A stretch of 64,000 bases of DNA from Streptomyces sp. DT2A-34. GTDB lineage: Bacteria > Actinomycetota > Actinomycetes > Streptomycetales > Streptomycetaceae. This document shows positions 1 through 64,000 of this stretch, piece by piece (positions within the stretch are counted from its first letter, which is position 1; every line of letters begins with the position of its first letter). The DNA lies in NCBI RefSeq assembly GCF_030499515.1, contig NZ_JASTWJ010000001.1, positions 9,776,001-9,840,000 of the forward strand, read 5' to 3'. The notes beneath the pieces are model-generated. The model did not search any database, was not told where the DNA came from, and was given only the letters and a program-made list of their open reading frames with translations. Position numbers and translations under genes: made by a program.

Positions 1-190
1 GCGCGGGCGTCCTCGGGGGAGTGGTGGTGCTGTTCGGCCAGGTCGCGCGGGACACTTCGGTGGGCTGCGTGCTCCCAAGGTGTGGAATGGATGAGCCGCG
101 CGAGGTCAGGGCCATCGCCGTCCGCTCCAGGACGGTGACGTGTTCCGGTCCGAAAGCCGGACCGTCGCTACGGGCCGGGGCGGCTCCGCC
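1..190 (-). pseudogene. PucR-family regulator fragment
   Basis: Read leftward, this DNA aligns base for base by eye with the middle of the intact PucR gene at 19092-20717 (about 19797-19975). The matching part encodes the stretch around IHSTPWERT and the ERTAMALTVARL helix. The frame holds until about position 95. There one C is missing relative to the intact copy, and everything further upstream is out of frame. Similarity fades after about 190 and the piece runs off the left window edge. I read it as a decayed paralogue. The rest of the gene may lie outside the window, so whether the fragment is also deleted is unknown. Confidence 0.6.
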
Positions 191-569
191 GTCCGGCATG
201 GAGACGGCGCCGTCGCCGACGGCGTCCCACCGCGTGGCCGTCGGCGCGCGGACGCTCCAACTGGGCACGCAGCGGGTCGGCGTCGGTCGGCGTGCTGCGC
301 GGCACGGCTTCGTCGCCGTGGCCCCTGCCGGTTCGTGAAATGCCCGGCCGCCGGATCCACTGACCGCCTCAGAGGTGGCTGCCATCTGGCCGCCGACTTC
401 CTCCCGGTCCGCCTGGAGGAGCAGACGGCGCACGGGTGCGCGCGGCGGACCAACCCGGCCGGCCGGCCTCAGCCTGTGTCTGCCCGTACTGGCACCCAAG
501 CGGGCGCCCGCCACCGCACCGGTTCGGTGCGCCTGTTGTTCGAAGGTCTGGCAGGTCTAAGCTCGGCGG
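191..569. other. Gap with no recognisable gene
   Basis: The short open frames here have compositionally biased Arg/Pro/Ala-rich translations with no motif, typical of antisense frames in GC-rich DNA. I see no convincing gene, terminator or repeat. It may be decayed sequence continuing from the PucR fragment. Confidence 0.4.
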
Positions 570-923
570 ATGACCTTGGAATGGGAACAGGTAATCGTTC
601 ACTCAGTCGATCCGGTGGCCTTGGGGCAGTGGTGGGCCGAGGCCCTTGGTTGGGTTGTGGTCCATTCCTCTGACGAGGAGTTCGAGATCCGCCCGGCGCC
701 GGATCGCCTGCCGGGGTTGGACTTCGTCCGGCTCGACGAGGGCAAGAAGGCCAAGAGCCGGCTGCATCTCGACTTCAGGCCAGATGACCAGGACGCCGAG
801 GTGGCCCGTCTGGTGGCTCATGGCGCACAGCGTGTTGATATTGGCCAGGGTGATCAATCGTGGGTTGTGTTGGCAGACCCCGAAGGTAACGAGTTCTGTG
901 TCCTTGGCCAGCGGCGTCAGTAA
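570..923 (+). CDS. VOC-family (glyoxalase-like) protein
   Basis: This 117-residue protein is a single vicinal-oxygen-chelate unit. It starts with a beta strand (EQVIVHSVDP), continues with the helix VALGQWWAEALGW, and ends in the characteristic VVLADPEGNEFCVL strand-turn. The length suits single-domain actinobacterial VOC proteins that dimerise to make the site. Family members include glyoxalases, dioxygenases and drug-binding proteins, and nothing here fixes a substrate. The ATG at 570 has only a weak Shine-Dalgarno sequence, but the family N-terminus begins there. It has no operon partner. Confidence 0.8.
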   Translation: MTLEWEQVIVHSVDPVALGQWWAEALGWVVVHSSDEEFEIRPAPDRLPGLDFVRLDEGKKAKSRLHLDFRPDDQDAEVARLVAHGAQRVDIGQGDQSWVVLADPEGNEFCVLGQRRQ

Positions 924-1604
924 GGCTCGCGCCTGGGTGGGACCGGGCAGCGGTCTCTCGTGCCTCGTCGAGGAAACGGTCCTGTCGAAGCCGCGTGACG
1001 TTGATTCCGATCCGAGCGCGAAGCGCTGGGAGGTTGAAGATGCCGACGGCGGGCCTGTCGACGTGCCAAGTGGAACGCTGCGGCGGAGACGACGCTCGGC
1101 TTGAGTCGATCGGCACTCCGCCCTGTCTCGAACAGGCAGACCGTGTTGTCTGCCATGGGAAAGACCCAACCGGTACTCCGGCCCGCTGAGCCGGCTGCAC
1201 GAGCCGGCGCCGGGCCATCGGCAAGGTCGCGGTCCGGCCGGCGGGGCAACCGCGCGGTCTACCCGCAGTCGGCGCACTGCCGAGCGGGGCAACCACGGGG
1301 TCTGCTCGAAGTCGGCGCAACTGCCGAGCGGGCGGCTCGTCGCGTGGGTCGACGACAGCGCCACGGGCAGCCGGAACCTCATCAAGAACGCCGGCTGGTT
1401 CTGCACGTCGCAGTCGGTCAAGAACACGAGCCGTCCGCCCGGACCCGGCCGGTGCGACCGGCGGCGCGCCGCTGACCCGCGGAACGAGATCCAGTACGCT
1501 CCGGCACCCGCCGATACGCACGCACCAGAGCCCTCCGACTCCCCGACGAGCACCCTCCCCCGTCTAGGTTATGCAGTGACGTCCGCTCAACTCGGGGAGC
1601 CCCC
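924..1604. other. Gap, possible decayed coding remnants
   Basis: No intact gene is visible. On the + strand from about 1321 to 1450 there is a frame that reads like protein (VDDSATGSRNLIKNAGW, then FCTSQSVKN) with two Cys-containing segments. It has no start codon and continues into unstructured Pro/Ala sequence, so it may be part of a broken secreted-protein gene. I could not assign a family. Confidence 0.3.
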
Positions 1605-2399
1605 ATGTCAATTGAACGTCCGCTCATCGACAGCGGCGTGCCGCACTCCGCCCGGATCTGGAACTACTGGCTCGGCGGCAAGGACTGCTACGAGATCGAC
1701 CGGCAGGTCGGCGACCAGATAGCCGGCGCCAACCCGGCGATCCTCGACATCGCCCTGGCACAGCGGGCGTTCCTCGTCAGGACGGTGGAGTACCTCGTCC
1801 GTGAGGCAGGCATACGTCAGTTCCTCGACGTGGGTACCGGCCTGCCCACCGCGAACAACACGCACGAGGTCGCCCAGAGACTGGTCCCCGAAACCCGGAT
1901 CGTCTACGTCGATCACGACCCGGTCGTCCTGGCCCACGCCGAGGCCCTGCTCACCAGCACGCCCGAAGGGGCCACGGACTACATCGACGCCGACCTGCGC
2001 GACCCCGAGGCCATCCTGGAACAGGCCGCCAAGACGCTGGACTTCGCGCAGCCGGTCGCGCTGATCCTGCTGGGCATCACCGCCCACATCACCGACGACA
2101 CCGGCTACGACATCGTCGGCCGCCTCATGGACGCTCTGCCCTCCGGCAGCCACCTCGTGCTCTGCGACGACACCGAGGTGATCAACCCGCGGCAGATGAG
2201 CGAGATGATCGAGCAGTGGAACGAGGCGAGCGACAACCCCCGCGTCAACCGCAGCCCGGAGGAACTCGCCCGGTTCTTCGAGGGCCTGGAGCTGCTGGAG
2301 CCCGGCGTGGTCTCCGTCTCCCGGTGGCGCCCCAGCGAGGTCGGTGAGCAAGCCCCCGCCGAGGTCGACGACTTCGGCGGTGTGGCGCGTAAGCCGTAG
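1605..2399 (+). CDS. SAM-dependent methyltransferase, Methyltransf_19 (DUF574)
   Basis: The 264-residue product matches the streptomycete DUF574/Methyltransf_19 family: an N-terminal IDSGVPHSARIWNYWLGGKD block, the SAM-binding strand-loop FLDVGTGLPTANNTHEVAQ, and an acidic VYVDHDPVVLAHA strand that would hold the ribose. The family is Rossmann-fold and abundant in Streptomyces. Its substrates are mostly unknown. The start has GGGGAG eight bases upstream. It converges on the ABC-F gene, with a shared hairpin between the two. Confidence 0.9.
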   Translation: MSIERPLIDSGVPHSARIWNYWLGGKDCYEIDRQVGDQIAGANPAILDIALAQRAFLVRTVEYLVREAGIRQFLDVGTGLPTANNTHEVAQRLVPETRIVYVDHDPVVLAHAEALLTSTPEGATDYIDADLRDPEAILEQAAKTLDFAQPVALILLGITAHITDDTGYDIVGRLMDALPSGSHLVLCDDTEVINPRQMSEMIEQWNEASDNPRVNRSPEELARFFEGLELLEPGVVSVSRWRPSEVGEQAPAEVDDFGGVARKP

Positions 2400-2430
2400 C
2401 GGCTGCAACGGCCGTCGCTACCGCGCCGTC

Positions 2431-2460
2431 GGCGGGACAGCCTGAGTGCGCTGTCCCGCC
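2431..2460. terminator. Bidirectional hairpin terminator
   Basis: The arms GGCGGGACAGC and GCTGTCCCGCC pair perfectly over 11 bp around an 8-nt loop. They sit between the convergent ends of the methyltransferase (2399) and the ABC-F gene (2482). There is no clear U tract, as is common in actinomycetes. Confidence 0.75.
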
Positions 2461-2481
2461 TGGCGTCGGGCCCTGCGGGGC

Positions 2482-4131
2482 TCAGCTCGCTGCGGCCTCC
2501 TGAACCTGTGCCACCTGGCCGGCGTTCAGTTCCAGATGCGTGCCGGTGAAGCGGGTGCGCATGCGGCGGTCGTGGGTGACGACGACCACCGCGCCCCGGT
2601 AGCCGGCCAGGGCTCCTTCCAGTTCCTCGACCAGGGCCGGGGAGAGATGGTTGGTGGGCTCGTCGAGCAGCAGCAGGTCGACGGGTTCGCTCACCAGGCG
2701 GGCCAGCTCGATCCGGCGCCGCTGCCCGTAGGACAGTTCGTCCACTTTCAGGCGCAGGTCGGAGGGGCTGAACAGGCCGAGCGAGAGGAGGTGGTCGGTG
2801 TGCTCGTCCAGGTCGCCTCCACGGCCGTATGCGAACGCCTGCGGGACGGTGAGGCGCGGCGGCCACGGAGTTTCCTCCTGCCTCAGGTGCCCCACTCGGC
2901 CCCGCGTGCGTACCGTCCCCTCGTCGGGCCGCAGCTCACCCGCCAGCACCCGCACCAGCGTCGTCTTGCCCGCCCCGTTGGGCCCGGTGATCAACAGCCG
3001 CTCCTCGCCGCCGATCCGCAGTGACGGCACGTGCAGCCGGTCTCCGACACGGACGCCGGTGAGCTCCGCCGCGGTCTGCGACGTCCGGCCGTCGGCTGTC
3101 GTCATACGGGCGGCGAACACCAGAGGTTCGGGCGGAGGCGCGACGGGATGGTCCGTCAGCCGTTCGACACGCTCCTTCGCGTTGCGGATGCGGCCCATCG
3201 CCCCGTGGCCGCGGCTGCGGGCACGGAAGCCGCCGTGGCCGAACCCGGCGAGCGACAGCTTGCGCGGGATCGCCGCCAGCCGTGCCGCGTTCGTGGCGGC
3301 CAGCTTCTGGTTGCGGGCCAGCTCCGCGCACCAGTCCTCGTACTCCCGCAGACGGCGCCGCCGCTCGGCGGCCTTGGCGGCGAGGTAGCCGTCGTAGCCG
3401 TCGCCGTACCGGGCCACCTTGCCCTCGCCGACCTCCAGGATCGTGGTGGTGACCCGTTCCAGGAACACCCGGTCGTGGGTGACCGCGAGCACGGTGCCGC
3501 GATGTGCCCGCAGGTGGGCCTCCAGCCAGCCCACCGCCTGATCGTCCAGATCGTTGGTCGGCTCGTCCAGCAGCAACAGCTCCGGCTGGGAGGCCAGGGT
3601 CGCGGCCAGCGCCAGCCGCGACCGCTCACCGCCCGACAAGGTGCCCAGGGTTCTGTCCCGTGCCAGGCCGGGCAGCCCGAGCCCGTGCAGGGCGATGTCC
3701 ACCCGGGCGTCGGCCTCGTAACCGGCGCGTGCCTCGTACTGGGCGACCAGCTGGGCGTAGGCGTCAAGGGCGGTGGTGAGCGCCGCTTCCGCCAGGCCCT
3801 CGAGCGCGGCCTCGGCGCGGCGCATCCGCACCTCCAGATCGCGTAGATCGGCAAGGGCCACGTCCACCGCGTCCTGGACGCTCGCCTCGGGTGGAAGGGC
3901 GAGCGACTGGGCGAGATGGCCGACGCCGCCGGGCGCGATCACGGTCAGTTCGCCGTTGTCGGGCCGGTCCTGACCGGCGATCAGCCGTAGCAGGGTGGAC
4001 TTCCCCGCTCCGTTGTCGCCGATGACGCCGGCCTTCTCGCCCGGCCTGACGGTGAAGGTCACGTCGTCCAGCACGACGTGGTCGTCGTAGCGGCGGGTGA
4101 CGTTCTGAAGAGATAGCTGTGCGGTGAACAT
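2482..4131 (-). CDS. ABC-F family ATPase (ribosome-protection type)
   Basis: The 549-residue protein carries two ABC ATPase modules and no membrane segments. The first has Walker A GDNGAGKST, signature LSGGERSRLALA and Walker B LLLLDEPTNDLDD. The second has GPNGAGKTT, LSYGQRRRIELA and LLLLDEPTNHLS. A charged interdomain linker lies between them. This is the ABC-F plan. Members bind the ribosomal E site, and many in Streptomyces protect against macrolides, lincosamides or pleuromutilins. The length is close to that of such resistance proteins, but substrate class cannot be read from sequence alone. I chose the ATG giving MFTAQLSLQNVTRRYDDHVV; an upstream in-frame ATG at 4248 would add a non-conserved 39-residue extension. 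Confidence 0.9.
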   Translation of the reverse strand: MFTAQLSLQNVTRRYDDHVVLDDVTFTVRPGEKAGVIGDNGAGKSTLLRLIAGQDRPDNGELTVIAPGGVGHLAQSLALPPEASVQDAVDVALADLRDLEVRMRRAEAALEGLAEAALTTALDAYAQLVAQYEARAGYEADARVDIALHGLGLPGLARDRTLGTLSGGERSRLALAATLASQPELLLLDEPTNDLDDQAVGWLEAHLRAHRGTVLAVTHDRVFLERVTTTILEVGEGKVARYGDGYDGYLAAKAAERRRRLREYEDWCAELARNQKLAATNAARLAAIPRKLSLAGFGHGGFRARSRGHGAMGRIRNAKERVERLTDHPVAPPPEPLVFAARMTTADGRTSQTAAELTGVRVGDRLHVPSLRIGGEERLLITGPNGAGKTTLVRVLAGELRPDEGTVRTRGRVGHLRQEETPWPPRLTVPQAFAYGRGGDLDEHTDHLLSLGLFSPSDLRLKVDELSYGQRRRIELARLVSEPVDLLLLDEPTNHLSPALVEELEGALAGYRGAVVVVTHDRRMRTRFTGTHLELNAGQVAQVQEAAAS

Positions 4132-4393
4132 GGAAGAGTCCCCAGTTCTCGGCCGAACCGATAGGAACGGGCGGATGGACGCATCCGTGCACACCGCATC
4201 ACTCCGCTGCACGCCGGACGGGCGGCAGCACGGGAGGAGCGCAAGCACGGATGAGAACGCGCGACGGCGGAGCGGAGCTCAACGCGGTCGCGCGGGGACT
4301 GTCACAGAGAACCCATGCGCAGCACCGTAGGCCGGGGATCTGCGTGTCGGCAAGCCTTTTTCCTGCCGGCCGCCCTGGCTCACTGACCGCGTG

Positions 4394-5404
4394 TCAGTTC
4401 CGCGACGTCAGGATGCTCAACGAGTTGGCGGCGACGATGGCGCCGATGCCCGCCCACTCCGGCCCGCCCAGACCCTGGCCCAGACCGACCCAGCCGACCA
4501 CGGCCGCGAGGACCGGGTTGACGCTCATGAACAGGCCGAAGGCCCGCGGCGGCACGTGGCGCAGGGTGAACAGGTCCGCGAGGTAGGGCACGGCCGAGGA
4601 GAGGACACCGGCCGCGACCGCGCAGGCGACGGCTCCGGCGGTCGGCGGATTCCGTACGGCGACGATGATGCCGATCGGCAGGAACATCACGGCGGACAGG
4701 CCGGCCGCTGCGGCGGCGCCCTGGGCTCCGGGGACGCGTCGGCCCACTGTGCGGTTGAGCAGGATGTACGACGCCCAGCAGCCGGCGGCCAGCAGGCCCA
4801 GGGCCATCCCGAGGTAGTCGGTCGAGGGCTGCGGGCGCATCAGGATGACGACGCCGGCCGCGGCGATCACCCCGCAGCAGACGTCCGTACGGCGGCGCGA
4901 GGCGGCCAGGGCGAGGGTGAGCGGGCCGAGGAACTCCAAGGTCACCGCCAGACCCAGGCCGACGCGGTCGATCGCGGAGTACAGCGAGAGGTTCATGGTG
5001 CCGAACACCAGGGCCAGCAGGATCACCGGCCACCACTGGCGCCGGGTGAACGAACGCAGCCTCGGCCTGCCGACGGCCAGCAGCACCAGGGCGGCGACGT
5101 ACTGGCGTACGGCGACGACGCCGACGGCACCGAGGACGGGGAAGGCGAGGGAACCGATCGCGGCGCCGGTCTGGTTGGACAGACCGCTGCCGATCATCGT
5201 GGCCACGCCTGCGAGACGGCCGCCGGTGTGCTCGGGGGTCCCGTCGAGCGGAGCCACCGGGGCTGCCGGGGCCACCGGAGCCACCGGGGCTGCCGGGGCC
5301 ACCGGAGCCACCGGGGCTGCCGGGGCCACCGGGGCTGCCGGGGCCACCTGGGTGGCCGGGATCGCCTGGACCGGCGCGGGTGCGGGTGCGGGTCGGGTGC
5401 GCAT
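4394..5404 (-). CDS. EamA/RhtA-type inner-membrane exporter
   Basis: This 336-residue drug/metabolite transporter has about ten hydrophobic segments in two EamA halves (GGRLAGVATMIGSGLSNQTG to LMRPQP, then LGMALGLLAAGCWASYILL to the C-terminus). RhtA-like members export homoserine, threonine and other amino acids. The first 50 residues are an odd, low-complexity run of APV/APAAPV repeats predicted to be cytoplasmic. They are encoded by a 27-bp tandem repeat. The gene is divergent from the LysR regulator, which probably controls it. Confidence 0.88.
   Translation of the reverse strand: MRTRPAPAPAPVQAIPATQVAPAAPVAPAAPVAPVAPAAPVAPVAPAAPVAPLDGTPEHTGGRLAGVATMIGSGLSNQTGAAIGSLAFPVLGAVGVVAVRQYVAALVLLAVGRPRLRSFTRRQWWPVILLALVFGTMNLSLYSAIDRVGLGLAVTLEFLGPLTLALAASRRRTDVCCGVIAAAGVVILMRPQPSTDYLGMALGLLAAGCWASYILLNRTVGRRVPGAQGAAAAAGLSAVMFLPIGIIVAVRNPPTAGAVACAVAAGVLSSAVPYLADLFTLRHVPPRAFGLFMSVNPVLAAVVGWVGLGQGLGGPEWAGIGAIVAANSLSILTSRN
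5250..5348. repeat. 27-bp tandem repeat in the exporter N-terminus
   Basis: Three perfect 27-bp copies (5250-5276, 5277-5303, 5304-5330) are followed by an 18-bp partial copy. The unit is a multiple of three, so copy-number change would lengthen or shorten the Ala-Pro-Val tail of the EamA transporter without a frameshift. Confidence 0.9.
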
Positions 5405-5429
5405 GAGCCGATCGTCCGGCCGTCCGGTC

Positions 5430-5439
5430 TTTGCGCAAA
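5430..5439. promoter_or_regulatory. Palindrome in the exporter/LysR divergent region
   Basis: TTTGCGCAAA is a perfect 10-bp palindrome midway in the 68-bp space between the divergent exporter and LysR genes. It fits the usual position of a LysR-type recognition site. This is assigned by position and symmetry only. Confidence 0.4.
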
Positions 5440-5472
5440 ATGCGTCATCGTCGGCATCTATACGCTTGAGTC

Positions 5473-6342
5473 ATGGATGCTCGAGTCAAGGATGTGGAGC
5501 TGAGGCAGCTGCGCTGTCTCGTCGCGATCGTCGACGAGGGTAGCTTCACCGACGCCGCCCTCGCCCTCGGCGTCTCCCAGGCAGCCGTCTCCCGCTCGCT
5601 GGCCTCGCTCGAACGGGCCCTGGGGGTAAGGCTGTTGAGGCGGACCTCGCGTGAGGTGAGCCCCACGGGGACCGGGCTGCGTGTCCTGGCGCACGCCCGG
5701 CGGGTGCTCGGCGAGGTGGACGACCTGGTCCGGGAGGCCGGCTCCGGGCACGACCGGCTGCGGATGGGCTACGCCTGGGCGGCGCTCGGCCGGCACACCC
5801 CGGCCTTCCAGCGCCGCTGGGCCGCCGCGCACCCCGGGACCGATCTGCACCTCGTGCGCGTCAACTCCGCCACCGCCGGTCTCGCGGAGGGCGCCTGCGA
5901 TCTGTCCGTCGTACGCCGACCGGTGGACGACCGGCGGTTCGACTCCGCGATCGTCGGGCTGGAGCGGCGGCTGTGCGCCCTGGCCGCCGACGACCCGCTG
6001 GCCCGGCGTCGCGCGGTCCGGCTGGCCGACCTCAGCGGTCGTACCCTCCTCGTCGACCGCCGCACCGGCACCACGACCACCGACCTGTGGCCGCCCGACG
6101 CCCGTCCGGCGACCGAGGAGACGCATGACGTCGACGACTGGCTCACGGTGATCTCCACCGGCCGCCGCATCGGCGTGACCGCCGAGGCCACCGCCCACCA
6201 GTACCCGCGCCCCGGCATCGTCTACCGGCCGGTACGGGACGCCGAACCGATCGCCGTACGGCTGGCCTGGTGGCGCGACGACCAGCCCCCCGCCGCGCAG
6301 GCGGTGATCGAGCTGGTCACGGCGCTGTACCGGGGCGACTGA
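5473..6342 (+). CDS. LysR-family transcriptional regulator
   Basis: The 289-residue protein has an N-terminal winged helix-turn-helix (LRQLRCLVAIVDEGSFTDAA, then LGVSQAAVSRSLASLE) and a shortened periplasmic-binding-like effector domain from about residue 90. It is divergent from an EamA exporter with only 68 bp between them. That is the classic arrangement of a LysR regulator controlling a neighbouring exporter in response to the exported metabolite, so the effector is probably an amino acid or analogue (inferred). Confidence 0.9.
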   Translation: MDARVKDVELRQLRCLVAIVDEGSFTDAALALGVSQAAVSRSLASLERALGVRLLRRTSREVSPTGTGLRVLAHARRVLGEVDDLVREAGSGHDRLRMGYAWAALGRHTPAFQRRWAAAHPGTDLHLVRVNSATAGLAEGACDLSVVRRPVDDRRFDSAIVGLERRLCALAADDPLARRRAVRLADLSGRTLLVDRRTGTTTTDLWPPDARPATEETHDVDDWLTVISTGRRIGVTAEATAHQYPRPGIVYRPVRDAEPIAVRLAWWRDDQPPAAQAVIELVTALYRGD

Positions 6343-6664
6343 CACCCTCGACGGCCCTCGGCGTACGGGGACAGCAGGGCGGGAAGGGCCCTATCCACTT
6401 CTCGCGGATCCTGATTACGCGGTGCGCGGCCGTCATCCGCTTCCCCGCGTCGTTCCGGGTCCTTCCCGTCACCTCCAGCACACCATGCGCGCGGCGAATG
6501 CGCCAGGGCCGCCGCTCCGGGTACCCGAGGAGCCGGATCCGGGGGTGACAGGTCGGGTCTGGCGGGTACCCATGAGCGGATCACACCGGGCGCGGGAGGG
6601 CCGTCCAGTGGAGACGAGTGGAGTGGAGTCGAGTGGAGTGGAGTCGAATGGAGGTGAGCAGGCC
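6343..6664. other. Intergenic region with short tandem repeats
   Basis: A 15-bp unit CGAGTGGAGTGGAGT is present twice at 6615-6644, with further degenerate GAGTGGA copies on both sides, immediately before the Shine-Dalgarno of the next gene. No gene is supported in the rest. An open frame continues upstream of the chosen start but has no protein-like character. Confidence 0.5.
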
Positions 6665-7438
6665 GTGCGGTTCGCGTTCCCTGACACCGGCCCACACGGG
6701 CATCCCCGGGATGTCCTGCGTGACGTACGCGCCGTCGTCTTCGACACCGACGGGGTGATCACCGACTCGGCCAAGGTGCACGCCGCGGCCTGGAAGGCGG
6801 CCTTCGACGGTTTCCTGCGCGCCCACCCGCCCGAGGACCCCGACCGGCGACGCCCCTTCGACGAGCAGGACGACTACCTGCGGCACGTCGACGGCAGGTC
6901 CCGCCTCGACGGAGCCGAGGCCTTCCTCGCCGCGCGCGGCATCGAGGCGTCGGCCCAGACGGTGCGGTCCGTCGCCGCGGACAAGGAGCGCCTCTTCACA
7001 CAGAGGCTGCGCGAGCAGGGCGTGGAGGCCTACCCGGGGACCGTACGGCTGGTGAAGGCGCTGCGTGCGGCGGCAGTGCCCTGTGCCGCGGCCTCCGCGT
7101 CCCGGCACGCCGGCGAGTTGCTGAGCCGGGCAGGGGTGCTCGATCTGTTCGACGTCCTCGTGGACGGCGGCGAGGCGGCCCGGCTGGGCCTGGCGGGCAA
7201 GCCGGAGCCCGACCTGTTCCTGGAGGCGGTCCGCCGGCTCGGCGTCCCCGCCGACCGGGCCGCCGTCGTCGAGGACGCGCTGGCGGGCGTGGAAGCGGGC
7301 CGGCGCGGTGGATTCGCCCTGGTGGTGGGCGTGGACCGGGCCGCCGGTGCGGACACCGGGGCCCGGCTGCTGCGGCACGGCGCCGACATCGTCGTCCACG
7401 ACCTCGGAGAACTCTGCGCGGGAGGAGCGCCGAAGTGA
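6665..7438 (+). CDS. Beta-phosphoglucomutase-type HAD phosphatase/mutase
   Basis: The 257-residue protein is a HAD subfamily I enzyme. Motif I is VVFDTDGVITDS, with the first Asp as nucleophile and a Thr where family members usually have Leu. Motif II is ASASRHAG, motif III is KPEPDLFLEA and motif IV is VVEDALAGVEAG. Together with the adjoining GH65 phosphorylase this indicates conversion of beta-glucose 1-phosphate to glucose 6-phosphate. I chose the GTG at 6665 because GGAGGTGA lies a few bases upstream and the conserved fold begins soon after. The stop overlaps the next start (GTGA), so the two genes are translationally coupled. Confidence 0.85.
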   Translation: MRFAFPDTGPHGHPRDVLRDVRAVVFDTDGVITDSAKVHAAAWKAAFDGFLRAHPPEDPDRRRPFDEQDDYLRHVDGRSRLDGAEAFLAARGIEASAQTVRSVAADKERLFTQRLREQGVEAYPGTVRLVKALRAAAVPCAAASASRHAGELLSRAGVLDLFDVLVDGGEAARLGLAGKPEPDLFLEAVRRLGVPADRAAVVEDALAGVEAGRRGGFALVVGVDRAAGADTGARLLRHGADIVVHDLGELCAGGAPK

Positions 7439-9831
7439 CCGACTGGAGCTCGGGGGCCGAGGCAGCGGGCTGGAGCTGGGAGTACGAAGGCTACAAGCCG
7501 GCCGACGAACGCCTTCGGGAGTCGCTGTGCACGCTCGGCAACGGCTACTTCGCCACGCGGGGCGCGCTTCCCGAGTGCGCCGCCGACGAGGTCCACTATC
7601 CGGGAACATATGTGGCCGGCATCTACAACCGGCTCACTTCCAATGTTGCGGGACGCCGTGTGGGGAACGAGGACATGGTCAACGTCCCCAACTGGCTGCC
7701 CCTGCGCTTCCGGCTCCCCGGCGGGCACTGGATCGTCCCCGACACCGCGACCGTGCTCGACCACCGGCAACTGCTCCACCTGTCCGTGGGGGTGCTGGAG
7801 CGCCGGACGCGGTACGACCTCGGCGACGACCGGGTGCTGACGGTGCGTCAGCAGCGTATCGTCCATATGGCCGACCCCCATCTGGCCGCTCTGCGCACCG
7901 AGTTCACGGCCGAGGGATTCTCCGGCCCGCTGGAGGTGGAGGCTGCCCTGGACGGTTCGGTCACCAACTCCGGTGTGCCGCGCTACCGGGACCTCGACGG
8001 CCGTCACCTGACCCACATCCACACCGGCACCGCCGCCCCGGACACGGTCTGGCTGCGCTGCCGTACCCGCACCTCCGACATCCGGATCGGCATCGCGGCC
8101 CGCCTGACCGCCGACGCGCCCGTCACGAACCGTCACGAACGGCCGTACGCCCTCCAGCGATTGACGCTCCACATGGCCCCCGGCCACACCGTCACCGTCG
8201 ACAAGACGGTCGCCCTGCACACCTCCCACGACCCCGCCATCAGCGACCCGCTGCACGCCGCCGTCGACCGCGTGGGACGCGCCCCCGGCTTCGACTCCCT
8301 GGCCCAGTCGCACCGCACCGCCTGGGGTCAGCTCTGGCGCCGCGCCGAACTCGACGTCCCCGGCGAGTCGGGCCGCATCCTGCGGCTGCACCTCTTCCAC
8401 GTCCTGCAGACCCTCTCCCCGCACACCGCCGACCTCGACGTCGGCGTGCCCGCCCGGGGACTGCACGGCGAGGCCTACCGCGGCCACGTCTTCTGGGACG
8501 AGCTGTTCGTCCTGCCCTTCCTCAACCTGCACTTCCCCGAGGTCTCCCGCGCCCTGCTCCGCTACCGCCACCGCCGCCTCGAACAGGCCTGCACCAGTGC
8601 CGTGCAAGCCGGTCACCGGGGTGCGATGTACCCCTGGCAGAGCGGCAGCGACGGACGTGAGGAGACCCAGCAGCTGCATCTCAACCCGCGCTCCGGACGC
8701 TGGCTGCCCGACCACTCGCGGCTCCAGCACCATGTCGGCTCGGCGATCGCGTACAACGTGTGGCAGTACTGCGAGGCGAGTGGCGACATGGAGTTCCTGC
8801 ACACCAAAGGCGCCGAGATGCTGTTGCAGATCGCCCGCTTCTGGGCGGACATGGCGGTCTACGACGACAGCCTGGGCCGCCACCGCATCAAGGGCGTCGT
8901 CGGCCCCGACGAATACCACGAGTCCTACCCGGGTGCCGACGTGCCCGGCCTCGACGACAACGCGTACACCAACGTCATGGCCGCCTGGGTGCTCACCCGC
9001 ACCATGGAACTGCTGGACACCCTGCCCGAGCCCCGCCGGCGCGAACTCGTCGAACGCACCGGCCTGGACCGGGGGGAGCTCGAACTGTGGGAGGACGTCT
9101 CGCACACCCTCCACGTCCCCTTCCACGACGACGTCATCAGCCAGTTCGCGGGCTACGGCGACCTCGCCGAGCTCGACTGGCACGGCTACCGCGGCAAGTA
9201 CGGCGACATCCGGCGGCTGGACCGGATCCTGGAGGCGGAGGGCGACACCGTCAACCGCTACAAGGCCTCCAAACAGGCCGACGTCCTGATGCTCGGCTAC
9301 CTCTTCGCACCGGCCGAACTGCAGGGCCTGTTCCGCCGGTTGGGGGTGCCTCTGGACGAGGACATTTGGCGGCGCACCCTCGACTACTACATCCACCGGA
9401 CCAGCCACGGCTCCACCCTCAGCGGCCTGGTCCACGGCTGGGTGCTGGCCCGGTGCCGACGCACCGAGGCGTGGAAGTTCTGCCAGGAGGCTCTCCTGGG
9501 CGACATCGCCGACGTCCAGGGCGGCACCACCGGCGAGGGCATCCACCTCGGTGCGATGGCCGGCACCCTCGACCTCGTCCAGCGCGGGCTGACCGGCCTG
9601 GAGACCCGGGGCGGCGCCCTGTGGCTCGACCCCGTGCCGCTGCCCGAGCTGTCCTCGTACGGCTTCGCCCTGCGCTACCAGGGCAACTGGGGCGTACGGC
9701 TGCACCTGGAACGCGGCCTGCTGGAGATCGCGGTGCCGTCGCACGACGTCTCACCGATCGACGTACGGCTGCCGGGCCGCGAGGTCACCCTGCCGCCGGG
9801 GGAGACGGGACGACTGGTCCTTCCGGAGTGA
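7435..9831 (+). CDS. GH65 disaccharide phosphorylase (trehalose/kojibiose/maltose type)
   Basis: The 798-residue product has the full GH65 architecture: an N-terminal beta-sandwich (TLGNGYFATRGALPE near residue 35), a central (alpha/alpha)6 barrel, and the catalytic GVVGPDEYHESYPG block with the general-acid Glu. Later conserved parts include KQADVLML and TSHGSTLS. These enzymes phosphorolyse alpha-linked glucose disaccharides to beta-glucose 1-phosphate, which the coupled upstream mutase would use. The exact disaccharide cannot be told from the sequence. Because the pair spares ATP, it fits with the stress and polyphosphate genes downstream. Confidence 0.92.
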   Translation: MTDWSSGAEAAGWSWEYEGYKPADERLRESLCTLGNGYFATRGALPECAADEVHYPGTYVAGIYNRLTSNVAGRRVGNEDMVNVPNWLPLRFRLPGGHWIVPDTATVLDHRQLLHLSVGVLERRTRYDLGDDRVLTVRQQRIVHMADPHLAALRTEFTAEGFSGPLEVEAALDGSVTNSGVPRYRDLDGRHLTHIHTGTAAPDTVWLRCRTRTSDIRIGIAARLTADAPVTNRHERPYALQRLTLHMAPGHTVTVDKTVALHTSHDPAISDPLHAAVDRVGRAPGFDSLAQSHRTAWGQLWRRAELDVPGESGRILRLHLFHVLQTLSPHTADLDVGVPARGLHGEAYRGHVFWDELFVLPFLNLHFPEVSRALLRYRHRRLEQACTSAVQAGHRGAMYPWQSGSDGREETQQLHLNPRSGRWLPDHSRLQHHVGSAIAYNVWQYCEASGDMEFLHTKGAEMLLQIARFWADMAVYDDSLGRHRIKGVVGPDEYHESYPGADVPGLDDNAYTNVMAAWVLTRTMELLDTLPEPRRRELVERTGLDRGELELWEDVSHTLHVPFHDDVISQFAGYGDLAELDWHGYRGKYGDIRRLDRILEAEGDTVNRYKASKQADVLMLGYLFAPAELQGLFRRLGVPLDEDIWRRTLDYYIHRTSHGSTLSGLVHGWVLARCRRTEAWKFCQEALLGDIADVQGGTTGEGIHLGAMAGTLDLVQRGLTGLETRGGALWLDPVPLPELSSYGFALRYQGNWGVRLHLERGLLEIAVPSHDVSPIDVRLPGREVTLPPGETGRLVLPE

Positions 9832-9926
9832 CGCGGCCCTGTGCGGGACGCGGCCGACGGGGAGAGGCTGGAAGGACAGCGGATCCTGCGCGGAACCCGC
9901 GGTTCCTGCACGGAAAGGGGAGCGCG

Positions 9927-10808
9927 ATGTACGGCCCGGTTTTCGTAGGGGTGGACGGCTCGCCGTCGAGCATGGCGGCCGTGGAGGTCGCGGCGCGCGA
10001 GGCCGGGCTGCGGGGCGTGGGGCTGCGGCTGGTGCACGCCTTCGGCTGGCCGGGCGCGCACATACCGGCCGGCGGGCGGCCGTGGGAGCCGAGCGGCGCC
10101 GGGCTGCGCGAGCTGATCGACGGCACGCTCACCAAGGCCGAGCGGCGCGCTCACGAGACGGCGCCCGGCGTCGACATCGTGCGGGAAGTCGTCGTCGGCG
10201 AACCGGTGACGGTGCTGGAGATCGAGTCGCGCACCGCGTCCCTGGCCGTGGTCGGGAGCCGGGGCCACAGCCGCTTCCGTGCCCTGCTGCTCGGCTCCAC
10301 CGCGGGTCATCTGGCCGCCCACGCCGCCTGCCCGGTGCTGGTGGTGCGCGGCAGGCCGAACGCCGAGGGGCCCGTCCTCCTCGCCGTCGACGGCTCGCCC
10401 GCGGGCCGGGGAGCCGTCGAGTTCGCCTTCGCCCTGGCCTCCCTGCACGGCACGGACCTGGTGGCGCTGCACGCCTGGAGCACCCGGACCGAGCGCGCCT
10501 ACGACGCTCCCGCCGACCCGCCCTTCGTGACGTACGACGAGGACCGGCTGCGCGACGAGGAGGAGCGCGTGCTCGCCGAGGCGCTGGGCGGGCTGCGCGA
10601 CACGTACCCCGACGTCGCCGTGGACCGCAGGCTGGTGCGCGGCCGGATCCGCCACACCCTCATCGAGGCGAGCGCCGAGGCCGGGTTCGTCGTGGTCGGG
10701 GCACGCGGACGCGGCGGGTTCGCCGGGCTGCTCCTTGGCTCGGTCAGCCAGGCCGTGCTCCAGCACGCGCACTGCCCGGTCGCCGTCGTGCGGTCCGGTG
10801 AGGGGTGA
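9927..10808 (+). CDS. Tandem-domain universal stress protein
   Basis: The 293-residue protein contains two UspA domains. Each ends in the ATP-binding pattern G-x2-G-x9-G-[ST]: GSRGHSRFRALLLGST near residue 110 and GARGRGGFAGLLLGSV near residue 260. Tandem Usps of this length are common in actinobacterial dormancy and hypoxia regulons. The ATG has AAAGGGG upstream. It converges on the PPK2 gene 27 bp away. Confidence 0.92.
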   Translation: MYGPVFVGVDGSPSSMAAVEVAAREAGLRGVGLRLVHAFGWPGAHIPAGGRPWEPSGAGLRELIDGTLTKAERRAHETAPGVDIVREVVVGEPVTVLEIESRTASLAVVGSRGHSRFRALLLGSTAGHLAAHAACPVLVVRGRPNAEGPVLLAVDGSPAGRGAVEFAFALASLHGTDLVALHAWSTRTERAYDAPADPPFVTYDEDRLRDEEERVLAEALGGLRDTYPDVAVDRRLVRGRIRHTLIEASAEAGFVVVGARGRGGFAGLLLGSVSQAVLQHAHCPVAVVRSGEG

Positions 10809-10835
10809 CGGGGGCGAGCGGTCGGCGCGTCCGGC

Positions 10836-11639
10836 TCAGAGGCCGGCCGCGTGGTCCGGGACGTAGTTCTGCAGATCGCGCGGCGGCCGCTGGTAGCCGG
10901 TCGACTCCGGCCGCTCCGGCAGGTCCGGGACCGGCAGGAGCACGTCCTGGTACGGCACGGAGCCCAGCAGATGGGCGATCATGTTCAGCCGGGCCCGGCG
11001 CTTGTCGTCGCTCTCGACGACATACCAGGGCGCCTCGGTGATGTCGGTGTGCACCATCATCTCGTCCTTGGCCCGGGAGTACTCCTCCCAGCGGGTGATC
11101 GACTCCATGTCCATCGGGGACAGCTTCCAGCGCCGCAGCGGATCCTCCAGACGGCGCCGGAAGCGGTCCTGCTGCTCCTCGTCGCTCACCGAGAACCAGT
11201 ACTTGCGCAGCAGGATCCCGTCCTCCACCAGCATCCGCTCGAAGAGGGGGCACTGGCGCAGGAAGAGCTGGTACTCCTCCTTGCTGCAGAAGCCCATGAC
11301 ATGCTCGACCCCGGCCCGGTTGTACCAACTGCGGTCGAACAGCACGATCTCCCCGGCCGCGGGCAGATGCCCGATGTACCGCTGGAAGTACCACTGGGTG
11401 CGCTCGCGCTCGGTCGGCTTGGGCAGGGCCGCGATGCGCGCCACGCGTGGGTTCAGGTGCTCGGTGACCCGCTTGATGGTGCCGCCCTTGCCCGCCGCGT
11501 CCCGCCCCTCGAAGACGACGACCAGACGGGCGCCCTCGGTACGCACCCACTCCTGCAGTTTTGCCAACTCCGTCTGAAGGCACAGCAGTTCCTTCTCGTA
11601 CGTCTTGCGCGGCAGCTTCCCCGCCTTGTTGCCGGCCAT
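10836..11639 (-). CDS. ppk2: PPK2-family polyphosphate kinase
   Basis: The 267-residue protein has the PPK2 hallmarks: Walker A FEGRDAAGKGGTIKR, the lid/Walker B element DRSWYNRAGVEHVMGF, and the conserved WYVVESDDKRRARLN near the C-terminus. The single-domain length fits class I or III PPK2 enzymes, which move phosphate between polyphosphate and nucleoside di- or monophosphates. I chose the start MAGNKAGKLPRKTYEKEL, with GGGAGG upstream, over longer open sequence that is not conserved. It is convergent with a universal stress protein and upstream of respiratory genes. Confidence 0.93.
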   Translation of the reverse strand: MAGNKAGKLPRKTYEKELLCLQTELAKLQEWVRTEGARLVVVFEGRDAAGKGGTIKRVTEHLNPRVARIAALPKPTERERTQWYFQRYIGHLPAAGEIVLFDRSWYNRAGVEHVMGFCSKEEYQLFLRQCPLFERMLVEDGILLRKYWFSVSDEEQQDRFRRRLEDPLRRWKLSPMDMESITRWEEYSRAKDEMMVHTDITEAPWYVVESDDKRRARLNMIAHLLGSVPYQDVLLPVPDLPERPESTGYQRPPRDLQNYVPDHAAGL

Positions 11640-11762
11640 GCCGCCTCCCGCCGCCTGCCCGAACACCAGAACAGCACCGTACTGACCGATGAGGAGCCGC
11701 GCACCCCGGACGCGGAACCGCGCGCTTCGCCCGGGCCGGCGGCGAGCGGGCAGGATGGGCTC

Positions 11763-11867
11763 ATGCACGGTGTCGATCCGTACGCCATGACGTCGTCGTG
11801 GCCGGAGAACGTCACCTGTCCGGCCGAGGTGAGGCGCATGGGTGAATGCCCTGGTGCGGAGGACTGA
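11763..11867 (+). CDS. Candidate 34-residue small protein upstream of ctaD
   Basis: This short frame (MHGVDPYAMTSSWPENVTC and so on, ending GAED) starts at an ATG with an AGGA upstream and stops 30 bp before ctaD. It has two Cys residues and no membrane segment. Because it lies on the probable ctaD leader, it could be a small protein, a leader peptide, or chance. I do not recognise it. Confidence 0.25.
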   Translation: MHGVDPYAMTSSWPENVTCPAEVRRMGECPGAED

Positions 11868-11897
11868 CACCACCGCTGCCCGGGTACCCAGCGGCGC

Positions 11898-13568
11898 ATG
11901 GCGGTGGACAGCAGGACCGAGCCGGCGCGCACGACGCCGCCCCGGCGGCGCGGGAGACTCGGCCGGGCGTTGCTGCGGTGGGCGACGACGACCGACCACA
12001 AGGTGATCGGCAACCTCTACATGACGACCGCCTTCGGCTTCTTCCTCCTCGGCGGCGTCCTCGCGCTGCTCATGCGGGCCGAACTCGCCCGCCCCGGGCT
12101 CCAGTTGTTCAGCAACGACCAGTACAACCAGCTGTTCACCGTGCACGGCACAGTCATGATGCTGCTCTTCGCGACCCCGCTGTTCGCCGGATTCGCCAAC
12201 GCGATCATGCCGCTGCAGATCGGCTCCCCGGACGTGGCGTTCCCGCGGCTGAACGCCCTGTCGTACTGGCTGTACCTGGGCGGCGGCCTGATGGTCGTGG
12301 CCGGTTTCGTCGTGCCCGGGGGAGCGGCGAGCTTCGGCTGGTTCGCCTACGCACCCCTCAACAGCGCGGTGCGCAGCCCCGGCTCGGGCGGTGACCTGTG
12401 GACCATGGGCCTGGTGGTGACCGGTGTGTCCACCACCCTCGGCGCGGTCAACTTCATCACCACGATCCTGTGCCTGCGCGCCCCCGGCATGACCATGTTC
12501 CGGATGCCGCTGTTCACCTGGAACGTGCTGTTCACCTCGATCCTGGTCCTGCCCGCCTTCCCCGTCCTCACGGCCGCCCTGTTCGCCCTGGAGGCGGACC
12601 GCAAGTTCGGGGCGCACATCTACGACGCGGCGAACGGCGGCTCGCTGCTGTGGCAGCACCTGTTCTGGTTCTTCGGCCACCCCGAGGTGTACATCGTCGC
12701 GCTGCCGTTCTTCGGCATCATCTCCGAGATCATCCCGGTGTTCAGCCGCAAGCCGCTCTTCGGCTACGTCGGCCTCATCGGCGCCACCATCGCCATCACC
12801 ATGTTGTCCGCGGTGGTGTGGGCCCACCACATGTTCGCCACCGGGGCCGTACTGCTGCCGTTCTTCTCCCTGATGTCCTTCCTCATCGCGGTGCCGACCG
12901 GGGTGAAGTTCTTCAACTGGATCGGCACCATGCGGCACGGCTCCCTGTCCTTCGAGACACCCATGCTGTGGGCCTGCGGCTTCCTGGTGACGTTCCTGCT
13001 CGGCGGCATGAGCGGCGTCATCATCGCCTCCCCGCCGCTCGACTTCCACCTCACCGACTCGTACTTCATCGTCGCCCATCTGCACTACGTGCTGTTCGGC
13101 ACGGTCGTCTTCGCGATGTTCGGCGGCTTCTACTTCTGGTGGCCGAAGTTCACCGGCAAGATGCTCGACGAACGCCTCGGCAAGATCCACTTCTGGACCC
13201 TCTTCGTCGGCTTCCAGACCACGTTCCTGGTCCAGCACTGGCTCGGCGAACAGGGCATGCCCCGCCGCTACGCGGACTACCTGACCGCGGACGGCTTCAC
13301 GCTGCTCAACACGATCAGCTCGATCGGCGCGTTCCTCCTCGGCCTGTCCACGCTGCCGTTCCTCTACAACGTCTGGCACACCGCCCACTACGCGACGCCC
13401 GTGGACCGGAACGACCCCTGGGGATACGGCCGCTCCCTCGAATGGGCCACCTCCTGCCCGCCCCCGCGCCACAACTTCACGGCGATGCCCCGGATCCGCT
13501 CCGAGTCCCCGGCGTTCGACCTGAACCACCCCGACCTCGCCCGCCTCGACCAAAGGCATCAGCAGTGA
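11898..13568 (+). CDS. ctaD: Cytochrome c oxidase subunit I (accessory copy)
   Basis: The 556-residue protein has the twelve membrane segments of an aa3-type heme-copper oxidase. The low-spin heme ligand lies in FTVHGTVMM. The CuB ligand and cross-linked Tyr are in FFGHPEVYI, the other two CuB His residues in WAHHMF, and the heme a3/a His pair in [10 protein letters not shown]. It catalyses O2 reduction with proton pumping in the plasma membrane. No subunit II or III gene is present, so this is probably a second, conditionally used copy that assembles with subunits made elsewhere. Its stop overlaps the next start (GTGA). Confidence 0.95.
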
Positions 13569-14002
13569 AGACCGAGGCCCGTCTGTTCATCGGCGTGGCG
13601 GGGTTCTTCCTCGTCACCGCGGTCGGCTACGGCTGGCGTTCCAAGGAACCCGCCGGTACCGCCGTCCTGACCATCGCCTTCCTGATGGCCGCCCTCGTCG
13701 CGTTCTTCCTGCACATGCAGTACCGCAGGCGGGGCCTGAGGGCACAGGACCGCCCGGACGCCGAAGTCGCCGACACCGCGGGCCCGCTCCACTTCTTCGC
13801 GCCGCACAGCCCCTGGCCCATCACGACCGCACTGGGATCCGTCCTGGCGGCGCTCGGCGTCGTCTACGGCCTGTGGCTGTTCCTGCTGGGCGTCGGCGTG
13901 CTCGGGCACGGGGTATTCGGCATGGTGTTCCAGTACGTGGGCCGGGACGCTCAGCGTTCCAGCTCCTCCGCCGACGATTCCCGTTCCTCCTCGACGCGGT
14001 AG
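13565..14002 (+). CDS. ctaF: Cytochrome c oxidase subunit 4 (actinobacterial type)
   Basis: The 145-residue membrane protein has the order expected of the actinobacterial fourth subunit: two N-terminal helices ([20 protein letters not shown], then [19 protein letters not shown]), a loop with FFAPHSPWP, and two C-terminal helices. The start is GTG at 13565, overlapping the ctaD stop. The Ser-rich tail ([16 protein letters not shown]) extends over the 3' end of the convergent qcrB gene, giving a 52-bp tail-to-tail overlap. The tail may be a recent extension. Confidence 0.85.
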
Positions 14003-15459
14003 CCATAGCTCCTCAGCACATACCGCTGCTCCTCGTCGAGCGGCTCGCGGCTCTCCTCGTAGCCGCCCGCGATGGTCTGCCGCACCTCGCCGGTCTCCTC
14101 GCCCTCCGTCAGCCGCTCCCGGTCCGCCTCCTGCAGCGCCACACAGACGCGCCTGGTCACCATGAACGCGAGCGGCGGCAGCAGCACGAAGGCGATCCGG
14201 AACACCCAGGTCAGCGCGTTCACGGAGATCCTGAAGGCGTGCGCGATGACGTCGTTGCCGCCCGCCGCCAGCAGGACGGCGTAGCAGCTGAGCGCCGCGA
14301 CACCGAGCCCCGTGCGCACGGGCCTGTCGCGGGGCCGGTCGCACAGATGGTGCTCCTCGCGGTCACCGGTCACCCACCGCTCGGCGAACGGGTACGCGTA
14401 CAGCACCGCGAACAGGAGGCCCGGCAGCACGACCGCGGGCAACAGCACGTTCCACATCACCGTGTGCCCGGCCACCACCGTCTCCCACGGCGGCACCAGT
14501 CGCAGGGAGCCCTCCAGGAAGCCGACGTACCAGTCCGGCTGCGAACCCGTCGACACGACGTCCGCGCGATAGGGGCCGAACGCCCAGATCGGGTTGATCT
14601 GCCCGACCCCCGAGAGCAGCGTCAGCACCCCGAACACCATGAGGAACAGGCCACCCGACGTCGCTGTGAACTGCGGGAACATGGGTTTGCCGACCGCGTT
14701 GCGGCTGGTGCGGCCGCGGCCCGCCCAGTGCGTGTGCTTCAGGTAGAAGACCAGGATCAGGTGCACCGAGACGAGCGCGAGCAGCAGTCCGGGGAGCAGC
14801 AGGATGTGCAGGGCGTACAGCCGCGGGATCAGTTCCTCGCCCGGGAACTCGCCGCCGAACGCGAACATGCTCACATACGTCCCCACCACCGGGATCGACA
14901 GCATGATGCCCTGGGCGATCCGCAGGCCCGTTCCCGACAGCAGGTCGTCCGGCAGCGAGTAGCCGGCGAAGCCCTCGGCCAGCGCCAGCATGAACAGGGT
15001 CACGCCGATCAGCCAGTTGACCTCGCGGGGCCGGCGGAACGCGCCCGTGAAGAAGATCCGCAGCAGATGCAGCCCGATCGCGGCGAGGAACACCAGGGCC
15101 GCCCAGTGGTGCACCTGACGGACCAGCAGACCGCCGCGCACGTCGAAGCTGATGTCCAGCGTCGACTTGTACGCCGAGGACATGCGCATCCCGTTGAGGG
15201 GCTGGTACGAGCCGTGGTAGACGACTTCCGTCATCGACGGGTGGAAGAACAGCGTCAGCCACACGCCGGTCAGCAGCAGGACGACGAAGCTGTAGAGGGC
15301 GATCTCACCCAGCAGGAAGGACCAGTGGTCGGGAAAGGCCTTGCGCAGCAGACCGCCGCCCTCGGAGAGCGGCAGTCGCGCGTCGACGTAGTCGGCGGTG
15401 CGCTGAGCGGCATGACGGGCTCGCGCGTCGGCACGGGCCCTGCTCCTCCTCCACAGCAC
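13951..15459 (-). CDS. qcrB: Cytochrome b subunit of the bc1 complex (accessory copy)
   Basis: The 502-residue protein carries the two pairs of heme-ligand His residues on helices II and IV (RQVHHWAALVFLAAIGLHLLRI and LHILLLPGLLLALVSVH). It also has the quinol-site PDWY motif of actinobacterial QcrB, seen as QPDWYVGFLEG, and a long C-terminal cytoplasmic tail. It would pass electrons from menaquinol toward cytochrome c. No qcrA or qcrC lies beside it, so it is probably a second copy, paired in function with the accessory ctaD it faces. Its last 52 bases overlap the subunit-4 gene on the other strand. Confidence 0.93.
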   Translation of the reverse strand: MLWRRSRARADARARHAAQRTADYVDARLPLSEGGGLLRKAFPDHWSFLLGEIALYSFVVLLLTGVWLTLFFHPSMTEVVYHGSYQPLNGMRMSSAYKSTLDISFDVRGGLLVRQVHHWAALVFLAAIGLHLLRIFFTGAFRRPREVNWLIGVTLFMLALAEGFAGYSLPDDLLSGTGLRIAQGIMLSIPVVGTYVSMFAFGGEFPGEELIPRLYALHILLLPGLLLALVSVHLILVFYLKHTHWAGRGRTSRNAVGKPMFPQFTATSGGLFLMVFGVLTLLSGVGQINPIWAFGPYRADVVSTGSQPDWYVGFLEGSLRLVPPWETVVAGHTVMWNVLLPAVVLPGLLFAVLYAYPFAERWVTGDREEHHLCDRPRDRPVRTGLGVAALSCYAVLLAAGGNDVIAHAFRISVNALTWVFRIAFVLLPPLAFMVTRRVCVALQEADRERLTEGEETGEVRQTIAGGYEESREPLDEEQRYVLRSYGYRVEEERESSAEELER

Positions 15460-15542
15460 GGATCACGAGTGCCCGCGGCACCGCTCTCGGAAACGGACAG
15501 TCACGTACGATCACTCGTTGGTCTGCCCCGGCCGGTCAGGCG

Positions 15543-15905
15543 TCAGGTGGTGCCCGGACCGCCGCTGCCGAACGACCCGCTGCCGCCTTCGGTCCAGCGG
15601 CGCCGCTTCTGCGAGGGGCTGGTGCGCGAGGGGACGTTGCCGTGGGCGGGCAGCTCGTGCGGGGTCAGCCGGCGGTCGCTTCTGGGTACCTCGTCCGGCT
15701 CCCGGTGCTCCCGGACCTCGTGGACCGGGCCCTCCGCGGGCAGATGGGGCTGCTCCTCGGGGCGTGGCGGAGGCGGTTCCCGACGCCTGATCCGGGCGCC
15801 CAGCACGAAGGCGCCGATGAGCAGCGCCACGACGACCAGACCGGCGACGACCAGTCCGATGCCGAGCGCACCTTCCGCGGCGATGGTCGTCCATGCGATG
15901 TCCAT
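15543..15905 (-). CDS. DUF6479-like single-pass membrane protein
   Basis: The 120-residue protein has a short N-terminus, one transmembrane helix (residues about 10-35, LGIGLVVAGLVVVALLIGAF) and a charged, Pro-rich cytoplasmic tail containing RRLTPHELP. This is the layout of the streptomycete DUF6479 family, whose function is unknown. I chose the ATG that gives MDIAWTTIAAEGALG. It lies 83 bp upstream of qcrB on the same strand and may be cotranscribed with it. Confidence 0.75.
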   Translation of the reverse strand: MDIAWTTIAAEGALGIGLVVAGLVVVALLIGAFVLGARIRRREPPPPRPEEQPHLPAEGPVHEVREHREPDEVPRSDRRLTPHELPAHGNVPSRTSPSQKRRRWTEGGSGSFGSGGPGTT

Positions 15906-16053
15906 GGGGCCGCGAGTACCCCCGGCGCCCCGCGTGAACCCGATCACCTGGCGTGCCCGGTGGCGGGCTCACCCGACCGCGACGCCCGCTGACCCGGCCG
16001 GAAGCCTGGCGCGCGCCGGGTTTGGGCACACCCGCTCCGGCTACCCGACCGGT

Positions 16054-16434
16054 GTGACACAGACAACGTCCCAGCAGCAGCTCGTCCAGTTCCTGGAGGA
16101 CCGTTTCGCCGCCGCGCAGGCCTGCACCGAGTGCGCTCGAGCCTGTGCGCTGCGCGCGAGCCTGGTGGACCCGGACGGGACCGAGGATCAGGACCTTCTG
16201 CGCCGCAAGGGCATCCTGTGCGCCGAGGTGTGCGACGCGACCTGCCGTGTCCTCTCCGAGGAGCATGCGGACGAGGGCGCCGAGGCCGCCCTCCGCGTCC
16301 AGCTGGAATGGACGCGGACGGTGTGCCTGGAGTGCGCGCACCTCTTCGACCGGTACCCGGGCGCCGAGGACACCGCGAAGGCGTGCCGGGAGTGCGCACA
16401 GGCCTGCATGGACTTCCTGGCCACGCTCGACTGA
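16054..16434 (+). CDS. Cys-rich four-helix-bundle protein (DUF326, copper-binding type)
   Basis: The 126-residue protein has repeated Cys pairs on predicted helices (CTECARACALRA, CAEVCDATC, CLECAHLF, CRECAQACMDF). This is the DUF326/Csp plan, in which the core of a four-helix bundle stores Cu(I) or binds another metal. There is no signal peptide, so it should be cytosolic. It starts at GTG. Nearby oxidase genes make a copper-handling role reasonable, but that is inference. Confidence 0.8.
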   Translation: MTQTTSQQQLVQFLEDRFAAAQACTECARACALRASLVDPDGTEDQDLLRRKGILCAEVCDATCRVLSEEHADEGAEAALRVQLEWTRTVCLECAHLFDRYPGAEDTAKACRECAQACMDFLATLD

Positions 16435-16501
16435 GCGGTGCGCGCCGGGTCGGCGGCGGCTCCGGTAGCGGATCCGCCCGCTCCTCGCCATTCCCAATTT
16501 C

Positions 16502-16515
16502 TGGAACACGTTCTA
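16502..16515. promoter_or_regulatory. KstR-like palindrome upstream of the acyl-CoA dehydrogenase
   Basis: TGGAACACGTTCTA fits TNNAACNNGTTNNA, the pattern recognised by the KstR TetR-type repressor of steroid catabolism in actinobacteria. It is centred about 50 bp before the GTG of an FadE-like acyl-CoA dehydrogenase. Binding is inferred from the match alone. Confidence 0.55.
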
Positions 16516-16559
16516 CGGTGTGCGCCGTCAGGACCGGCCTTGGGGAGCCTGGAGGCGCC

Positions 16560-17738
16560 GTGCACCTCGAATACACGCCCGAGCAGCAGCGGCTGCGCAG
16601 CGAACTGCGCGACTACTTCACCGAGCTGGTCCCGGACCCCGCACAGACCCGATTCACCGACCCGGCGGCCCAGAAGCGCTACTACCGCAAGACCATCCGG
16701 CGGCTCGGCACGGACGGCTGGCTCGGCGTGGGCTGGCCCAAGGAGTACGGCGGACGCGGCCTGACCGCGATGGAACAGTTCATCTTCTTCGACGAGGCGG
16801 CCCAGGCCGGCGTACCGCTGCCCCTGATGGCCCTGAACACCGTCGGCCCGACGATCATGCAGTACGGCACGGACGAGCAGAAGGCGTACTTCCTGCCGAA
16901 GATCCTCTCCGGCGAGATCGACTTCGCGATCGGCTACAGCGAGCCCGACGCGGGCACGGACCTGGCCTCGCTCAGGACGCGCGCGGTACGGGAGGGCGAC
17001 GAGTACATCGTCAACGGCCAGAAGATCTGGACGACCAACGGCGATACGGCCGACTGGGTCTGGCTGGCCGTCCGCACCGACCCGGACGCCCCGCCGCACA
17101 AGGGCATCACCATGCTCCTCGTCCCGACCACCGACCCCGGCTACTCCTGCACCCTCATCAACACCCTCGCCTCGCACGACACCACGGCCAGCTACTACGA
17201 GAACATCCGCGTCCCCGTCTCCCACCGCGTGGGCGCCGAGAACCAGGGCTGGCGCCTGATCACCAACCAGCTCAACCACGAGCGCGTCACCCTCGCCGCC
17301 CACGGCACCATGGCCATCCGCGCCCTGCACGACGTGCAGCGCTGGGCCATGGAGACCAAGCTCGCCGACGGCCGCCGAGTGATCGACCTCCCTTGGGTGC
17401 GCCGCCGCCTCGCCCAGACCCACACCAAGCTCGACGCCCTCAAACTCCTCAACTGGCAGATGGTCAGCGCCGTGCAGGAGGGCACGCTCACCCCGCAGGA
17501 CGCCTCCGCCGTCAAGGTCTACGGCTCCGAGGCGCGCCGCGACGCATACGCCTGGCTGATGGAGATCGTCGCCGCACCGGGCACGCTCAAGGAGGGCTCG
17601 GCGGGGGCGGTGCTCCACGGCGAGCTGGAGCGCGGCTACCGCTCGGCCGTCATCTTCACCTTCGGCGGCGGCAACAACGAGATCCAGCGGGAGATCATCT
17701 CGTGGATCGGTCTGGGGATGCCGAGGGTGCGGCGTTAG
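16560..17738 (+). CDS. Acyl-CoA dehydrogenase (FadE type)
   Basis: The 392-residue flavoprotein has the acyl-CoA dehydrogenase order: a helical N-domain with GVGWPKEYGGRGLTAMEQ, the FAD/substrate strand IGYSEPDAGTDLASL, and a C-terminal helical domain with GGGNNEIQREIISWIGLGMPR. The sequence resembles the FadE26-34 type used on steroid side chains or other branched acyl-CoAs more than straight-chain MCAD. The GTG at 16560 follows GGAGG. A KstR-like palindrome lies just upstream. No steroid-ring genes are nearby. Confidence 0.9.
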   Translation: MHLEYTPEQQRLRSELRDYFTELVPDPAQTRFTDPAAQKRYYRKTIRRLGTDGWLGVGWPKEYGGRGLTAMEQFIFFDEAAQAGVPLPLMALNTVGPTIMQYGTDEQKAYFLPKILSGEIDFAIGYSEPDAGTDLASLRTRAVREGDEYIVNGQKIWTTNGDTADWVWLAVRTDPDAPPHKGITMLLVPTTDPGYSCTLINTLASHDTTASYYENIRVPVSHRVGAENQGWRLITNQLNHERVTLAAHGTMAIRALHDVQRWAMETKLADGRRVIDLPWVRRRLAQTHTKLDALKLLNWQMVSAVQEGTLTPQDASAVKVYGSEARRDAYAWLMEIVAAPGTLKEGSAGAVLHGELERGYRSAVIFTFGGGNNEIQREIISWIGLGMPRVRR

Positions 17739-18093
17739 TGACAAAAGAGGGATAGTTGGCATCAATATCACCGCCATTTCTCAGAGGTGACGGCGCATCA
17801 CTTCGATGCATCCAGCTCGGGCCGCGTTCGATCGGTCCCGGGGGTACGGGACTCCAAGGTTCATGCCGCTGTCTGCCGATCGGTGGCTGCTGCCAGGTGA
17901 GGCTCATCTGCGCGCCGGCCTCCGCTCGCGCCGTGGCCACGAGGATCGCGTAAGGGCCCGCGACGGTTGTGGCCTCGATCTGGAGCCATGCCTGGTGGAA
18001 GGGCATTCGTGCCAGCAGACTGCTGACCTCGTCGGTGAGTTGTTGTCGTACGGCGGACGAGGATTCGGGGCGGCGCCGTATGCGGTACGGCAT
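17695..18093 (-). CDS. Hypothetical protein beside a truncated helicase
   Basis: This 132-residue frame (MPYRIRRRPESSSAVRQQLT, helix, then AWLQIEATTVAGPYAILVATARAEAG) keeps GC-rich third positions over its first 80 codons and then loses them. The start lies at the junction with the UvrD fragment, and the tail overlaps the acyl-CoA dehydrogenase end by 44 bp on the other strand. It may be a truncated gene whose tail reads into foreign sequence. No family was recognised. Confidence 0.4.
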   Translation of the reverse strand: MPYRIRRRPESSSAVRQQLTDEVSSLLARMPFHQAWLQIEATTVAGPYAILVATARAEAGAQMSLTWQQPPIGRQRHEPWSPVPPGPIERGPSWMHRSDAPSPLRNGGDIDANYPSFVTNAAPSASPDRSTR

Positions 18094-18100
18094 CTCCAAG

Positions 18101-18453
18101 TACTCCTCGACAGCCGTCAGCGCTTCGGCGAACCCGACGCCATCCTGGCCGCAGTCGACGAGCTCACCGACGAGGACCATGCCGACGTGACCGTGTCCAC
18201 AGCTCACAAAGCCAAGGGGCGTGAATGGCCAACCGTCCGGATCGGCGACGACTTCCCACCTCCCAAGGACACCGGCCAACACGACGCCGAGGGCCGTCCC
18301 ATCCCGGAACCCGTCAACGAGACTGACGCCCGACTCGCATACGTCGCCGTCACACGTGCACGCCGCCGACTCGACCTAGGAGGATTGTCCTGGGTCGACA
18401 CACATCCCGCAGCCTCAAGTCCCAAACGGAACTCATCTGCTGGCGGCCCTTAG
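18101..18453 (+). pseudogene. UvrD/PcrA-type helicase C-terminal fragment
   Basis: The frame carries the last UvrD-family motifs: the STAHKAKGREWPTVRI block (motif V region) and ARLAYVAVTRARRRLD (motif VI), then GLSWV and a stop at 18451. All upstream parts, including Walker A, are missing. The left edge abuts an unrelated frame on the opposite strand. This is a truncated remnant of a DNA helicase gene. Confidence 0.75.
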
Positions 18454-19091
18454 CGCGACGAGTCTTGGCGGCGTCGACCTGGCACTGGATTGCCGGCAGA
18501 TTCTTCGTCTGCTGGTGGTACGGCGCGCGCGAGCCCGTGAGCTGCGGCGATTATGTAACGGGCGACACTTGCGGCCCGTCTGGCCCGCCACCGAGGCCCC
18601 TGCCGGGCAGATGAGGGCGGGGGCCTCAGCCTTCCTGAGCAGCGAGCGTCCGCTCCTCGATCCTGCTGCGGCGTCTGCGAACGCCTCCTTGAGGGCCCAC
18701 AACGAGAGCCGCCGCGCGGCCACCCGAACGCCAGCTCGTTGGTGCCCTGTCCTACTGCCGTCGAGAGGCGCCGCACTGGTGGTGAAGCAACCTGAACCAA
18801 GATGTCGGTCTCTGTGCCGCGGAATGATCGGCCGGGTCTGATCCAGGGTGCTCCGGGTGCTGGCACTGAGCATGCTCTGTGTTTCTGGGGGAGGGACTGT
18901 GACGGGCGGGAGAATGGGTGGATGCTGTCCCGGGTCCGGGCCTCACTCCTGACACAGGACAGCGTTCAGCGACCGTGACCACTTGATGCGCGTCCTCGGT
19001 AAGGCCGACGCAAGCCCGTGCGGTCGTGCCTCTCGTAGCCTGGGTGTGACCAGGCCGGTGGTGGGAGCAGCGCTGGCGAGGCCGCAGCTCG
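18454..19091. other. Gap, no gene recognised
   Basis: Several overlapping open frames exist on both strands, but their translations are Arg/Pro/Gly-rich and lack motifs. Third-position GC is not clearly biased in any one frame. Together with the truncated helicase on its left, this is probably decayed or rearranged DNA. Confidence 0.4.
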
Positions 19092-20717
19092 TCAGTGGGC
19101 TCGCAGCACGTCGAGTGTCATGAGAGCCGCGTGGAGTTCGGTGCGCTGTTCGCCGGACTCCAAGTCGCGGTCGAGGAGACGCTCGATGGTGCGCAGGCGT
19201 TGGTACATGGTTTCGCGGGAGAGGCCGCCCCGGCGTGCGGCGGTGGTCTTGTTGCCGGCCGCGTCGAGGTAGTGGCGCAGGGTCGTCAGCAGGTCGGTGC
19301 CGTGCTGGGTGTCGTGATCGATGAGCCGGCCGAGCTGCTGTTCGGCGTACTCCTGGATCCGGGTGTCCTCGCGGAGGGCGTACAGCAGGCGTGCCAGGCC
19401 GATGTCGGACAGCTCGTGGAAGGACCGGTCTTGGGGGAGGGGCTGGCCGGGTGGGGTGGCCTCGGCGACGCGGGCCGCCTCGCGGAACGAGCGGGCGGTG
19501 TCGGAGAGTTCCGTGATCTCCGAGCCGACGCTCACCACTGCTTGTGGGGCCAGGCTGAGTGCGGTGCTGCACAGTCGTTCGACGATGGGGCGCCAGGGTT
19601 GGGAGGGACGCAGAGCCAACAGGATGCCGAGGCGGCCGGGTGCCAGCTCGCCGACGAGGGCCGAGACGCCTGCCGTCCGGAGCTCCTGGAGCAGGCGGGT
19701 CTCGGTGTCGGTCCCCCCTCTGCCTGCGCGGAGGTCCACCAGGGTCGCGACGAACCGGCTTCGGTCGGTCGGCAGACCCAGTGCGGCGCAGCGGGCGTGG
19801 GCGTCCTCGGCGGAGCGGTGGCGCTGGTCGACCAGGTCGCGCAGGGCGTTTCGGTGGGCGGTGCGTTCCCAGGGGGTGGAATGGATGAGGCGGGCGACGG
19901 TCAGTGCCATCGCGGTCCTCTCCAGCACGGTGATCTCCTCCGGCCCGAAGGCGGGGCCGTCGGCGCGGGCCGGGAGCATGACCACACGGCCCCAGCGCTC
20001 GCCCTGGTACTCGACGGGTGCGGTGAGCCAGCCCGCCGGGCCGCATGTCGCCGTGTGGTCGTCGGCCCCGGTGGCTCTGGAGCGCTGTTCCCAACCGGTG
20101 AGCGCCTCCTCCAGCGTGCCTCCGGAGGGTTCGCAGATCAGTGCCTGGTGCACCAGGTTCTCCAGGACGACCGTGCGGCCGCTCATCTCCGCCGCCGCGC
20201 GCACCACGTCCTCCGGGCCGGCACCGCGCAGGGTCAGGGCGGTGAACGCCTCGTGGATGCGCTGGGTGCGGCGCATCGCGTCCGCCTGGTTGCCGAGCAG
20301 GAGGGCGTGCACGACCTGGGTGACCTCCAGGAAGTTGACGTCCTTGGCGAGGGTGACGAGGGGAAGGCCACGCAGGCGGCAGGCGTCCACGAGTGCGTCC
20401 GGCGGGCGGTGATAGCGACGTACGAGTTCGATGACCAGCGCCGCGGCCCCGACGTCGGCGAGTTCGTCGACGTACCTGCGTACGCCCGACACGTCTTCAG
20501 GGAGCGGCATTCCGGTGGTCAGGACGAGTTCGCCGCCCTTGAGGAAGGACGCGGGGTCGGTCAGTTCGGTGATGTGGACCCACCCGACCGGCCGCTCCAG
20601 GTGGGCCACACCGGTGACGACCTGGGGCTGTCCGGCGGCCAGGACAGGAAGGGCCAGGACGTCGGCGACGGTGAGTGCGCGGGTGGGCCCATGGCCGGCC
20701 GGGTGGTTGTCGTTCAC
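19092..20717 (-). CDS. PucR-family transcriptional regulator of the GABA operon
   Basis: The 541-residue protein has the PucR order: an N-terminal purine-catabolism-like domain (ALTVADVLALPVLAAGQPQV, ITELTDPASFLKGGELVLTTG), a GAF-like middle, and a C-terminal helix-turn-helix (LRHYLDAAGNKTTAARRGGL, then SRETMYQRLRTIERLL). I took the GTG at 20717, preceded by GGAG, rather than a longer frame. It is divergent from gabT, which suggests control of that operon. Part of its middle is duplicated as a broken copy at the left window edge. Confidence 0.9.
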   Translation of the reverse strand: MNDNHPAGHGPTRALTVADVLALPVLAAGQPQVVTGVAHLERPVGWVHITELTDPASFLKGGELVLTTGMPLPEDVSGVRRYVDELADVGAAALVIELVRRYHRPPDALVDACRLRGLPLVTLAKDVNFLEVTQVVHALLLGNQADAMRRTQRIHEAFTALTLRGAGPEDVVRAAAEMSGRTVVLENLVHQALICEPSGGTLEEALTGWEQRSRATGADDHTATCGPAGWLTAPVEYQGERWGRVVMLPARADGPAFGPEEITVLERTAMALTVARLIHSTPWERTAHRNALRDLVDQRHRSAEDAHARCAALGLPTDRSRFVATLVDLRAGRGGTDTETRLLQELRTAGVSALVGELAPGRLGILLALRPSQPWRPIVERLCSTALSLAPQAVVSVGSEITELSDTARSFREAARVAEATPPGQPLPQDRSFHELSDIGLARLLYALREDTRIQEYAEQQLGRLIDHDTQHGTDLLTTLRHYLDAAGNKTTAARRGGLSRETMYQRLRTIERLLDRDLESGEQRTELHAALMTLDVLRAH

Positions 20718-20965
20718 GGTGTCTCCATGGGGTCCCCTGATCGAGCACGGCTGAGCGCCCGGGAGTGTCCGGCCACTGTGACAAGCGTGGCTGACCTGCG
20801 CAAGAGCGGTCCGTGAGCGGTCGGAGCCCGGCATGTCCCCGATGAGGCTGACACAACGTCCGGATGTCGCGGCCCGACCGGACAGATCGCACGTTGGCGC
20901 ACCCCTGGTTCACGGAGATGCTCGGGATACCGCAGCAGACCGAACACCGAAGCCGGGAGACGAAC

Positions 20966-22234
20966 ATGACCGCACTGTCGCCGCACCTTCGCCAGGCCAC
21001 ACCCGTGGTGGCGGTCCGGGGCGAGGGCGTCCACCTCTTCGGCGAGGACGGCCGCCGCTACCTCGACTTCACCGCCGGCATCGGCGTCACCAGCACCGGG
21101 CACTGTCACCCGAAGGTGGTGGCGGCGGCGCAGGAGCAGGTGGGCACGCTGGTCCACGGGCAGTACACGACGGTCATGCACCAGCCGCTGCGGCAGCTGG
21201 TCGACAAGCTCGGCGAGGTGCTGCCGACCGGGCTGGACAGCCTGTTCTTCACCAACTCCGGCAGCGAGGCCGTCGAAGCCGCGCTGCGGCTGGCCCGCCA
21301 GGCCACCGGCCGCCCCAACGTCATCGTCTGCCACGGCGGCTTCCACGGCCGTACGGTGGCCGCCGCCTCCATGACGACGTCCGGCACCCGCTTCCGGTCC
21401 GGCTTCTCCCCGCTGATGAGCGGTGTGGTCGTCACCCCGTTCCCGTCGGCCTATCGCTACGGCTGGGACGAGGAGACCGCGACCCGCTTCGCTCTCCAGG
21501 AGCTCGACTACACCCTCCAGACCATCTCCTCACCCGCCGACACGGCCGCGATCATCGTCGAGCCGGTGCTCGGCGAGGGCGGCTACGTGCCCGCCACCCG
21601 CGCGTTCATGGAAGGACTGCGGGAGCGTGCGGACCGCCACGGCTTCCTGCTCATCCTGGACGAGGTGCAGACGGGCGTCGGCCGCACCGGCCGCTTCTGG
21701 GGCCACGACCACTTCGGCGTCACCCCGGACATCCTCGTCACCGCCAAGGGCCTGGCCAGCGGCTTCCCGCTGTCCGGCATCGCCGCCTCCGAGGCGCTGA
21801 TGGCCAAGGCGTGGCCGGGCTCGCAGGGCGGAACGTACGGCGCCAACGCCGTCGCCTGCGCCGCGGCCTGCGCCACCCTCGACGTCGTACGCGACGAGAA
21901 GCTCGTCGAGAACGCGGAGGCCATGGGCGCCCGGCTGCGGCACGGCCTGGAGGCGGTCGCCCACCGGACGCCGGGCATCGGTGATGTGCGGGGGCTGGGG
22001 CTGATGCTGGCCACCGAGTTCGTCACCGAGGACGGCAGCCCCGACCCCGAGACCGCCGCTCGCGTGCAGCGCGCCGCCGTGGACGAGGGTCTGCTCCTGC
22101 TGCTGTGCGGGGCCTGGAACCAGGTGGTGCGGATGATCCCGGCGCTGGTGATCGACGAGACGGCGGTGGACGAGGGACTCCGGGCATGGGCGACCGCCGT
22201 GGAGGCCGGTACCTCAGGAGCGTCGGCACGATGA
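20966..22234 (+). CDS. gabT: 4-aminobutyrate-type class III aminotransferase
   Basis: The 422-residue PLP enzyme has the class III marks: FFTNSGSEAVEAALRLAR, the phosphate-cup Gly/His segment HGGFHGRTVAA, the Asp of LILDEVQTGVGRTG that pairs with the pyridine nitrogen, and the Schiff-base Lys in TAKGLASGFPLSG. With gabD two genes downstream, transfer of the amino group of GABA to give succinic semialdehyde is the likely reaction. I chose the ATG with GGAGACGA before it. Its stop overlaps the next start (ATGA). Confidence 0.88.
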   Translation: MTALSPHLRQATPVVAVRGEGVHLFGEDGRRYLDFTAGIGVTSTGHCHPKVVAAAQEQVGTLVHGQYTTVMHQPLRQLVDKLGEVLPTGLDSLFFTNSGSEAVEAALRLARQATGRPNVIVCHGGFHGRTVAAASMTTSGTRFRSGFSPLMSGVVVTPFPSAYRYGWDEETATRFALQELDYTLQTISSPADTAAIIVEPVLGEGGYVPATRAFMEGLRERADRHGFLLILDEVQTGVGRTGRFWGHDHFGVTPDILVTAKGLASGFPLSGIAASEALMAKAWPGSQGGTYGANAVACAAACATLDVVRDEKLVENAEAMGARLRHGLEAVAHRTPGIGDVRGLGLMLATEFVTEDGSPDPETAARVQRAAVDEGLLLLLCGAWNQVVRMIPALVIDETAVDEGLRAWATAVEAGTSGASAR

Positions 22235-25098
22235 GCGACAGCGTGGCGCGGCTGGCCGCCCGGCTCGCCGAGACGGCTCCTGGCCTGCGGGTGGAATCCG
22301 GCCTGGGCACCCTCGGCCAGTACGCCTACGACGCCTCCAACTACCGCGTCCCCCCGCAGGCTGTGGCCTTCCCCCGCTCCACGGACGATGTGGTCGCGGT
22401 GCTGCGGGCCTGCAAGGAGACGGGCGTCGCGGTCACCGCTCGCGGCGGTGGCACCAGCATGGCGGGCAACGCGGTCGGGCCGGGCGTCGTCCTGGACTTC
22501 TCCCGGTACATGAACCGCATCCTGGACATCGACCCGGCCGCCGGGACCGCGCGTGTCGAGGCCGGAGTCGTCCTCGACGCGTTGCAGAGCGCGACCGCCC
22601 TGCACGGGCTTTCCTTCGGCCCTGACCCGTCCTCGCACAGCCGCTGCACCCTCGGCGGCATGATCGGCAACGACGCGTGCGGGAACCGGTCGGTGCGGCA
22701 CGGGCGGACCAGCAGCCACATCGAGGCGCTGGAGATCGTGACGGCCGACGGAGTGCGGGCCGTCGCCGACCACGTGGGGTTGCACCCGGTGGACCCTGCG
22801 GAGGCGGAGCTCGTCGCCCGTCTCGAAGCGGACGTACGACGTCTGATCGGCGACAACCTGGCGCCGATCCGGACCGAGCTGGGCCGCATTCCGCGCCAGG
22901 TCTCCGGCTATCAGTTGCACCATCTGCTGCCCGAGCGCGGCTTTGACATGGCCCGCGCTCTGGTCGGCACCGAGGGCTCCTGTGCGGTCGTCACCGCAGC
23001 GACGGTCCGCCTGGTGGCGACTGCACAGGCTTCGGCGCTGCTCACTCTCGGCTACGACGACGTCGTCGACGCGGCCGAGGACGTGCCGGAGATCCTGCGC
23101 TGGAATCCCACCGCTGTGGAGGGCATGGACGAGGCGATCGTCGCCACCATGCGTGCCCGGCGGGGCCCCGACTCCGTCACCGGACTGCCCGAGGGGCGGG
23201 CCTGGCTGTACGTCGAGCTGGACGGCGACGACGAGGCCGCTGTGAACGCCCGTGCGGCTGAGCTCCTCGATGTGCTCAAGGCGCAGGGCCGGATGACCGG
23301 CGGGCGGGTCGTGGAGAGCGCGGCCGAGCGCCGCTCCCTGTGGCGGGTCCGCGAGGACGGGGCCGGTCTTGCCGCACGCCTGGTGGACGGCGGGGAGTCG
23401 TGGCCCGGCTGGGAGGACTCGGCGGTCGCGCCCGAGAACCTTGCCGGCTACCTGCGGGACTTCCGCAAGCTCCTGGCCGACCACGGGCTGACGGGCGTGA
23501 TGTACGGGCACTTCGGCGCGGGGTGCGTCCACGTGCGCATCGACTTCGACCTCGCCACGGACACCGGCCGGGCCGCCGCCCGTCGCTTCCTGCACGAGGC
23601 GGCCGCGCTGGTCGTCGCGCATGGCGGGACCCTGTCCGGCGAGCACGGTGACGGGCGGGCGCGCGGTGAGCTGCTGGAGGTCATGTACAGCCACCGGCTG
23701 ATCCGGGCGTTCGCCGACTTCAAGGAGATCTTCGACCCCGAAGGGCTGCTCAACCCCGGCGTCATCGTGGCCCCGGCCCCCCTCGACGCCGATCTCGCGC
23801 TGCACCAGATCCAACCCTTGGCCACGGAGTTCACCTTCCCGCACGACGAGGACGGCTTCGCGGGCGCGGCCCGCCGCTGCGTCGGCGTCGGCCGGTGCCG
23901 CAGCGACGCGGGCGGTGTGATGTGCCCGAGTTACCGGGCCACGGGGGAGGAGAACGACTCCACCCGGGGCCGGGCCCGACTGCTCCAGGAGATGGTGCGC
24001 GGGGAGACCGTCCAGGACGGCTGGCGCTCGACGGAGGTCCGCGACGCGCTCGATCTGTGCCTGTCCTGCAAGGCGTGCTCCAGCGACTGCCCGGTTGGTG
24101 TAGACATGGCCACCTACAAGGCGGAGTTTTTGCACCAGCACTACAAGGGCAGGCTCCGGCCCCGCTCGCACTACTCGCTGGGCTGGCTGCCCCTGACCTC
24201 CGCCCTCGCCGGATACGCCGCCCGCCCGCTCAACGCGCTGCTCCGCGGATCGCTCGGCCGACTCCTCGCCCGCCTCGGAGGCGTGACCACGAAGCGCACG
24301 ATCCCGGCCTTCGCCTCCCGGCACGCCCTGCGCAGGGTCCTGCGCGATGCGAGGACCGGCGAACCGGCGAAAGCCCTGCTCTTCGTCGACAGCTTCACCC
24401 GCGCCTTCCGTCCCGAGGTGGCCGGTGCCGCGAGCCGTGTCCTCGCCGACGCGGGAATCCCCTGCACGGCGGAGGACGGCCTGTGCTGCGGTCTGACCTG
24501 GGTCAGCACCGGTCAGCTGTCCGTGGCCCGCAGGATCATGGCCCGTACCGTCGCCCACCTCGACACCGGCGACGAGCGGCCCATCATCGTGGCCGAGCCC
24601 AGCTGCGCCGCGGCCCTCAAGCGCGACGTGCCCGAACTCCTCGGAACTGACGCCGCCCGTCGGGTCGCGGACCGCGTCCACACCTTCACGGGTGCCCTGA
24701 CCGACCTGGCTGCCCCGAACTGGAGCCGGCCCGCGTTGCCGGACAACGTCGTCCTGCAGACCCACTGCCACGAGTACGCCACCTTCAAGGGCCGTCATCC
24801 CGCCGACCTGCTGCGCCGGCTGGGTGTGGGCAAGGTCGACGAGGCCGAGGGCTGCTGCGGACTCGCCGGGAACTTCGGCTTCGAGGAGCAGCACTACGAC
24901 ACCTCGATGGCCGTCGCCGACCTGGCCCTGAAGCCACGCCTCGACGGCATCGACCAGGACACTCCGAGCGTCGTCGTGGCCGACGGTTTCAGCTGTGCCA
25001 CCCAGATCGACCACCTCGCCGGAGACCGAGGCATCCGCGCCCTGCATCTCGCGGAACTGCTCGACCGCGCCGCCGATCAACCAGGAGAGACCTCATGA
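22231..25098 (+). CDS. FAD-linked oxidase fused to Fe-S/CCG oxidoreductase (D-2-hydroxyacid dehydrogenase type)
   Basis: The 955-residue protein joins three units: an FAD-binding PCMH domain (TARGGGTSMAGNAVGPGVVLD near residue 75) with an FAD-oxidase C-terminal domain (SGEHGDGRARGELLE, FDPEGLLNPG); a ferredoxin-like region (CVGVGRCRSD, CLSCKACSSDCPVGVDM); and two CCG-type segments (DGLCCGL, EGCCGLAGNFG). This matches soluble D-lactate or D-2-hydroxyglutarate dehydrogenases that feed a membrane acceptor. Coupled start overlaps place it between gabT and gabD, so it may oxidise a hydroxyacid formed from the semialdehyde or 2-oxoglutarate. That role is inferred. Confidence 0.9.
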   Translation: MSDSVARLAARLAETAPGLRVESGLGTLGQYAYDASNYRVPPQAVAFPRSTDDVVAVLRACKETGVAVTARGGGTSMAGNAVGPGVVLDFSRYMNRILDIDPAAGTARVEAGVVLDALQSATALHGLSFGPDPSSHSRCTLGGMIGNDACGNRSVRHGRTSSHIEALEIVTADGVRAVADHVGLHPVDPAEAELVARLEADVRRLIGDNLAPIRTELGRIPRQVSGYQLHHLLPERGFDMARALVGTEGSCAVVTAATVRLVATAQASALLTLGYDDVVDAAEDVPEILRWNPTAVEGMDEAIVATMRARRGPDSVTGLPEGRAWLYVELDGDDEAAVNARAAELLDVLKAQGRMTGGRVVESAAERRSLWRVREDGAGLAARLVDGGESWPGWEDSAVAPENLAGYLRDFRKLLADHGLTGVMYGHFGAGCVHVRIDFDLATDTGRAAARRFLHEAAALVVAHGGTLSGEHGDGRARGELLEVMYSHRLIRAFADFKEIFDPEGLLNPGVIVAPAPLDADLALHQIQPLATEFTFPHDEDGFAGAARRCVGVGRCRSDAGGVMCPSYRATGEENDSTRGRARLLQEMVRGETVQDGWRSTEVRDALDLCLSCKACSSDCPVGVDMATYKAEFLHQHYKGRLRPRSHYSLGWLPLTSALAGYAARPLNALLRGSLGRLLARLGGVTTKRTIPAFASRHALRRVLRDARTGEPAKALLFVDSFTRAFRPEVAGAASRVLADAGIPCTAEDGLCCGLTWVSTGQLSVARRIMARTVAHLDTGDERPIIVAEPSCAAALKRDVPELLGTDAARRVADRVHTFTGALTDLAAPNWSRPALPDNVVLQTHCHEYATFKGRHPADLLRRLGVGKVDEAEGCCGLAGNFGFEEQHYDTSMAVADLALKPRLDGIDQDTPSVVVADGFSCATQIDHLAGDRGIRALHLAELLDRAADQPGETS

Positions 25099-26534
25099 CC
25101 GACACACCCACGCAGTTGTTCATCGGCGGCGCCTGGGTGGACGCCGCGGACGGCGCCACCCTGCCCGTCGACGACCCGGCGACCGGCGAGATCCTCTGCC
25201 ATGTCGCCGACGCGGGCCCGAAGGACGCGCGGCTCGCGGAGGAGGCGGCCGTTGCCGCGCAGGAGGCGTGGGCCCGTACGGCACCCCGTGCACGCAGCGA
25301 GATCCTGCGCCGGGCCTACGAGCTGATCCTTGAGCGCACCGACGAGCTGGCCCACCTGATGACGTCCGAGATGGGCAAGCCGCTCGCCGAGGCAAAGGGA
25401 GAGGTGGCGTACGCGGCGGAGTTCTTCCGCTGGTTCTCCGAGGAGGCCGTGCGCATCGACGGCGGCGGCGGAGTCCTGCCCGACGGCCGCAACCGCATGC
25501 TGCTCTCCCGCCGCCCGGTCGGCCCGTGTCTGCTGATCACTCCATGGAACTTCCCGCTGGCCATGGGCACCCGCAAGATCGGCCCCGCCATCGCCGCCGG
25601 CTGCACGATGATCCTCAAGCCCGCCCCCCAGACTCCTCTCTCCAGCCTGGCCCTCGCCGCGATCCTCAAGGAGGCCGGGCTGCCGGACGGCGTGCTGAAC
25701 GTCGTCACCACCTCCCGTGCGGGGGAGGTGTGCGAACCGCTCCTGCGCGGCGGGCGGATTCGCAAGCTCTCCTTCACCGGCTCCACCAACGTCGGGCGCC
25801 TGCTGCTCGCCCAGTGCGCCGACGCCGTCGTACGGACCTCGATGGAGCTCGGGGGCAACGCGCCGTTCATCGTCTTCGACGACGCCGACCTGGATACGGC
25901 CGTGGACGGCGCGATGCTCGCCAAGATGCGCAACATGGGCGAGGCGTGCACAGCCGCCAACCGCTTCTTCGTCCACCGGTCGGTGGTCGAGGAGTTCGGA
26001 CGGCGCCTGGCCGAGCGCATGGGCGCGCTCGTCGTGGGGCCCGGCACCCGGGACGGGGTCGATGTCGGCCCGTTGATCGACGCGGCCGGGCGGGCCAAGG
26101 TGGCGGAGCTGGTCGACGACGCGGTGGAGCGCGGCGCCCGGGTGCTCGTCGGCGGCCGCACGCCCGAGGGTCCGGGCTGCTTCTACCCGCCCACCGTGCT
26201 CACCGACGTCGACCCCGGCAGCCGCCTGATGGACACGGAGATCTTCGGCCCCGTCGCCGCGATCCTCACCTTCGACGACGAGGACGAGGTCGTCGGCCGT
26301 GCCAACGACACGCCCTGGGGCCTGGTCGGCTATGTCTTCACCGAGGGCCTCGACCGCGCCCTGCGCGTCAGCGAACGCCTCGAAGTGGGCATGGTCGGCC
26401 TCAACACCGGTCTCGTCTCCAACCCGGCCGCCCCCTTTGGAGGGGTGAAGCAGTCCGGGCTCGGCCGTGAAGGCGGCCGGGTGGGGATCGACGAGTTCCT
26501 GGAGTACCAGTACCTCGCGGTGCCCGTGCGATGA
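25095..26534 (+). CDS. gabD: NAD(P)-dependent succinate-semialdehyde dehydrogenase
   Basis: The 479-residue aldehyde dehydrogenase has the Asn-containing LLITPWNFPLAMGTRK block, catalytic Glu in SMELGGNAPF and nucleophilic Cys in GEACTAANRFFV. The spacing and PFGGVKQSGLGREGG match the GabD subfamily. It converts succinic semialdehyde to succinate in the cytosol. Its ATG overlaps the upstream stop and a strong hairpin follows, so it closes the gabT operon. Confidence 0.92.
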   Translation: MTDTPTQLFIGGAWVDAADGATLPVDDPATGEILCHVADAGPKDARLAEEAAVAAQEAWARTAPRARSEILRRAYELILERTDELAHLMTSEMGKPLAEAKGEVAYAAEFFRWFSEEAVRIDGGGGVLPDGRNRMLLSRRPVGPCLLITPWNFPLAMGTRKIGPAIAAGCTMILKPAPQTPLSSLALAAILKEAGLPDGVLNVVTTSRAGEVCEPLLRGGRIRKLSFTGSTNVGRLLLAQCADAVVRTSMELGGNAPFIVFDDADLDTAVDGAMLAKMRNMGEACTAANRFFVHRSVVEEFGRRLAERMGALVVGPGTRDGVDVGPLIDAAGRAKVAELVDDAVERGARVLVGGRTPEGPGCFYPPTVLTDVDPGSRLMDTEIFGPVAAILTFDDEDEVVGRANDTPWGLVGYVFTEGLDRALRVSERLEVGMVGLNTGLVSNPAAPFGGVKQSGLGREGGRVGIDEFLEYQYLAVPVR

Positions 26535-26577
26535 CGGTGGTCATGCCCTGACTACCCCGCATCGCGCACCGCGACGG

Positions 26578-26620
26578 GCTGCCCCGTGCCCGGTTTCCAC
26601 GCCACCGGGCACGGGGCAGC
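26578..26620 (+). terminator. Strong terminator after gabD
   Basis: The arms GCTGCCCCGTGCCCGGT and ACCGGGCACGGGGCAGC are perfectly complementary over 17 bp with a 9-nt loop, followed by GGCTTTT. It lies 43 bp after the gabD stop. Confidence 0.9.
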
Positions 26621-26974
26621 GGCTTTTCCGCCACCTGGCGGCGGGCGCGGGTCTCTCACTGTGCGCAGGCAGGCTGCGCATGCGTCGCATGGCGCAAGGG
26701 TCGGCCGCTGGTCCGGTGGGCCGCTGCATGGCCTGGGCGGCGGACGCGGCTGACAAGTAAGCCACGACGTGCGGCCCTCTGCTCCGCCCGGTGGGGGCGG
26801 GCGTTTGCCCGAACGGTTCGTCGCCCGCCCGTGAGGAGCGGAGGGGCGGTTACTGGAAGGCTCGCCCCATGCGCCCAGGGCGCCGTACGCCGCGAGGAGG
26901 CCGGCGCTGCCCGCCACGGCTCCGCTCCCTGGGCGGAGAGAGCGCTGCGCTGTCGTTCTGGCCGCCCGCTGCTC
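26621..26974. other. Intergenic region, one further hairpin
   Basis: No gene is supported. GGGCGGGCG at 26795 pairs with CGCCCGCCC at 26822 over 9 bp with an 18-nt loop. It could end transcription coming leftward from the first IclR gene, although it is 145 bp from that stop. Confidence 0.4.
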
Positions 26975-27724
26975 TCAGCCCAGGTGGCGGGCGGTGATTT
27001 CCGCCGCGGTGTCGGTCACCAGCCGCCCCAGCTCGGCGAGCCGGCCGGGGTCGAAGCGTGAGTCGGGCATGGAGACGGCCACGCTGGCCAGCGGCGTGCC
27101 GTCCTCATCCAGGACGGGTGCCGCGATGGCGCAGACACCCGGGCGGTACTGGTTGTGGTTGACGGCGTATCCGCGGTCTCTGACGCGGCGGAGCTCGGCA
27201 CGCAGCTCCGCCGGGTCGGTGATGGTCTCCTGGCCGTAACCCTCGAGTGCGCCCGCCGTGACCTCGTCGACCTCGGACTTCGGCAGATGGGCGAGGACTG
27301 CGTGTCCGGTGGCTGTGGCGTGCAGTGGGGAGATGTCGCCGATGGCGTGGAAGGTTCGTACGGCGTGGTCGCAGTCGACGCGGTCCACCACGACGATGCC
27401 GTGCAGGGCGTCCGGCACCGTCAGGTGGATGGTCTCGTTCAGTGTGTCGCGGAGCCGGAACATGGGCTCGCGGGCGGCGGCGAACAGGCTGGACCCCTGT
27501 AGGGCGGCGGGGCGTACGGCCAGAACCCGGGCGCCGACCTCCCAGCGCGTGGTGTCCCTGCGATTCGCCCGCAGCCAGCCCGCCTCGTCGAGCGTCACCA
27601 GGGTGCGCTGCACGGTCGACTTGGGCAGTCCGAAGATCTTCGTCAGCTCTCCCACGGTCACCGGCTGATGCTGCGCCACGGCCTCCAGGACGCGCAGCGA
27701 CCTGGTCAGGCTCTTCATTTCCAT
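26975..27724 (-). CDS. IclR-family regulator, first of a tandem pair
   Basis: The 249-residue protein has an N-terminal winged helix (LTRSLRVLEAVAQHQPVTVG, then KSTVQRTLVTLDEAGWL) and an IclR effector domain (IHLTVPDALHGIVVVDRVD, SPLHATATGHAVLAHL, GVCAIAAPVLDEDG). It is about four-fifths identical by eye to the neighbouring IclR protein. Differences concentrate in the effector domain around residues 85-110 and 150-175, which suggests related but distinct ligands. Its promoter region holds the same 37-bp operator-like element as its twin, so the two may bind each other's sites. Confidence 0.92.
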   Translation of the reverse strand: MEMKSLTRSLRVLEAVAQHQPVTVGELTKIFGLPKSTVQRTLVTLDEAGWLRANRRDTTRWEVGARVLAVRPAALQGSSLFAAAREPMFRLRDTLNETIHLTVPDALHGIVVVDRVDCDHAVRTFHAIGDISPLHATATGHAVLAHLPKSEVDEVTAGALEGYGQETITDPAELRAELRRVRDRGYAVNHNQYRPGVCAIAAPVLDEDGTPLASVAVSMPDSRFDPGRLAELGRLVTDTAAEITARHLG

Positions 27725-27763
27725 CCTGGCCCCTCAGTTCTGCGGATTCGTCGTGCTGTCCTC

Positions 27764-27831
27764 TTGACTCGCTTCCGGAGCCACAGGCATGATCATGCCG
27801 TATTTTAGCATGGCGTTCCACAATGCGGCAC
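27764..27831. promoter_or_regulatory. Duplicated IclR promoter/operator (relic rightward promoter)
   Basis: TTGACT at 27764 and CATGAT 18 bp downstream resemble a rightward promoter. The 37-bp element 27795-27831 follows at once. It matches the element at 28906-28942 at 29 of 37 positions, including the core TTCCACAATG. Read leftward it contains TAAAAT, a possible -10 for the first IclR gene. Confidence 0.65.
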
Positions 27832-28005
27832 GCATCTTGATGTCTCCGGCGGTCGGACCGACGTCAAGGACCGTGCTGTTCTGATGCTCCGCGGCGTCTG
27901 ACGCTGGTCGCGCCCTGAACGCGCCGTACCGCGCCGCCGTGTGAGGCGGCCGCCCTGTGCCCGGCACTCTCCCCCGGCCGGGCGCAGGGCGTGCCGTGAA
28001 ACGGG

Positions 28006-28043
28006 CCATGGGCCGGCTCCCGTACGTGGGAACCGGCCCATGG
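28006..28043 (-). terminator. Terminator hairpin after second IclR gene
   Basis: CCATGGGCCGG and CCGGCCCATGG form an 11-bp stem that extends through TCCC/GGGA with one mismatch. It lies 36 bp beyond the stop of the second IclR gene. Confidence 0.75.
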
Positions 28044-28078
28044 CGATGCGGGGCCGAAGTCGGGCCGCCGCGACGTGC

Positions 28079-28831
28079 TCAGGCGCCGAGACGGCGCCCC
28101 GTGATCTCCGCGGCCGTGTCGGCGACCAGGCGGCCCCACTCGGGCAGCTTGTCGGCGTCGTACCGCGAATCGGGCATGGAGATGGCCACGGTGGCCAGCG
28201 GCGTGCCGTCCTCGTCGAGGATGGGCGCGGCGATGGCGCAGACGCCAGGCCGGTATTGGTTGCGGTTGACCGCGTAACCGTCGGTGCGGATCCGCCGCAG
28301 CTCGGCGCGCAGGTCCTCGGGGTCTGCGGGCGTCGACTCGCTGTAGCGCTCCAGGCCCTGCGTGATGAGCTCCTCGATGTCCTGCTTCGGCAGGTGGGCG
28401 AGGACCGCGCGCCCGGTGGCGGTGGCGTGCAGGGGTGAGGTGTCGCCGATGGCGTGGAAGGTTCGTACGGCGTGGTCGCAGTCCACGCGGTCCACCACGA
28501 CCATGCACTGGAGTGCGTCCGGCACCGACAGGTGGATGGTCTCGTTGGCCTTGTCCCGCAGGTGCACCATGGGTTCGCGGGCGGCGGCGAACAGGCTGGA
28601 CCCCTGTAGGGCGGCGGGGCGTACGGCCAGCACCCGGGCGCCGACCTCCCAGCGCGTGGTGTCCTTCCGGCTGGCCCGTAGCCAGCCGGCCTCCGCCAGC
28701 GTGACCAGGGTGCGCTGCACGGTCGACTTCGGCAGGCCGAAGATCTTGGTCAGCTCGCCCACGGTCACTGGCTGATGCTGGGCGACCGCCTCCAAGATCC
28801 GCAGCGATCTGGTGACGCTCTTCATTTCCAT
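28079..28831 (-). CDS. IclR-family regulator divergent from the amine operon
   Basis: The 250-residue paralogue of the preceding regulator shares its start MEMKS and helix-turn-helix (KSTVQRTLVTLAEAGWL), and its effector domain has NETIHLSVPDALQCMVVVDR. It is divergent from the long catabolic operon starting at 29106, and an operator-like 37-bp element overlaps both start regions. Repression relieved by a pathway intermediate is the usual mode in this family, and autorepression is likely. Confidence 0.92.
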   Translation of the reverse strand: MEMKSVTRSLRILEAVAQHQPVTVGELTKIFGLPKSTVQRTLVTLAEAGWLRASRKDTTRWEVGARVLAVRPAALQGSSLFAAAREPMVHLRDKANETIHLSVPDALQCMVVVDRVDCDHAVRTFHAIGDTSPLHATATGRAVLAHLPKQDIEELITQGLERYSESTPADPEDLRAELRRIRTDGYAVNRNQYRPGVCAIAAPILDEDGTPLATVAISMPDSRYDADKLPEWGRLVADTAAEITGRRLGA

Positions 28832-28875
28832 CCGGTTTCCCCCCGTTAATCCTCAGAATTCTTTGCGGACACCTC

Positions 28876-28904
28876 TTGACTCCCCTTTCTACCGCTGTCA
28901 TTCT
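28876..28904 (+). promoter_or_regulatory. Promoter of the amine catabolic operon
   Basis: TTGACT (28876-28881) and CATTCT (28899-28904) are separated by 17 bp, followed directly by the IclR-type operator. The first operon gene starts about 200 bp downstream. The same arrangement is present, without a gene to drive, 1.1 kb to the left. Confidence 0.6.
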
Positions 28905-28905
28905 C

Positions 28906-28942
28906 GTGCCAGATTCTAGCACAGCATTCCACAATGTGGCAC
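28906..28942. promoter_or_regulatory. IclR-type operator of the amine operon
   Basis: The element begins GTGCCA and ends TGGCAC, with an inner near-palindrome CCACAATGTGG, the kind of AT-centred dyad bound by IclR proteins. Read leftward it contains TAGAAT, a possible -10 for the IclR gene. A repressor bound here would block both divergent promoters. Confidence 0.65.
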
Positions 28943-29105
28943 GGCTTCGGGAGGGATCCCGCGCAAGTGAGCCGGAGCTACGAGATACGGACGATTGCGA
29001 GCTGTGGTCCCGCCGAAGGGCCCGGCCCCGTCCAAACCGCCTCGAATCGATCAGCCTCACGCCGGGGGCCCAGCATGCGCCGCGGCGAAACGAAAGGAAA
29101 GCCCT

Positions 29106-30242
29106 GTGTCAGCTGCCAGGAAGCGCGTCGCCGTCGTCGGCGTCGGAACGATGGGCAGCCAGGCCGCCTGGCGCCTGGCCGCCCGTGGAGCCGAGGTGGT
29201 CGGCTACGACCGCTTCGCCCCGGGCCACGACCGCAGCGCGGCCGGCGGCGAGACCCGGATCTTCCGCAGCGCCCACTTCGAGGACTCCCGGTACGTGCCG
29301 CTGCTCCAGCACGCCGACGCCCTCTGGGAGCAGCTTCAGCAGGAGACCGGCCGTGAGCTGCGCCGCCTGACCGGCTGCCTGCTCATGGGGCCGACCGATC
29401 ACCACCAGATGGCCACGGTCCTCGAGTCGATCGCCGAGCACGGCCTCGACCACGAGGTCCTCGACGCCGAGCTGCTCGCCAAGCGCTTCCCGCAGTTCCG
29501 GATCGAGGACGGCGACGCGGCCGTGCTCGACCGCCGCGCCGGCTTCATCCGCCCCGAGCTGACGATCCAGACCGCCGCCCGCCGCGCCGAGGAGCTCGGC
29601 GCCCGCATCCACCGCTACACCACGGTCCGCGAGATCGTCCCCGTCGCAGGCGGCGTCGAGATCCGCACCGACGCCGGCAGCGAGCACTTCGACACCGCCG
29701 TCGTCACGGTCGGCCCCTGGGTCAACGACCTGCTCCCCGAACTGCCCTGGGAGGTGGACATCCGCCGCCTCATCAGCGCCTGGTACGTGCCCACCACCGA
29801 CGCCTGGTTCGGCGAGGAGCGCCCCGCCTTCATCCGCACGGCGCCCACCCACTGCTACGGCCTGCCCTCCCCGGACGGCGTCTCCGTCAAGCTCGGTCTC
29901 TCCCGCGCCCTGCACCGCCCGGCCGGTGACCCGAACCGGCTCGACCGAGAGGTGGCCCCGGAGGAGCTGGAGATCTTCACGGAACTGATCAGGCGTCACA
30001 TGCCGGACCTGAACCCCGATCCGACCCGGCTCTCCGTCTACATGGAGGGCTACACCGAGAGCAGCCGTCCCCTGGTCGGGCCGCTGCCGGGCGCGGAGAA
30101 CGTCGTCCTGCTCGCCGGGTTCTCCGGACACGGCTTCAAGCTCTCGCCCGCCTTCGGCGACATCGCCGCCGACCTCGCGCTGGACGGCACCTCGCCCCGG
30201 CCCATCGACTTCATCTCCACCCTCGACCGAGCGGAGGCGTGA
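29106..30242 (+). CDS. FAD-dependent amine oxidase, sarcosine/N-methyltryptophan oxidase type
   Basis: The 378-residue flavoprotein has the N-terminal dinucleotide motif VVGVGTMGSQAAWRLA, the Glu of VVGYDRF-type strand 2, and the C-terminal GFSGHGFKLSPAFGDIAADL block typical of monomeric sarcosine oxidase and SolA. The segment that normally holds the Cys joined covalently to FAD reads VYMEGYTESSRPLVG, without a Cys, so the flavin is probably non-covalent. It would oxidise a secondary or primary amine and release H2O2. The GTG start has AAAGGAAAG upstream. It is the first gene of the operon and overlaps the next by four bases. Confidence 0.88.
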   Translation: MSAARKRVAVVGVGTMGSQAAWRLAARGAEVVGYDRFAPGHDRSAAGGETRIFRSAHFEDSRYVPLLQHADALWEQLQQETGRELRRLTGCLLMGPTDHHQMATVLESIAEHGLDHEVLDAELLAKRFPQFRIEDGDAAVLDRRAGFIRPELTIQTAARRAEELGARIHRYTTVREIVPVAGGVEIRTDAGSEHFDTAVVTVGPWVNDLLPELPWEVDIRRLISAWYVPTTDAWFGEERPAFIRTAPTHCYGLPSPDGVSVKLGLSRALHRPAGDPNRLDREVAPEELEIFTELIRRHMPDLNPDPTRLSVYMEGYTESSRPLVGPLPGAENVVLLAGFSGHGFKLSPAFGDIAADLALDGTSPRPIDFISTLDRAEA

Positions 30243-31234
30243 CGACCATGACCGCCCCCCTGTCCGTCGGCGTCCTGCGCGCCGAGCCCGGGACCAAGAC
30301 CCGCGGCACCGTCCCCGCCGACCTCGGCACCCTCACCCTGGACATTCCGCTGACCCTGGTCAACGGCGCCCACCCCGGCCCCCGCGTTCTGATCACGGCG
30401 GGCGTGCACGGCGGCGAGTTCACGGGGGTCGACGCGGCCACCCGATTGGCCGCTCTGCTGGAGCCCGGCGAGGTGCACGGTCAGGTGATCGTCTGCCCGG
30501 TCGCCAACCCCCCGGCCGTCTACCAGGGTCGCCTCGGCGCCTCCCCGCTCGACGGCGTGAACATCAACCGCGTCTTTCCCGGCGACCCCGACGGCAGCCC
30601 CACCGAACGTCTCGCGGCGTGGCTGTTCACCAACCTCGTGGACGGTGCCGACGCCTACGTCGACCTGCACTCCGGCGGCATCGACGAGGTCCTGACGGAT
30701 TTCGTCGGTTACCGCCTCACTGGTGACCCCGAACTGGACGCGCGGACAGCGGACATGGCCGGCGCGCTCGGCATCGAGGACGTCATCTTCGGAATGAACG
30801 CGGACGGCGGCAACAGTCACGCGGCCGCCGCCCGCCAGGGCATCCCGGCGATCCTCGTGGAGACCGGCCAGCTCGGCGAACGCGACGCGGACACCGCCCG
30901 TCGTCTCGTCGAGGGTTTGCATGGGGTACTGGGCCGGCTCGGCGTCCTGGACACCAAGCCCCAGGACGACACGGCCGTCCGCGCATGGGTCTGGGCCGCC
31001 GGCATCACCGCCGAGGCAACCGGCCTCTGGTATCCGGAGTTCACCGCCGGCGACGACGTGACGGAGGGCCAGGTCATCGGCCATGTCATCGACCCGGCCG
31101 ACGGCCAGGAGCACAAGGTCCACACCCCGGCCACCGGCCGGATCTTCTACGGCATGCACGGACTGACCGTCGCCCCCGGCGCCGAACTCGCCGCCATCGC
31201 CGCCCCGGCTCCCCAGGACTCCGGCGGCCACTGA
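30239..31234 (+). CDS. AstE/aspartoacylase-type zinc deacylase, first copy
   Basis: The 331-residue protein belongs to the succinylglutamate desuccinylase/aspartoacylase branch of M14 carboxypeptidases. Zinc ligands are visible in AGVHGGEFTG (His and Glu) and DLHSGG (His), with the likely catalytic Glu in VETGQLGE. A C-terminal beta domain follows (TEGQVIGHVIDPADGQEH). The family cleaves N-acyl amino acids or diamines, for example in arginine and ectoine breakdown. It overlaps the oxidase stop (GTGA) and precedes the transporter genes, so it likely acts on the imported compound or its oxidation product. Confidence 0.87.
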   Translation: MTTMTAPLSVGVLRAEPGTKTRGTVPADLGTLTLDIPLTLVNGAHPGPRVLITAGVHGGEFTGVDAATRLAALLEPGEVHGQVIVCPVANPPAVYQGRLGASPLDGVNINRVFPGDPDGSPTERLAAWLFTNLVDGADAYVDLHSGGIDEVLTDFVGYRLTGDPELDARTADMAGALGIEDVIFGMNADGGNSHAAAARQGIPAILVETGQLGERDADTARRLVEGLHGVLGRLGVLDTKPQDDTAVRAWVWAAGITAEATGLWYPEFTAGDDVTEGQVIGHVIDPADGQEHKVHTPATGRIFYGMHGLTVAPGAELAAIAAPAPQDSGGH

Positions 31235-31342
31235 CCCCACCCCCCCCAGCAAGTCCCCTCCCCGCACCACCAGAACGAGATCCCACCAGCACGCACCCCC
31301 ACGCTCCCCTTCCTCACGTACCGCACCACCAGGAGGCACCCG

Positions 31343-32446
31343 GTGAGAGATGTCCGGATAGACCGCAGAGGGTTTCTGCGCGGAGTCGGCGGCGTGGCCG
31401 CAGGCATCGCCGCCGCCACATCGCTCAGCGCCTGCGGCACCGGCACCAGCCGGTCCGTCGACAGCGGCGGCAAGAGCTCCAAGACCCTCGTGGTCCGCAA
31501 CAGCGGCGGCTCGTACGGCGACGCCAACCAGCAGGCGATCTACGAGCCGTTCACCAAGGAGACCGGCATCCAGGTCAAGGTGGTGAACGTCGAGTACGCC
31601 CAGATGCTCGCCCAGATCAAGCAGGGGCGCCCCCAGTTCGACGTCATCGACGACTCCATGGCCGACTTCGTGCTCTTCAAGCAGCAGGACGCCACCGAGG
31701 ACCTCGACTACGACCGGCTGAAGAACTTCAAGAACGCGGGCATCGCCAAGACCCTGGTGACCTCCAACGCGGTCGGCAAGAACTACTGGGCCAGCGTGAT
31801 GGCGTACCGTACGGACGCCTTTGGGGGGAAGAAACCTTCCTCCTGGGCGGACTTCTGGGACACCAAGACCTTCTCCGGCAACCGCGCGCTGCAGGCCCTG
31901 GACGCCGACCTGCCCGAGCTGGAGTTCGCCCTCCTCGCCGACGGCGTGGCGCTGGACAAGCTCTACCCGCTCGACGTGGACCGCGCCTTCAAGGTCCTCA
32001 GCGAGATCAAGCCCCACGTCCGCAAGTTCTGGGACACCGGCGCTCTGCCCGGCGTGCTCCTGGGCCGCAAGGAGGTTGACGCCTCCAGCGTGTGGCATGG
32101 CCGCCTGGACGCCCTGATCAAGGGCGGCTCCCCGCTCGCCTACCAGTGGAACGGCGCCCGCCGGCAGAGCAACGCCCTCGGCATCCCCAAGGGCGCCGCC
32201 AACCTCGACGCCGCCTACCAGCTCATCGACTTCGCCCTGCGGCCCGAGGTGCAGGCGGCCTACGCCGAGATCTACCCGATGGCCCCGTCGGTGCCGGCCG
32301 CCTACAAGAAGCTCAAGCCCGCCACCGCCGCGAACCTGGCCAGCTCGCCCGAGCACCTGGAGTCCGGCTTCGACCTGGACGTCGAGTGGTGGATCAAGAA
32401 CCAGGACGCCGTGTCCAAGCGCTGGCAGGAGTGGACGCATGCCTGA
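31343..32446 (+). CDS. Polyamine-type ABC transporter substrate-binding lipoprotein
   Basis: The 367-residue PotD-like protein has a Tat signal (DRRGFLRGVGG) followed by a hydrophobic stretch and a lipobox ending LSAC near residue 30. It would be exported folded and lipid-anchored. The mature part starts KTLVVRNSGGSYGDANQQAI and has the FDVIDDSMADFVLFKQ pocket region of extracellular solute-binding protein family 1. It starts at GTG after a GGAGG-type sequence. A 108-bp space before it, the largest in the operon, may allow separate expression. Confidence 0.9.
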   Translation: MRDVRIDRRGFLRGVGGVAAGIAAATSLSACGTGTSRSVDSGGKSSKTLVVRNSGGSYGDANQQAIYEPFTKETGIQVKVVNVEYAQMLAQIKQGRPQFDVIDDSMADFVLFKQQDATEDLDYDRLKNFKNAGIAKTLVTSNAVGKNYWASVMAYRTDAFGGKKPSSWADFWDTKTFSGNRALQALDADLPELEFALLADGVALDKLYPLDVDRAFKVLSEIKPHVRKFWDTGALPGVLLGRKEVDASSVWHGRLDALIKGGSPLAYQWNGARRQSNALGIPKGAANLDAAYQLIDFALRPEVQAAYAEIYPMAPSVPAAYKKLKPATAANLASSPEHLESGFDLDVEWWIKNQDAVSKRWQEWTHA

Positions 32447-33578
32447 GATCGACGTGATGCCCGAGCTGTCCCTGGCCTCAGCGGCCGACCTGACCGGTTC
32501 CGGCAAGCCCCTGTCCGTGACACGGCTTCGGAAAACCTACGGGGGAGTGACGGCCGTCGACGAGGTCTCCATGGAGATCGCGGCCGGCGAGTTCGTCACC
32601 TTCCTCGGCTCCTCCGGCTCCGGCAAGACCACCACCCTGATGATGATCGCCGGGTTCTGCGAGCCCGACTCCGGCAGCATCGTCGTCGGCGGCCGTGACG
32701 TGACCCGCCTCGCCCCGCAGAAGCGCGGCCTGGGCTTCGTCTTCCAGCAGTACCTGCTCTTCCCGCACATGACCGTCTGGGAGAACGTCGCCTTCCCCCT
32801 GCAACTGCGGGGCGTGTCCAAGGCGGAACAGCGCCGCCGGGTCGGCGAGACCCTGGAGATGGCCGGGCTGTCCGCCATGGCCCGCCGCCGCCCCCGCGAG
32901 CTGTCCGGCGGCCAGCAGCAGCGCGTCGCGCTGTGCCGGGCCCTGGTCTACCGGCCGCCGGTCATCCTCATGGACGAGCCGCTCGGCGCCCTCGACAAGA
33001 AGCTGCGCGACCAGCTCCAGACCGAGATCAAGCGCATCCAGCAGGAACTCGGCCTGACCGTCATCTACGTGACGCACGACCAGGAAGAGGCCCTCGTCCT
33101 CTCCGACCGCATCGCGGTGATGCGGGACGGCCGGATCGACCAGTTCGACACCCCGCAGGAGCTCTTCGAGCGTCCGCGCACTCCGTTCGTCGCCGATTTC
33201 CTCGGTGCCGCCAACTTCCTCCCGGGCCAAGTGGAGCAGCAGACGTCCGGCCACACCCTGGTACGTCTGGACACCGGCGGTGTACTGAAGGCCCGCCCGC
33301 AGGCGGGGCCCGAAGGAGCCCGGGTCCGTGCCGCGGTCCAGCCCGGCCGGCTCGCCCTGTGTCCCCCCGACGACGGATTCTGTACCGGGACGGTCGGGAC
33401 CGTCACCTACGTCGGCACGCTCGTACGCGTCACCGTCCGCCCTCTCGGCGAGGCGGCCACCGAACTCGTACGGCTGGAACTGCCCGCCGGCCGAGCCCCC
33501 GACCTCGGCGAGCGCATCGGCCTCACCGCGGACCCCGCGAACGTCAGCGTCTTCCCGGACGCGGAACACGGGGGATGA
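32439..33578 (+). CDS. Polyamine-type ABC transporter ATPase (PotA-like)
   Basis: The 379-residue protein has Walker A GSSGSGKTTTLMMI, Q-loop VFQQYLLFPHMTV, signature ELSGGQQQRVALCRAL, Walker B VILMDEPLGALDKK and switch His in VTHDQEEAL, followed by a TOBE domain from about residue 285. This is the importer ATPase of the PotA/UgpC group. It overlaps the binding-protein gene by eight bases and the permease by four. Confidence 0.93.
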   Translation: MPEIDVMPELSLASAADLTGSGKPLSVTRLRKTYGGVTAVDEVSMEIAAGEFVTFLGSSGSGKTTTLMMIAGFCEPDSGSIVVGGRDVTRLAPQKRGLGFVFQQYLLFPHMTVWENVAFPLQLRGVSKAEQRRRVGETLEMAGLSAMARRRPRELSGGQQQRVALCRALVYRPPVILMDEPLGALDKKLRDQLQTEIKRIQQELGLTVIYVTHDQEEALVLSDRIAVMRDGRIDQFDTPQELFERPRTPFVADFLGAANFLPGQVEQQTSGHTLVRLDTGGVLKARPQAGPEGARVRAAVQPGRLALCPPDDGFCTGTVGTVTYVGTLVRVTVRPLGEAATELVRLELPAGRAPDLGERIGLTADPANVSVFPDAEHGG

Positions 33579-34513
33579 CGATGGCCGGAACCGCACTGGC
33601 GCCCACCCCGGCGCCCGCCGCACCCACACCCGCCCCGGGCAAGCGCGGCCTGGGCCGCGCGCTGTCCGAACGGCGCACCCGCTTCGGACTGCTCAACGCC
33701 ACCCCCGTCGTCGTCTACCTCCTGATCCTCTTCGTCTATCCGATCTTCAGCACCCTGATGCTGAGCCTGAAGGGCGAGGAGGGCGGCTTCACCCTCCACT
33801 GGTACGCCGACGCCTTCCAGGGCGCGAACCTGGAGATCCTGCTCACGACCCTGCGGATCTCCGCCGAGACCTCCCTGCTCGCGCTGGTCGTCGGGTTCGT
33901 CCTGGCCTCGGCCATCTCGCGGCTCAAGCCGCTGTGGGCCGGCCTGGCGATGCTCGTGGTGGTCGTCCCGCACTTCATCAGCGCGCTGGTGCGCACCTAC
34001 GGCTGGATCATCCTGCTCGGTGACAACGGCGTGGTGAACAACGCCCTGACGGACATGCACGTCCCCGGCGCGCCCGTCCAGTTGCTCTACAACGAGATCG
34101 GCGTCGTCATCGGCACCACCGCCGTGATGCTGCCGTACACCGTGCTGCTGCTGTTCGCGGTGATGAAGGGCATCGACCGGCGCCTGATGGCCGCCGCGGC
34201 GAGCATGGGCGCGGGCCGGATCACCATCTTCCGCCGGGTCTACCTGCCCCTGGTGGCCCCCGGCCTGGTCAACGCCGGCGTGCTGTGCTTCATCCTCTGC
34301 CTCGGCTACTACCTCACGCCCGCCCTGATGGGCGGCGAGAAGCAGACCATGGTCGCCTCGCTCATCGACGAGCAGGTCATGAAGCAGAACCAGTGGAACG
34401 GCGCCTCGGCGCTCGGCATCATCCTGCTGCTCCTCACCTTCGCCGGACTGCTGCTGCTCAGGCTGCTGAAGTCGGCGGGCGAGGCCCTTCGGAACCGGGG
34501 TACGGCGTCATGA
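33575..34513 (+). CDS. ABC transporter permease (PotB-like)
   Basis: The 312-residue membrane protein has a Pro/Ala-rich cytoplasmic N-terminus (residues 1-25), then six membrane segments. The ATPase-coupling EAA loop is seen as AAAASMGAGRITIFRRVYLPLVAPGL. It starts at the ATG overlapping the ATPase stop; a second ATG two codons later is possible. It forms the translocation pore with the next gene product. Confidence 0.92.
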   Translation: MTMAGTALAPTPAPAAPTPAPGKRGLGRALSERRTRFGLLNATPVVVYLLILFVYPIFSTLMLSLKGEEGGFTLHWYADAFQGANLEILLTTLRISAETSLLALVVGFVLASAISRLKPLWAGLAMLVVVVPHFISALVRTYGWIILLGDNGVVNNALTDMHVPGAPVQLLYNEIGVVIGTTAVMLPYTVLLLFAVMKGIDRRLMAAAASMGAGRITIFRRVYLPLVAPGLVNAGVLCFILCLGYYLTPALMGGEKQTMVASLIDEQVMKQNQWNGASALGIILLLLTFAGLLLLRLLKSAGEALRNRGTAS

Positions 34514-35379
34514 TCGAGCTCCGTTCCACGCTGGCCGGACGCATCACCCTGGCCGTCCTGTCCACGCTGATCCTTTTGTTCCTGGCCCTGCCGATCATCG
34601 TCATCGTCGTCACCTCCTTCGGCAAGGACGCCTTCGGCTCCTTCCCGCCGGAGGCGTGGACCCTCGACTGGTACACGCAGCTGTTCGCCGACGGCAGCAA
34701 GTGGCCCGCCGCGCTGTCGCTCAGCGCCCTGGTGGCGGCCATGACCACGGTCTTTTCCCTGATCCTGGGGATGACCGCGGCCACCGCCCTCGTCCGCAGC
34801 GAACTTCCGCTGCGGTCGGCGGTCTACGGCCTGGTACTCGCCCCGCTGGTGATCCCCCAGGTCGTCATCGCCCTCGGTCTGTTCCTGCTCTTCGAGCCGG
34901 CCGCGATGCTCGGCAGCCCGATCGCCATCGCTCTCGGCCACACCGTGCTGGCCTCACCGATCGCCGTGATGATCCTCATGGCCACCCTGAAGGGCATCGA
35001 CGAACGGCTGGAGGACGCGGCCGCCAGCATGGGCGCGAACCGGCTGACCGTCTGGCGGCGGATCACCCTCCCGCTGGCCATGCCCGGCATGGTCGCCGCC
35101 GGCATCTTCTCCTTCATCACCAGCTTCGACGAGTTCTTCATCTCGCAGTTCCTGTCCTCCGTGGACACCGTGACCCTGCCCGTGCAGGTGTTCAACGTCC
35201 TCCAGTACAACGTCGACCCGTCGGTGACCGCCGTCAGCGCGATCCTCATCGCCGTCGCCGTCGTGGCCCTCGCCCTGGTCGGCGTGGTCCGCAAGCTCAG
35301 CGGCTCCGGCAAACAGGACGGCCTGCTGCCCACAGAACCCGGACTGGGCCTCCCCGCCGGAAGTGAGACCGCATCATGA
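34510..35379 (+). CDS. ABC transporter permease (PotC-like)
   Basis: The 289-residue membrane protein has six hydrophobic segments and the EAA loop DAAASMGANRLTVWRRITLPLAMPGM. The extracytoplasmic segment SFDEFFISQFLSS is common in PotC/YdcV proteins. ATGA overlaps couple it to both neighbours, so a fixed permease ratio is likely. Confidence 0.93.
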   Translation: MIELRSTLAGRITLAVLSTLILLFLALPIIVIVVTSFGKDAFGSFPPEAWTLDWYTQLFADGSKWPAALSLSALVAAMTTVFSLILGMTAATALVRSELPLRSAVYGLVLAPLVIPQVVIALGLFLLFEPAAMLGSPIAIALGHTVLASPIAVMILMATLKGIDERLEDAAASMGANRLTVWRRITLPLAMPGMVAAGIFSFITSFDEFFISQFLSSVDTVTLPVQVFNVLQYNVDPSVTAVSAILIAVAVVALALVGVVRKLSGSGKQDGLLPTEPGLGLPAGSETAS

Positions 35380-36767
35380 CCACCAGCACCCGCACACCCA
35401 CCGGTGAACTGTCCGCCACCGCGGCCAGACACCTCCTGCTCAACATGACCCCCAACGGCTCGCTCGGCCAGGACGGCGAGAACCTCTTCGTCGTCCAGCG
35501 TGGCGAGGGCCCGTACGTCGACGACGCCGACGGCAGGCGCTACATCGACGGTCTCTCCGGCCTGTACTGCTGCCAGCTCGGCTACTCCTACGCCCCCGAG
35601 TTCGCCGAGGCGGCGGACAAGCAGCTGCGAGAGCTGTGCTTCAGCCCGCTGTGGTCCTCCTCCGCGCACCCCACCGCCATCGAACTCGCCGAGCGGCTCT
35701 CGCGGATCGCGCCCGTCGATGTCGAGCACACGTTCTTCTCCGGCGGCGGGGCGGAAGCGGTGGAGACCGCCTGGAAGATCGCCCGCCGCTACCACGCCCT
35801 GCGCGGGGAACCGGGCCGGGTGAAGGCGATCTCCCGTCGCGGCGCCTACCACGGGCTGACCATCGGGGCTCTCTCCCTGACCGACGACCCCGGGCTGCGC
35901 GAACCCTACGGGCCGGGCGCGATCGAGACCCGGTTCGTGTCCAACACCAACCGCTTCGGCCTCGCCCCCGAGTACGTCGACGACGACGTGTACACCTCCC
36001 GTCTGCTCGCCGAGCTGGAGGCCGCGATCCTGGCCGAGGGCCCGGAGAGCATCGCGATGCTGATCGCCGAGCCGGTGCAGAACCGCGGCGGCTGCATCAC
36101 CCCGCCCCACGGCTACTGGCCGGGCCTCAGGGCGCTCGCCGACCGGTACGGCTTCCTCCTCGTCGCCGACGAGGTGATCACCGCCTTCGGGCGGCTGGGG
36201 GAGTGGTTCGGCGGCGACCGCTACGGCGCTCGCCCCGACATCGTCACCGTCGCCAAGGGCATCACCGCCGGATACGCCCCTATGGGAGCAACTCTGGTGA
36301 GCAACGGCGTCGTCGAGGTCATCAATCAACCGGGCGCGGTCCTCAACCACGGCTACACCTTCGCCGGGCACCCGCTGAGCGCGGCCATCGCCCTGCGCAG
36401 CCTGGAGATCATGGAGCGGGACCGGATCCTGGAGAACGTCCGCGGTCTGCAGGACCATCTCGCGACGCGTATGGCTTCCCTCGGAGACCTGAGAATCGTC
36501 GGTGACGTCCGGGGCGCCGGCTTCTTCTACGCCTGCGAACTCGTCGGCGACCTCGACGGCGGCGGCTTCAGCGACAAGGCCCGCGCCGATCTGATCGTCG
36601 ACCTCATCCCACGCCGACTTCGCGAGGCCGGCCTCCTGGCCCGCGTCTACAACCGCTCCGCCCCGCTGGTGCAGATCGCGCCCCCGCTGATCAGCGACCG
36701 GCACCTCCTCGACCGTATCGCCGACATCCTCGCGGAGACCCTCGCCGAGGCGTCCGCCCGCCTGTGA
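35376..36767 (+). CDS. Class III aminotransferase (omega-amino acid/diamine type)
   Basis: The 463-residue PLP enzyme has the cofactor-binding segments FFSGGGAEAVETAWKIAR and LLVADEVITAFGRLGEWF, and the Schiff-base Lys in TVAKGITAGYAPMG. It resembles putrescine/beta-alanine-pyruvate aminotransferases (SpuC group) more than ornithine or GABA enzymes. It would move a terminal amino group to pyruvate or 2-oxoglutarate, giving an aldehyde for the dehydrogenase encoded two genes downstream. Confidence 0.88.
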   Translation: MTTSTRTPTGELSATAARHLLLNMTPNGSLGQDGENLFVVQRGEGPYVDDADGRRYIDGLSGLYCCQLGYSYAPEFAEAADKQLRELCFSPLWSSSAHPTAIELAERLSRIAPVDVEHTFFSGGGAEAVETAWKIARRYHALRGEPGRVKAISRRGAYHGLTIGALSLTDDPGLREPYGPGAIETRFVSNTNRFGLAPEYVDDDVYTSRLLAELEAAILAEGPESIAMLIAEPVQNRGGCITPPHGYWPGLRALADRYGFLLVADEVITAFGRLGEWFGGDRYGARPDIVTVAKGITAGYAPMGATLVSNGVVEVINQPGAVLNHGYTFAGHPLSAAIALRSLEIMERDRILENVRGLQDHLATRMASLGDLRIVGDVRGAGFFYACELVGDLDGGGFSDKARADLIVDLIPRRLREAGLLARVYNRSAPLVQIAPPLISDRHLLDRIADILAETLAEASARL

Positions 36768-36805
36768 CACCCGCACCCGCCCCGCATTCGAAAGGAACCA
36801 CCCTC

Positions 36806-37759
36806 ATGTACTCCATCGGTCCGCTGTCCGTCGCCCCCGGCGAGCGCGCCCAGGGCCTCATCCCGGTCGGCACCAGCAGCTACGGCGTGGAGCTCGGCAT
36901 ACCGCTGATAGTCGTCAACGGTGCCCACGACGGCCCGGTGCTCTGCGTGGACGCGGGCGTGCACGGTGACGAGTACGACGGCCAGGAGGCCATCCGCCGC
37001 GTCCTCGCCGACATCGACCCGGCCACCTTGCGCGGCACGCTCGTCGGCATCCCCTGCATGAACACCCCGGCCTTCGAGGCGGCGGCCCGCACCAGCGGCC
37101 TCGACTACCTGAACCTCAACCGCATCTTCCCGGGCGACGCCGACGGCTCGTACTCCCTCCGTCTGGCGGCCACCTTCGTCGAGCAGGTCGTCCCGGCCAT
37201 CGACGCCCTGGTGGACCTGCACACCGGCGGCACCTTCGGTGAGATCGCCCCGCTCGTCATCCTTCAGGGCGGCTACGAGGAACTGGCCACCGACCTCGCC
37301 CTCGCGGCCGGGCACGAGCTGGTCTGGAAGGGCGGCAAGTGGGGCGGCACGGTCCGCCACCCCACTCTTGCGGCGGGCAAGCCCGCCATCACCATCGAGG
37401 CGGGTGGCGGCACCTACCGCGAGGCCAACGTCGAGCTGCACATCGGCTCGATCCGCAACATCATGCGGCAGCTGAAGATGATCGACGGCGAGACGGAGCT
37501 GCGGGAGAAGTACACGACGACCTCCGGCACCTTCGCCCGTTCCGCCGCCGGCGGCTTCTTCCTGGGACACGCCGAGCCGGGGGAGACGTGCAAGGAAGGC
37601 GACCTGATCGCCCACATCGTCGACCACTACGGCAACACGCTGGAGGAGGTCCGCGCCCCGCAGGACGGCATCGTGCTCTGGGTCCGCCGGATCCGTACCG
37701 TCCGCCCCGGCGACGAGGTCGTCATCTTCGGCGAGGTGCAGGGAGAAATCCAGCCATGA
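36806..37759 (+). CDS. AstE/aspartoacylase-type zinc deacylase, second copy
   Basis: The 317-residue protein is a second M14-type acylase. Zinc ligands are in AGVHGDEYDGQEA and DLHTGG, with an acidic residue in TIEAGGGTYREAN, and a C-terminal beta domain CKEGDLIAHIVDHYGN. It is clearly diverged from the first copy and not a recent duplicate. Two such acylases in one operon imply two acyl groups or two stages of deacylation. I chose the ATG giving MYSIGPLSVAPG, with AAAGGA upstream. Confidence 0.86.
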   Translation: MYSIGPLSVAPGERAQGLIPVGTSSYGVELGIPLIVVNGAHDGPVLCVDAGVHGDEYDGQEAIRRVLADIDPATLRGTLVGIPCMNTPAFEAAARTSGLDYLNLNRIFPGDADGSYSLRLAATFVEQVVPAIDALVDLHTGGTFGEIAPLVILQGGYEELATDLALAAGHELVWKGGKWGGTVRHPTLAAGKPAITIEAGGGTYREANVELHIGSIRNIMRQLKMIDGETELREKYTTTSGTFARSAAGGFFLGHAEPGETCKEGDLIAHIVDHYGNTLEEVRAPQDGIVLWVRRIRTVRPGDEVVIFGEVQGEIQP

Positions 37760-39210
37760 GCGGCGACACGCGGTTGCTTCTCGTCGACGGCAAACAGATT
37801 CCCGCCGCCGACGGCCGTACCTTCACCGTCCTCGACCCGTCGGACGGCACGGCCTTCGCCCAGGTGGCGCTGGCCGGAGCGGCGGACGTGGACCAGGCGG
37901 TGGCGGCGGCACACGCGGCCTTCGTCTCCCCCGAGTGGGCCCGGATGCGCGCCGCCGACCGGGGCAGGATCCTGTACCGGATCGCCGAGGCCATCCGCTA
38001 CCAGGGCGAACGCCTGGCCCGCCTGGAGAGCCAGGACGTCGGCAAGCCGCTCAGCCAGGCGAAGGCCGACGTCGAGGCCGCCGCCCGCTACTTCGAGTTC
38101 TACGCGGGCGTCGCCGACAAGCTCGGCGGCACGACGATTCCCCTCGGCCCCGGTCTGATCGACTACACCGTCCGCGAGCCGATCGGCGTCTCCGGGCAGA
38201 TCATCCCCTTCAACTACCCGCTGCAGAACACCGCGCGAGGCTCCGCCCCCGCACTGGCCGCGGGCTGCACGGTGGTGCTCAAGCCCTCTCCCGAGGCACC
38301 GATCACCCCGCTGGAGATCGGCAGGATCGCCCTGGAATGCGGCCTCCCGCCGGGCGTCTTGAACGTCGTCCCCGGCGACGGCGAGACCGGGGCGGCCCTC
38401 GCCGGGCACCCGGACATCGACCAGGTCACCTTCACCGGTTCTGTGCCCACCGGCATCAAGGTCGCCCAGGCGGCCGCCGCCAACGTGGTGCCCTCGGCCA
38501 CCGAGCTGGGCGGCAAGTCGCCGATCGTCGTCTTCGCCGACGCCGACTTCGACCTGGCGCTGACCGCGATCCTCGGGGCGTCGTTCAGCAACGCCGGACA
38601 GATGTGCTCGGCTGGGACGAGGCTGCTCCTCCAGCGCGGCGCCGAGGAGTTCCTGGACCGGCTGGTCGAGAAGATCGCCACTCTGCGCGTCGGCCCCGGC
38701 CTGACGGATCCGGACGTCGGCCCGCTGGTCGCCGCCCGGCAACGCGACCGGGTCCTGGGCTACCTGGATCTGGCACGGCAGGAAGGCGCGACGGTCCGCG
38801 TGGGCGGTGGCGCACCCTCCGACCCGGAGCTGGCGGATGGGTACTACGTGGAGCCGACCGTCCTGACCGGTTTGACGAACGACGCCCGTGTCGCCCGCGA
38901 GGAAATCTTCGGCCCCGTCATCACCGTGATCGACTTCGACCACGCGGACCAGGCTCTGGAGATCGCCAACGACAGCCCCTACGGCCTGGCCTCGTACATC
39001 TGGACCCGCGACATCGACAAGGCGATGCGCCTCGCCGAGGGCGTCCGGACCGGCCAGGTCTACGTCAACGCCACCGGCGTCGGCACCGGCGTCGAACTGC
39101 CCTTCGGCGGCTACAAGCACAGCGGCTGGGGCCGGGAGAAGGGCCTCGAAGCCCTGGCCAGCTACACGCAGACCAAGAACGTCTGCATCGGATTCGGGAG
39201 CCGGACATGA
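37756..39210 (+). CDS. Aldehyde dehydrogenase (amino-aldehyde type)
   Basis: The 484-residue NAD(P)-dependent enzyme has the Asn-bearing IIPFNYPLQNTARGSAPAL, catalytic Glu in ATELGGKSPIVVF and Cys in FSNAGQMCSAGTRLLL, and ends PFGGYKHSGWGREKG. It is closest in look to betaine-aldehyde and gamma-aminobutyraldehyde dehydrogenases. It would oxidise the aldehyde made by the aminotransferase or by the flavin oxidases. It overlaps both neighbours by four bases. Confidence 0.92.
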   Translation: MSGDTRLLLVDGKQIPAADGRTFTVLDPSDGTAFAQVALAGAADVDQAVAAAHAAFVSPEWARMRAADRGRILYRIAEAIRYQGERLARLESQDVGKPLSQAKADVEAAARYFEFYAGVADKLGGTTIPLGPGLIDYTVREPIGVSGQIIPFNYPLQNTARGSAPALAAGCTVVLKPSPEAPITPLEIGRIALECGLPPGVLNVVPGDGETGAALAGHPDIDQVTFTGSVPTGIKVAQAAAANVVPSATELGGKSPIVVFADADFDLALTAILGASFSNAGQMCSAGTRLLLQRGAEEFLDRLVEKIATLRVGPGLTDPDVGPLVAARQRDRVLGYLDLARQEGATVRVGGGAPSDPELADGYYVEPTVLTGLTNDARVAREEIFGPVITVIDFDHADQALEIANDSPYGLASYIWTRDIDKAMRLAEGVRTGQVYVNATGVGTGVELPFGGYKHSGWGREKGLEALASYTQTKNVCIGFGSRT

Positions 39211-40145
39211 GGTACCGCACGCTCGGTGAACGCGGGCCGGCCGTCTCGGTGGTGGGCGTCGGCGGCAACAACTTCGGCTCCCGTCTCGACGAGGACGGCA
39301 CGAAGGCCGTCGTGCACGCTGCCCTCGACGCGGGCATCACCCTGTTCGACACGGCCGACATGTACGGCGGGTTCGGCGACCAGGGCGGCTCGCGCGGGGA
39401 CGGTGAACGCCTCCTCGGGGCCGCCCTCAAGGGCCACCGCGACGAGGTCGTCCTCGCCACCAAGTTCGGCATGGACATGGGCCGGGATGCCGACCTGTAC
39501 GGGCCGCGAGGCGCCCGCGGCTACATCCGCCACGCCGTGGAGGCGTCGTTGCGCCGCCTGGGCACCGACCGTATCGACCTGTACCAGTACCACGAGCCGG
39601 ACGGCGTCACCCCGCTCGACGAGACTGTGACCGCCCTGCGGGAACTGGTCGACGAGGGCAAGATCGGCCACATCGGTTGCTCCAACCTTCCGGCCGAGGA
39701 CCTGTCCGAGGCGTTCGTCAGCACCCAGGCCCGCTACCACCTGCTCGACCGCAGTGTGGAGGAGGACCTGATCCCGGCCTGTCTGCGCCACGGCCTCGGC
39801 CTGCTGCCGTACTACCCGCTGGCCAACGGCCTGCTCAGCGGCAAGTACCGGCGCGGCGAGCAGCCCCCGCCCGGCAGCCGCCTGTCCTGGCGGCAGGGCT
39901 GGCTGACCGACGCGGCCCTCGACCGGGTCGAGGCGCTCACCTCGTATGCCACCGAGCGCGACCTGACCCTCCTCCAGGTCGCGGTGGGCGGACTCGCCGC
40001 CCTGCCCGCCGTCGGCTCGGTCATCTGCGGCGCCATGACCCCCGAACAGGTCACCGCCAACGCGGCGGCGGCCGACTGGCTCCCCGACGCGGCCGACCTG
40101 GCCGCACTCGACGCGATCGTCACCCCCGGCGAGCGGATCGTCTGA
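39207..40145 (+). CDS. Aldo/keto reductase
   Basis: The 312-residue TIM-barrel protein has the AKR catalytic set: Asp/Tyr in FDTADMYGGFG, Lys in VVLATKFGMDM and a His in LYQYHEPD, with the C-terminal NADPH-binding end GSVICGAMTPEQVTANAAA. It would reduce an aldehyde or ketone intermediate, or run as a dehydrogenase. Its presence beside an aldehyde dehydrogenase gives the pathway two fates for the aldehyde. Confidence 0.88.
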   Translation: MRYRTLGERGPAVSVVGVGGNNFGSRLDEDGTKAVVHAALDAGITLFDTADMYGGFGDQGGSRGDGERLLGAALKGHRDEVVLATKFGMDMGRDADLYGPRGARGYIRHAVEASLRRLGTDRIDLYQYHEPDGVTPLDETVTALRELVDEGKIGHIGCSNLPAEDLSEAFVSTQARYHLLDRSVEEDLIPACLRHGLGLLPYYPLANGLLSGKYRRGEQPPPGSRLSWRQGWLTDAALDRVEALTSYATERDLTLLQVAVGGLAALPAVGSVICGAMTPEQVTANAAAADWLPDAADLAALDAIVTPGERIV

Positions 40146-40189
40146 CCCTCCCCCGTCCCTGTAAGAACCTGAAACCGAGGTTGAACACC

Positions 40190-40855
40190 ATGCGAGAGAT
40201 CGTCACCTTCGACGCCTACGGCACCCTGGTCGACTTCCAGCTCGGCCCCACCACCCTCAAGGTCCTCTCCGACCGGCTGGACCTGGACAACCTGGACGTC
40301 GACGAGTTCCTCGACGACTTCCGCGTCATGCGCTTCCAGGCCGTCCTGGAGGCATACCGCCCCTACCACGAGATCCTGCACTCCAGCCTCCAGATGGCCA
40401 TGCGCCTGCACGGTCTGGAGTACCGCACCTCCGACGGCGACGCTCTCGTCGAGGCCGTCCCCACCTTCGGCCCCTTCCCGGAGGTCCCGGACGCCCTGCG
40501 CGCGCTGAAGACCAAGTACGAGATCGCCATCATCACCAACAGCGACGACAACCTCATCGCACGGAACGTCGAGAACATCGGCGTCGACTTCGACTACGTC
40601 ATCACAGCCGAGCAGGCCGGCGCGTACAAGCCGGACCGGCAGACCTTCGAGCACGCCTTCAAGACGATGGGCGTCGAGCCGTCCCAGGTCATCCACACCG
40701 CCCAGGGCTGGGAGTACGACCACATCCCGACCCGTGACCTCGGCCTGAAGCGCCGCGTGTGGATCAACCGCTACGGCCGCCCCGGTAGCGCCGACTACCA
40801 GCCCTACGACGAGCTGACCGACATGACGGGTCTGCCGAAGCTGCTCGGCTGCTGA
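40190..40855 (+). CDS. Haloacid dehalogenase type II-like HAD hydrolase
   Basis: The 221-residue protein has nucleophile motif TFDAYGTLVDF, motif II IAIITNSDDNLIA, Lys in AGAYKPDRQTFEHAF and the motif typical of type II 2-haloacid dehalogenases (VIHTAQGWEYDHIPTRDLGL). True dehalogenases release halide from 2-haloacids. Many relatives are phosphatases. Its role in an amine operon is unclear and is one of the odd features of the locus. Confidence 0.85.
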   Translation: MREIVTFDAYGTLVDFQLGPTTLKVLSDRLDLDNLDVDEFLDDFRVMRFQAVLEAYRPYHEILHSSLQMAMRLHGLEYRTSDGDALVEAVPTFGPFPEVPDALRALKTKYEIAIITNSDDNLIARNVENIGVDFDYVITAEQAGAYKPDRQTFEHAFKTMGVEPSQVIHTAQGWEYDHIPTRDLGLKRRVWINRYGRPGSADYQPYDELTDMTGLPKLLGC

Positions 40856-40905
40856 CGACACGGCTACACGGCGACACAGGACAGAGAACACAGAGGACGC
40901 ACGCC

Positions 40906-42189
40906 ATGAAGCAGATCCCCTACTGGCTCGACACCGCCCCCGCCCTGCCCGACCGGTCCGGAAAGGACCTGCCCGACGAGGCGGACGTGGTGGTCATCGG
41001 CGGCGGCCTCACCGGCCTGTCCACCGCCTACCACACCGCCCGCAAGGGCGCCCGGACCGTCCTCGTCGAGAAGGACAAGGTCGGCTCGGGCGCCTCCGGG
41101 CGCAACGGCAGCATGTGCACCCAGGGCATCACCATCGGTGTCGGCGAGGCCCGCAAGCGCTACGGCCAGGAGCGCGCCCGCGAGCTCTACGACGCGTTCC
41201 GCGAGGCGGTCGACGTGGTCGAGGAACTCACCCACACCGAGAAGATCGACTGCGACTTCAACCGCGCCGGACGCCTCGGAGTCGCCTTCAAGCCCCAGCA
41301 CTTCGAGTCGATGAAGGCCACCCAGCGCGACCTGGCCGACAACTTCGACCACGAGACCCAGCTCCTGACCCGCAGCGAGCTGAAGGCCGAGCTGGGCTCG
41401 GACTACTACCACGGTGCCCTGCTCGACCCGCTCAGCGCCGCCCTGCACGTCGGCAAGTACGTCCACGGCCTGGCCGAGGCCGCCGAACGCGCCGGCGCGG
41501 AGATCCACGAACGCAACGCGGCCACCGGCCTCACCCGCCTCCCCGGCGGTGGCTTCCTCGTCGAGACCCTGCACGGCACCATCCGTGCCAAGCAGGTCAT
41601 GGCCGCCACCGACGCCTACACCGACAAGGCCCTGCCCTGGTTCCGCAAGCGGCTGATCAACGTCGGCAGCTTCATCATCGTCACCGAGCCGCTCGGCGAG
41701 GCGCGCGCCAAGGAACTGATCCCCAACGCCCGCCTGGTGGTCGACTCCAAGAACGTCGGCCACTACCTCCGCCTCACCCCCGACAACCGCCTCGCCTTCG
41801 GCGGCCGGGCCCGCTTCGCCCCTTCCAACCCCGCCTCCGACGTCAAGAGCGGCGACATCCTGAAGCAGGAGATGACGGAGATCTTCCCGCAGTTGGCGGG
41901 CGTCCGCGTCGACTACGTGTGGGGCGGCATGGTCGGCTTCTCCTGGGACCGCCTCCCGCACGCGGGCGAGGTCAACGGCCTGTACTACTCCATGGGCTAC
42001 TGCGGCCACGGCGTCCAGATGGCCACCTACATGGGCCGTGCCGTCGCCGAGATGATGGACGGCAAGCCGGAGGCCAACCCCCTGCGCGGACTCGGCTTCC
42101 CCAAGGTCCCCGTCCCCTTCTACAACGGCACCCCCTGGTTCCTGCCGTTCGGCGGCGCCTACTACAAGGCCAAGGACCGCCTGCGCTGA
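40906..42189 (+). CDS. FAD-dependent oxidoreductase, gamma-glutamylputrescine oxidase (PuuB) type
   Basis: The 427-residue DAO-family flavoprotein starts with PYWLDTAP, typical of PuuB relatives. It has the FAD motif DVVVIGGGLTGLSTAYHTA, the SGRNGSMCTQG loop, and the C-terminal YSMGYCGHGVQMATYMG block. PuuB-type enzymes oxidise an N-acylated diamine to the aldehyde. No PuuA glutamyl-ligase or PuuD hydrolase is present, so the acyl group may come from the imported compound. It is the last gene before a terminator. Confidence 0.88.
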   Translation: MKQIPYWLDTAPALPDRSGKDLPDEADVVVIGGGLTGLSTAYHTARKGARTVLVEKDKVGSGASGRNGSMCTQGITIGVGEARKRYGQERARELYDAFREAVDVVEELTHTEKIDCDFNRAGRLGVAFKPQHFESMKATQRDLADNFDHETQLLTRSELKAELGSDYYHGALLDPLSAALHVGKYVHGLAEAAERAGAEIHERNAATGLTRLPGGGFLVETLHGTIRAKQVMAATDAYTDKALPWFRKRLINVGSFIIVTEPLGEARAKELIPNARLVVDSKNVGHYLRLTPDNRLAFGGRARFAPSNPASDVKSGDILKQEMTEIFPQLAGVRVDYVWGGMVGFSWDRLPHAGEVNGLYYSMGYCGHGVQMATYMGRAVAEMMDGKPEANPLRGLGFPKVPVPFYNGTPWFLPFGGAYYKAKDRLR

Positions 42190-42213
42190 GCCGCTGCCGA
42201 CCTCGGTGACACT

Positions 42214-42252
42214 GCGGGGGCTTTCCGCGAAGTGGTCGTGGGAAGCCCCCCG
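42214..42252 (+). terminator. Terminator closing the amine operon
   Basis: GCGGGGGCTTTCC pairs with GGGAAGCCCCCCGC around a loop of about 13 nt. It lies 25 bp after the last operon gene and separates it from the aspartase gene. Confidence 0.8.
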
Positions 42253-42369
42253 CCGTTACGGGACACCGCGTCCCCCTTGAGACGTTCGTGTGGCGGCTAA
42301 CGCCCCGATGACTGCGGTGCGCCCCGTTTGCCATGCCTGAAACCGCTCCAAGAGAAGGTCCGCACAGCC

Positions 42370-43779
42370 ATGACCGCCGCCACCCGCAGCGAGCACGACC
42401 TCCTCGGCGACCGTGACGTCCCCGTCGACGCGTACTGGGGCGTCCACACCCTGCGTGCCACGGAGAACTTCCCGATCACCGGGACGCCGATCTCCGCCTA
42501 CCCGCACCTGATCGACGCCCTCGCCGCAGTCAAGGAGGCCGCCGCCCTGGCCAACGAGGAGCTCGGTCTGCTGGACGCGAAGAAGGCCGCCGCGATCGTC
42601 GCCGCCTGCCGTGAGATCCGTGCCGGGAAGCTGCACGAGCAGTTCGTGGTGGACGTCATCCAGGGCGGCGCGGGCACGTCGACCAACATGAACGCCAACG
42701 AGGTTATCGCCAACCGGGCGTTGGAGCTGCTGGGCCATGCCAGGGGCGAGTACCGGCACCTGCACCCCAACGAGGACGTCAACCTCGGGCAGTCGACGAA
42801 CGACGTCTACCCGACGGCCGTCAAGGTCGCGACCGTCTTCGCCGTGCGCGGGCTGCTCAAGGCGATGGCCGTGCTCCAGGACGCCTTCGCTCGCAAGGCC
42901 GTCGAGTTCCGGGACGTGCTGAAGATGGGCCGTACGCAGTTGCAGGACGCGGTGCCGATGACGCTCGGTCAGGAGTTCTCGGCGTACGCCGTCATGATTG
43001 ACGAGGACCGGTCCCGTCTTGCCGAGGCAGTCGAGTTGATCCATGAGATCAACCTGGGCGCCACGGCGATCGGCACGGGCCTCAACGCCCCTGCCGGCTA
43101 CGCCGAGTCGGCTCGCCGTCACCTGGCCGAGATCACCGGGCTGCCGTTGGTCACCGCCGCCAACCTGGTCGAGGCGACCCAGGACTGCGGGGCGTTCGTG
43201 CAGATGTCCGGCGTGCTCAAGCGGATCGCCGTGAAGCTGAGCAAGAGCTGCAACGACCTGCGCTTGCTGTCGTCGGGGCCGCGTGCGGGCCTCGGTGAGA
43301 TCAACCTGCCGCCGGTGCAGGCCGGTTCGTCGATCATGCCGGGCAAGGTCAACCCGGTGATCCCCGAGGTCGTCAACCAGGTCGCCTTCGAGGTGATCGG
43401 CAACGACGTCGCCATCACCATGGCCGCCGAGGCCGGACAGCTCCAGCTCAACGCCTTCGAGCCGATCATCCTGCACTCCCTGTCGGAGTCCATCACGCAT
43501 CTGCGGGCCGCCTGCGTGACGCTCGCCGAGCGCTGCGTGGACGGCATCACCGCCAACACCGAGGCGCTGCGCGCGAGCGTGGAGAACTCCATCGGCCTGG
43601 TCACGGCCCTGAACCCGCACATCGGGTACACGGCGGCCACCGACATCGCCAAGGAAGCCCTCGTCACCGGCCGCGGCGTCGCCGAACTCGTCCTGGAACG
43701 ACGCCTGTTGCCGGCCGAGATGCTCGCCGACCTGCTCCGCCCCGAGGTCGTGGCAGGTAGAGGCCAAGCCCTGGCCTGA
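42370..43779 (+). CDS. aspA: Aspartate ammonia-lyase
   Basis: The 469-residue protein is a fumarase/aspartase superfamily lyase with the signature GSSIMPGKVNP near residue 318, the active-site loop region, and the N-terminal YWGVHTLRATENF. The family includes class II fumarase; the residues GTSTNMNANEVIANRA and NPHIGY fit aspartase well. It deaminates L-aspartate to fumarate and ammonia. I chose the ATG with GAGAAGG upstream. It follows the amine operon after a terminator, so it is probably expressed on its own but belongs to the same nitrogen-catabolic region. Confidence 0.88.
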   Translation: MTAATRSEHDLLGDRDVPVDAYWGVHTLRATENFPITGTPISAYPHLIDALAAVKEAAALANEELGLLDAKKAAAIVAACREIRAGKLHEQFVVDVIQGGAGTSTNMNANEVIANRALELLGHARGEYRHLHPNEDVNLGQSTNDVYPTAVKVATVFAVRGLLKAMAVLQDAFARKAVEFRDVLKMGRTQLQDAVPMTLGQEFSAYAVMIDEDRSRLAEAVELIHEINLGATAIGTGLNAPAGYAESARRHLAEITGLPLVTAANLVEATQDCGAFVQMSGVLKRIAVKLSKSCNDLRLLSSGPRAGLGEINLPPVQAGSSIMPGKVNPVIPEVVNQVAFEVIGNDVAITMAAEAGQLQLNAFEPIILHSLSESITHLRAACVTLAERCVDGITANTEALRASVENSIGLVTALNPHIGYTAATDIAKEALVTGRGVAELVLERRLLPAEMLADLLRPEVVAGRGQALA

Positions 43780-43985
43780 CATGCCCGGCGCACCGGTGTA
43801 CCGACTCGGCGGGCAACGGACGCGCGCCGAGGCGGCTTCGTTGGGTCGGGCCGTGCAGCGTGGGTGGCGAAGGCGTCCCGACCGTTGACCGATCTGCGGC
43901 GTCACCGGGCCGGGCTCGATCCGATCGGGCTCATCGCCCGGTGCCGCAGCCAGGGCCCGTCGATGAATTGGTAGTGCGTGTCGTG

Positions 43986-45495
43986 TCAACTCGTGCCTGA
44001 CGTCGCGTTCATGACGTATCTGGCCAGTTCGGTGGGGTCGATGAGCCGGACTGGGAGTGGCTCGCTGTGGTGGCCGTGCCGTTGGAGCAGGGGGCGGGTC
44101 TGCTGGATGAGGGGGTGCGCATCTGGTTCTCGCCGATATGGAAGAGGTGGGCGAGAAGCGAGGCGGGCAGGCCGCGCTGGTCCAGGACGGCGGCCCAGAT
44201 GATGTTCTCGACAGCCGGTTTCCGGTGCCGGTGCCGTTGTTCCGGCGGCATCGCGTCGATCATGTCGCGGAGCTCGGCGACGAGGCGGTCCAGGGCCTGG
44301 CGGGTGATGCCGGTGAGGGCGGGGTGGGTGGTCAGGACCGTGTCGAAGGTGGGCCGTGCGGGGGTGAGCGCGGCGGCCGGGCGGCTGCAGCGGCACCGGT
44401 GGGACGCCGGGCTGGGGCGGGATGGTGTAGTTCCACTCGCCGTGGAAGCCATCGGTGTTGATCTTCAGGGCGGCGGCGTGTTGTGCGTCGATCTCGATTC
44501 CCATGGGGTATTTGGTCTCGTCCAGCCGAGAGGTCACGCGCAGTCCGGTCCGGGTGGTGGTGGAGGCGATCAGGTTCAGCGCGACGTCGAGGCTGGTCAG
44601 CGGGCGGGCACGCCAGTTCATGGAGATGAAGGAGAACAGCCGGTGCTCGACCCGGTTCCACTTCGATGTTCCCGGCGGCAGGTGGCACACGCTGATCTCC
44701 AGGCCGGTCTCGGTGGCCAGAACGGCGAGGTTGGCCTTCCAGGCTTTGGCGCGGGAGCTGTTGGAGCCGCCGCCGTCGGCGGTGATCAGCAGGCGCTTCA
44801 CGTCGGGGTAGGCGGCGTGGCCTTCCTCGTTCCACCAGCGGCGCAGGGCGGCGACGGCGAACGCGGCGGTGTCGTGGTCGGTGCCGACCACGACGAAGCC
44901 GGCGTTGCGTCCCACGTCGTAGATGCCGTAGGGGATCGCGGTGCCGGTGGCCTGGGAGGGGAAGTCGTGGTCGAGGACCTTGAGCGGACTGCCCGGCGGG
45001 ACCCACGCCCGTCCGGCCTGTGCGAACAGTCCGATCTGTTCCTTCTTCTTCGTGTCCACGCTGATCACCGGGTCGCCCGCGTCCAGAAACCGGCTCACCT
45101 GGGCGTTGAGGTGCCGGAACTGGGCGTCGCGGTCGGGATGCGCGCTGCCCGCCAGGACGCGGGCGTTTCCGCGCAGGCTGGGCCCGGCCTCCTTCAGCAG
45201 TGGCGACCGTGTCCCGTCCGACGTCGTGTCCCCGGGCGGCCAGCTCCCGCGCCAGGTTCCGCAGCGACTTCGTGGTCCAGGTCAGCGGCCCTATCGGGTC
45301 GCCCTGCGTGCTGTCGTCGACCAGGTCCAGCAGCGCGGTACGCAGTCCGGGGTCCTTGTCGGCCGCAGCCGGGCGGGCCCCCGCCGGCGCGGCGCACCCG
45401 GCCCTCCGGTTCGGCACCCTGCTCAAGATCGGCCATGCCCCGGCTGACACAGCCCTTCGACACCCCGGCGGCCGAGGCGACGGCGGCGATCCCAC
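43986..45495 (-). pseudogene. Decayed ISAzo13-family transposase with C-terminal extension
   Basis: The longest frame contains the ISAzo13 DDE core: VISVDTKKKEQIG, LLITADGGGSNSSR, the WNRVEHRLFSFISMNW block with the last acidic residue, and FHGEWNYTI. Upstream parts (GIAAVASAAGVSKGCVSRG, ALLDLVDDSTQGDP) lie in other frames, with shifts near 45380 and 45198. The true C-terminus continues in a second frame from about 44390 (TGITRQALDRLVAELRDMI, WAAVLDQRGLPASLLAHLF) and shifts again near 44112 to end in ELARYVMNATSGTS. The N-terminus is missing. At least four frameshifts show it is inactive. Confidence 0.85.
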
Positions 45496-45650
45496 CGTGT
45501 CCGAGCACTCATCGAAACGCCCCATACCACGTCAACGAGCCCAGGTCCCGGGAAGCAACACATAGATTCCCGACGGCCCCTACAAGGGTTGATGCCTGAT
45601 GTGCCGCTTCGTCGAGGGTGAGCGGGCTGGTCGCGGCGACGCAGGGCGGC

Positions 45651-46073
45651 TTACGGCCGCGGCTGGGCGAACAAGCCCTGCTCGGTCTCGACCAGGATGC
45701 CGCGCTCGGCCAGTCGCTTGAGTTTCAGGCGGGTGTTGTTGATGTTGTTGGGCGCGATCTCCAGGTCCATCGCCTCGCACACCTGCCGTGCCCGCAGCGG
45801 GGCGTCGGTCGCGGCGAACACCGCCATGATCTGCTGGTAGGCCGGATGGTCCGGCAGCTTCGGGGGTGGCGGCGCGGGCGAGGCCGGCTCGGGCAGCTCC
45901 AGCAGCGTCTTGCGGGTGATCCGGATCTCTTCGGCGGTGCGGTGGAACTCCTCCAACTGCGCGGAAAGCTCCGCGATCCGCTCCTTGGCCGCGTCGGCCT
46001 GCGCGGTGATCTCCCGCTCCCGTTCCTCCAGTCGTGCTGGCACCGCGCCGAGGGTGAGCTGATCGCCCCTCAT
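45651..46073 (-). CDS. Coiled-coil/winged-helix protein, transposon-associated type
   Basis: The 140-residue protein has a charged coiled coil at residues about 12-55 (ARLEEREREITAQADAAKER), a Pro-rich hinge and a C-terminal winged helix (QQIMAVFAATDAPLRARQVC, NINNTRLKLKRLAERGILVE). A similar winged-helix end is left as a fragment at 53206. Proteins like this sit beside insertion sequences in Streptomyces and may regulate or assist transposition (inferred). Open sequence upstream without a start codon hints that the original gene was longer. Confidence 0.6.
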   Translation of the reverse strand: MRGDQLTLGAVPARLEEREREITAQADAAKERIAELSAQLEEFHRTAEEIRITRKTLLELPEPASPAPPPPKLPDHPAYQQIMAVFAATDAPLRARQVCEAMDLEIAPNNINNTRLKLKRLAERGILVETEQGLFAQPRP

Positions 46074-46246
46074 GCGGTGTGCCAGGAGGGCGCGGTCGCT
46101 CCGGTCAGCCGACGCGGTATCACCGCGGTCATCGCCCAGTACACCCGCGACTCGTCAGGTGCGGGGCTGGTGTTCGTAGTCGCGTGCCGGCGGCTCGCTG
46201 CCCACGGCCACCCGGTGCCCTACAGCAGCCTGGCCCGGTCCAGGGC

Positions 46247-47863
46247 TCAGCCCGGATGCTGTGGCTCCTCGCTGTGGCCGCCGGGTTCGGCCGCCGTACC
46301 GGGGTGGTCCGGGGTTCGCTCCGGGGTGGTCGTGGTGTCGGGGTGGGGGACGGTCGCGGGGGTGTCGGGAGGTCCGGGCTGCCGGAGCTTCTTGCGGAGG
46401 CTGAGGAGGGGTACGGCGACCGTGAAGACGACGACGAAGGCGAGCAGCGTGGCGGAGACGGGGCGGCCCAGGAAGCCGGTCACGTCGCCGTCGAACATCC
46501 GCATCGAGCGCCGGAAGTCTGTCTCCAGCAGGTTGCCGAGCACGAAGGCGAGGACGAGCGGGCCGGGCGGCAAACCGACCTTCTTCATCAGGTAGCCGAC
46601 GACGCCGAGCACGACCACGGCGAGCATGTCGAACATGCTGGAGCGGATCGTGTAGACGCCGATCATGGTGATGAGCACGGTCAGCGGCGCCAGGATGCTG
46701 GCCCGGACGCGCAGCACGCGGACGAACAGCCCGATCAGCGGCATGCTGAGGATGATCAGGAACAGGTTCCCGATGTACATGGAGTCGATGACGCCCCAGA
46801 ACACCTCGGGATGTTCGTCGATCATCTGCGGGCCCGGGGTCACGCCCGCCAGCAGCAGGGCGCCGAACATGACGGCCATGGTCGCGTTGGCCGGGATGCC
46901 GAGGGTGAGCAGCGGGATGAACGAGGAGGTGGCGGCGGTGTTGTTGGCCGCCTCCGGGCCCGCGACCCCCTCGATCGCGCCCTTGCCGAACCGCTCGGGC
47001 GTCCTGGAGGAGCGCTTCTCGACCGTGTACGCGACCATCGAGGCCATCGTGGCGCCGCCGCCGGGAAGGATGCCGAGGAAGAAGCCCACCACCGTCCCCC
47101 GGGCGATCGCCCACCTGGACTGCACGAACTCCGCCCGGCTGGGCCGGGCCCGGCCGACGCGGGGCTTCGGCGGGGCGCCCTGGCGAAGGCCTTCGAGGCT
47201 GTGCAGGATCTCGCCGATGCCGAACAGGCCCATGGCGAGGATGACGAAGTCGAGCCCGTCGGCGAGTTGGTCGCTGCCGAAGGTGTAGCGAGCGCTGCCC
47301 AGGAGCGGGTCGCGGCCCACGGTGGCGAGCAGCAGCCCGATGCTGCCCGCAAGGAGGCTGCGGCGCAGGGATCCGGTGCTCAGGGTGGAGATCATCAGGA
47401 TGCCGAGCAGCGCGAGCGCGGCGTACTCCGGCGGGCCGAAGGCGAGAGCCCAGCCCGCCACCAACGGGGCCGCCACGGTCAGTGCGACGATGCCTACGGT
47501 GCCGCCGATGAAGGAGGCGATCGCGGCGATGCCGAGCGCGGATCCGGCGCGGCCCGTGCGGGCCATCTCGTAGCCGTCGATGGCGGTCACCACCGTCGAG
47601 GCCTCTCCGGGCAGGCGGAGCAGCACCGAGGTGACTGTGCCGCCGTACTGGGCGCCGTAGAAGATGCCGGCGAGCAGGATGATCGCCGAGGCCGGTTCGA
47701 GGGTGTACGTGACTGGCAGCAGGATGGCGATGGTGGCGGCCGGGCCGAGGCCGGGCAGCACGCCGACCAGCATGCCGAGGGTCACCCCGATCAGGCAGTA
47801 CAGCAGGTTCTGCGGCTCGAAGACCACGCCGAAGCCGTCCAGAGCGGGAGCGAGGAAGTCCAT
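46247..47863 (-). CDS. tctA: Tripartite tricarboxylate transporter, large membrane subunit
   Basis: The 538-residue protein has about eleven membrane segments and the TctA motifs GMLVGVLPGLGPAATIAILLP and GFFLGILPGGGATMASMVAYT, the two conserved Gly/Pro loops of the family. Its last 45 residues are a Pro/Thr/His-rich cytoplasmic tail. With tctB and tctC it forms a secondary, binding-protein-dependent carboxylate importer. The link to kdgD points to glucarate or a related sugar diacid rather than citrate. Confidence 0.93.
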   Translation of the reverse strand: MDFLAPALDGFGVVFEPQNLLYCLIGVTLGMLVGVLPGLGPAATIAILLPVTYTLEPASAIILLAGIFYGAQYGGTVTSVLLRLPGEASTVVTAIDGYEMARTGRAGSALGIAAIASFIGGTVGIVALTVAAPLVAGWALAFGPPEYAALALLGILMISTLSTGSLRRSLLAGSIGLLLATVGRDPLLGSARYTFGSDQLADGLDFVILAMGLFGIGEILHSLEGLRQGAPPKPRVGRARPSRAEFVQSRWAIARGTVVGFFLGILPGGGATMASMVAYTVEKRSSRTPERFGKGAIEGVAGPEAANNTAATSSFIPLLTLGIPANATMAVMFGALLLAGVTPGPQMIDEHPEVFWGVIDSMYIGNLFLIILSMPLIGLFVRVLRVRASILAPLTVLITMIGVYTIRSSMFDMLAVVVLGVVGYLMKKVGLPPGPLVLAFVLGNLLETDFRRSMRMFDGDVTGFLGRPVSATLLAFVVVFTVAVPLLSLRKKLRQPGPPDTPATVPHPDTTTTPERTPDHPGTAAEPGGHSEEPQHPG

Positions 47864-47887
47864 CGGGTTCTCACAGGTGTTGAGGGA

Positions 47888-48325
47888 TCAGAACGCGACG
47901 AGATGAGGCAGCGAGACGCCCAGCGCGACGATGAAGAGCAAATAAGACGCTGCACACGCGGCCAGCGCCACGGCCAGGCTGAGCCGCCAGCTGTCCCGGC
48001 CGAAGCCGCGCATCCACAGCACCAGCAGGAGCACCGTCATGACCTCGAAGCCCACCTGCTCGATGAGCAGGGTGTACGCGACCAGCGACAGGGCGCCCAG
48101 GGCCACCACGGCGGTTTGCCTGCTGAACGGCTCCTGCTCGGTGTCCGCGCCGGGATTGAGGAGCAGCGAGGCGGACAGCGTCACCATGGTGAGGCTCACG
48201 ATCAGGGGCCACAGCCCGGGGCCGGGGTCGGCGGGCGAACCCAGTCCCATCGATACGGCCGCCAGGGCGGCGAGGGCGCCGATGCCGAGCGGCACCAGCG
48301 CCCCCAGTCGTGCCTGGGTCCTCAT
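47888..48325 (-). CDS. tctB: Tripartite tricarboxylate transporter, small membrane subunit
   Basis: The 145-residue protein has four predicted membrane segments and the TctB motif region GLGSPADPGPGLWPLIVS near the N-terminus. It pairs with TctA. It lies between tctC and tctA with short gaps. Confidence 0.88.
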   Translation of the reverse strand: MRTQARLGALVPLGIGALAALAAVSMGLGSPADPGPGLWPLIVSLTMVTLSASLLLNPGADTEQEPFSRQTAVVALGALSLVAYTLLIEQVGFEVMTVLLLVLWMRGFGRDSWRLSLAVALAACAASYLLFIVALGVSLPHLVAF

Positions 48326-48328
48326 GCC

Positions 48329-49348
48329 TCAGCCCTCGCTCTTCAGGTCCAGACCGAACTTGTCGATGAGCTCGCCGTAGCGCTTCTTGGCGGTCTCGAC
48401 CTGCTTGACGACGGCGTCCGGCGAGGCCTCCCAACGGCCGATGTAGTTGCTCTCCAGGAACTTGCCGTACTCCGGGTCCTTGAAGGCCTTCTTCAGCGCC
48501 GCTCGCAGCTCGGAGACGACGTTGTCCGGCAGTCCTGCCGGGCCGGCGACCCAGCGGCGCTGGTCCACGACGACGTCGTGGCCGGACTCGACAGCGGTGG
48601 GCACGTCGGGCAGGAAGTCGATGCGCTCCTTGGCGAAAACCGCCAGTGGACGCAGCTTTTCGGACGTGAGATGGGGAGCGGCCTCGGCCACGTGGACGGC
48701 GCCGACGTCCACCTGGCTGCCCAGCAGCGCGGTCACTGTGGGCGCGCCGCCGTCGAACGGGATGCCGCTGGCTTTGACGCCGGCGTCGCCGAAGAGGAGG
48801 GCCTGGGCCAGCTCACTGCCGGTGCCGGCGCCTGTGGTGCCGTACTTGACCGACTTCTTCGCGAGCAGGTCGTCGAGGGTCTCGATGTCCGACTGCGCCG
48901 GGACGACGAGGACGTAGTCCTCCACGGTCAGCCCGGAGATGACGTCCATGTCGGACATCTTGATCGGGTCATCGTCGACGACGGTGTGCGGGCCGATCGA
49001 CATGAGCGACTGGAAGAGCATGACCAGGTTGTAGCCGTCGGGCTCGCGGCCCAGGATCTCCTTGCCGCCCACGGCGCCGTTGGCGCCGGGCTTGTTCTCC
49101 ACCACAACGGACTGTCCCAGGGGGTCCTCCAACGCCTTGGCGGCGGCGCGCGATATCAGGTCGGTGCTGCCGCCCGGGTCGGAAGGCGCGGTCCACTCCA
49201 CGGTCTTGGTGGGATAGTTCTCGGCGTCTTCGCCGCTGCCCCCGCCGCCCTGGACCCCTCCGCACGAGGTGAGGGTGAGAAGAGCGGCGGCGCAGACAGC
49301 CGCGCCGGCGAGGTGCCGGCCCTGGCGCAGTCGGGCCTGGAACATCAT
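48329..49348 (-). CDS. tctC: Tripartite tricarboxylate transporter binding lipoprotein (Bug family)
   Basis: The 339-residue protein has a signal peptide with lipobox LTSC near residue 29, then the Bug family pattern: YPTKTVEWTAPSDPGGSTDL, VVENKPGANGAVGGKEI and the Gly/Thr pocket KYGTTGAGTGSELA. Bug proteins bind carboxylic acids through two conserved waters. The tctB gene starts four bases after its stop. Confidence 0.92.
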   Translation of the reverse strand: MMFQARLRQGRHLAGAAVCAAALLTLTSCGGVQGGGGSGEDAENYPTKTVEWTAPSDPGGSTDLISRAAAKALEDPLGQSVVVENKPGANGAVGGKEILGREPDGYNLVMLFQSLMSIGPHTVVDDDPIKMSDMDVISGLTVEDYVLVVPAQSDIETLDDLLAKKSVKYGTTGAGTGSELAQALLFGDAGVKASGIPFDGGAPTVTALLGSQVDVGAVHVAEAAPHLTSEKLRPLAVFAKERIDFLPDVPTAVESGHDVVVDQRRWVAGPAGLPDNVVSELRAALKKAFKDPEYGKFLESNYIGRWEASPDAVVKQVETAKKRYGELIDKFGLDLKSEG

Positions 49349-49539
49349 TGTTCTCCTTCATGGGTGGGGTTCTGGCCGGCCGGGGTCACCACCGCGGGAG
49401 CGGTGGCTGCGTCCAGTCGGGGTGCTCGCGCCGCATGGCCGCGACGTCGTCGCAGTCGTGGCACTGCGGCGTCCGGTTGAACCGTTCGTGCAGGCGGGCT
49501 GGTCGTGCAGGCGGGCTGGCACCAGGGCGTGGACGTCCG

Positions 49540-49731
49540 CGATCTCCTCGTCGGGGTGGTCGCGGCTGGCGTAGGTCTCACCGATGCGACGACGCCGTCG
49601 GAGGTCTCTGTCCCGACGATGCTGCCGGGTGTGTACGGCTGATGCGCACCAAGGAAGTTGAACAGCGGCGGGTCACTGATGAGGATGGGGGTGACGGTCA
49701 CCTTGGCGATGCGAGGCGCGCTGCTGAGCAC
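49540..49731 (-). pseudogene. Glucarate dehydratase 5' fragment (frameshifted)
   Basis: The first 48 codons read MLSSAPRIAKVTVTPILISD through FLGAHQPYTPGSIVGTET to SDGVV, the N-terminus of enolase-superfamily glucarate dehydratases. A base is then missing near 49598. The next frame continues correctly as IGETYASRDHPDEEIADVHA before losing similarity. The barrel with the catalytic residues is absent. Lying between kdgD and tctC, it is the remains of gudD in this operon. Confidence 0.8.
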
Positions 49732-49748
49732 GACGGTCCCTCACTTCC

Positions 49749-50702
49749 TCACCTGTCCGTTGCGAGTGCCAGGCCGGTGTGCAGGAGGGCCTCGAGTTGC
49801 CCCAGGTGGTCAGGGGCCGGATCCATAAGGGGCGCGCGGACCGGGCCGACCGGGGCTCCGCGGAGCCGGGCCGCCGCCTTGACCAGGGACACCGCATAAC
49901 CCGTGCCCTGGTCGCGCAGTTCGACGAGAGGCAGGTAGAACTCCCTCAGCAGGTGTTCCATTCTTGGGTGGTCTCCGGCCCGGTGCGCCGCGTAGAAGGC
50001 GCCCGCGATCTCGGGTGCGAAGGCGTGGACCGCCGAGGAGTAGGCGGGGATGCCGATGCTCGCGTACGCCCGTACCTGCATCTCGGCGGTGGCCACGCCG
50101 TTGAAGAACAGCCAGTCGTCGGGCGCCACCAGCCGCAGCCGCTGCATCTGGTCGAGGTCGCCGTGCCCGTCCTTGAGGCCGACGACGCCGTCGACCGTGG
50201 CCAGTTCCCTGGCCGCGGCGGTGCTCAGCTTGACCTGCCCGCGCTGGTAGACGATCAGGGGAAGGGGCGAGCCGCCCGCCACCGCGCGGACATGGTCCAC
50301 ATATCCGCGCTGCGGGGCGGAGATGAGGTAGTGCGGCATGAGCAGCCCGGCGTCCGCGCCGGCCCCCTCTGCGAGCCGGGCGAACTGCAGCCCGAGCGAC
50401 CAGCCGTACCCGACGCCGGCCACCACAGGGACCTGTCCCGCCACCACCTCGACGGCGGCGCGTACGACGGCGTGGTACTCCTCGGCGGACAGCGAGAAGA
50501 ACTCACCGGTTCCGCAGGCGACGAAGACGGCACCCGGACCGGCGGCGAGCTGCGCAGCCAGGTGGGTGCGGAAGCCGTCGAGGTCGAGGCCGCCTTCGGC
50601 GTCGAAGGATGTCAGCGGGAAGGACAGGACACCCTGCGCCATCCCTTTGCGCAGCCGATCCGCCGTCTCGCGGTCGCGCTCGATATCCCGAGTCGTCTCC
50701 AT
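49749..50702 (-). CDS. kdgD: 5-dehydro-4-deoxyglucarate dehydratase
   Basis: The 317-residue protein belongs to the DHDPS/NAL TIM-barrel family. It has VLSFPLTSFDAEGGLDLDGF, the substrate-carboxylate loop FVACGTGEFFSLS, a Tyr in PLIVYQRGQVKLS and the Schiff-base Lys in VVGLKDGHGDLDQM. The pattern is that of KdgD, which decarboxylates and dehydrates 5-keto-4-deoxyglucarate to 2-oxoglutarate semialdehyde. It is the first gene of a leftward operon and faces an IclR gene. Confidence 0.9.
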   Translation of the reverse strand: METTRDIERDRETADRLRKGMAQGVLSFPLTSFDAEGGLDLDGFRTHLAAQLAAGPGAVFVACGTGEFFSLSAEEYHAVVRAAVEVVAGQVPVVAGVGYGWSLGLQFARLAEGAGADAGLLMPHYLISAPQRGYVDHVRAVAGGSPLPLIVYQRGQVKLSTAAARELATVDGVVGLKDGHGDLDQMQRLRLVAPDDWLFFNGVATAEMQVRAYASIGIPAYSSAVHAFAPEIAGAFYAAHRAGDHPRMEHLLREFYLPLVELRDQGTGYAVSLVKAAARLRGAPVGPVRAPLMDPAPDHLGQLEALLHTGLALATDR

Positions 50703-50711
50703 GCATGCCAC

Positions 50712-50731
50712 CTGTCTCTGTATGTAGACAG
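50712..50731. promoter_or_regulatory. Inverted repeat between kdgD and its IclR regulator
   Basis: CTGTCT and AGACAG are perfect arms separated by 8 bp, ten bases upstream of the kdgD start. This position would let a regulator block kdgD transcription or translation start. Binding by the divergent IclR protein is inferred. Confidence 0.5.
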
Positions 50732-50821
50732 TCGTCTCGTGATGGAGAGCATGGCTACATGGCTGATAACCGTCAAGCATCGGTGCAAGAATTCTTCGAG
50801 TGCGTTCGGAAGGGGTTGGCG

Positions 50822-51613
50822 ATGAGTGAGCCTGAGGCGGTCAGTGGCGTACGGGGCGTGAAGTCGGCAGCCCGTACGGTCGAGTTGCTCGAGCTCCTGG
50901 CCGCGCGGCAGAACCGGCCCGCCCGGCTGCGAGAACTCAGCGAGGCCCTCGGCGCCCCGCGCAGCAGCGTCTACGCTCTGCTGCGGACCCTGACGGAGCA
51001 CGGCTGGGTCCGCACCGATCCCTCCGGCACGCTCTACAGCGTCGGCATCCGCGCCCTCCTCGCGGGGACGACCTACCTGGACGCGGACCCTTATCTGCGC
51101 ATCGTCCAGCCGCTGATCAACGACCTGAGCGCCAGGCTCGACGAGACCATCCACTACGGGCGACTGGACCGCACGGACATCGTCTATCTGGCGACGCACG
51201 AATCCAGCCAGTACCTCCGCCCCTTCAGCCGGGTCGGCCGCCGGCTCCCGGCCTTCAGCACGGCACTGGGCAAGGCGCTGCTCGCCGAGCGGCTGGACAC
51301 CGACCTGGCCGACCATGTCCCCGACACGCTGAAGCCCCTCACACCGAACACCCACACCAACCACGACGCTCTGATCAAGGACCTGCGGGCCACCGCCGAG
51401 CGCGGATACGCCATCGACAACGAGGAGAACTTCGTCGGCGTCGTCTGCTACGGATTCTCACTCCGGTTCACCACGCCCCCGATCGACGCGATCAGCTGCT
51501 CGATCCCCATCGACCGGCTGAGCCCCGCGAGGACCGAGGAACTCATCGAGGCCATGCGGCTCACCCGGCTGTCGATCGAGCGGATGGCGCCGATCGACCA
51601 CACGATGCCGTAG
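50822..51613 (+). CDS. IclR-family regulator of the glucarate cluster
   Basis: The 263-residue protein has an N-terminal winged helix (ARTVELLELLAARQNRPARL, RSSVYALLRTLTEHGWV) and an IclR effector domain ending in ENFVGVVCYGFSLRF. It is unlike the pair at 26975-28831 in the effector region. The ATG follows AAGGGG. Its divergent position to kdgD suggests it senses glucarate or an intermediate. Confidence 0.9.
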   Translation: MSEPEAVSGVRGVKSAARTVELLELLAARQNRPARLRELSEALGAPRSSVYALLRTLTEHGWVRTDPSGTLYSVGIRALLAGTTYLDADPYLRIVQPLINDLSARLDETIHYGRLDRTDIVYLATHESSQYLRPFSRVGRRLPAFSTALGKALLAERLDTDLADHVPDTLKPLTPNTHTNHDALIKDLRATAERGYAIDNEENFVGVVCYGFSLRFTTPPIDAISCSIPIDRLSPARTEELIEAMRLTRLSIERMAPIDHTMP

Positions 51614-51780
51614 GGCGTTCGCCCGACGGGACAGCCACGAGTCGCCCCCATCGACATCGCCGTCACCCCCAGCTCGAAAAGGGGCCGCTTCGATCCATCC
51701 GGACCGCCCCTGACCAGCAGGATCGCCCCTCTGGATGACCATCGGGAGGGTGATCAATTGGAAATCCCCCGAATTGGCAA

Positions 51781-51880
51781 CGGAGTCATCGAGACCTGCT
51801 GCAACCGCCGGCAGCTGCGGAAGCACCCGACCTGGGACTACCCCACCCCGCTGGAGATCCGGCAGCGCCACGACCAAGGT
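51781..51880 (+). pseudogene. Integrase-type transposase 3' fragment
   Basis: The frame VIETCCNRRQLRKHPTWDY, PTPLEIRQRHDQ matches the tail of an IS3/IS481-type rve integrase (usually I-x-x-W-Y-N-x-R-R-x-H followed by TP-x-E). The Trp-Tyr of that motif is replaced by Cys-Cys. Only about 33 codons remain, joined to unrelated sequence. Confidence 0.6.
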
Positions 51881-52356
51881 CGACTGCGAGTACGAGTACG
51901 AGCCGGACACCCGCCGCTACCTCACCGGGCAGAACCCGGCCCCCTTGCAGGTCGCCGTTCTTGCGCTGGCCCGCGACAACTTCCACGGCGACTGGAACCA
52001 CACGCTCCACCCGGCCCCGGCCCCGGCCCCGGCCCCGGCCCCGGCCCCGGCCCCGGCCCCGGCCCCGGCCCCGGAGCCACCGCCTGGCTGCCGGATCCGG
52101 CCTGACCGGCGTGCCCCGCCGGGAATTGGACTCCCTGATCGACCAGATCGCCGACGACTGGCAGATGGTTGCCGACCGTGACCTGACCCGGCACACCGGA
52201 CGTCCCCGCCTGCGCCCATCAGCTCGCGGAATCGGTCAACTCGAGTACCACCACCGCGTGCCGGCCGCATTGCTGCGAGCCCGGCGTGCGGCTACGACGG
52301 TCCTGATCACCGAGATCCTCGACTATCACCGCAGGCGAGGGATGCGGCCGGGCTGA
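51880..52356 (+). pseudogene. ISAzo13-type transposase 3' fragment with C-terminal extension
   Basis: The first part (DCEYEYEPDTRRYLTGQ, FHGDWNHTLHP) corresponds to the end of the ISAzo13 core. After a GGCCCC repeat encoding Ala-Pro, a second frame (LTGVPRRELDSLIDQIADDW, AALLRARRAATTVLITEIL) matches the extension seen in the ISAzo13 remnant at 43986. The two copies therefore share an unusual domain order. Confidence 0.6.
52010..52074. repeat. GGCCCC hexanucleotide tract
   Basis: About eleven perfect tandem copies of GGCCCC encode an Ala-Pro linker between the transposase core fragment and its C-terminal extension. Such a tract is prone to slippage. Confidence 0.9.
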
Positions 52357-52372
52357 TGCCGATGTCGATCGA

Positions 52373-52575
52373 TCAGCTCTCAGCCCCGCCGCCGGCGTCG
52401 CCTGCGGTGGCAGGAAAGAGACGCTGAACGGCAGCGACGACGGCGGCGCGGCGGGCTGCCGGGGAGGGGTCGCGGACCTGGTCGGCGGCCGCGTCCACGA
52501 GGTCGGTTGCCGGCCCAGGCCGTGGCGAGCTGGTTGACGAAGACGAGGATGTCAATGTCGAACGCCTGCCGGTCC
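52373..52575 (-). pseudogene. Unidentified C-terminal gene fragment
   Basis: Two frames on the minus strand read like one protein with a shift near 52515: FDIDILVFVNQLATAWAGN, then TDLVDAAADQVRDPSPAARR and AAVVAAVQRLFPATAGDAGG, ending at a stop at 52373. The composition looks like a real helical protein tail. No family was recognised. Confidence 0.4.
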
Positions 52576-52911
52576 CGTCGCGGGGTTGAGCGCACCTTGC
52601 ACGGTGGTGCCTGGTGCAGGTTGTCCCGGCGAGGCCGTTCTCGGCCACCGCCGCATTCGGCAGCGCCGCGATCGGCGGTACCGCCGCGGTCGGACCGGCG
52701 CTGCCGATGCTCGTGGACGCCGAGGACCCGCCGCGCCGGGTCTCCTTCGGCGCCGACCCCGTTCAGGTCGGCTGCACGTCTACGCCGTGCGGCCCAAGAC
52801 GTGGCACGGCTGGGCCGACGTATCCACACTGACCGACGACTCACAAGCCCGACCGAGAACAGGGCCTCTCGCATGAACCGCCGCGACGGCCGGGGGCGAG
52901 CCGGGTCGGGG
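52576..52911. other. Gap between gene fragments
   Basis: One + frame (ATAAFGSAAIGGTAAVGPAL) looks mildly protein-like, but it has no length or motif. Nothing firm is visible in this stretch. Confidence 0.3.
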
Positions 52912-53140
52912 TCAGCCTTCGGTGGACCACCTCGGCGCGGACGACCCCACCGCTTCGAACGGCCGCTCCCAGAACAGCGGGTTCTCCTCGACGGCGACGG
53001 GGAACCGGAGCCGTTTCACCGGGCTGCCGTCACCGCTGACGAAGACACCGTCCTCGTACGGCCCGTCGAGGGGCAGACGGACCTCGGGTTCCTCCGCGGC
53101 GTGGCCCTCGCCGATCAGCAATGCCGCGGTCCGGGCGAGC
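52912..53140 (-). pseudogene. Unidentified C-terminal gene fragment
   Basis: A frame reading AALLIGEGHAAEEPEVRLPL, DGPYEDGVFVSGDGSPVKRL, FPVAVEENPLFWERPFEAV and ending in a stop at 52912 has protein-like character. The upstream side turns into Arg-rich shadow sequence, so the start is lost. No family was recognised. Confidence 0.35.
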
Positions 53141-53205
53141 GAGAGCCGGGAGACCGAGCCCTGACCGGCTGGCCGAACGCCGTGCTGCTGGCGGCCAGCC
53201 ACTGA

Positions 53206-53363
53206 ACTGCCGTGGGATCACTGCCTTGGTGGGGGTGGAGGTGGTTCCGGCGAAGACCGAGGGCGTGCGGTGCAAACTCAAGCGGCTCGTCGCGCGGGGT
53301 TGGGCACACGAGCCGGGCCCGGGCCGGTTCGTCTGCGGCGATGGCCGAGACGGCGGGTCATGA
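53206..53363 (+). pseudogene. Winged-helix end of a transposon-associated protein
   Basis: The frame ITALVGVEVVPAKTEGVRCK, LKRLVARGWAHEPGPGRFVC resembles the C-terminal winged helix of the protein at 45651 (NTRLKLKRLAERGILVETEQ). It ends at a stop at 53361. It has no start and joins the broken enoyl-CoA hydratase. Confidence 0.5.
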
Positions 53364-53456
53364 CCATGGTCATCGGCCACAGGATCATCGCCTCCGAAGT
53401 CCGCGTCCGACCGCACCGGGAAGCCGGACGCTTGATCCGCCGGCCGGTACCAGCCG

Positions 53457-53494
53457 CCGGTTGAGGTGACCGTCGCCGGTTGAGGTGACCGTCG
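53457..53494. repeat. 19-bp tandem duplication inside a broken gene
   Basis: CCGGTTGAGGTGACCGTCG occurs twice in direct tandem. At 19 bp it shifts the reading frame of the enoyl-CoA hydratase in the conserved DGHLN region. Confidence 0.9.
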
Positions 53495-53886
53495 CCGATG
53501 AGGATGGTGTCGGCGGCGACGACGACATCGCAGGTCAGTGCCAGTTCGAGGCCCCCCGGCGACAGCGTGACCATGCACCACGGCGACCCATGGTTTCGGG
53601 CTGGCCGCGATGCGGCTGAAGCGGGCCGACACGTCGGCCAGGAAGTCGACCGGGTTGTCGCCCCGCTCGTGCAACTCCAGGAACTGGTGGAAGTCCCCGC
53701 CAGCACAGAAGCTCGGTCCCCGGCCTGCCACGGCGATGACCGCGGTGCCGGGGTCGGCCTCAGCGCTGGTGATCTGTTTGTCCAGGGCTTCGATGAGGGT
53801 GATGTCGAGGGCGTTGCGCCGCTCGGGGCGGTTGAGCAGCAGCCACCGGACGGTGCCGTGTTGCTCGACGAGCAGAGGTTCCATGC
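53465..53886 (-). pseudogene. Enoyl-CoA hydratase/isomerase, frameshifted and truncated
   Basis: Starting at an ATG at 53886, the frame gives MEPLLVEQHGTVRWLLLNRP, ERRNALDITLIEALD, AVAGRGPSFCAGGDFHQFLE and WVAVVHGHAVAGG, the crotonase oxyanion-hole segments. An extra G near 53555 shifts to the frame with LELALTCDVVVAADTILIGD, then the 19-bp duplication shifts it again. The C-terminal third is missing. It follows a CoA-ligase remnant, so the pair was once an acid-CoA catabolic unit. Confidence 0.8.
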
Positions 53887-53891
53887 CGGTC

Positions 53892-54060
53892 AACGCGGCT
53901 CCGGGGCGGCGAGTTCGGTGCGCCGGCGGTTGCGCAGCAGGTAGCGCTGGGTCTTGCCGCTGGGGGTCTTGGGCAGGGCGTCGATGAAGTGGATCGTGGG
54001 CGGCGTAGCGGGCCTTGACCAGCAGCTGGAGTTCGGTGGCCAACTCTGGCATCAGATCGA
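53892..54060 (-). pseudogene. Acyl-CoA ligase (AMP-binding) C-terminal fragment
   Basis: The frame HFIDALPKTPSGKTQRYLLR ends at a stop at 53892. It is the A10 region of AMP-forming acyl-CoA ligases, whose Lys (PSGK) is catalytic. The preceding piece PELATELQLLVKARYA is one frame away. Everything upstream is lost at about 54060. The style fits benzoate-type ligases. Confidence 0.75.
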
Positions 54061-54347
54061 GCAGGCGGGCCGCTCATGCCCCCTTGGCCCAGGCCCTCGG
54101 TGCCGTACTCGACCGGATGGCCGCCGCCTCCGGGTCCGGTCGCGTCATCGCAGGCCGGTCGAGCGGAACCTGGTCGGTCTGCTGACCGAGGAATCTTCAC
54201 CGCGGCGTTTGCCGAGGGGCAGGCGCCCGTGGGAGGTCATCGCCTCCGCCGCAGGATGCCTGCCGCCCTTCGACCGAGCCGACATGGCTCCTTCGGCGCC
54301 CTTGCCCACCGGAGCAACGGATCGGCGGGCTCTCCCATCGCTCCCGG
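54061..54347. other. Gap, no gene recognised
   Basis: Translations on both strands are Arg/Pro/Gly-rich with no motif. The stretch separates the broken CoA-ligase end from the CocE-type hydrolase stop and is probably decayed. Confidence 0.35.
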
Positions 54348-56024
54348 TCAGGCTGGAGGCACCACGGGCAGGACGATGCGGGACGGCCGGGCGGGGTCAT
54401 GGAAGACCTGCTGCCGGGCCACTCGGGCCGTGGTCGCATCCTCCTCGGGTTCGCCCGTGTTGAGGTTGCGGTCCCAGCGGGGGAAGTTGCTGGAGGTGAC
54501 CTGGACCCGTATCCGGTGACCCGCCCGGAAGACGATGCTGGTCGACCACAGGTCCACGACGTGCTCGGCCGCCTCGCCCGGTGTCGCCGCACGCACCCGC
54601 ACGATGCCGTCGGCCACATTGCGGGAGACACCGTTCTCGTCCACGTCGCACAGGCGTGCCACCCAGTCGGTCGAGGGTCCGTCCGTGGCGGCGAAGAGCA
54701 CAGCCCGGACGCGGCCGGTCACCTCGACGTCCTCGGTGAGCGGTTCGGTGGTGAAGACCAGGACGTCCTCGCGTCCCTCCACGGCCGTCTGGTCGAGTGG
54801 CCCGGGACGGAACTCGTCGGACATCAGGAGCGCGCCGCCGGTCGTGGGCACCGGGTCCATGGGGTCGTAGGTGAACTGCTCGGGCTGCTCGGCGGTGGAC
54901 GGCGGCTCCTGCGTCAGGCGTCCGTCGGCGCGCAGGTGGAAGTCCGTGTCCACGGCCCGCGACAGGGGCCATTCCGTCTCCTCGCGCCACTGGTTGATGC
55001 CCATGACGAACAGCAACACCTTGCCCGTGTCCGGCTCCAGCGCCTCACCGTCGCCGATCGTACGCTGGAACCAGTCGAGCTGGAGGCCGTGCAGGGGTCC
55101 GCGCATGCCCATGAAGGCGGAGTTCGCGCCGAACCCGAAGTTGACGTCGCCGATGACGTGCTGCTGGTTGGCGTGACTCCACGGCCCCATGATCAGCGTG
55201 GCGGGCCGGCCGGCGCGGCGCATGGCGGTGAAGTTGTCGAGCGTGCCCTGGGCGAAGATGTCGTACCAGCCGCCGACCTGGAAGGTGGGCAGGTCGACCT
55301 CGTCGTGCCGGCCCGCGACACGGGACGAACGCGCCCACTCGGGCTCCCGTCGGGAACGCTCGTAGCCCAGCTCGGGCAGGTCGTGCCGGGCGAACGCGGG
55401 AAACCGCCCGGCGGGCAGTTCGCCGTAGCCGCCGTCGGCCAGGCCGTCGAGATCCTGCACGAGCCTGCCGAGGCTGCCGCCGAGCGTGGCCGGGTCGGTG
55501 CTGTGACGGCGCATCAGCGCGTCGGCGCCCATCATGAGGGACCAGGGCGCGGTGATGCCGAGTTCGATCGCGCCGCCGCGCGTCCACAGGCCGTCGTCCG
55601 GATCAGACCACGTGACCATCGGCGCGATCGCCTTCAGCTCCGGCGGCTTCGACAGCGCCGCCATCCACTGCGTGTTGCCGAAGTAGCTGGCGCCGATCAT
55701 GCCGACGGAGCCGTTCGCTCCGGGAAGGGCAGCGGCCCACCGTACGGTGTCGTAACCGTCGCTCTCCTCGTACGTGAGCGGCTCCCAGTCTCCCTCGGAG
55801 GCGAACCGGCCGCGGGTGTCCTGTAGGACGACCATGAAGCCGCGCCTGGCCGCCGCCAGGGGATCGAGGATGACGCCCATCATGGGCGTCTGCTTGCCGT
55901 ACGGCAGCCGGCTCAGCAGCACCGGCCACGGCCCCGTACCCCCGGGCCGGTAGACATCCGCGCGCAGCACGGTGCCGTCACGCATCTCCGCCGGAACGTC
56001 GAACTCGATCTGAATCTCTGCCAC
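54348..56024 (-). CDS. CocE/NonD-family hydrolase
   Basis: The 558-residue protein has the X-Pro dipeptidyl-peptidase S15 N-terminal alpha/beta-hydrolase domain: MRDGTVLRADVYRPGG, VLQDTRGRFASEGDW and nucleophile Ser in GMIGASYFGNTQW. The acid and His (HANQQHVIG region) follow, and a C-terminal jelly-roll domain has RNLNTGEPEEDATTARVARQ. The family cleaves esters and amides, such as cocaine or acylated amino compounds. The GTG start has AAAGGAG seven bases upstream. It lies 104 bp after the next hydrolase on the same strand. Confidence 0.9.
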   Translation of the reverse strand: MAEIQIEFDVPAEMRDGTVLRADVYRPGGTGPWPVLLSRLPYGKQTPMMGVILDPLAAARRGFMVVLQDTRGRFASEGDWEPLTYEESDGYDTVRWAAALPGANGSVGMIGASYFGNTQWMAALSKPPELKAIAPMVTWSDPDDGLWTRGGAIELGITAPWSLMMGADALMRRHSTDPATLGGSLGRLVQDLDGLADGGYGELPAGRFPAFARHDLPELGYERSRREPEWARSSRVAGRHDEVDLPTFQVGGWYDIFAQGTLDNFTAMRRAGRPATLIMGPWSHANQQHVIGDVNFGFGANSAFMGMRGPLHGLQLDWFQRTIGDGEALEPDTGKVLLFVMGINQWREETEWPLSRAVDTDFHLRADGRLTQEPPSTAEQPEQFTYDPMDPVPTTGGALLMSDEFRPGPLDQTAVEGREDVLVFTTEPLTEDVEVTGRVRAVLFAATDGPSTDWVARLCDVDENGVSRNVADGIVRVRAATPGEAAEHVVDLWSTSIVFRAGHRIRVQVTSSNFPRWDRNLNTGEPEEDATTARVARQQVFHDPARPSRIVLPVVPPA

Positions 56025-56128
56025 GCGCTGCTCCTTTGCATGCCCCGACGCTGTCAGGCACATGGTCGAACCTGGTCCCCGTCCCGCACTACACCCGAAC
56101 GGGGGTGACTACGACGCTCTCGGGGCGG

Positions 56129-57007
56129 TCACGCCACCGCGTTCAGCAGGTCGGCCAGCAGGTCGGGCCGTTCCAAGGCGATGAAGTGGCCTGCTCCCGG
56201 CACCTGCGTGAAATCGGCGGCCGGCAGCAGCTCCCTGTCGGCTTGCCGGTCCGATGGCCGCGACCAGTCCTTCTCCCCGTAGACGAGGTGGACGGGTGCC
56301 TTGACCTCGGAGTAGCGCGAGCGGGCCGCGATGAGACTGGGCAGGTTTTGGTACACGGCCCGGGCGACGGTCGGGTAGCCGGGGCGGCTGCCCACCTGGA
56401 GGAGCTCGTCGACGTAATCCGCCCGCAGCGCGGTCTTGTCGACCAGCCCGCCCTGCAGGATCCGGCGGAGGGCGGCCTTGGGCTCCACCCCGGCGACCAT
56501 CGGGCCCACCCCCGGAGTGAGGACACCGCCGACCACCACACGGGCGAGAAGACTGGACCGGGCGATACCGCCGCGGAAGTCGTATGCGTTCACCGCGACG
56601 ACGCGCCGTACCCGCTCGGGCAGGTCGGCCGCTGTGGTCAGGGCGAGCACCGCCCCCATGGACTCCCCGACCAGGGTCACGTCGTGGAGGTCGAGTTCGG
56701 TCAGGAGCCGCTTGACGCCCGCGCGCATGCCCGGCTCGTCGTACGACGCGCCGGGCACGATCTCGGAGTAGCCCATCCCCGGCAGGTCGAGGGCGTACAC
56801 GGTGTAGTGGTCCGCGATCAGGGGGATGAGGTGGCGGAAGTGCTCGGCCTGGGTGCGCACGGTGTGCAGCAGGACCACGGGAGCGCCGGTGCCCGCCTTG
56901 AGGTAACGCAGGGTTCCCTCGCGGCCGTCGAGCCCCGCGCGCGGGGCGATGGTGTGGCTGGTGGTTCCCGGGATGTGAATCGTGGGACGTGGCTCTGGGC
57001 TGGGCAT
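56129..57007 (-). CDS. Alpha/beta hydrolase
   Basis: The 292-residue protein has an alpha/beta-hydrolase core: oxyanion segment VVLLHTVRTQAEHF, nucleophile elbow GESMGAVLAL, an Asp in YGEKDWSRPSD and His in VPGAGHFIALERP. I chose the start MPSPEPRPTIHIPG with AAAGGGAAG upstream; the longer frame runs through the operators. Two TetR-type palindromes lie about 100-140 bp upstream. It probably forms an operon with the CocE-type gene. Confidence 0.9.
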   Translation of the reverse strand: MPSPEPRPTIHIPGTTSHTIAPRAGLDGREGTLRYLKAGTGAPVVLLHTVRTQAEHFRHLIPLIADHYTVYALDLPGMGYSEIVPGASYDEPGMRAGVKRLLTELDLHDVTLVGESMGAVLALTTAADLPERVRRVVAVNAYDFRGGIARSSLLARVVVGGVLTPGVGPMVAGVEPKAALRRILQGGLVDKTALRADYVDELLQVGSRPGYPTVARAVYQNLPSLIAARSRYSEVKAPVHLVYGEKDWSRPSDRQADRELLPAADFTQVPGAGHFIALERPDLLADLLNAVA

Positions 57008-57106
57008 CTCGCTGGCTTCCCTTTGTGTGAACTGCTGCAGACCGGTGATTCGGATAGGGCCGCCCGAAGGGGGCGTGACCCCGGACCAGCCCTTGGATTC
57101 ATTGAG

Positions 57107-57144
57107 AAACCGACCGGTTTCCATCATCGTAAACCGATCGGTTT
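57107..57144. promoter_or_regulatory. Two TetR-type operator palindromes
   Basis: AAACCGACCGGTTT (57107-57120) and the perfect palindrome AAACCGATCGGTTT (57131-57144) have centres 24 bp apart. The second is identical to the one upstream of the TetR gene at 58139. They lie in the leader of the alpha/beta hydrolase. Confidence 0.75.
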
Positions 57145-57182
57145 CCGAGCGCAAGGCTGAGGTTGCCATCCGCAGCAATAGG

Positions 57183-57263
57183 GTCAGTGCACAGGGGAGG
57201 CGCGAGAGTGTCATCCGCACGGCGGTCGCCGATTTCGCACTCAAGGGCTACTACGGCACGTCT
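57183..57263 (+). pseudogene. TetR-family regulator N-terminal fragment
   Basis: VSAQGRRESVIRTAVADFAL followed by KGYYGTS is the first helix pair of a TetR DNA-binding domain. It stops matching at 57263. The recognition helix and the ligand domain are absent. It is divergent from the alpha/beta hydrolase, the usual place for its original regulator. Confidence 0.65.
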
Positions 57264-57536
57264 AAATGCTCCAGATGCAGGTGTAGGGCTACGCCGGCCA
57301 GCCGCCGAGGCCAAGGGTGATGCGGCCAACTGGTCCGGGCCGGCTGGATGAGGCCCTGGGGAACCGCGTACCTGCTGTTGGGCGCTGATGTCGACGAGGC
57401 GACGGCCTTCCTGGCGCGCGGCACGCCCGTCAACACCCATACGGCCACCGGGCTCCCCTTGATTGCGGGGAATCAGGGGCGGGAGTCATCGGCCTGGGGA
57501 GGGCACGGTCACGGCGCCTGCTCGAAAGGGGATGCG
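57264..57536. other. Gap between TetR fragment and TetR gene
   Basis: No gene is supported. The sharp loss of TetR similarity at 57263 suggests a rearrangement junction here. Confidence 0.35.
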
Positions 57537-58106
57537 TCAGTGCATGCCTGCCGCATCGAGCAGGGTGGTCACGGTGGGCGTGACGAGCCCGGTCAGCTTG
57601 TCGGCTCCGATCCCCGCGCGGGCGCTGGCGCCGTCGAAGACCAGGCTGAGCTGCCGGGCCAGCAGATCGGGATCGCCCGCCCCGCCCCGTTCGACCTCGG
57701 CACGGAAGAAGGCGGTCAGATTCTCTTTGACCCGGTGGGCCACCTGGCTCGCAGGGTGGCTCTGGTCTTTGAGCTCGACCTGAGCAGCCAGGTACCGACA
57801 GCCTTGGAAGTCGGGCGCACCCGCCTGCTCCTCCAGCTGGTCGAAGACGTGCAGGATCCGCTCGCGGGGTGAACGGCCGTCGTTCGCCGCCGGCAGGAGC
57901 CCGGCCGCGAAGGCGGAGGCGCGTTCCCCCAGGCTCGCCGCCAGCAGTTCGTCCTTGCTCTCGAACAGCTGGTACAGGGAACGCTTCGACACCCCCGCCG
58001 CCTTGCACAGCGCCTCGACGCCGATGCCGACACCGTCTCGATAGGTGAGCGTGGCCGCCGCCTCCAGCAGCCGCTCTCTGGTACTTGACTTCACTGCGGT
58101 GGTCAT
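57537..58106 (-). CDS. TetR-family transcriptional regulator
   Basis: The 189-residue protein has the TetR DNA-binding domain (TRERLLEAAATLTYRDGVGI, then ALCKAAGVSKRSLYQLFESK DELL) and a helical ligand domain with GCRYLAAQVELKD and a conserved C-terminal GADKLTGLV. The same 14-bp palindrome lies 33 bp upstream of its start and twice before the alpha/beta hydrolase. It therefore likely represses itself and that hydrolase operon. Confidence 0.9.
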   Translation of the reverse strand: MTTAVKSSTRERLLEAAATLTYRDGVGIGVEALCKAAGVSKRSLYQLFESKDELLAASLGERASAFAAGLLPAANDGRSPRERILHVFDQLEEQAGAPDFQGCRYLAAQVELKDQSHPASQVAHRVKENLTAFFRAEVERGGAGDPDLLARQLSLVFDGASARAGIGADKLTGLVTPTVTTLLDAAGMH

Positions 58107-58138
58107 ACCGCGAGGTTAACTCGATGTGGACAAAATGA

Positions 58139-58152
58139 AAACCGATCGGTTT
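58139..58152. promoter_or_regulatory. TetR-type operator upstream of the tetR gene
   Basis: AAACCGATCGGTTT is a perfect 14-bp palindrome, identical to the site at 57131. It is 33 bp upstream of the TetR start, where it would overlap the promoter. Confidence 0.75.
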
Positions 58153-58591
58153 ACAGCGCCCTACCGGGGCGATCTAGCGCCGCCCACGGGCCGGGCGGGC
58201 ATGTGAGTACGGTTCCGCTACCGGGGCGGCGGTCTTCTGAGGCTTCGTCCGGGCGGGGACGCGGTGCAGCCCCTGGCGGCCGCCCGTCACCCCCGAAGCC
58301 GGAGAGTGCGGCCGCGATGAGGCCGACGGTTATTCTCACCCAGCCCCTGGCCAGGCCCGCGCCCGCTGGGCGCCGTTGTAGAGGATCTCTGCCGCAGCGG
58401 CTTCGAACTCTGGGAGGACGCGCGCGAAGGGTCGTGGCCGACCTACCCGTGCCGGACCTCGCAGGCCGGGACAGTCGGGAAGCGGCCGTCGCCTCGGCCG
58501 GCGCGACGGACCTCCCTTGGGTCGGGTAAGTACAGTGCCCGTGGCGATGAAAGGAACAGTCCCCGGCCGGACAGGTGGGGGTGTGGAATCC
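58153..58591. other. Gap upstream of the sigma factor
   Basis: Frames on both strands lack motifs. A minus frame has one hydrophobic run (VRITVGLIAAALSGFGG), but no gene can be supported. The sigma-factor promoter should lie in its right part. Confidence 0.35.
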
Positions 58592-59161
58592 ATGCTGGAG
58601 CAGGAACTTGCCCGGGCCCGAGAAGCCCGCTTCGAATCGCTGGCGCGCGCGGTGGCGGAGCCGCTGCACCGGTATCTGCTGCGCCGGGCGGACGCCGACG
58701 CGGTAGACGACATCCTCGCGGAGACGATGCTCGTGCTCTGGCGCCGCCTCGAGGACGTGCCCGGGCTCGGGAAGGACCCCGTGACCGACCTCGACGGCGT
58801 GCTGCCCTGGTGTTACGGCGTCGCACGCGGCTGCCTGTCCAACGCCCGCCGGGCGGACGGGCGCCGACTCCGGCTGGTGGAGCGGCTGACCCGTACCGCA
58901 CCGCCGCCAATGCCCGAGGAAGCCGACCACCCCGAACTCCATGCCGCACTCGGCACACTGGGCGCCCTGGACCGTGAGGTGGTGCTGCTCTGGGCATGGG
59001 AGGGGCTGACCCCGCGCGAGATAGCGGAAGTGACCGGACTGACCCCCAACGCCGTCAGCATCCGCCTGCACAGGGCAAAGAAGAAACTCGCCGCTCTGCT
59101 TGACCGAAAGAATGACGACAAGGCCGGACATGAGATGGGTGAAGGAAGGAGCAACCGGTGA
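58592..59161 (+). CDS. ECF-type RNA polymerase sigma factor
   Basis: The protein has region 2 (ARAVAEPLHRYLLRRADADA, DDILAETMLVLWRRL) and region 4 (LDREVVLLWAWEGLTPREIA, GLTPNAVSIRLHRAKKKL), the two DNA/RNAP-binding parts of extracytoplasmic-function sigma factors. I took the ATG at 58592, giving 189 residues; GTG at 58583 or ATG at 58547 are alternatives with no better ribosome site. Its stop overlaps the next start, so the membrane protein is co-translated. Confidence 0.88.
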   Translation: MLEQELARAREARFESLARAVAEPLHRYLLRRADADAVDDILAETMLVLWRRLEDVPGLGKDPVTDLDGVLPWCYGVARGCLSNARRADGRRLRLVERLTRTAPPPMPEEADHPELHAALGTLGALDREVVLLWAWEGLTPREIAEVTGLTPNAVSIRLHRAKKKLAALLDRKNDDKAGHEMGEGRSNR

Positions 59162-59766
59162 ACGACGAAGAACTGCTGGCCCGGATGAGGGCCATCGACC
59201 CGGCGCGGACCTCTGATGCTCCCCAGCCCGACATCAACCGTCTCCTGGAGGCCACCATGACCGCCGACACCACAGTCCGCACCTCCCCCCGCACATCGGA
59301 CCGCCCCCGCCGCCCCCTGCTGCTGGCCGCAGCGGCCGCCGCTGTGCTCACGGTGGGAGCCGGCATCACCTGGGGAGTCACGGCGACCCGCGACACTCCT
59401 CCGGCCGTGGCCGCCCCGCTGGTCCTGACCGTCCAGCAGGACACAGGCGGCGGCCCGGCCACAGCGTGCGCCGAGCTCGACGTCACCACCCTGCGCCAGT
59501 ACACGACCGCCTTCGAGGGCACCGCGACCTCCGTCGACGGCGACCAGATCACTCTCCGAGTGGACCACTGGTACCGCGGCGAAGACGCCTCCACCGTCCG
59601 GCTCGACAACACCCACGAAGGACAACTGGAGTCATTCGGCCAGGAGTTCGCTGTCGGCCAGACCTACCTCGTCTACGCCAAGGACGGCAAGGTCCCGGTG
59701 TGCTACGGCGATGCCGAGGCCACCCCGAAGCTGCGGAGCCTCTACGACCGAGCGTTCGGGCAGTGA
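59158..59766 (+). CDS. Single-pass membrane protein coupled to the sigma factor
   Basis: The 202-residue protein has a cytoplasmic N-terminus of about 50 residues (MNDEELLARMRAIDPARTSD), one membrane helix (LLLAAAAAAVLTVGAGITWG) and an extracytoplasmic domain with two Cys residues and ITLRVDHWYRGEDAST. It starts at GTG overlapping the sigma stop. Position and topology suggest an anti-sigma or partner protein, but no zinc-binding anti-sigma motif is visible. The outer domain resembles small secreted DUF-type domains. Confidence 0.7.
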   Translation: MNDEELLARMRAIDPARTSDAPQPDINRLLEATMTADTTVRTSPRTSDRPRRPLLLAAAAAAVLTVGAGITWGVTATRDTPPAVAAPLVLTVQQDTGGGPATACAELDVTTLRQYTTAFEGTATSVDGDQITLRVDHWYRGEDASTVRLDNTHEGQLESFGQEFAVGQTYLVYAKDGKVPVCYGDAEATPKLRSLYDRAFGQ

Positions 59767-59895
59767 GCGCACAAGCTCGGCGGCTGTTCCGTCTCGCAAG
59801 GTCTGCCGTTGCCTCGTTGCGAGGTTCAGCGGGAGCCGGTCGGTAGACGCGTCACCGCTCGCATCGCCCTGCCCGACGACCTGGGCGGGGACGTC

Positions 59896-60635
59896 ACCGG
59901 ACGCCGCCCCCCAGTAGCAGCCAGCGCTCGCCCTCGGCCCCCGCCTTCACGGACGGCCTGATGAGAAGCGGCGCGCTACAGGGGGGGCGATGTCGGTGGG
60001 GGAGAGGTCGGGGTGGGCGGTGCCGACGTGCGGGGTGGCGCCACCGGCCGGAGGCGTCGCGGGCGACGTCGACTCCGGCTTCCCCCACCAGTTCGGGGTT
60101 CCACCAGCGTGACGTTCAGCGTCTCCCGGCTGCCCCACCCGGCGGAGAACGACCAGCCTGTCCACGGATGACCGCGCCGCCCCGCAGCGAGCAGGCCGGC
60201 GACCGCAGCACCTGCCGCCTGGGCGAGGGTGGTGGTGCGGCCGACGTACTGAAAGCGGCCTTCGGTGTCGTACCTGCCGAGCAGCAGCGTGCGGGGAACG
60301 TCCAGAGAGCCGGTGATCGCGCCGACGATCGCCTCGCTCGTCTCGCGGACCTTGTATTTCTGCCAGCCCCTCACCGACGGGCGGTAGGCGTCGTCCAGCC
60401 TCTTGAAGACCACCCCCTCCATCCCGACCGACGCCCACGTCAGCCACTCGCGCACGACGTCGACCTCAGTGGTCGACGGACACAACACCCGCGGCGCCGA
60501 CAGCCGACGGGCGGTGAACACGGACTCCCGCGCGGCCCTGCGCCGCCGATACGGCCAAGAGGTCGTGTCCGTCCCGGACAGCCACAACAGATCGAACGCG
60601 AAAGCGGGCAGGATCTCAGATTCTGGGTCGCCTCT
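59896..60635 (-). pseudogene. ATP-dependent DNA ligase, truncated and frameshifted
   Basis: The main frame has the ligase motif III region FAFDLLWLSG, motif IV EGVVFKRLDDAYRPSV and motif V RGWQKYKVRETSE, then the OB-fold start. The adenylation Lys motif (K-x-D-G) is missing at the left of the protein. Near 60105 the frame shifts, with VGEAGVDVARDASGRWRHP continuing in another frame. It resembles LigC/LigD-type actinobacterial ligases and cannot be functional. Confidence 0.8.
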
Positions 60636-60914
60636 GGCGGTGAACCCGCGCGCCCGCAGCCGCATTGCGCTGTTTCGGCGGCAGGTCCGTACGGCAGACG
60701 CTCGGCAATTGCGTCGGCCTTCGACTTCGTGGCTGGGGACCAAAGCTGGTGTACGGCCGTCAGTAGATCGTCCTGTAGCTCATGGCGGTGGATGCTGTCG
60801 ATCAGCCGGGAGACCCCGCTGAAGAGCAGCCCTCCTCCGGCCGTCGTGACCACCTGCCGCACCGGTGGGGGCGCGGGGCCGCAGAGGACCGATCTCTCCT
60901 GGAACCAGATTGGA

Positions 60915-61072
60915 TCAGACGCCGAAGGCACTGCGGATGACGAAGTCGAAGGCGCGGTCCGGCGGCAGCCAGCGCAGGAACATGGTGGGGGCGGCCCCGA
61001 AACCCACCCGGTAGCGGGTGCGCGGGCGGCGCGCCCTGGCGATCTTGACGATGGTCTTGCCGATGACTCCTG
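60915..61072 (-). pseudogene. Short-chain dehydrogenase C-terminal fragment
   Basis: KTIVKIARARRPRTRYRVGF, GAAPTMFLRWLPPDRAFDFV ending SAFGV is the C-terminus of classical SDR oxidoreductases of the PF00106 group. The Rossmann fold and the Tyr-x3-Lys site are absent. It is fused directly to the end of the metallo-beta-lactamase-fold fragment. Confidence 0.7.
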
Positions 61073-61484
61073 GCCGTCGATCAGGATCGTGTCGCCCTCG
61101 AGGGGGTCGGGGACGACAGTGTTGTCCAGTGCCTGGCCGTCGAAGAACTGCCGCCACTGTTGCGCTGAGCCTCGTTGCCTGCCTTGATCGCCGCAGCCAC
61201 CGACGGCAGTGCGACCGCGCGGGCCTGCGGGAAACGCTCGAGCAGCCGCTCCAGGCCGAAGTAGTGGTCAGCGTGTGTATGGGTGATGTAGATCGTTGTC
61301 AGCGTTCGTCCGAAGCCTCGATCCGCCGGATGAGCTCGGCTACGTCGCTTTCCATGTACTGGGTGTCCACCAGCACGGCTTCGGTCGGTCCGGCGATGAT
61401 CGTCGAGGTGGTCGGGGAGAACGCCCCGCCGTTGGGCACCTCCTGCAGGGCGCAGGTGTAGACGTCGAGGGTCAGGTCGGTCAC
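61070..61484 (-). pseudogene. Metallo-beta-lactamase-fold hydrolase, frameshifted and truncated
   Basis: From a GTG at 61484 the frame gives LTLDVYTCALQEVPNGGAFS and VLVDTQYMESDVAELI. A missing base near 61302 gives a stop. The next frame carries the zinc motif YITHTHADHYFGLERLLERF, and a further shift near 61160 gives QWRQFFDGQALDNTVVPDPL. The sequence ends at an SDR fragment. The domain has lost its second zinc-binding half. Confidence 0.8.
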
Positions 61485-61785
61485 GTTGTTACTTCCGCTC
61501 CGATTGTTTGAGACGGTGAGCTGATCCGGCTGAGGTGGTGAGCCCGGGAGAAGTCGGCTTCTCGGTTCCTCGCTCGGTCCAGGGATTGCGTAGAGGCTGC
61601 GCTGTCCCGCTTCGGCGAAAGTTCGGCCTGCGGCGGCCGCGGTCGGACGGCTCTCGCGAAAGCACGAGGCCAGGACCGCACCCAGGCGGAGGAATACTTG
61701 GACGATCTGGCCGACGCCAGCCTGGCCGGTGTGACCGGCACGACCGGCGTCGGCCGGGGCGATCGTCAGCGTTGAGGAATGAAAC
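61485..61785. other. Intergenic region with a long inverted repeat
   Basis: GGCCGACGCC (61709-61718) and GGCGTCGGCC (61746-61755) are perfect 10-bp arms separated by 27 bp and lie about 30 bp before the PucR-type gene. An autoregulatory operator is possible. No gene is supported elsewhere in this stretch. Confidence 0.45.
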
Positions 61786-63333
61786 ATGTGTAGTGACGAA
61801 GCCGCGACAGCCAGGAGCCGGCCCGCGGAAGCCGCGCCGATGAGCCTGCGCTCCCTGATCGAGTTCCTGGGGCGCGAGACGTTGGTACCGGTCACGGTCC
61901 CCTCCTGGAACGTCGCGGTGTACACGGTGCGCGTCCTGGAGTCCGAGGCGGACTTCCTGAAGGGTGCGGTGCTGCTGTGCCCCGGCGCGGGCGACGTTCC
62001 CGCTCTGGTCCGGTCGTTGGGGGCGGCGGGCGGAACTGCCGTCGTCGTACGGGGCGACGCGGTCCGCGGAGCGGCCGTACGGCGGGAGGTCACCGAGGCC
62101 GCCGTGGCGGCGGGCGTCGCGGTGCTGGCCCTGGACGACCGGATCACCTGGCTGTCCGCCGCGGCCGACTGCCACACCCTGGTGGCCTCACCCGTGCCCG
62201 ACGCGCTGGCCGTGCAGGACGGGCCTCTGATCGACGAGGTGATCGACTCCGTAGCCCTGCTGCTCGGCGCTCCCGTCATCCTGACCGACCCGCAGTACCG
62301 GCTGGTGGCCTTCTCCGGCCGCCAGGAGGAGGCCGACGAGCCCAACCGCTGGGTGCTCGTGCACCGTCGCCTGCCGGACGGCACCATCAACGGCCTGAAA
62401 CGGGAGGGTGGGGAGGAGCGATTGCGCCACGGCAAGGAACCCGTGCACATCCCCGCCTACCCGGAGCACGGCAACGCCCCGAAGCTCGGCGTGCCGATCC
62501 ACGCCGGCGGGCAGTACCTGGGCGTGCTGTGGGTCCACGGGGCGGCGCCGCCCACAGAGGACGAGCTGCGCCGGCTGGCGCCGGCCGTGGACGCCATCGC
62601 CGTACAACTGCTGCGGATCGCGCAGTACCGGGCCGCACTGCGCGCCGGGTACACCGAGGACGTGTGGGCCCTGCTGCACGGCACCGGTGGGGCCGCTGTC
62701 GCCCAGCAGGCCGGGCACCGGCTGGCGGTCGTCGTGCTGCTGCCGGTGGACGCCGCGCAGGCCCGCGCGATGGATCTGGAGCGGGTACGCGGCACCTTCG
62801 CCCTGCATCTGGGGGCGCTGCACGGCCGGGCGAGGACGGCCGTGTTGGACGGTGCCGTGTACGGGATCGTGCCGGTGCCCCGTTCGGCTCAGGGCGACGA
62901 GGAGCACTGGCTGACCGAGGTCGCGCACGACTTCCTGCAGCGGATCGACCCGGCGGCCGGTCTCGTCGCCGGAGTGGGCCGGGTGGCGCGCAGCCTCGAC
63001 GAGGTGCCGCTGGCCAGGAAGGACGCCGACCTGGCCGCGCACGTCCTGCGCTGTCGTCCCGGCGGTGACGTGCGTGCCGTACCCCTCGCCCAGGTGCACG
63101 CCGAGGCCGTACTGCTGCAGGCCGCCCGGTCGGTCGCGGCGGACCACGGCCGTCTCGACGGTCCGGTCGGCCGCCTGGCGCGGGTCGACGAGCAGCAGGG
63201 ATCGCACCTGGTGGAGACGCTGCGGTGCTACCTCGACGCCTTCGGCAACACCGCGGCCGCGGCGGCGCGGCTGCACATCCACCCCAACACCCTGCGGCAG
63301 CGGCTCCAGCGCATCCTTGACGACGGCCGGTGA
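61786..63333 (+). CDS. PucR/CdaR-type regulator with shortened C-terminus
   Basis: The 515-residue protein has a purine-catabolism-like N-domain (LGRETLVPVTVPSWNVAVYT region), a GAF-like middle (VALLLGAPVILTDPQYRLVA) and a PucR-type helix-turn-helix beginning LVETLRCYLDAFGNTAAAAA, RLHIHPNTLRQRLQRI. It then ends LDDGR and stops. Family members normally run about 25 residues further through the last helix. The adjoining SpoIIE fragment begins within a few bases, so the gene was cut by a rearrangement. It may still bind DNA. GAGGAA precedes the ATG. Confidence 0.8.
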   Translation: MCSDEAATARSRPAEAAPMSLRSLIEFLGRETLVPVTVPSWNVAVYTVRVLESEADFLKGAVLLCPGAGDVPALVRSLGAAGGTAVVVRGDAVRGAAVRREVTEAAVAAGVAVLALDDRITWLSAAADCHTLVASPVPDALAVQDGPLIDEVIDSVALLLGAPVILTDPQYRLVAFSGRQEEADEPNRWVLVHRRLPDGTINGLKREGGEERLRHGKEPVHIPAYPEHGNAPKLGVPIHAGGQYLGVLWVHGAAPPTEDELRRLAPAVDAIAVQLLRIAQYRAALRAGYTEDVWALLHGTGGAAVAQQAGHRLAVVVLLPVDAAQARAMDLERVRGTFALHLGALHGRARTAVLDGAVYGIVPVPRSAQGDEEHWLTEVAHDFLQRIDPAAGLVAGVGRVARSLDEVPLARKDADLAAHVLRCRPGGDVRAVPLAQVHAEAVLLQAARSVAADHGRLDGPVGRLARVDEQQGSHLVETLRCYLDAFGNTAAAAARLHIHPNTLRQRLQRILDDGR

Positions 63334-63342
63334 ACGTGTCCG

Positions 63343-63722
63343 GCGCTGGCCAGGGAGCACAGGCGGGAGACCGGGTCGTAGACCGCGTACTGGCAGGTGG
63401 CGCTTATCTCGTCCGCACCCCGTTCCTGCTCACGCTGCATCCGGATGACCACGTCATCGAGGTGGGTGAGCAGTTCGTCGGGCATCAGGTCGATGTCCGC
63501 GAGAGTACGGACGGCCGTCCGTAGGCGGCCCATGGTGGCAGAGGCGTGGAGGCCGTGGCCGACCACGTCACCCACCACGAGTGCGACGCGGGCACCGGAC
63601 AGCGGAATCACGTCGTACCAGTCGCCGCCCACGCCTGCCCGGGATCCGCAGGGCAGGTAGCGGCAGGCGGTCTCGACGGCGGACTGTTCGGGCACCTGAT
63701 GCACCGAGTCGATCCAGTGAGC
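63343..63722 (-). pseudogene. SpoIIE/PP2C phosphatase fragment
   Basis: The frame VPEQSAVETACRYLPCGSRA, GVGGDWYDVIPLSGARVALV, VGDVVGHGLHASATMGRLRT has the metal-binding GGDWYD and GDVVGHG motifs of SpoIIE-type Ser/Thr phosphatases. It is cut at both ends: before the first helices at about 63722, where IS110 sequence begins, and after SLASAGH at about 63343. A phosphatase needs the missing C-terminal Asp, so it is inactive. Confidence 0.8.
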
Positions 63723-63912
63723 TGACCGCATTCGTGTCAGGTCCCCGCTTCCCCCTTACCTTCTTGATCGGCCCCGCAACGGGATACCCGGCCTCCGGGC
63801 CCGGCATGACTGGCCCCCCGGTTCCCTCGGGAGACCGGGGAGGCTCTTCGTCATGTGGATGCCGGCAGCTGGTGCCGCAGGTGAGGCCGGGACGCACGAC
63901 CGGAGTACCCAC
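63723..63912 (+). ncRNA. IS110 left non-coding end, candidate bridge-RNA region
   Basis: About 190 bp of non-coding sequence precede the IS110 transposase start. They include a strong hairpin at 63816-63840 (arms CCCCGGT and ACCGGGG, with an inner TCCC/GGGA). In IS110-group elements the bridge RNA that pairs with donor and target DNA comes from this end. The assignment rests on position and the hairpin; the loops were not matched to target sequence. Confidence 0.45.
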
Positions 63913-64000
63913 GTGATCGACACCAGTGACATCGGCGTCTTCCCCGGCCTGGACGTCGGCAAGGGCGAACACCACGCCACCGCCGTCACCCCGGCGGGAA
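63913..64000 (+). mobile_element. IS110-family transposase, 5' end (runs off window)
   Basis: A GTG at 63913 opens a frame IDTSDIGVFPGLDVGKGEHH followed by ATAVTPAG up to the window edge. This is the start of the DEDD RuvC-like domain of streptomycete IS110 transposases; the Asp of GLDVGK is the first catalytic residue. Pro replaces the usual Leu before GLDVGK. The remainder lies outside the window, so intactness is unknown. Confidence 0.85.

Follow-up and report, generated by a model that had tools for sequence, protein, structure and literature searches.

The use of azetidine-2-carboxylate (AZC) has been described in bacteria and in fungi. According to PMC8016842 (in excerpt), Pseudomonas hydrolyses AZC to 2-hydroxy-4-aminobutyrate, and this product is imported by a GABA-transporter homologue and transaminated; fungal AZC detoxification involves an N-acetyltransferase besides a HAD hydrolase. 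A search of the AZC literature found no published account that names actinobacterial genes for carrying AZC into central metabolism. Soil microbes are reported to degrade mugineic acids readily, and exchanging their azetidine ring for proline was intended to raise resistance to biodegradation (PMC7946895; PMC12364333, both in excerpt). In the open-licence literature, a non-exhaustive search found no named bacterial genes for the breakdown of mugineic acids or phytosiderophores.

The window, a stretch of 64,000 nucleotides from Streptomyces sp. DT2A-34, contains an operon of twelve head-to-tail genes on the forward strand (29106-42189). Its existence is confirmed, and the original prediction of a coherent uptake and degradation operon is borne out, as are the families proposed for the oxidases, the aminotransferase, the aldehyde dehydrogenase (ALDH) and the N-acyl amino acid hydrolase. 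Families were assigned with Pfam for the first ten genes and the HAD gene, and with NCBIfam for nine of the twelve genes and the upstream IclR gene; the twelfth gene was placed by NCBIfam and PDB matches alone. The operon opens with a SolA/MSOX-like flavin oxidase (29106..30242), for which we read a GTG start codon behind GAAAGGAAAG, followed by AstE1 of the zinc acylase family (30239..31234; PF24827, best PDB match 3cdx). Next come a Tat-lipoprotein solute-binding protein of the GABA/opine type (31343..32446; Pfam and PDB matches), an ABC ATPase (32439..33578) and two permeases (33575..34513 and 34510..35379), all three assigned by Pfam. A class III omega-aminotransferase (35376..36767), the second zinc acylase AstE2, a DoeB relative (36806..37759), an ALDH (37756..39210), an aldo/keto reductase (AKR; 39207..40145), a HAD type II protein (40190..40855) and a DAO-type flavin oxidase (40906..42189) complete the series; the aminotransferase, ALDH and AKR are assigned by both Pfam and NCBIfam. 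The 4-bp overlaps that had been predicted are present at six of the eleven junctions. A seventh could be read if AstE2 started at GTG 36764, but the ribosome site of ATG 36806 is the better of the two. At one further junction the genes overlap by 8 bp. The intergenic gaps measure 108, 44 and 50 bp, and the ATG start of AstE2 leaves another gap of 38 bp ahead of that gene.

The limits first drawn around the operon (28876..42252) proved too narrow, as the functional unit reaches past both ends. Upstream, on the same strand, lie a class III aminotransferase that we call gabT (20864..22234; below the cut-offs of named models), an FAD/FeS D-2-hydroxyacid dehydrogenase-like reading frame of uncertain start (22105..25098; Pfam, with 452 bits against a cut-off of 1350 for its relative YdiJ) and a succinate-semialdehyde-type dehydrogenase (SSADH; 25095..26534; 577.6 bits, cut-off 646). 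This unit accompanies the operon in 12 of 15 Streptomyces stretches, and its PucR-family regulator (19092..20834, reverse strand) was detected in 11 of 12 linked loci. Downstream, also on the forward strand, stands a conserved aspartate ammonia-lyase gene, aspA (42370..43779; TIGR00839, 699 bits, cut-off 681), which follows the operon in 42 of 77 loci.

In Streptomyces the operon is accessory: an AstE2 orthologue occurs in 22 of 246 genomes, this one included. It is also found in other actinobacterial genera. Of 95 related loci, the best 80 served to count the conservation of each gene, where sequence was available; since these loci were found through AstE2, its own score (80/80) is given by construction. 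Within this set the SolA-like oxidase and AstE1 are each kept in 58 of 59 loci, the binding protein in 60/65, the ATPase in 62/67, the permeases in 63/69 and 64/71, the aminotransferase in 70/79, ALDH in 78/80, AKR in 74/80, HAD in 77/79 and the DAO-type oxidase in 75/79. As each gene is kept across these loci, the gene set is not a chance assembly. A narrow text search of the literature found no paper on it.

The operon is preceded by a conserved palindromic operator, GTGCCAGATTCTAGCAC (28906..28922), which is the sole perfect match to GTGCYAGAWTCTRGCAC in the 10.3-Mb genome. Among 53 regions upstream of orthologous operons, that of the window included, 35 carry an exact 15-mer of GTGCCAGATTCTAGCAC. 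From the position of the palindrome, an IclR-type protein is the probable binder; an IclR-family regulator is encoded divergently (28079..28831, reverse strand; NCBIfam BhcR, 173.6 bits, below the cut-off of 350). A second site, TTCCACAATGTGGCAC (28927..28942), has a one-mismatch copy at 27816-27831, upstream of a second IclR-family gene that is a tandem paralogue (26975..27724, reverse strand; Pfam IclR_C). Behind the last gene, a hairpin at about 42211..42256 on the forward strand is a possible terminator. The 91-nt stretch has a folding energy of -45 kcal/mol (z -2.25), matched by 7 of 200 shuffled sequences; the hairpin has no T-run and is not among the sites listed by a consensus terminator scan.

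The HAD protein, earlier treated as an oddity, now looks like the most informative enzyme of the operon. It scores 137 bits with TIGR01428 (cut-off 125), and among PDB sequences AZC hydrolase (3smv) is its top match (32% over 202 amino acids by BLAST). In the whole genome, only this protein and the HAD of a paralogous locus clearly match AZC hydrolase (E 1e-25 and 1e-27); the third-best match has E 8e-4. The putative nucleophilic Asp and catalytic Lys (D8 and K147) are invariant in 21 sequences; in AZC-hydrolase orthologues the residues aligned with them are the FDxYGTL Asp and the YKP Lys. For a member of the matched family, PDB entry 8hp7, the title names a HAD mutant trapped with (2R)-4-amino-2-hydroxybutanoic acid. 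Orthology with AZC hydrolase itself (AC2H/AzhA) is ruled out by the 32% identity and by a separate branch (99/99). Furthermore, the structure model matches dehalogenases and cis-epoxysuccinate hydrolases as well as it does AZC hydrolase, which would fit a substrate of another kind, that is, a secondary-amine aminocarboxylate with no azetidine ring (an opine-type metallophore, or an EDDS-like or aspergillomarasmine-like compound), on which the HAD would act at another leaving group or an epoxide. The aspartase, the opine-type binding protein, the metal genes near relatives and the tartrate dehydrogenase of several related clusters are also in keeping with such a compound. We nevertheless consider it distinctly unlikely, as it leaves unaccounted for the linkage of the HAD with an aminotransferase, SSADH and D-2-hydroxyacid oxidase. 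Two AZC-hydrolase orthologues (54% and 61%) show this linkage: both sit with an aminotransferase and an SSADH, one locus (L152) adding a tartrate dehydrogenase and the other (L155) gabP and an FAD/FeS enzyme that shares 38% identity with ours across the 687 amino acids in view. Identity to our proteins is 47-49% for their SSADHs and only 27-32% for their aminotransferases. The same kinds of enzymes stand upstream of the operon, and this locus logic supports an AZC reading.

The SolA-like flavin oxidase lies above the curated MSOX/MTOX-family cut-off (NCBIfam N-methyl-L-tryptophan oxidase, 315.3 against 257 bits). It shares the fold family of MSOX and N-methyltryptophan oxidase and keeps, by alignment, the positions that we take to be Arg52, Lys265 and Lys348 of MSOX, presumably the carboxylate- and oxygen-site residues. 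Where MSOX has Cys315, which we take to link the flavin, it has Tyr instead, and covalent FAD attachment at this site is therefore unlikely. The DAO-type oxidase is far below the cut-offs of its best NCBIfam models (L-pipecolate oxidase, 188 against 600 bits; aminophosphonate oxidoreductase, 172 against 633) and has weak PDB matches; its relatives adjoin HAD genes.

Nicotianamine and the mugineic acids are built from an azetidine ring to which C4 aminocarboxylates are attached through secondary amines. Our preferred explanation, to which we give somewhat less than even confidence, is that the operon, the upstream gabT/D-hydroxyacid dehydrogenase/SSADH unit and aspA form one catabolic locus for an imported, AZC-bearing N-substituted amino acid, with nicotianamine and the mugineic acids as the best candidates. 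Its basis is gene content, conservation, linkage and family, from which we infer substrates and reactions. The ABC system would import the compound, free or metal-bound. The SolA-like oxidase would then oxidise the secondary amine that neighbours a carboxylate, with release of aspartate semialdehyde or, with deoxymugineic acid, malic semialdehyde. The DAO-type oxidase would cut the second N-CH2 bond, giving AZC and another C4 semialdehyde, and the HAD, as a proposed azetidine-ring hydrolase, would open AZC through its aspartate nucleophile to (2R)-4-amino-2-hydroxybutyrate. An aminotransferase and SSADH could convert this product through malic semialdehyde to D-malate, which the FAD/FeS dehydrogenase would oxidise to oxaloacetate, while ALDH would turn aspartate semialdehyde into aspartate and aspartase would yield fumarate. 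The AstE pair probably strips acyl groups from N-acylated substrates or intermediates, although the nicotianamine-type model leaves this pair, like the AKR, unexplained.

Related clusters elsewhere show which parts travel together. A Streptomyces genome with no AstE2 match at the survey cut-off (G762) has DAO-HAD-MFS beside gabT-FAD/FeS-SSADH (L186). About 19 kb of a Rhodococcus sp. JS3073 plasmid keeps SolA (46%), the importer (ATPase 51%), HAD (54%), both aminotransferases (gabT 64%, the other 57%), SSADH (72%) and the D-hydroxyacid dehydrogenase (56%), with an AZC-hydrolase orthologue (52%) about 10 kb beyond. Within the 40.7 kb examined there is no match to AstE, the DAO-type oxidase, AKR or aspA. 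Such a set would suit a simpler substrate for the same chemistry, namely free AZC or one of its simple N-acyl or N-methyl derivatives, from which AstE would remove the acyl and SolA the alkyl group; the N-acetyltransferase of fungal AZC detoxification (PMC8016842, in excerpt) and the GNAT genes in R. opacus and rhizobial clusters agree with this. It is unlikely all the same, for the conserved DAO-type oxidase (75/79), ALDH (78/80) and aspA (42/77) would be largely superfluous if the substrate were plain AZC.

Several plasmid relatives join a HAD to a flavin oxidase, a transaminase and SSADH, a few of them near metal genes. R. opacus pROB01 carries SolA (41%), DAO (50%), HAD (39%), SSADH (55%) and aspA (70%), an aminotransferase, ALDH, an M20 deacylase and a family-5 ABC system, as well as a cation-efflux gene and ArsR/SmtB, and a Massilia HAD-DAO cluster adjoins a TonB siderophore receptor. 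Plasmid clusters of rhizobia (R. etli p42f, S. meliloti and Rhizobium sp. BT03), like pROB01, share HAD, DAO, aminotransferase, SSADH and ALDH with our locus and likewise have a deacylase. They contain a tartrate-dehydrogenase-like gene, whereas pROB01 has aspA and SolA. In both, M20 deacylases, which might likewise remove acyl groups, stand where the operon has AstE, the importer is of family 5 where seen, and the HADs form a group separate from ours. The plasmid versions appear to differ in importers, deacylases and D-malate- or tartrate-oxidising enzymes, with a pathway logic that seems common. Variants with tetronate and tartrate enzymes (L161 of R. etli, L040 of Streptomyces) may have hydroxylated mugineic acids as substrates. 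That this constitutes a bacterial phytosiderophore pathway for nicotianamine and mugineic acids, in which oxidases yield C4 semialdehydes and AZC, the HAD opens the ring, all fragments reach the TCA cycle at fumarate and oxaloacetate, and the same logic operates on the rhizobial and Rhodococcus plasmids, is a possibility that we put forward with more reserve.

The binding protein of the importer has a twin-arginine motif (RRGFLRG) and a lipobox (LSAC). Among PDB sequences it is most similar to two unnamed ABC binding proteins (187.8 and 159.7 bits); next come a GABA sensor protein (145.9), entry 4eq7, which was deposited under the name 'Polyamine' (137.8), and the agropine- and mannopine-binding proteins (136.9 and 132.4). 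Putrescine- and spermidine-binding proteins score lower (73.5 and 66.9), and the best NCBIfam model, PotD, is far below its cut-off (66.9 against 582), so that the polyamine type first ascribed to the importer is doubtful. In three Lentzea loci, L041 and L054 the importer is swapped. Family assignment identifies the replacement as a polar-amino-acid ABC system in L074 and L041, while in the remaining loci only the ORF layout points to such a system; L078, a fourth Lentzea locus, has the usual importer. The original model, in which oxidation or transamination turns an N-acylated diamine or polyamine into an aldehyde and then an N-acyl amino acid, whose deacylation yields GABA, could draw on the DAO-type oxidase, omega-aminotransferase, ALDH and acylases, on gabT and SSADH next door and on the 4eq7 match. 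It has become improbable, since it gives no role to SolA, HAD, the D-hydroxyacid dehydrogenase and the conserved aspartase, and since both the GABA/opine affinity of the binding protein and the swapped importers of L074 and L041 speak against it.

If the preferred nicotianamine-type reading is true, the locus names enzymes for a known soil process, the breakdown of grass iron chelators, provides a marker for this trait in soil genomes and opens the process to direct genetics in easily handled Streptomyces. If only the half concerning AZC and 4-amino-2-hydroxybutyrate is true, the locus would still link named actinobacterial genes to a proposed path by which AZC reaches central metabolism.

Among known systems, the gamma-glutamyl-putrescine (Puu) pathway has a DAO-type oxidase, ALDH and aminotransferase in common with the operon. 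Neither the PuuA ligase nor PuuD is found among the operon proteins by Pfam and NCBIfam, as had been noted; the locus differs further in its binding protein, HAD and D-hydroxyacid enzymes. Ectoine and hydroxyectoine degradation (EutD-EutE/DoeABCD) likewise uses an AstE-family deacylase, an aminotransferase and ALDH toward aspartate, the end product of ectoine pathways (PMC8739950, in excerpt). An ectoine-like route, with AstE deacetylating N-acyl-2,4-diaminobutyrate, transamination and oxidation to aspartate and deamination by AspA, would be completed by the DoeB relative AstE2, the aminotransferase, ALDH and aspA. It is highly improbable. The two diverged AstE proteins score 96.3 and 111 bits with the DoeB model (cut-off 402.7), so neither is a DoeB/EutE equivalog, and SolA, DAO and HAD would be idle. 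The absence of DoeA, predicted earlier, holds genome-wide for ectoine hydrolase above cut-off (TIGR02993; best 72.8 against 613 bits), with none in 14 control genomes either and hence no positive control. Furthermore, the 363 eutD/eutE pairs of one survey were all proteobacterial (PMC8739950, in excerpt). The AZC use of Pseudomonas (A2C) and Aspergillus nidulans (AzhA) has a HAD type II enzyme and transamination in common with the operon; the GABA-type transport of Pseudomonas corresponds to a GABA/opine-type importer here, and SSADH and a D-hydroxyacid oxidase are linked both here and in the two plasmid loci with AZC-hydrolase orthologues. Compared with that system, the operon has a HAD of only 32% identity on another branch and, in addition, two flavin oxidases, two AstE proteins, AKR, ALDH and aspA.

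All twelve genes of the predicted operon (29106-42189, plus strand) were recovered, both by reading the sequence and by family matches: a SolA-like flavoprotein (g1), two AstE-type acylases (AstE1, g2; AstE2, g8), an ABC importer (g3-g6), a class III aminotransferase (g7), an ALDH (g9), an AKR (g10), a type II HAD protein (g11) and a DAO-type flavin oxidase (g12). The genome totals 10.33 Mb on two contigs, and the window occupies 9.776-9.840 Mb of one of them, C1 (10.17 Mb). Among named organisms in the AstE2 scan, Streptomyces canus strains come closest, their AstE2 proteins being 97-99% identical. Two tandem IclR genes adjoin the start of the operon and a hairpin lies 3' of it. The palindrome on the 5' side is kept across genera: 35 of the 53 upstream regions, its own included, share an identical 15-mer of it, and a whole-genome pattern search found no second perfect site. 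The weaker operator-like sites are taken as noise, since the reversed control pattern gave 36 matches versus 16 for the true one. In g1 (29106-30242), a tyrosine stands where MSOX has its covalent-flavin cysteine, and FAD may therefore be held non-covalently. A metagenomic protein of 415 aa (P0077) joins AstE and ALDH domains, by fusion of AstE2 with ALDH or by frameshift, a pairing that recalls the 4-bp overlap of these genes in the operon. A narrow literature text search for the operon's gene set found no paper.

The locus extends beyond the operon as originally delimited. Of 15 upstream stretches from other Streptomyces, 12 carry, ahead of the IclR genes, a unit of gabT, a gene resembling FAD/FeS D-2-hydroxyacid dehydrogenases and an SSADH gene (the unit is missing from L136, L141 and L149), and an aspartase gene lies downstream in 42 of the 77 loci with a visible region, in several genera. 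About 19 kb of a Rhodococcus sp. JS3073 plasmid carry gabT, SolA, importer, HAD, SSADH, D-2-hydroxyacid dehydrogenase and aminotransferase genes in a different order, while in Streptomyces genome G762, where neither AstE2 nor a close SolA was found at the cut-offs used, HAD (55%) and DAO (32%) genes adjoin gabT, dehydrogenase and SSADH. These two groupings independently support a single pathway for the operon and the upstream unit. HAD, DAO and PucR genes are also neighbours at four further loci (L187, L188, L189 and L192). Near aspA, 46247-50780 on the minus strand encodes TctA and TctC of a tripartite tricarboxylate transporter and a DHDPS-family protein; elsewhere, 11898-15459 holds a cytochrome b gene (minus strand) and a COX1-family oxidase subunit gene (plus strand).

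Within Streptomyces the operon is an accessory trait: of 246 sampled genomes, own genome counted, 22 have AstE2, 26 a close HAD and 30 SolA relatives at the chosen cut-offs. A phylum-wide AstE2 scan at E 1e-30 found matches in 26 of 396 genomes, again with the own genome, which besides two Streptomyces hold only relatives of 28-34%; the class-wide scan at E 1e-60 returned the same two (2 of 394). The best 80 of 95 loci gathered by AstE2 come from Streptomyces, Saccharothrix, Lentzea, Kribbella, Nonomuraea, Micromonospora, a Catenulisporales assembly and one unclassified actinobacterium, and ten of them carry tandem SolA copies. Their composition varies. Five loci (L041, L054, L074, L075, L077) have a different ABC system in place of the PotABCD-like importer and the aminotransferase; family matches assign the systems of L074 and L041 to the polar-amino-acid type. 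L038 and L050 have two SolA genes and miss aminotransferase and DAO. SolA, AstE1 and AstE2 form a stand-alone module in L040 and L072, which in L040 is preceded by tartrate dehydrogenase and followed by genes for a protein with the four-carbon-acid-kinase Pfam domains, an Asp/Glu racemase-family protein and a 2-oxo-tetronate isomerase. Three contexts of distant AstE relatives gave no hint of a substrate; two of them hold several AstE/M14 genes with peptide-type ABC genes.

The most informative gene seems to be g11. It exceeds the cut-off of the haloacid dehalogenase type II model, and its best PDB match is the hydrolase of L-azetidine-2-carboxylate (AZC), of which it is not an orthologue; comparison of folds did not discriminate substrates. 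Strong matches to AZC hydrolase in the genome are limited to g11 and the HAD of a paralogous locus at 8.86 Mb. This locus (L083, G000:C1:8857000-8875999) comprises GntR, DAO (53%), HAD, a GABA/opine-type ABC system (60-76%) and SSADH, and adjoins an IS4/5-family transposase. Among six plasmid contexts of AZC-hydrolase orthologues (L150-L155), two (L152, L155) combine aminotransferase and SSADH with tartrate dehydrogenase or an FAD/FeS dehydrogenase. In L151, L153 and L154 a flavoprotein oxidoreductase gene lies no more than 2 kb away, but none of these enzymes is closely related to g12 or SolA. L150 lacks both arrangements and has an AstE-family gene about 6 kb off. The expected gene pattern was absent around seven HAD relatives (L086, L087, L088, L090, L092, L093, L094). 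Two operon-bearing genomes have extra HAD copies (L190, L191; 76%) and, some 6.5 kb from them, a gene resembling AstE1 (66-68%), possibly a second partial cluster; in L190 a DAO match (80%) adjoins the copy.

HAD and g12-like DAO also travel together on plasmids. Among the matches listed (the best 40 of 473, 60 of 1274 and 60 of 416 plasmid records), they co-occur in at least nine records, and their best places are directly adjacent in eight of nine, the exception being S. fredii NGR234 with 39 kb between them. Pairs were seen in S. meliloti (L156), R. opacus (L157, L162), Massilia (L160) and R. etli (L161), while L158 and L159 show DAO without an adjacent HAD. In rhizobia the clusters further encode an aminotransferase, a GNAT protein, SSADH, an ArgE-type deacylase and a relative of tartrate dehydrogenase; that of R. 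etli includes tetronate genes (otnK/otnI), its isomerase being 52% identical to that of L040, whose kinase does not match the R. etli one by BLAST. The R. opacus cluster has SolA, an M20 deacylase and aspartase along with genes for cation efflux and for an ArsR/SmtB regulator, the Massilia cluster a TonB siderophore receptor, and in Phyllobacterium DAO is flanked by heavy-metal ATPases.

The gene set would call for a substrate undergoing one or two flavin-dependent C-N oxidations, opening of an azetidine-type ring and transamination of a 4-amino-2-hydroxy acid, with SSADH, D-hydroxyacid oxidation and aspartase steps. A passage through 4-amino-2-hydroxybutyrate is somewhat more likely than not. 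The chemistry first proposed stands in part: a C4-aminocarboxylate route is more probable than its GABA/N-acyl-diamine end point. Other readings were rejected. For ectoine, neither EutD nor DoeA exceeds the cut-off genome-wide (nor in the 14 control genomes), both AstE proteins fall well under that of DoeB, and a published survey found its 363 eutD/eutE pairs in proteobacteria (PMC8739950); for putrescine by the Puu route, the binding protein gives no support; for Amadori or opine sugars, with SolA as the amadoriase-type enzyme, no supporting neighbour was seen. Our best explanation, put forward tentatively at somewhat short of even odds, is catabolism of an imported AZC-bearing aminocarboxylate by operon, upstream unit and aspA together. 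From their structures, nicotianamine and mugineic acids appear to match the gene set better than the other compounds considered, and the metal-linked neighbours of the relatives are consistent with them; this specific phytosiderophore reading is rated slightly less likely than the best explanation as a whole. The AZC explanation is weak at the AstE acylases, the AKR, the structure and tree of g11, which do not discriminate, and the proposed D-malate step. YdiJ itself, a relative of the dehydrogenase, does not use D-malate; D2HGDH of P. aeruginosa is reported to do so (PMC10034468). Published accounts of mugineic acid degradation agree with the nicotianamine/mugineic acid reading (PMC7946895, PMC12364333). 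In Pseudomonas, AZC is reported to be used by way of 2-hydroxy-4-aminobutyrate, with a homologue of a GABA transporter and a transamination step (PMC8016842).
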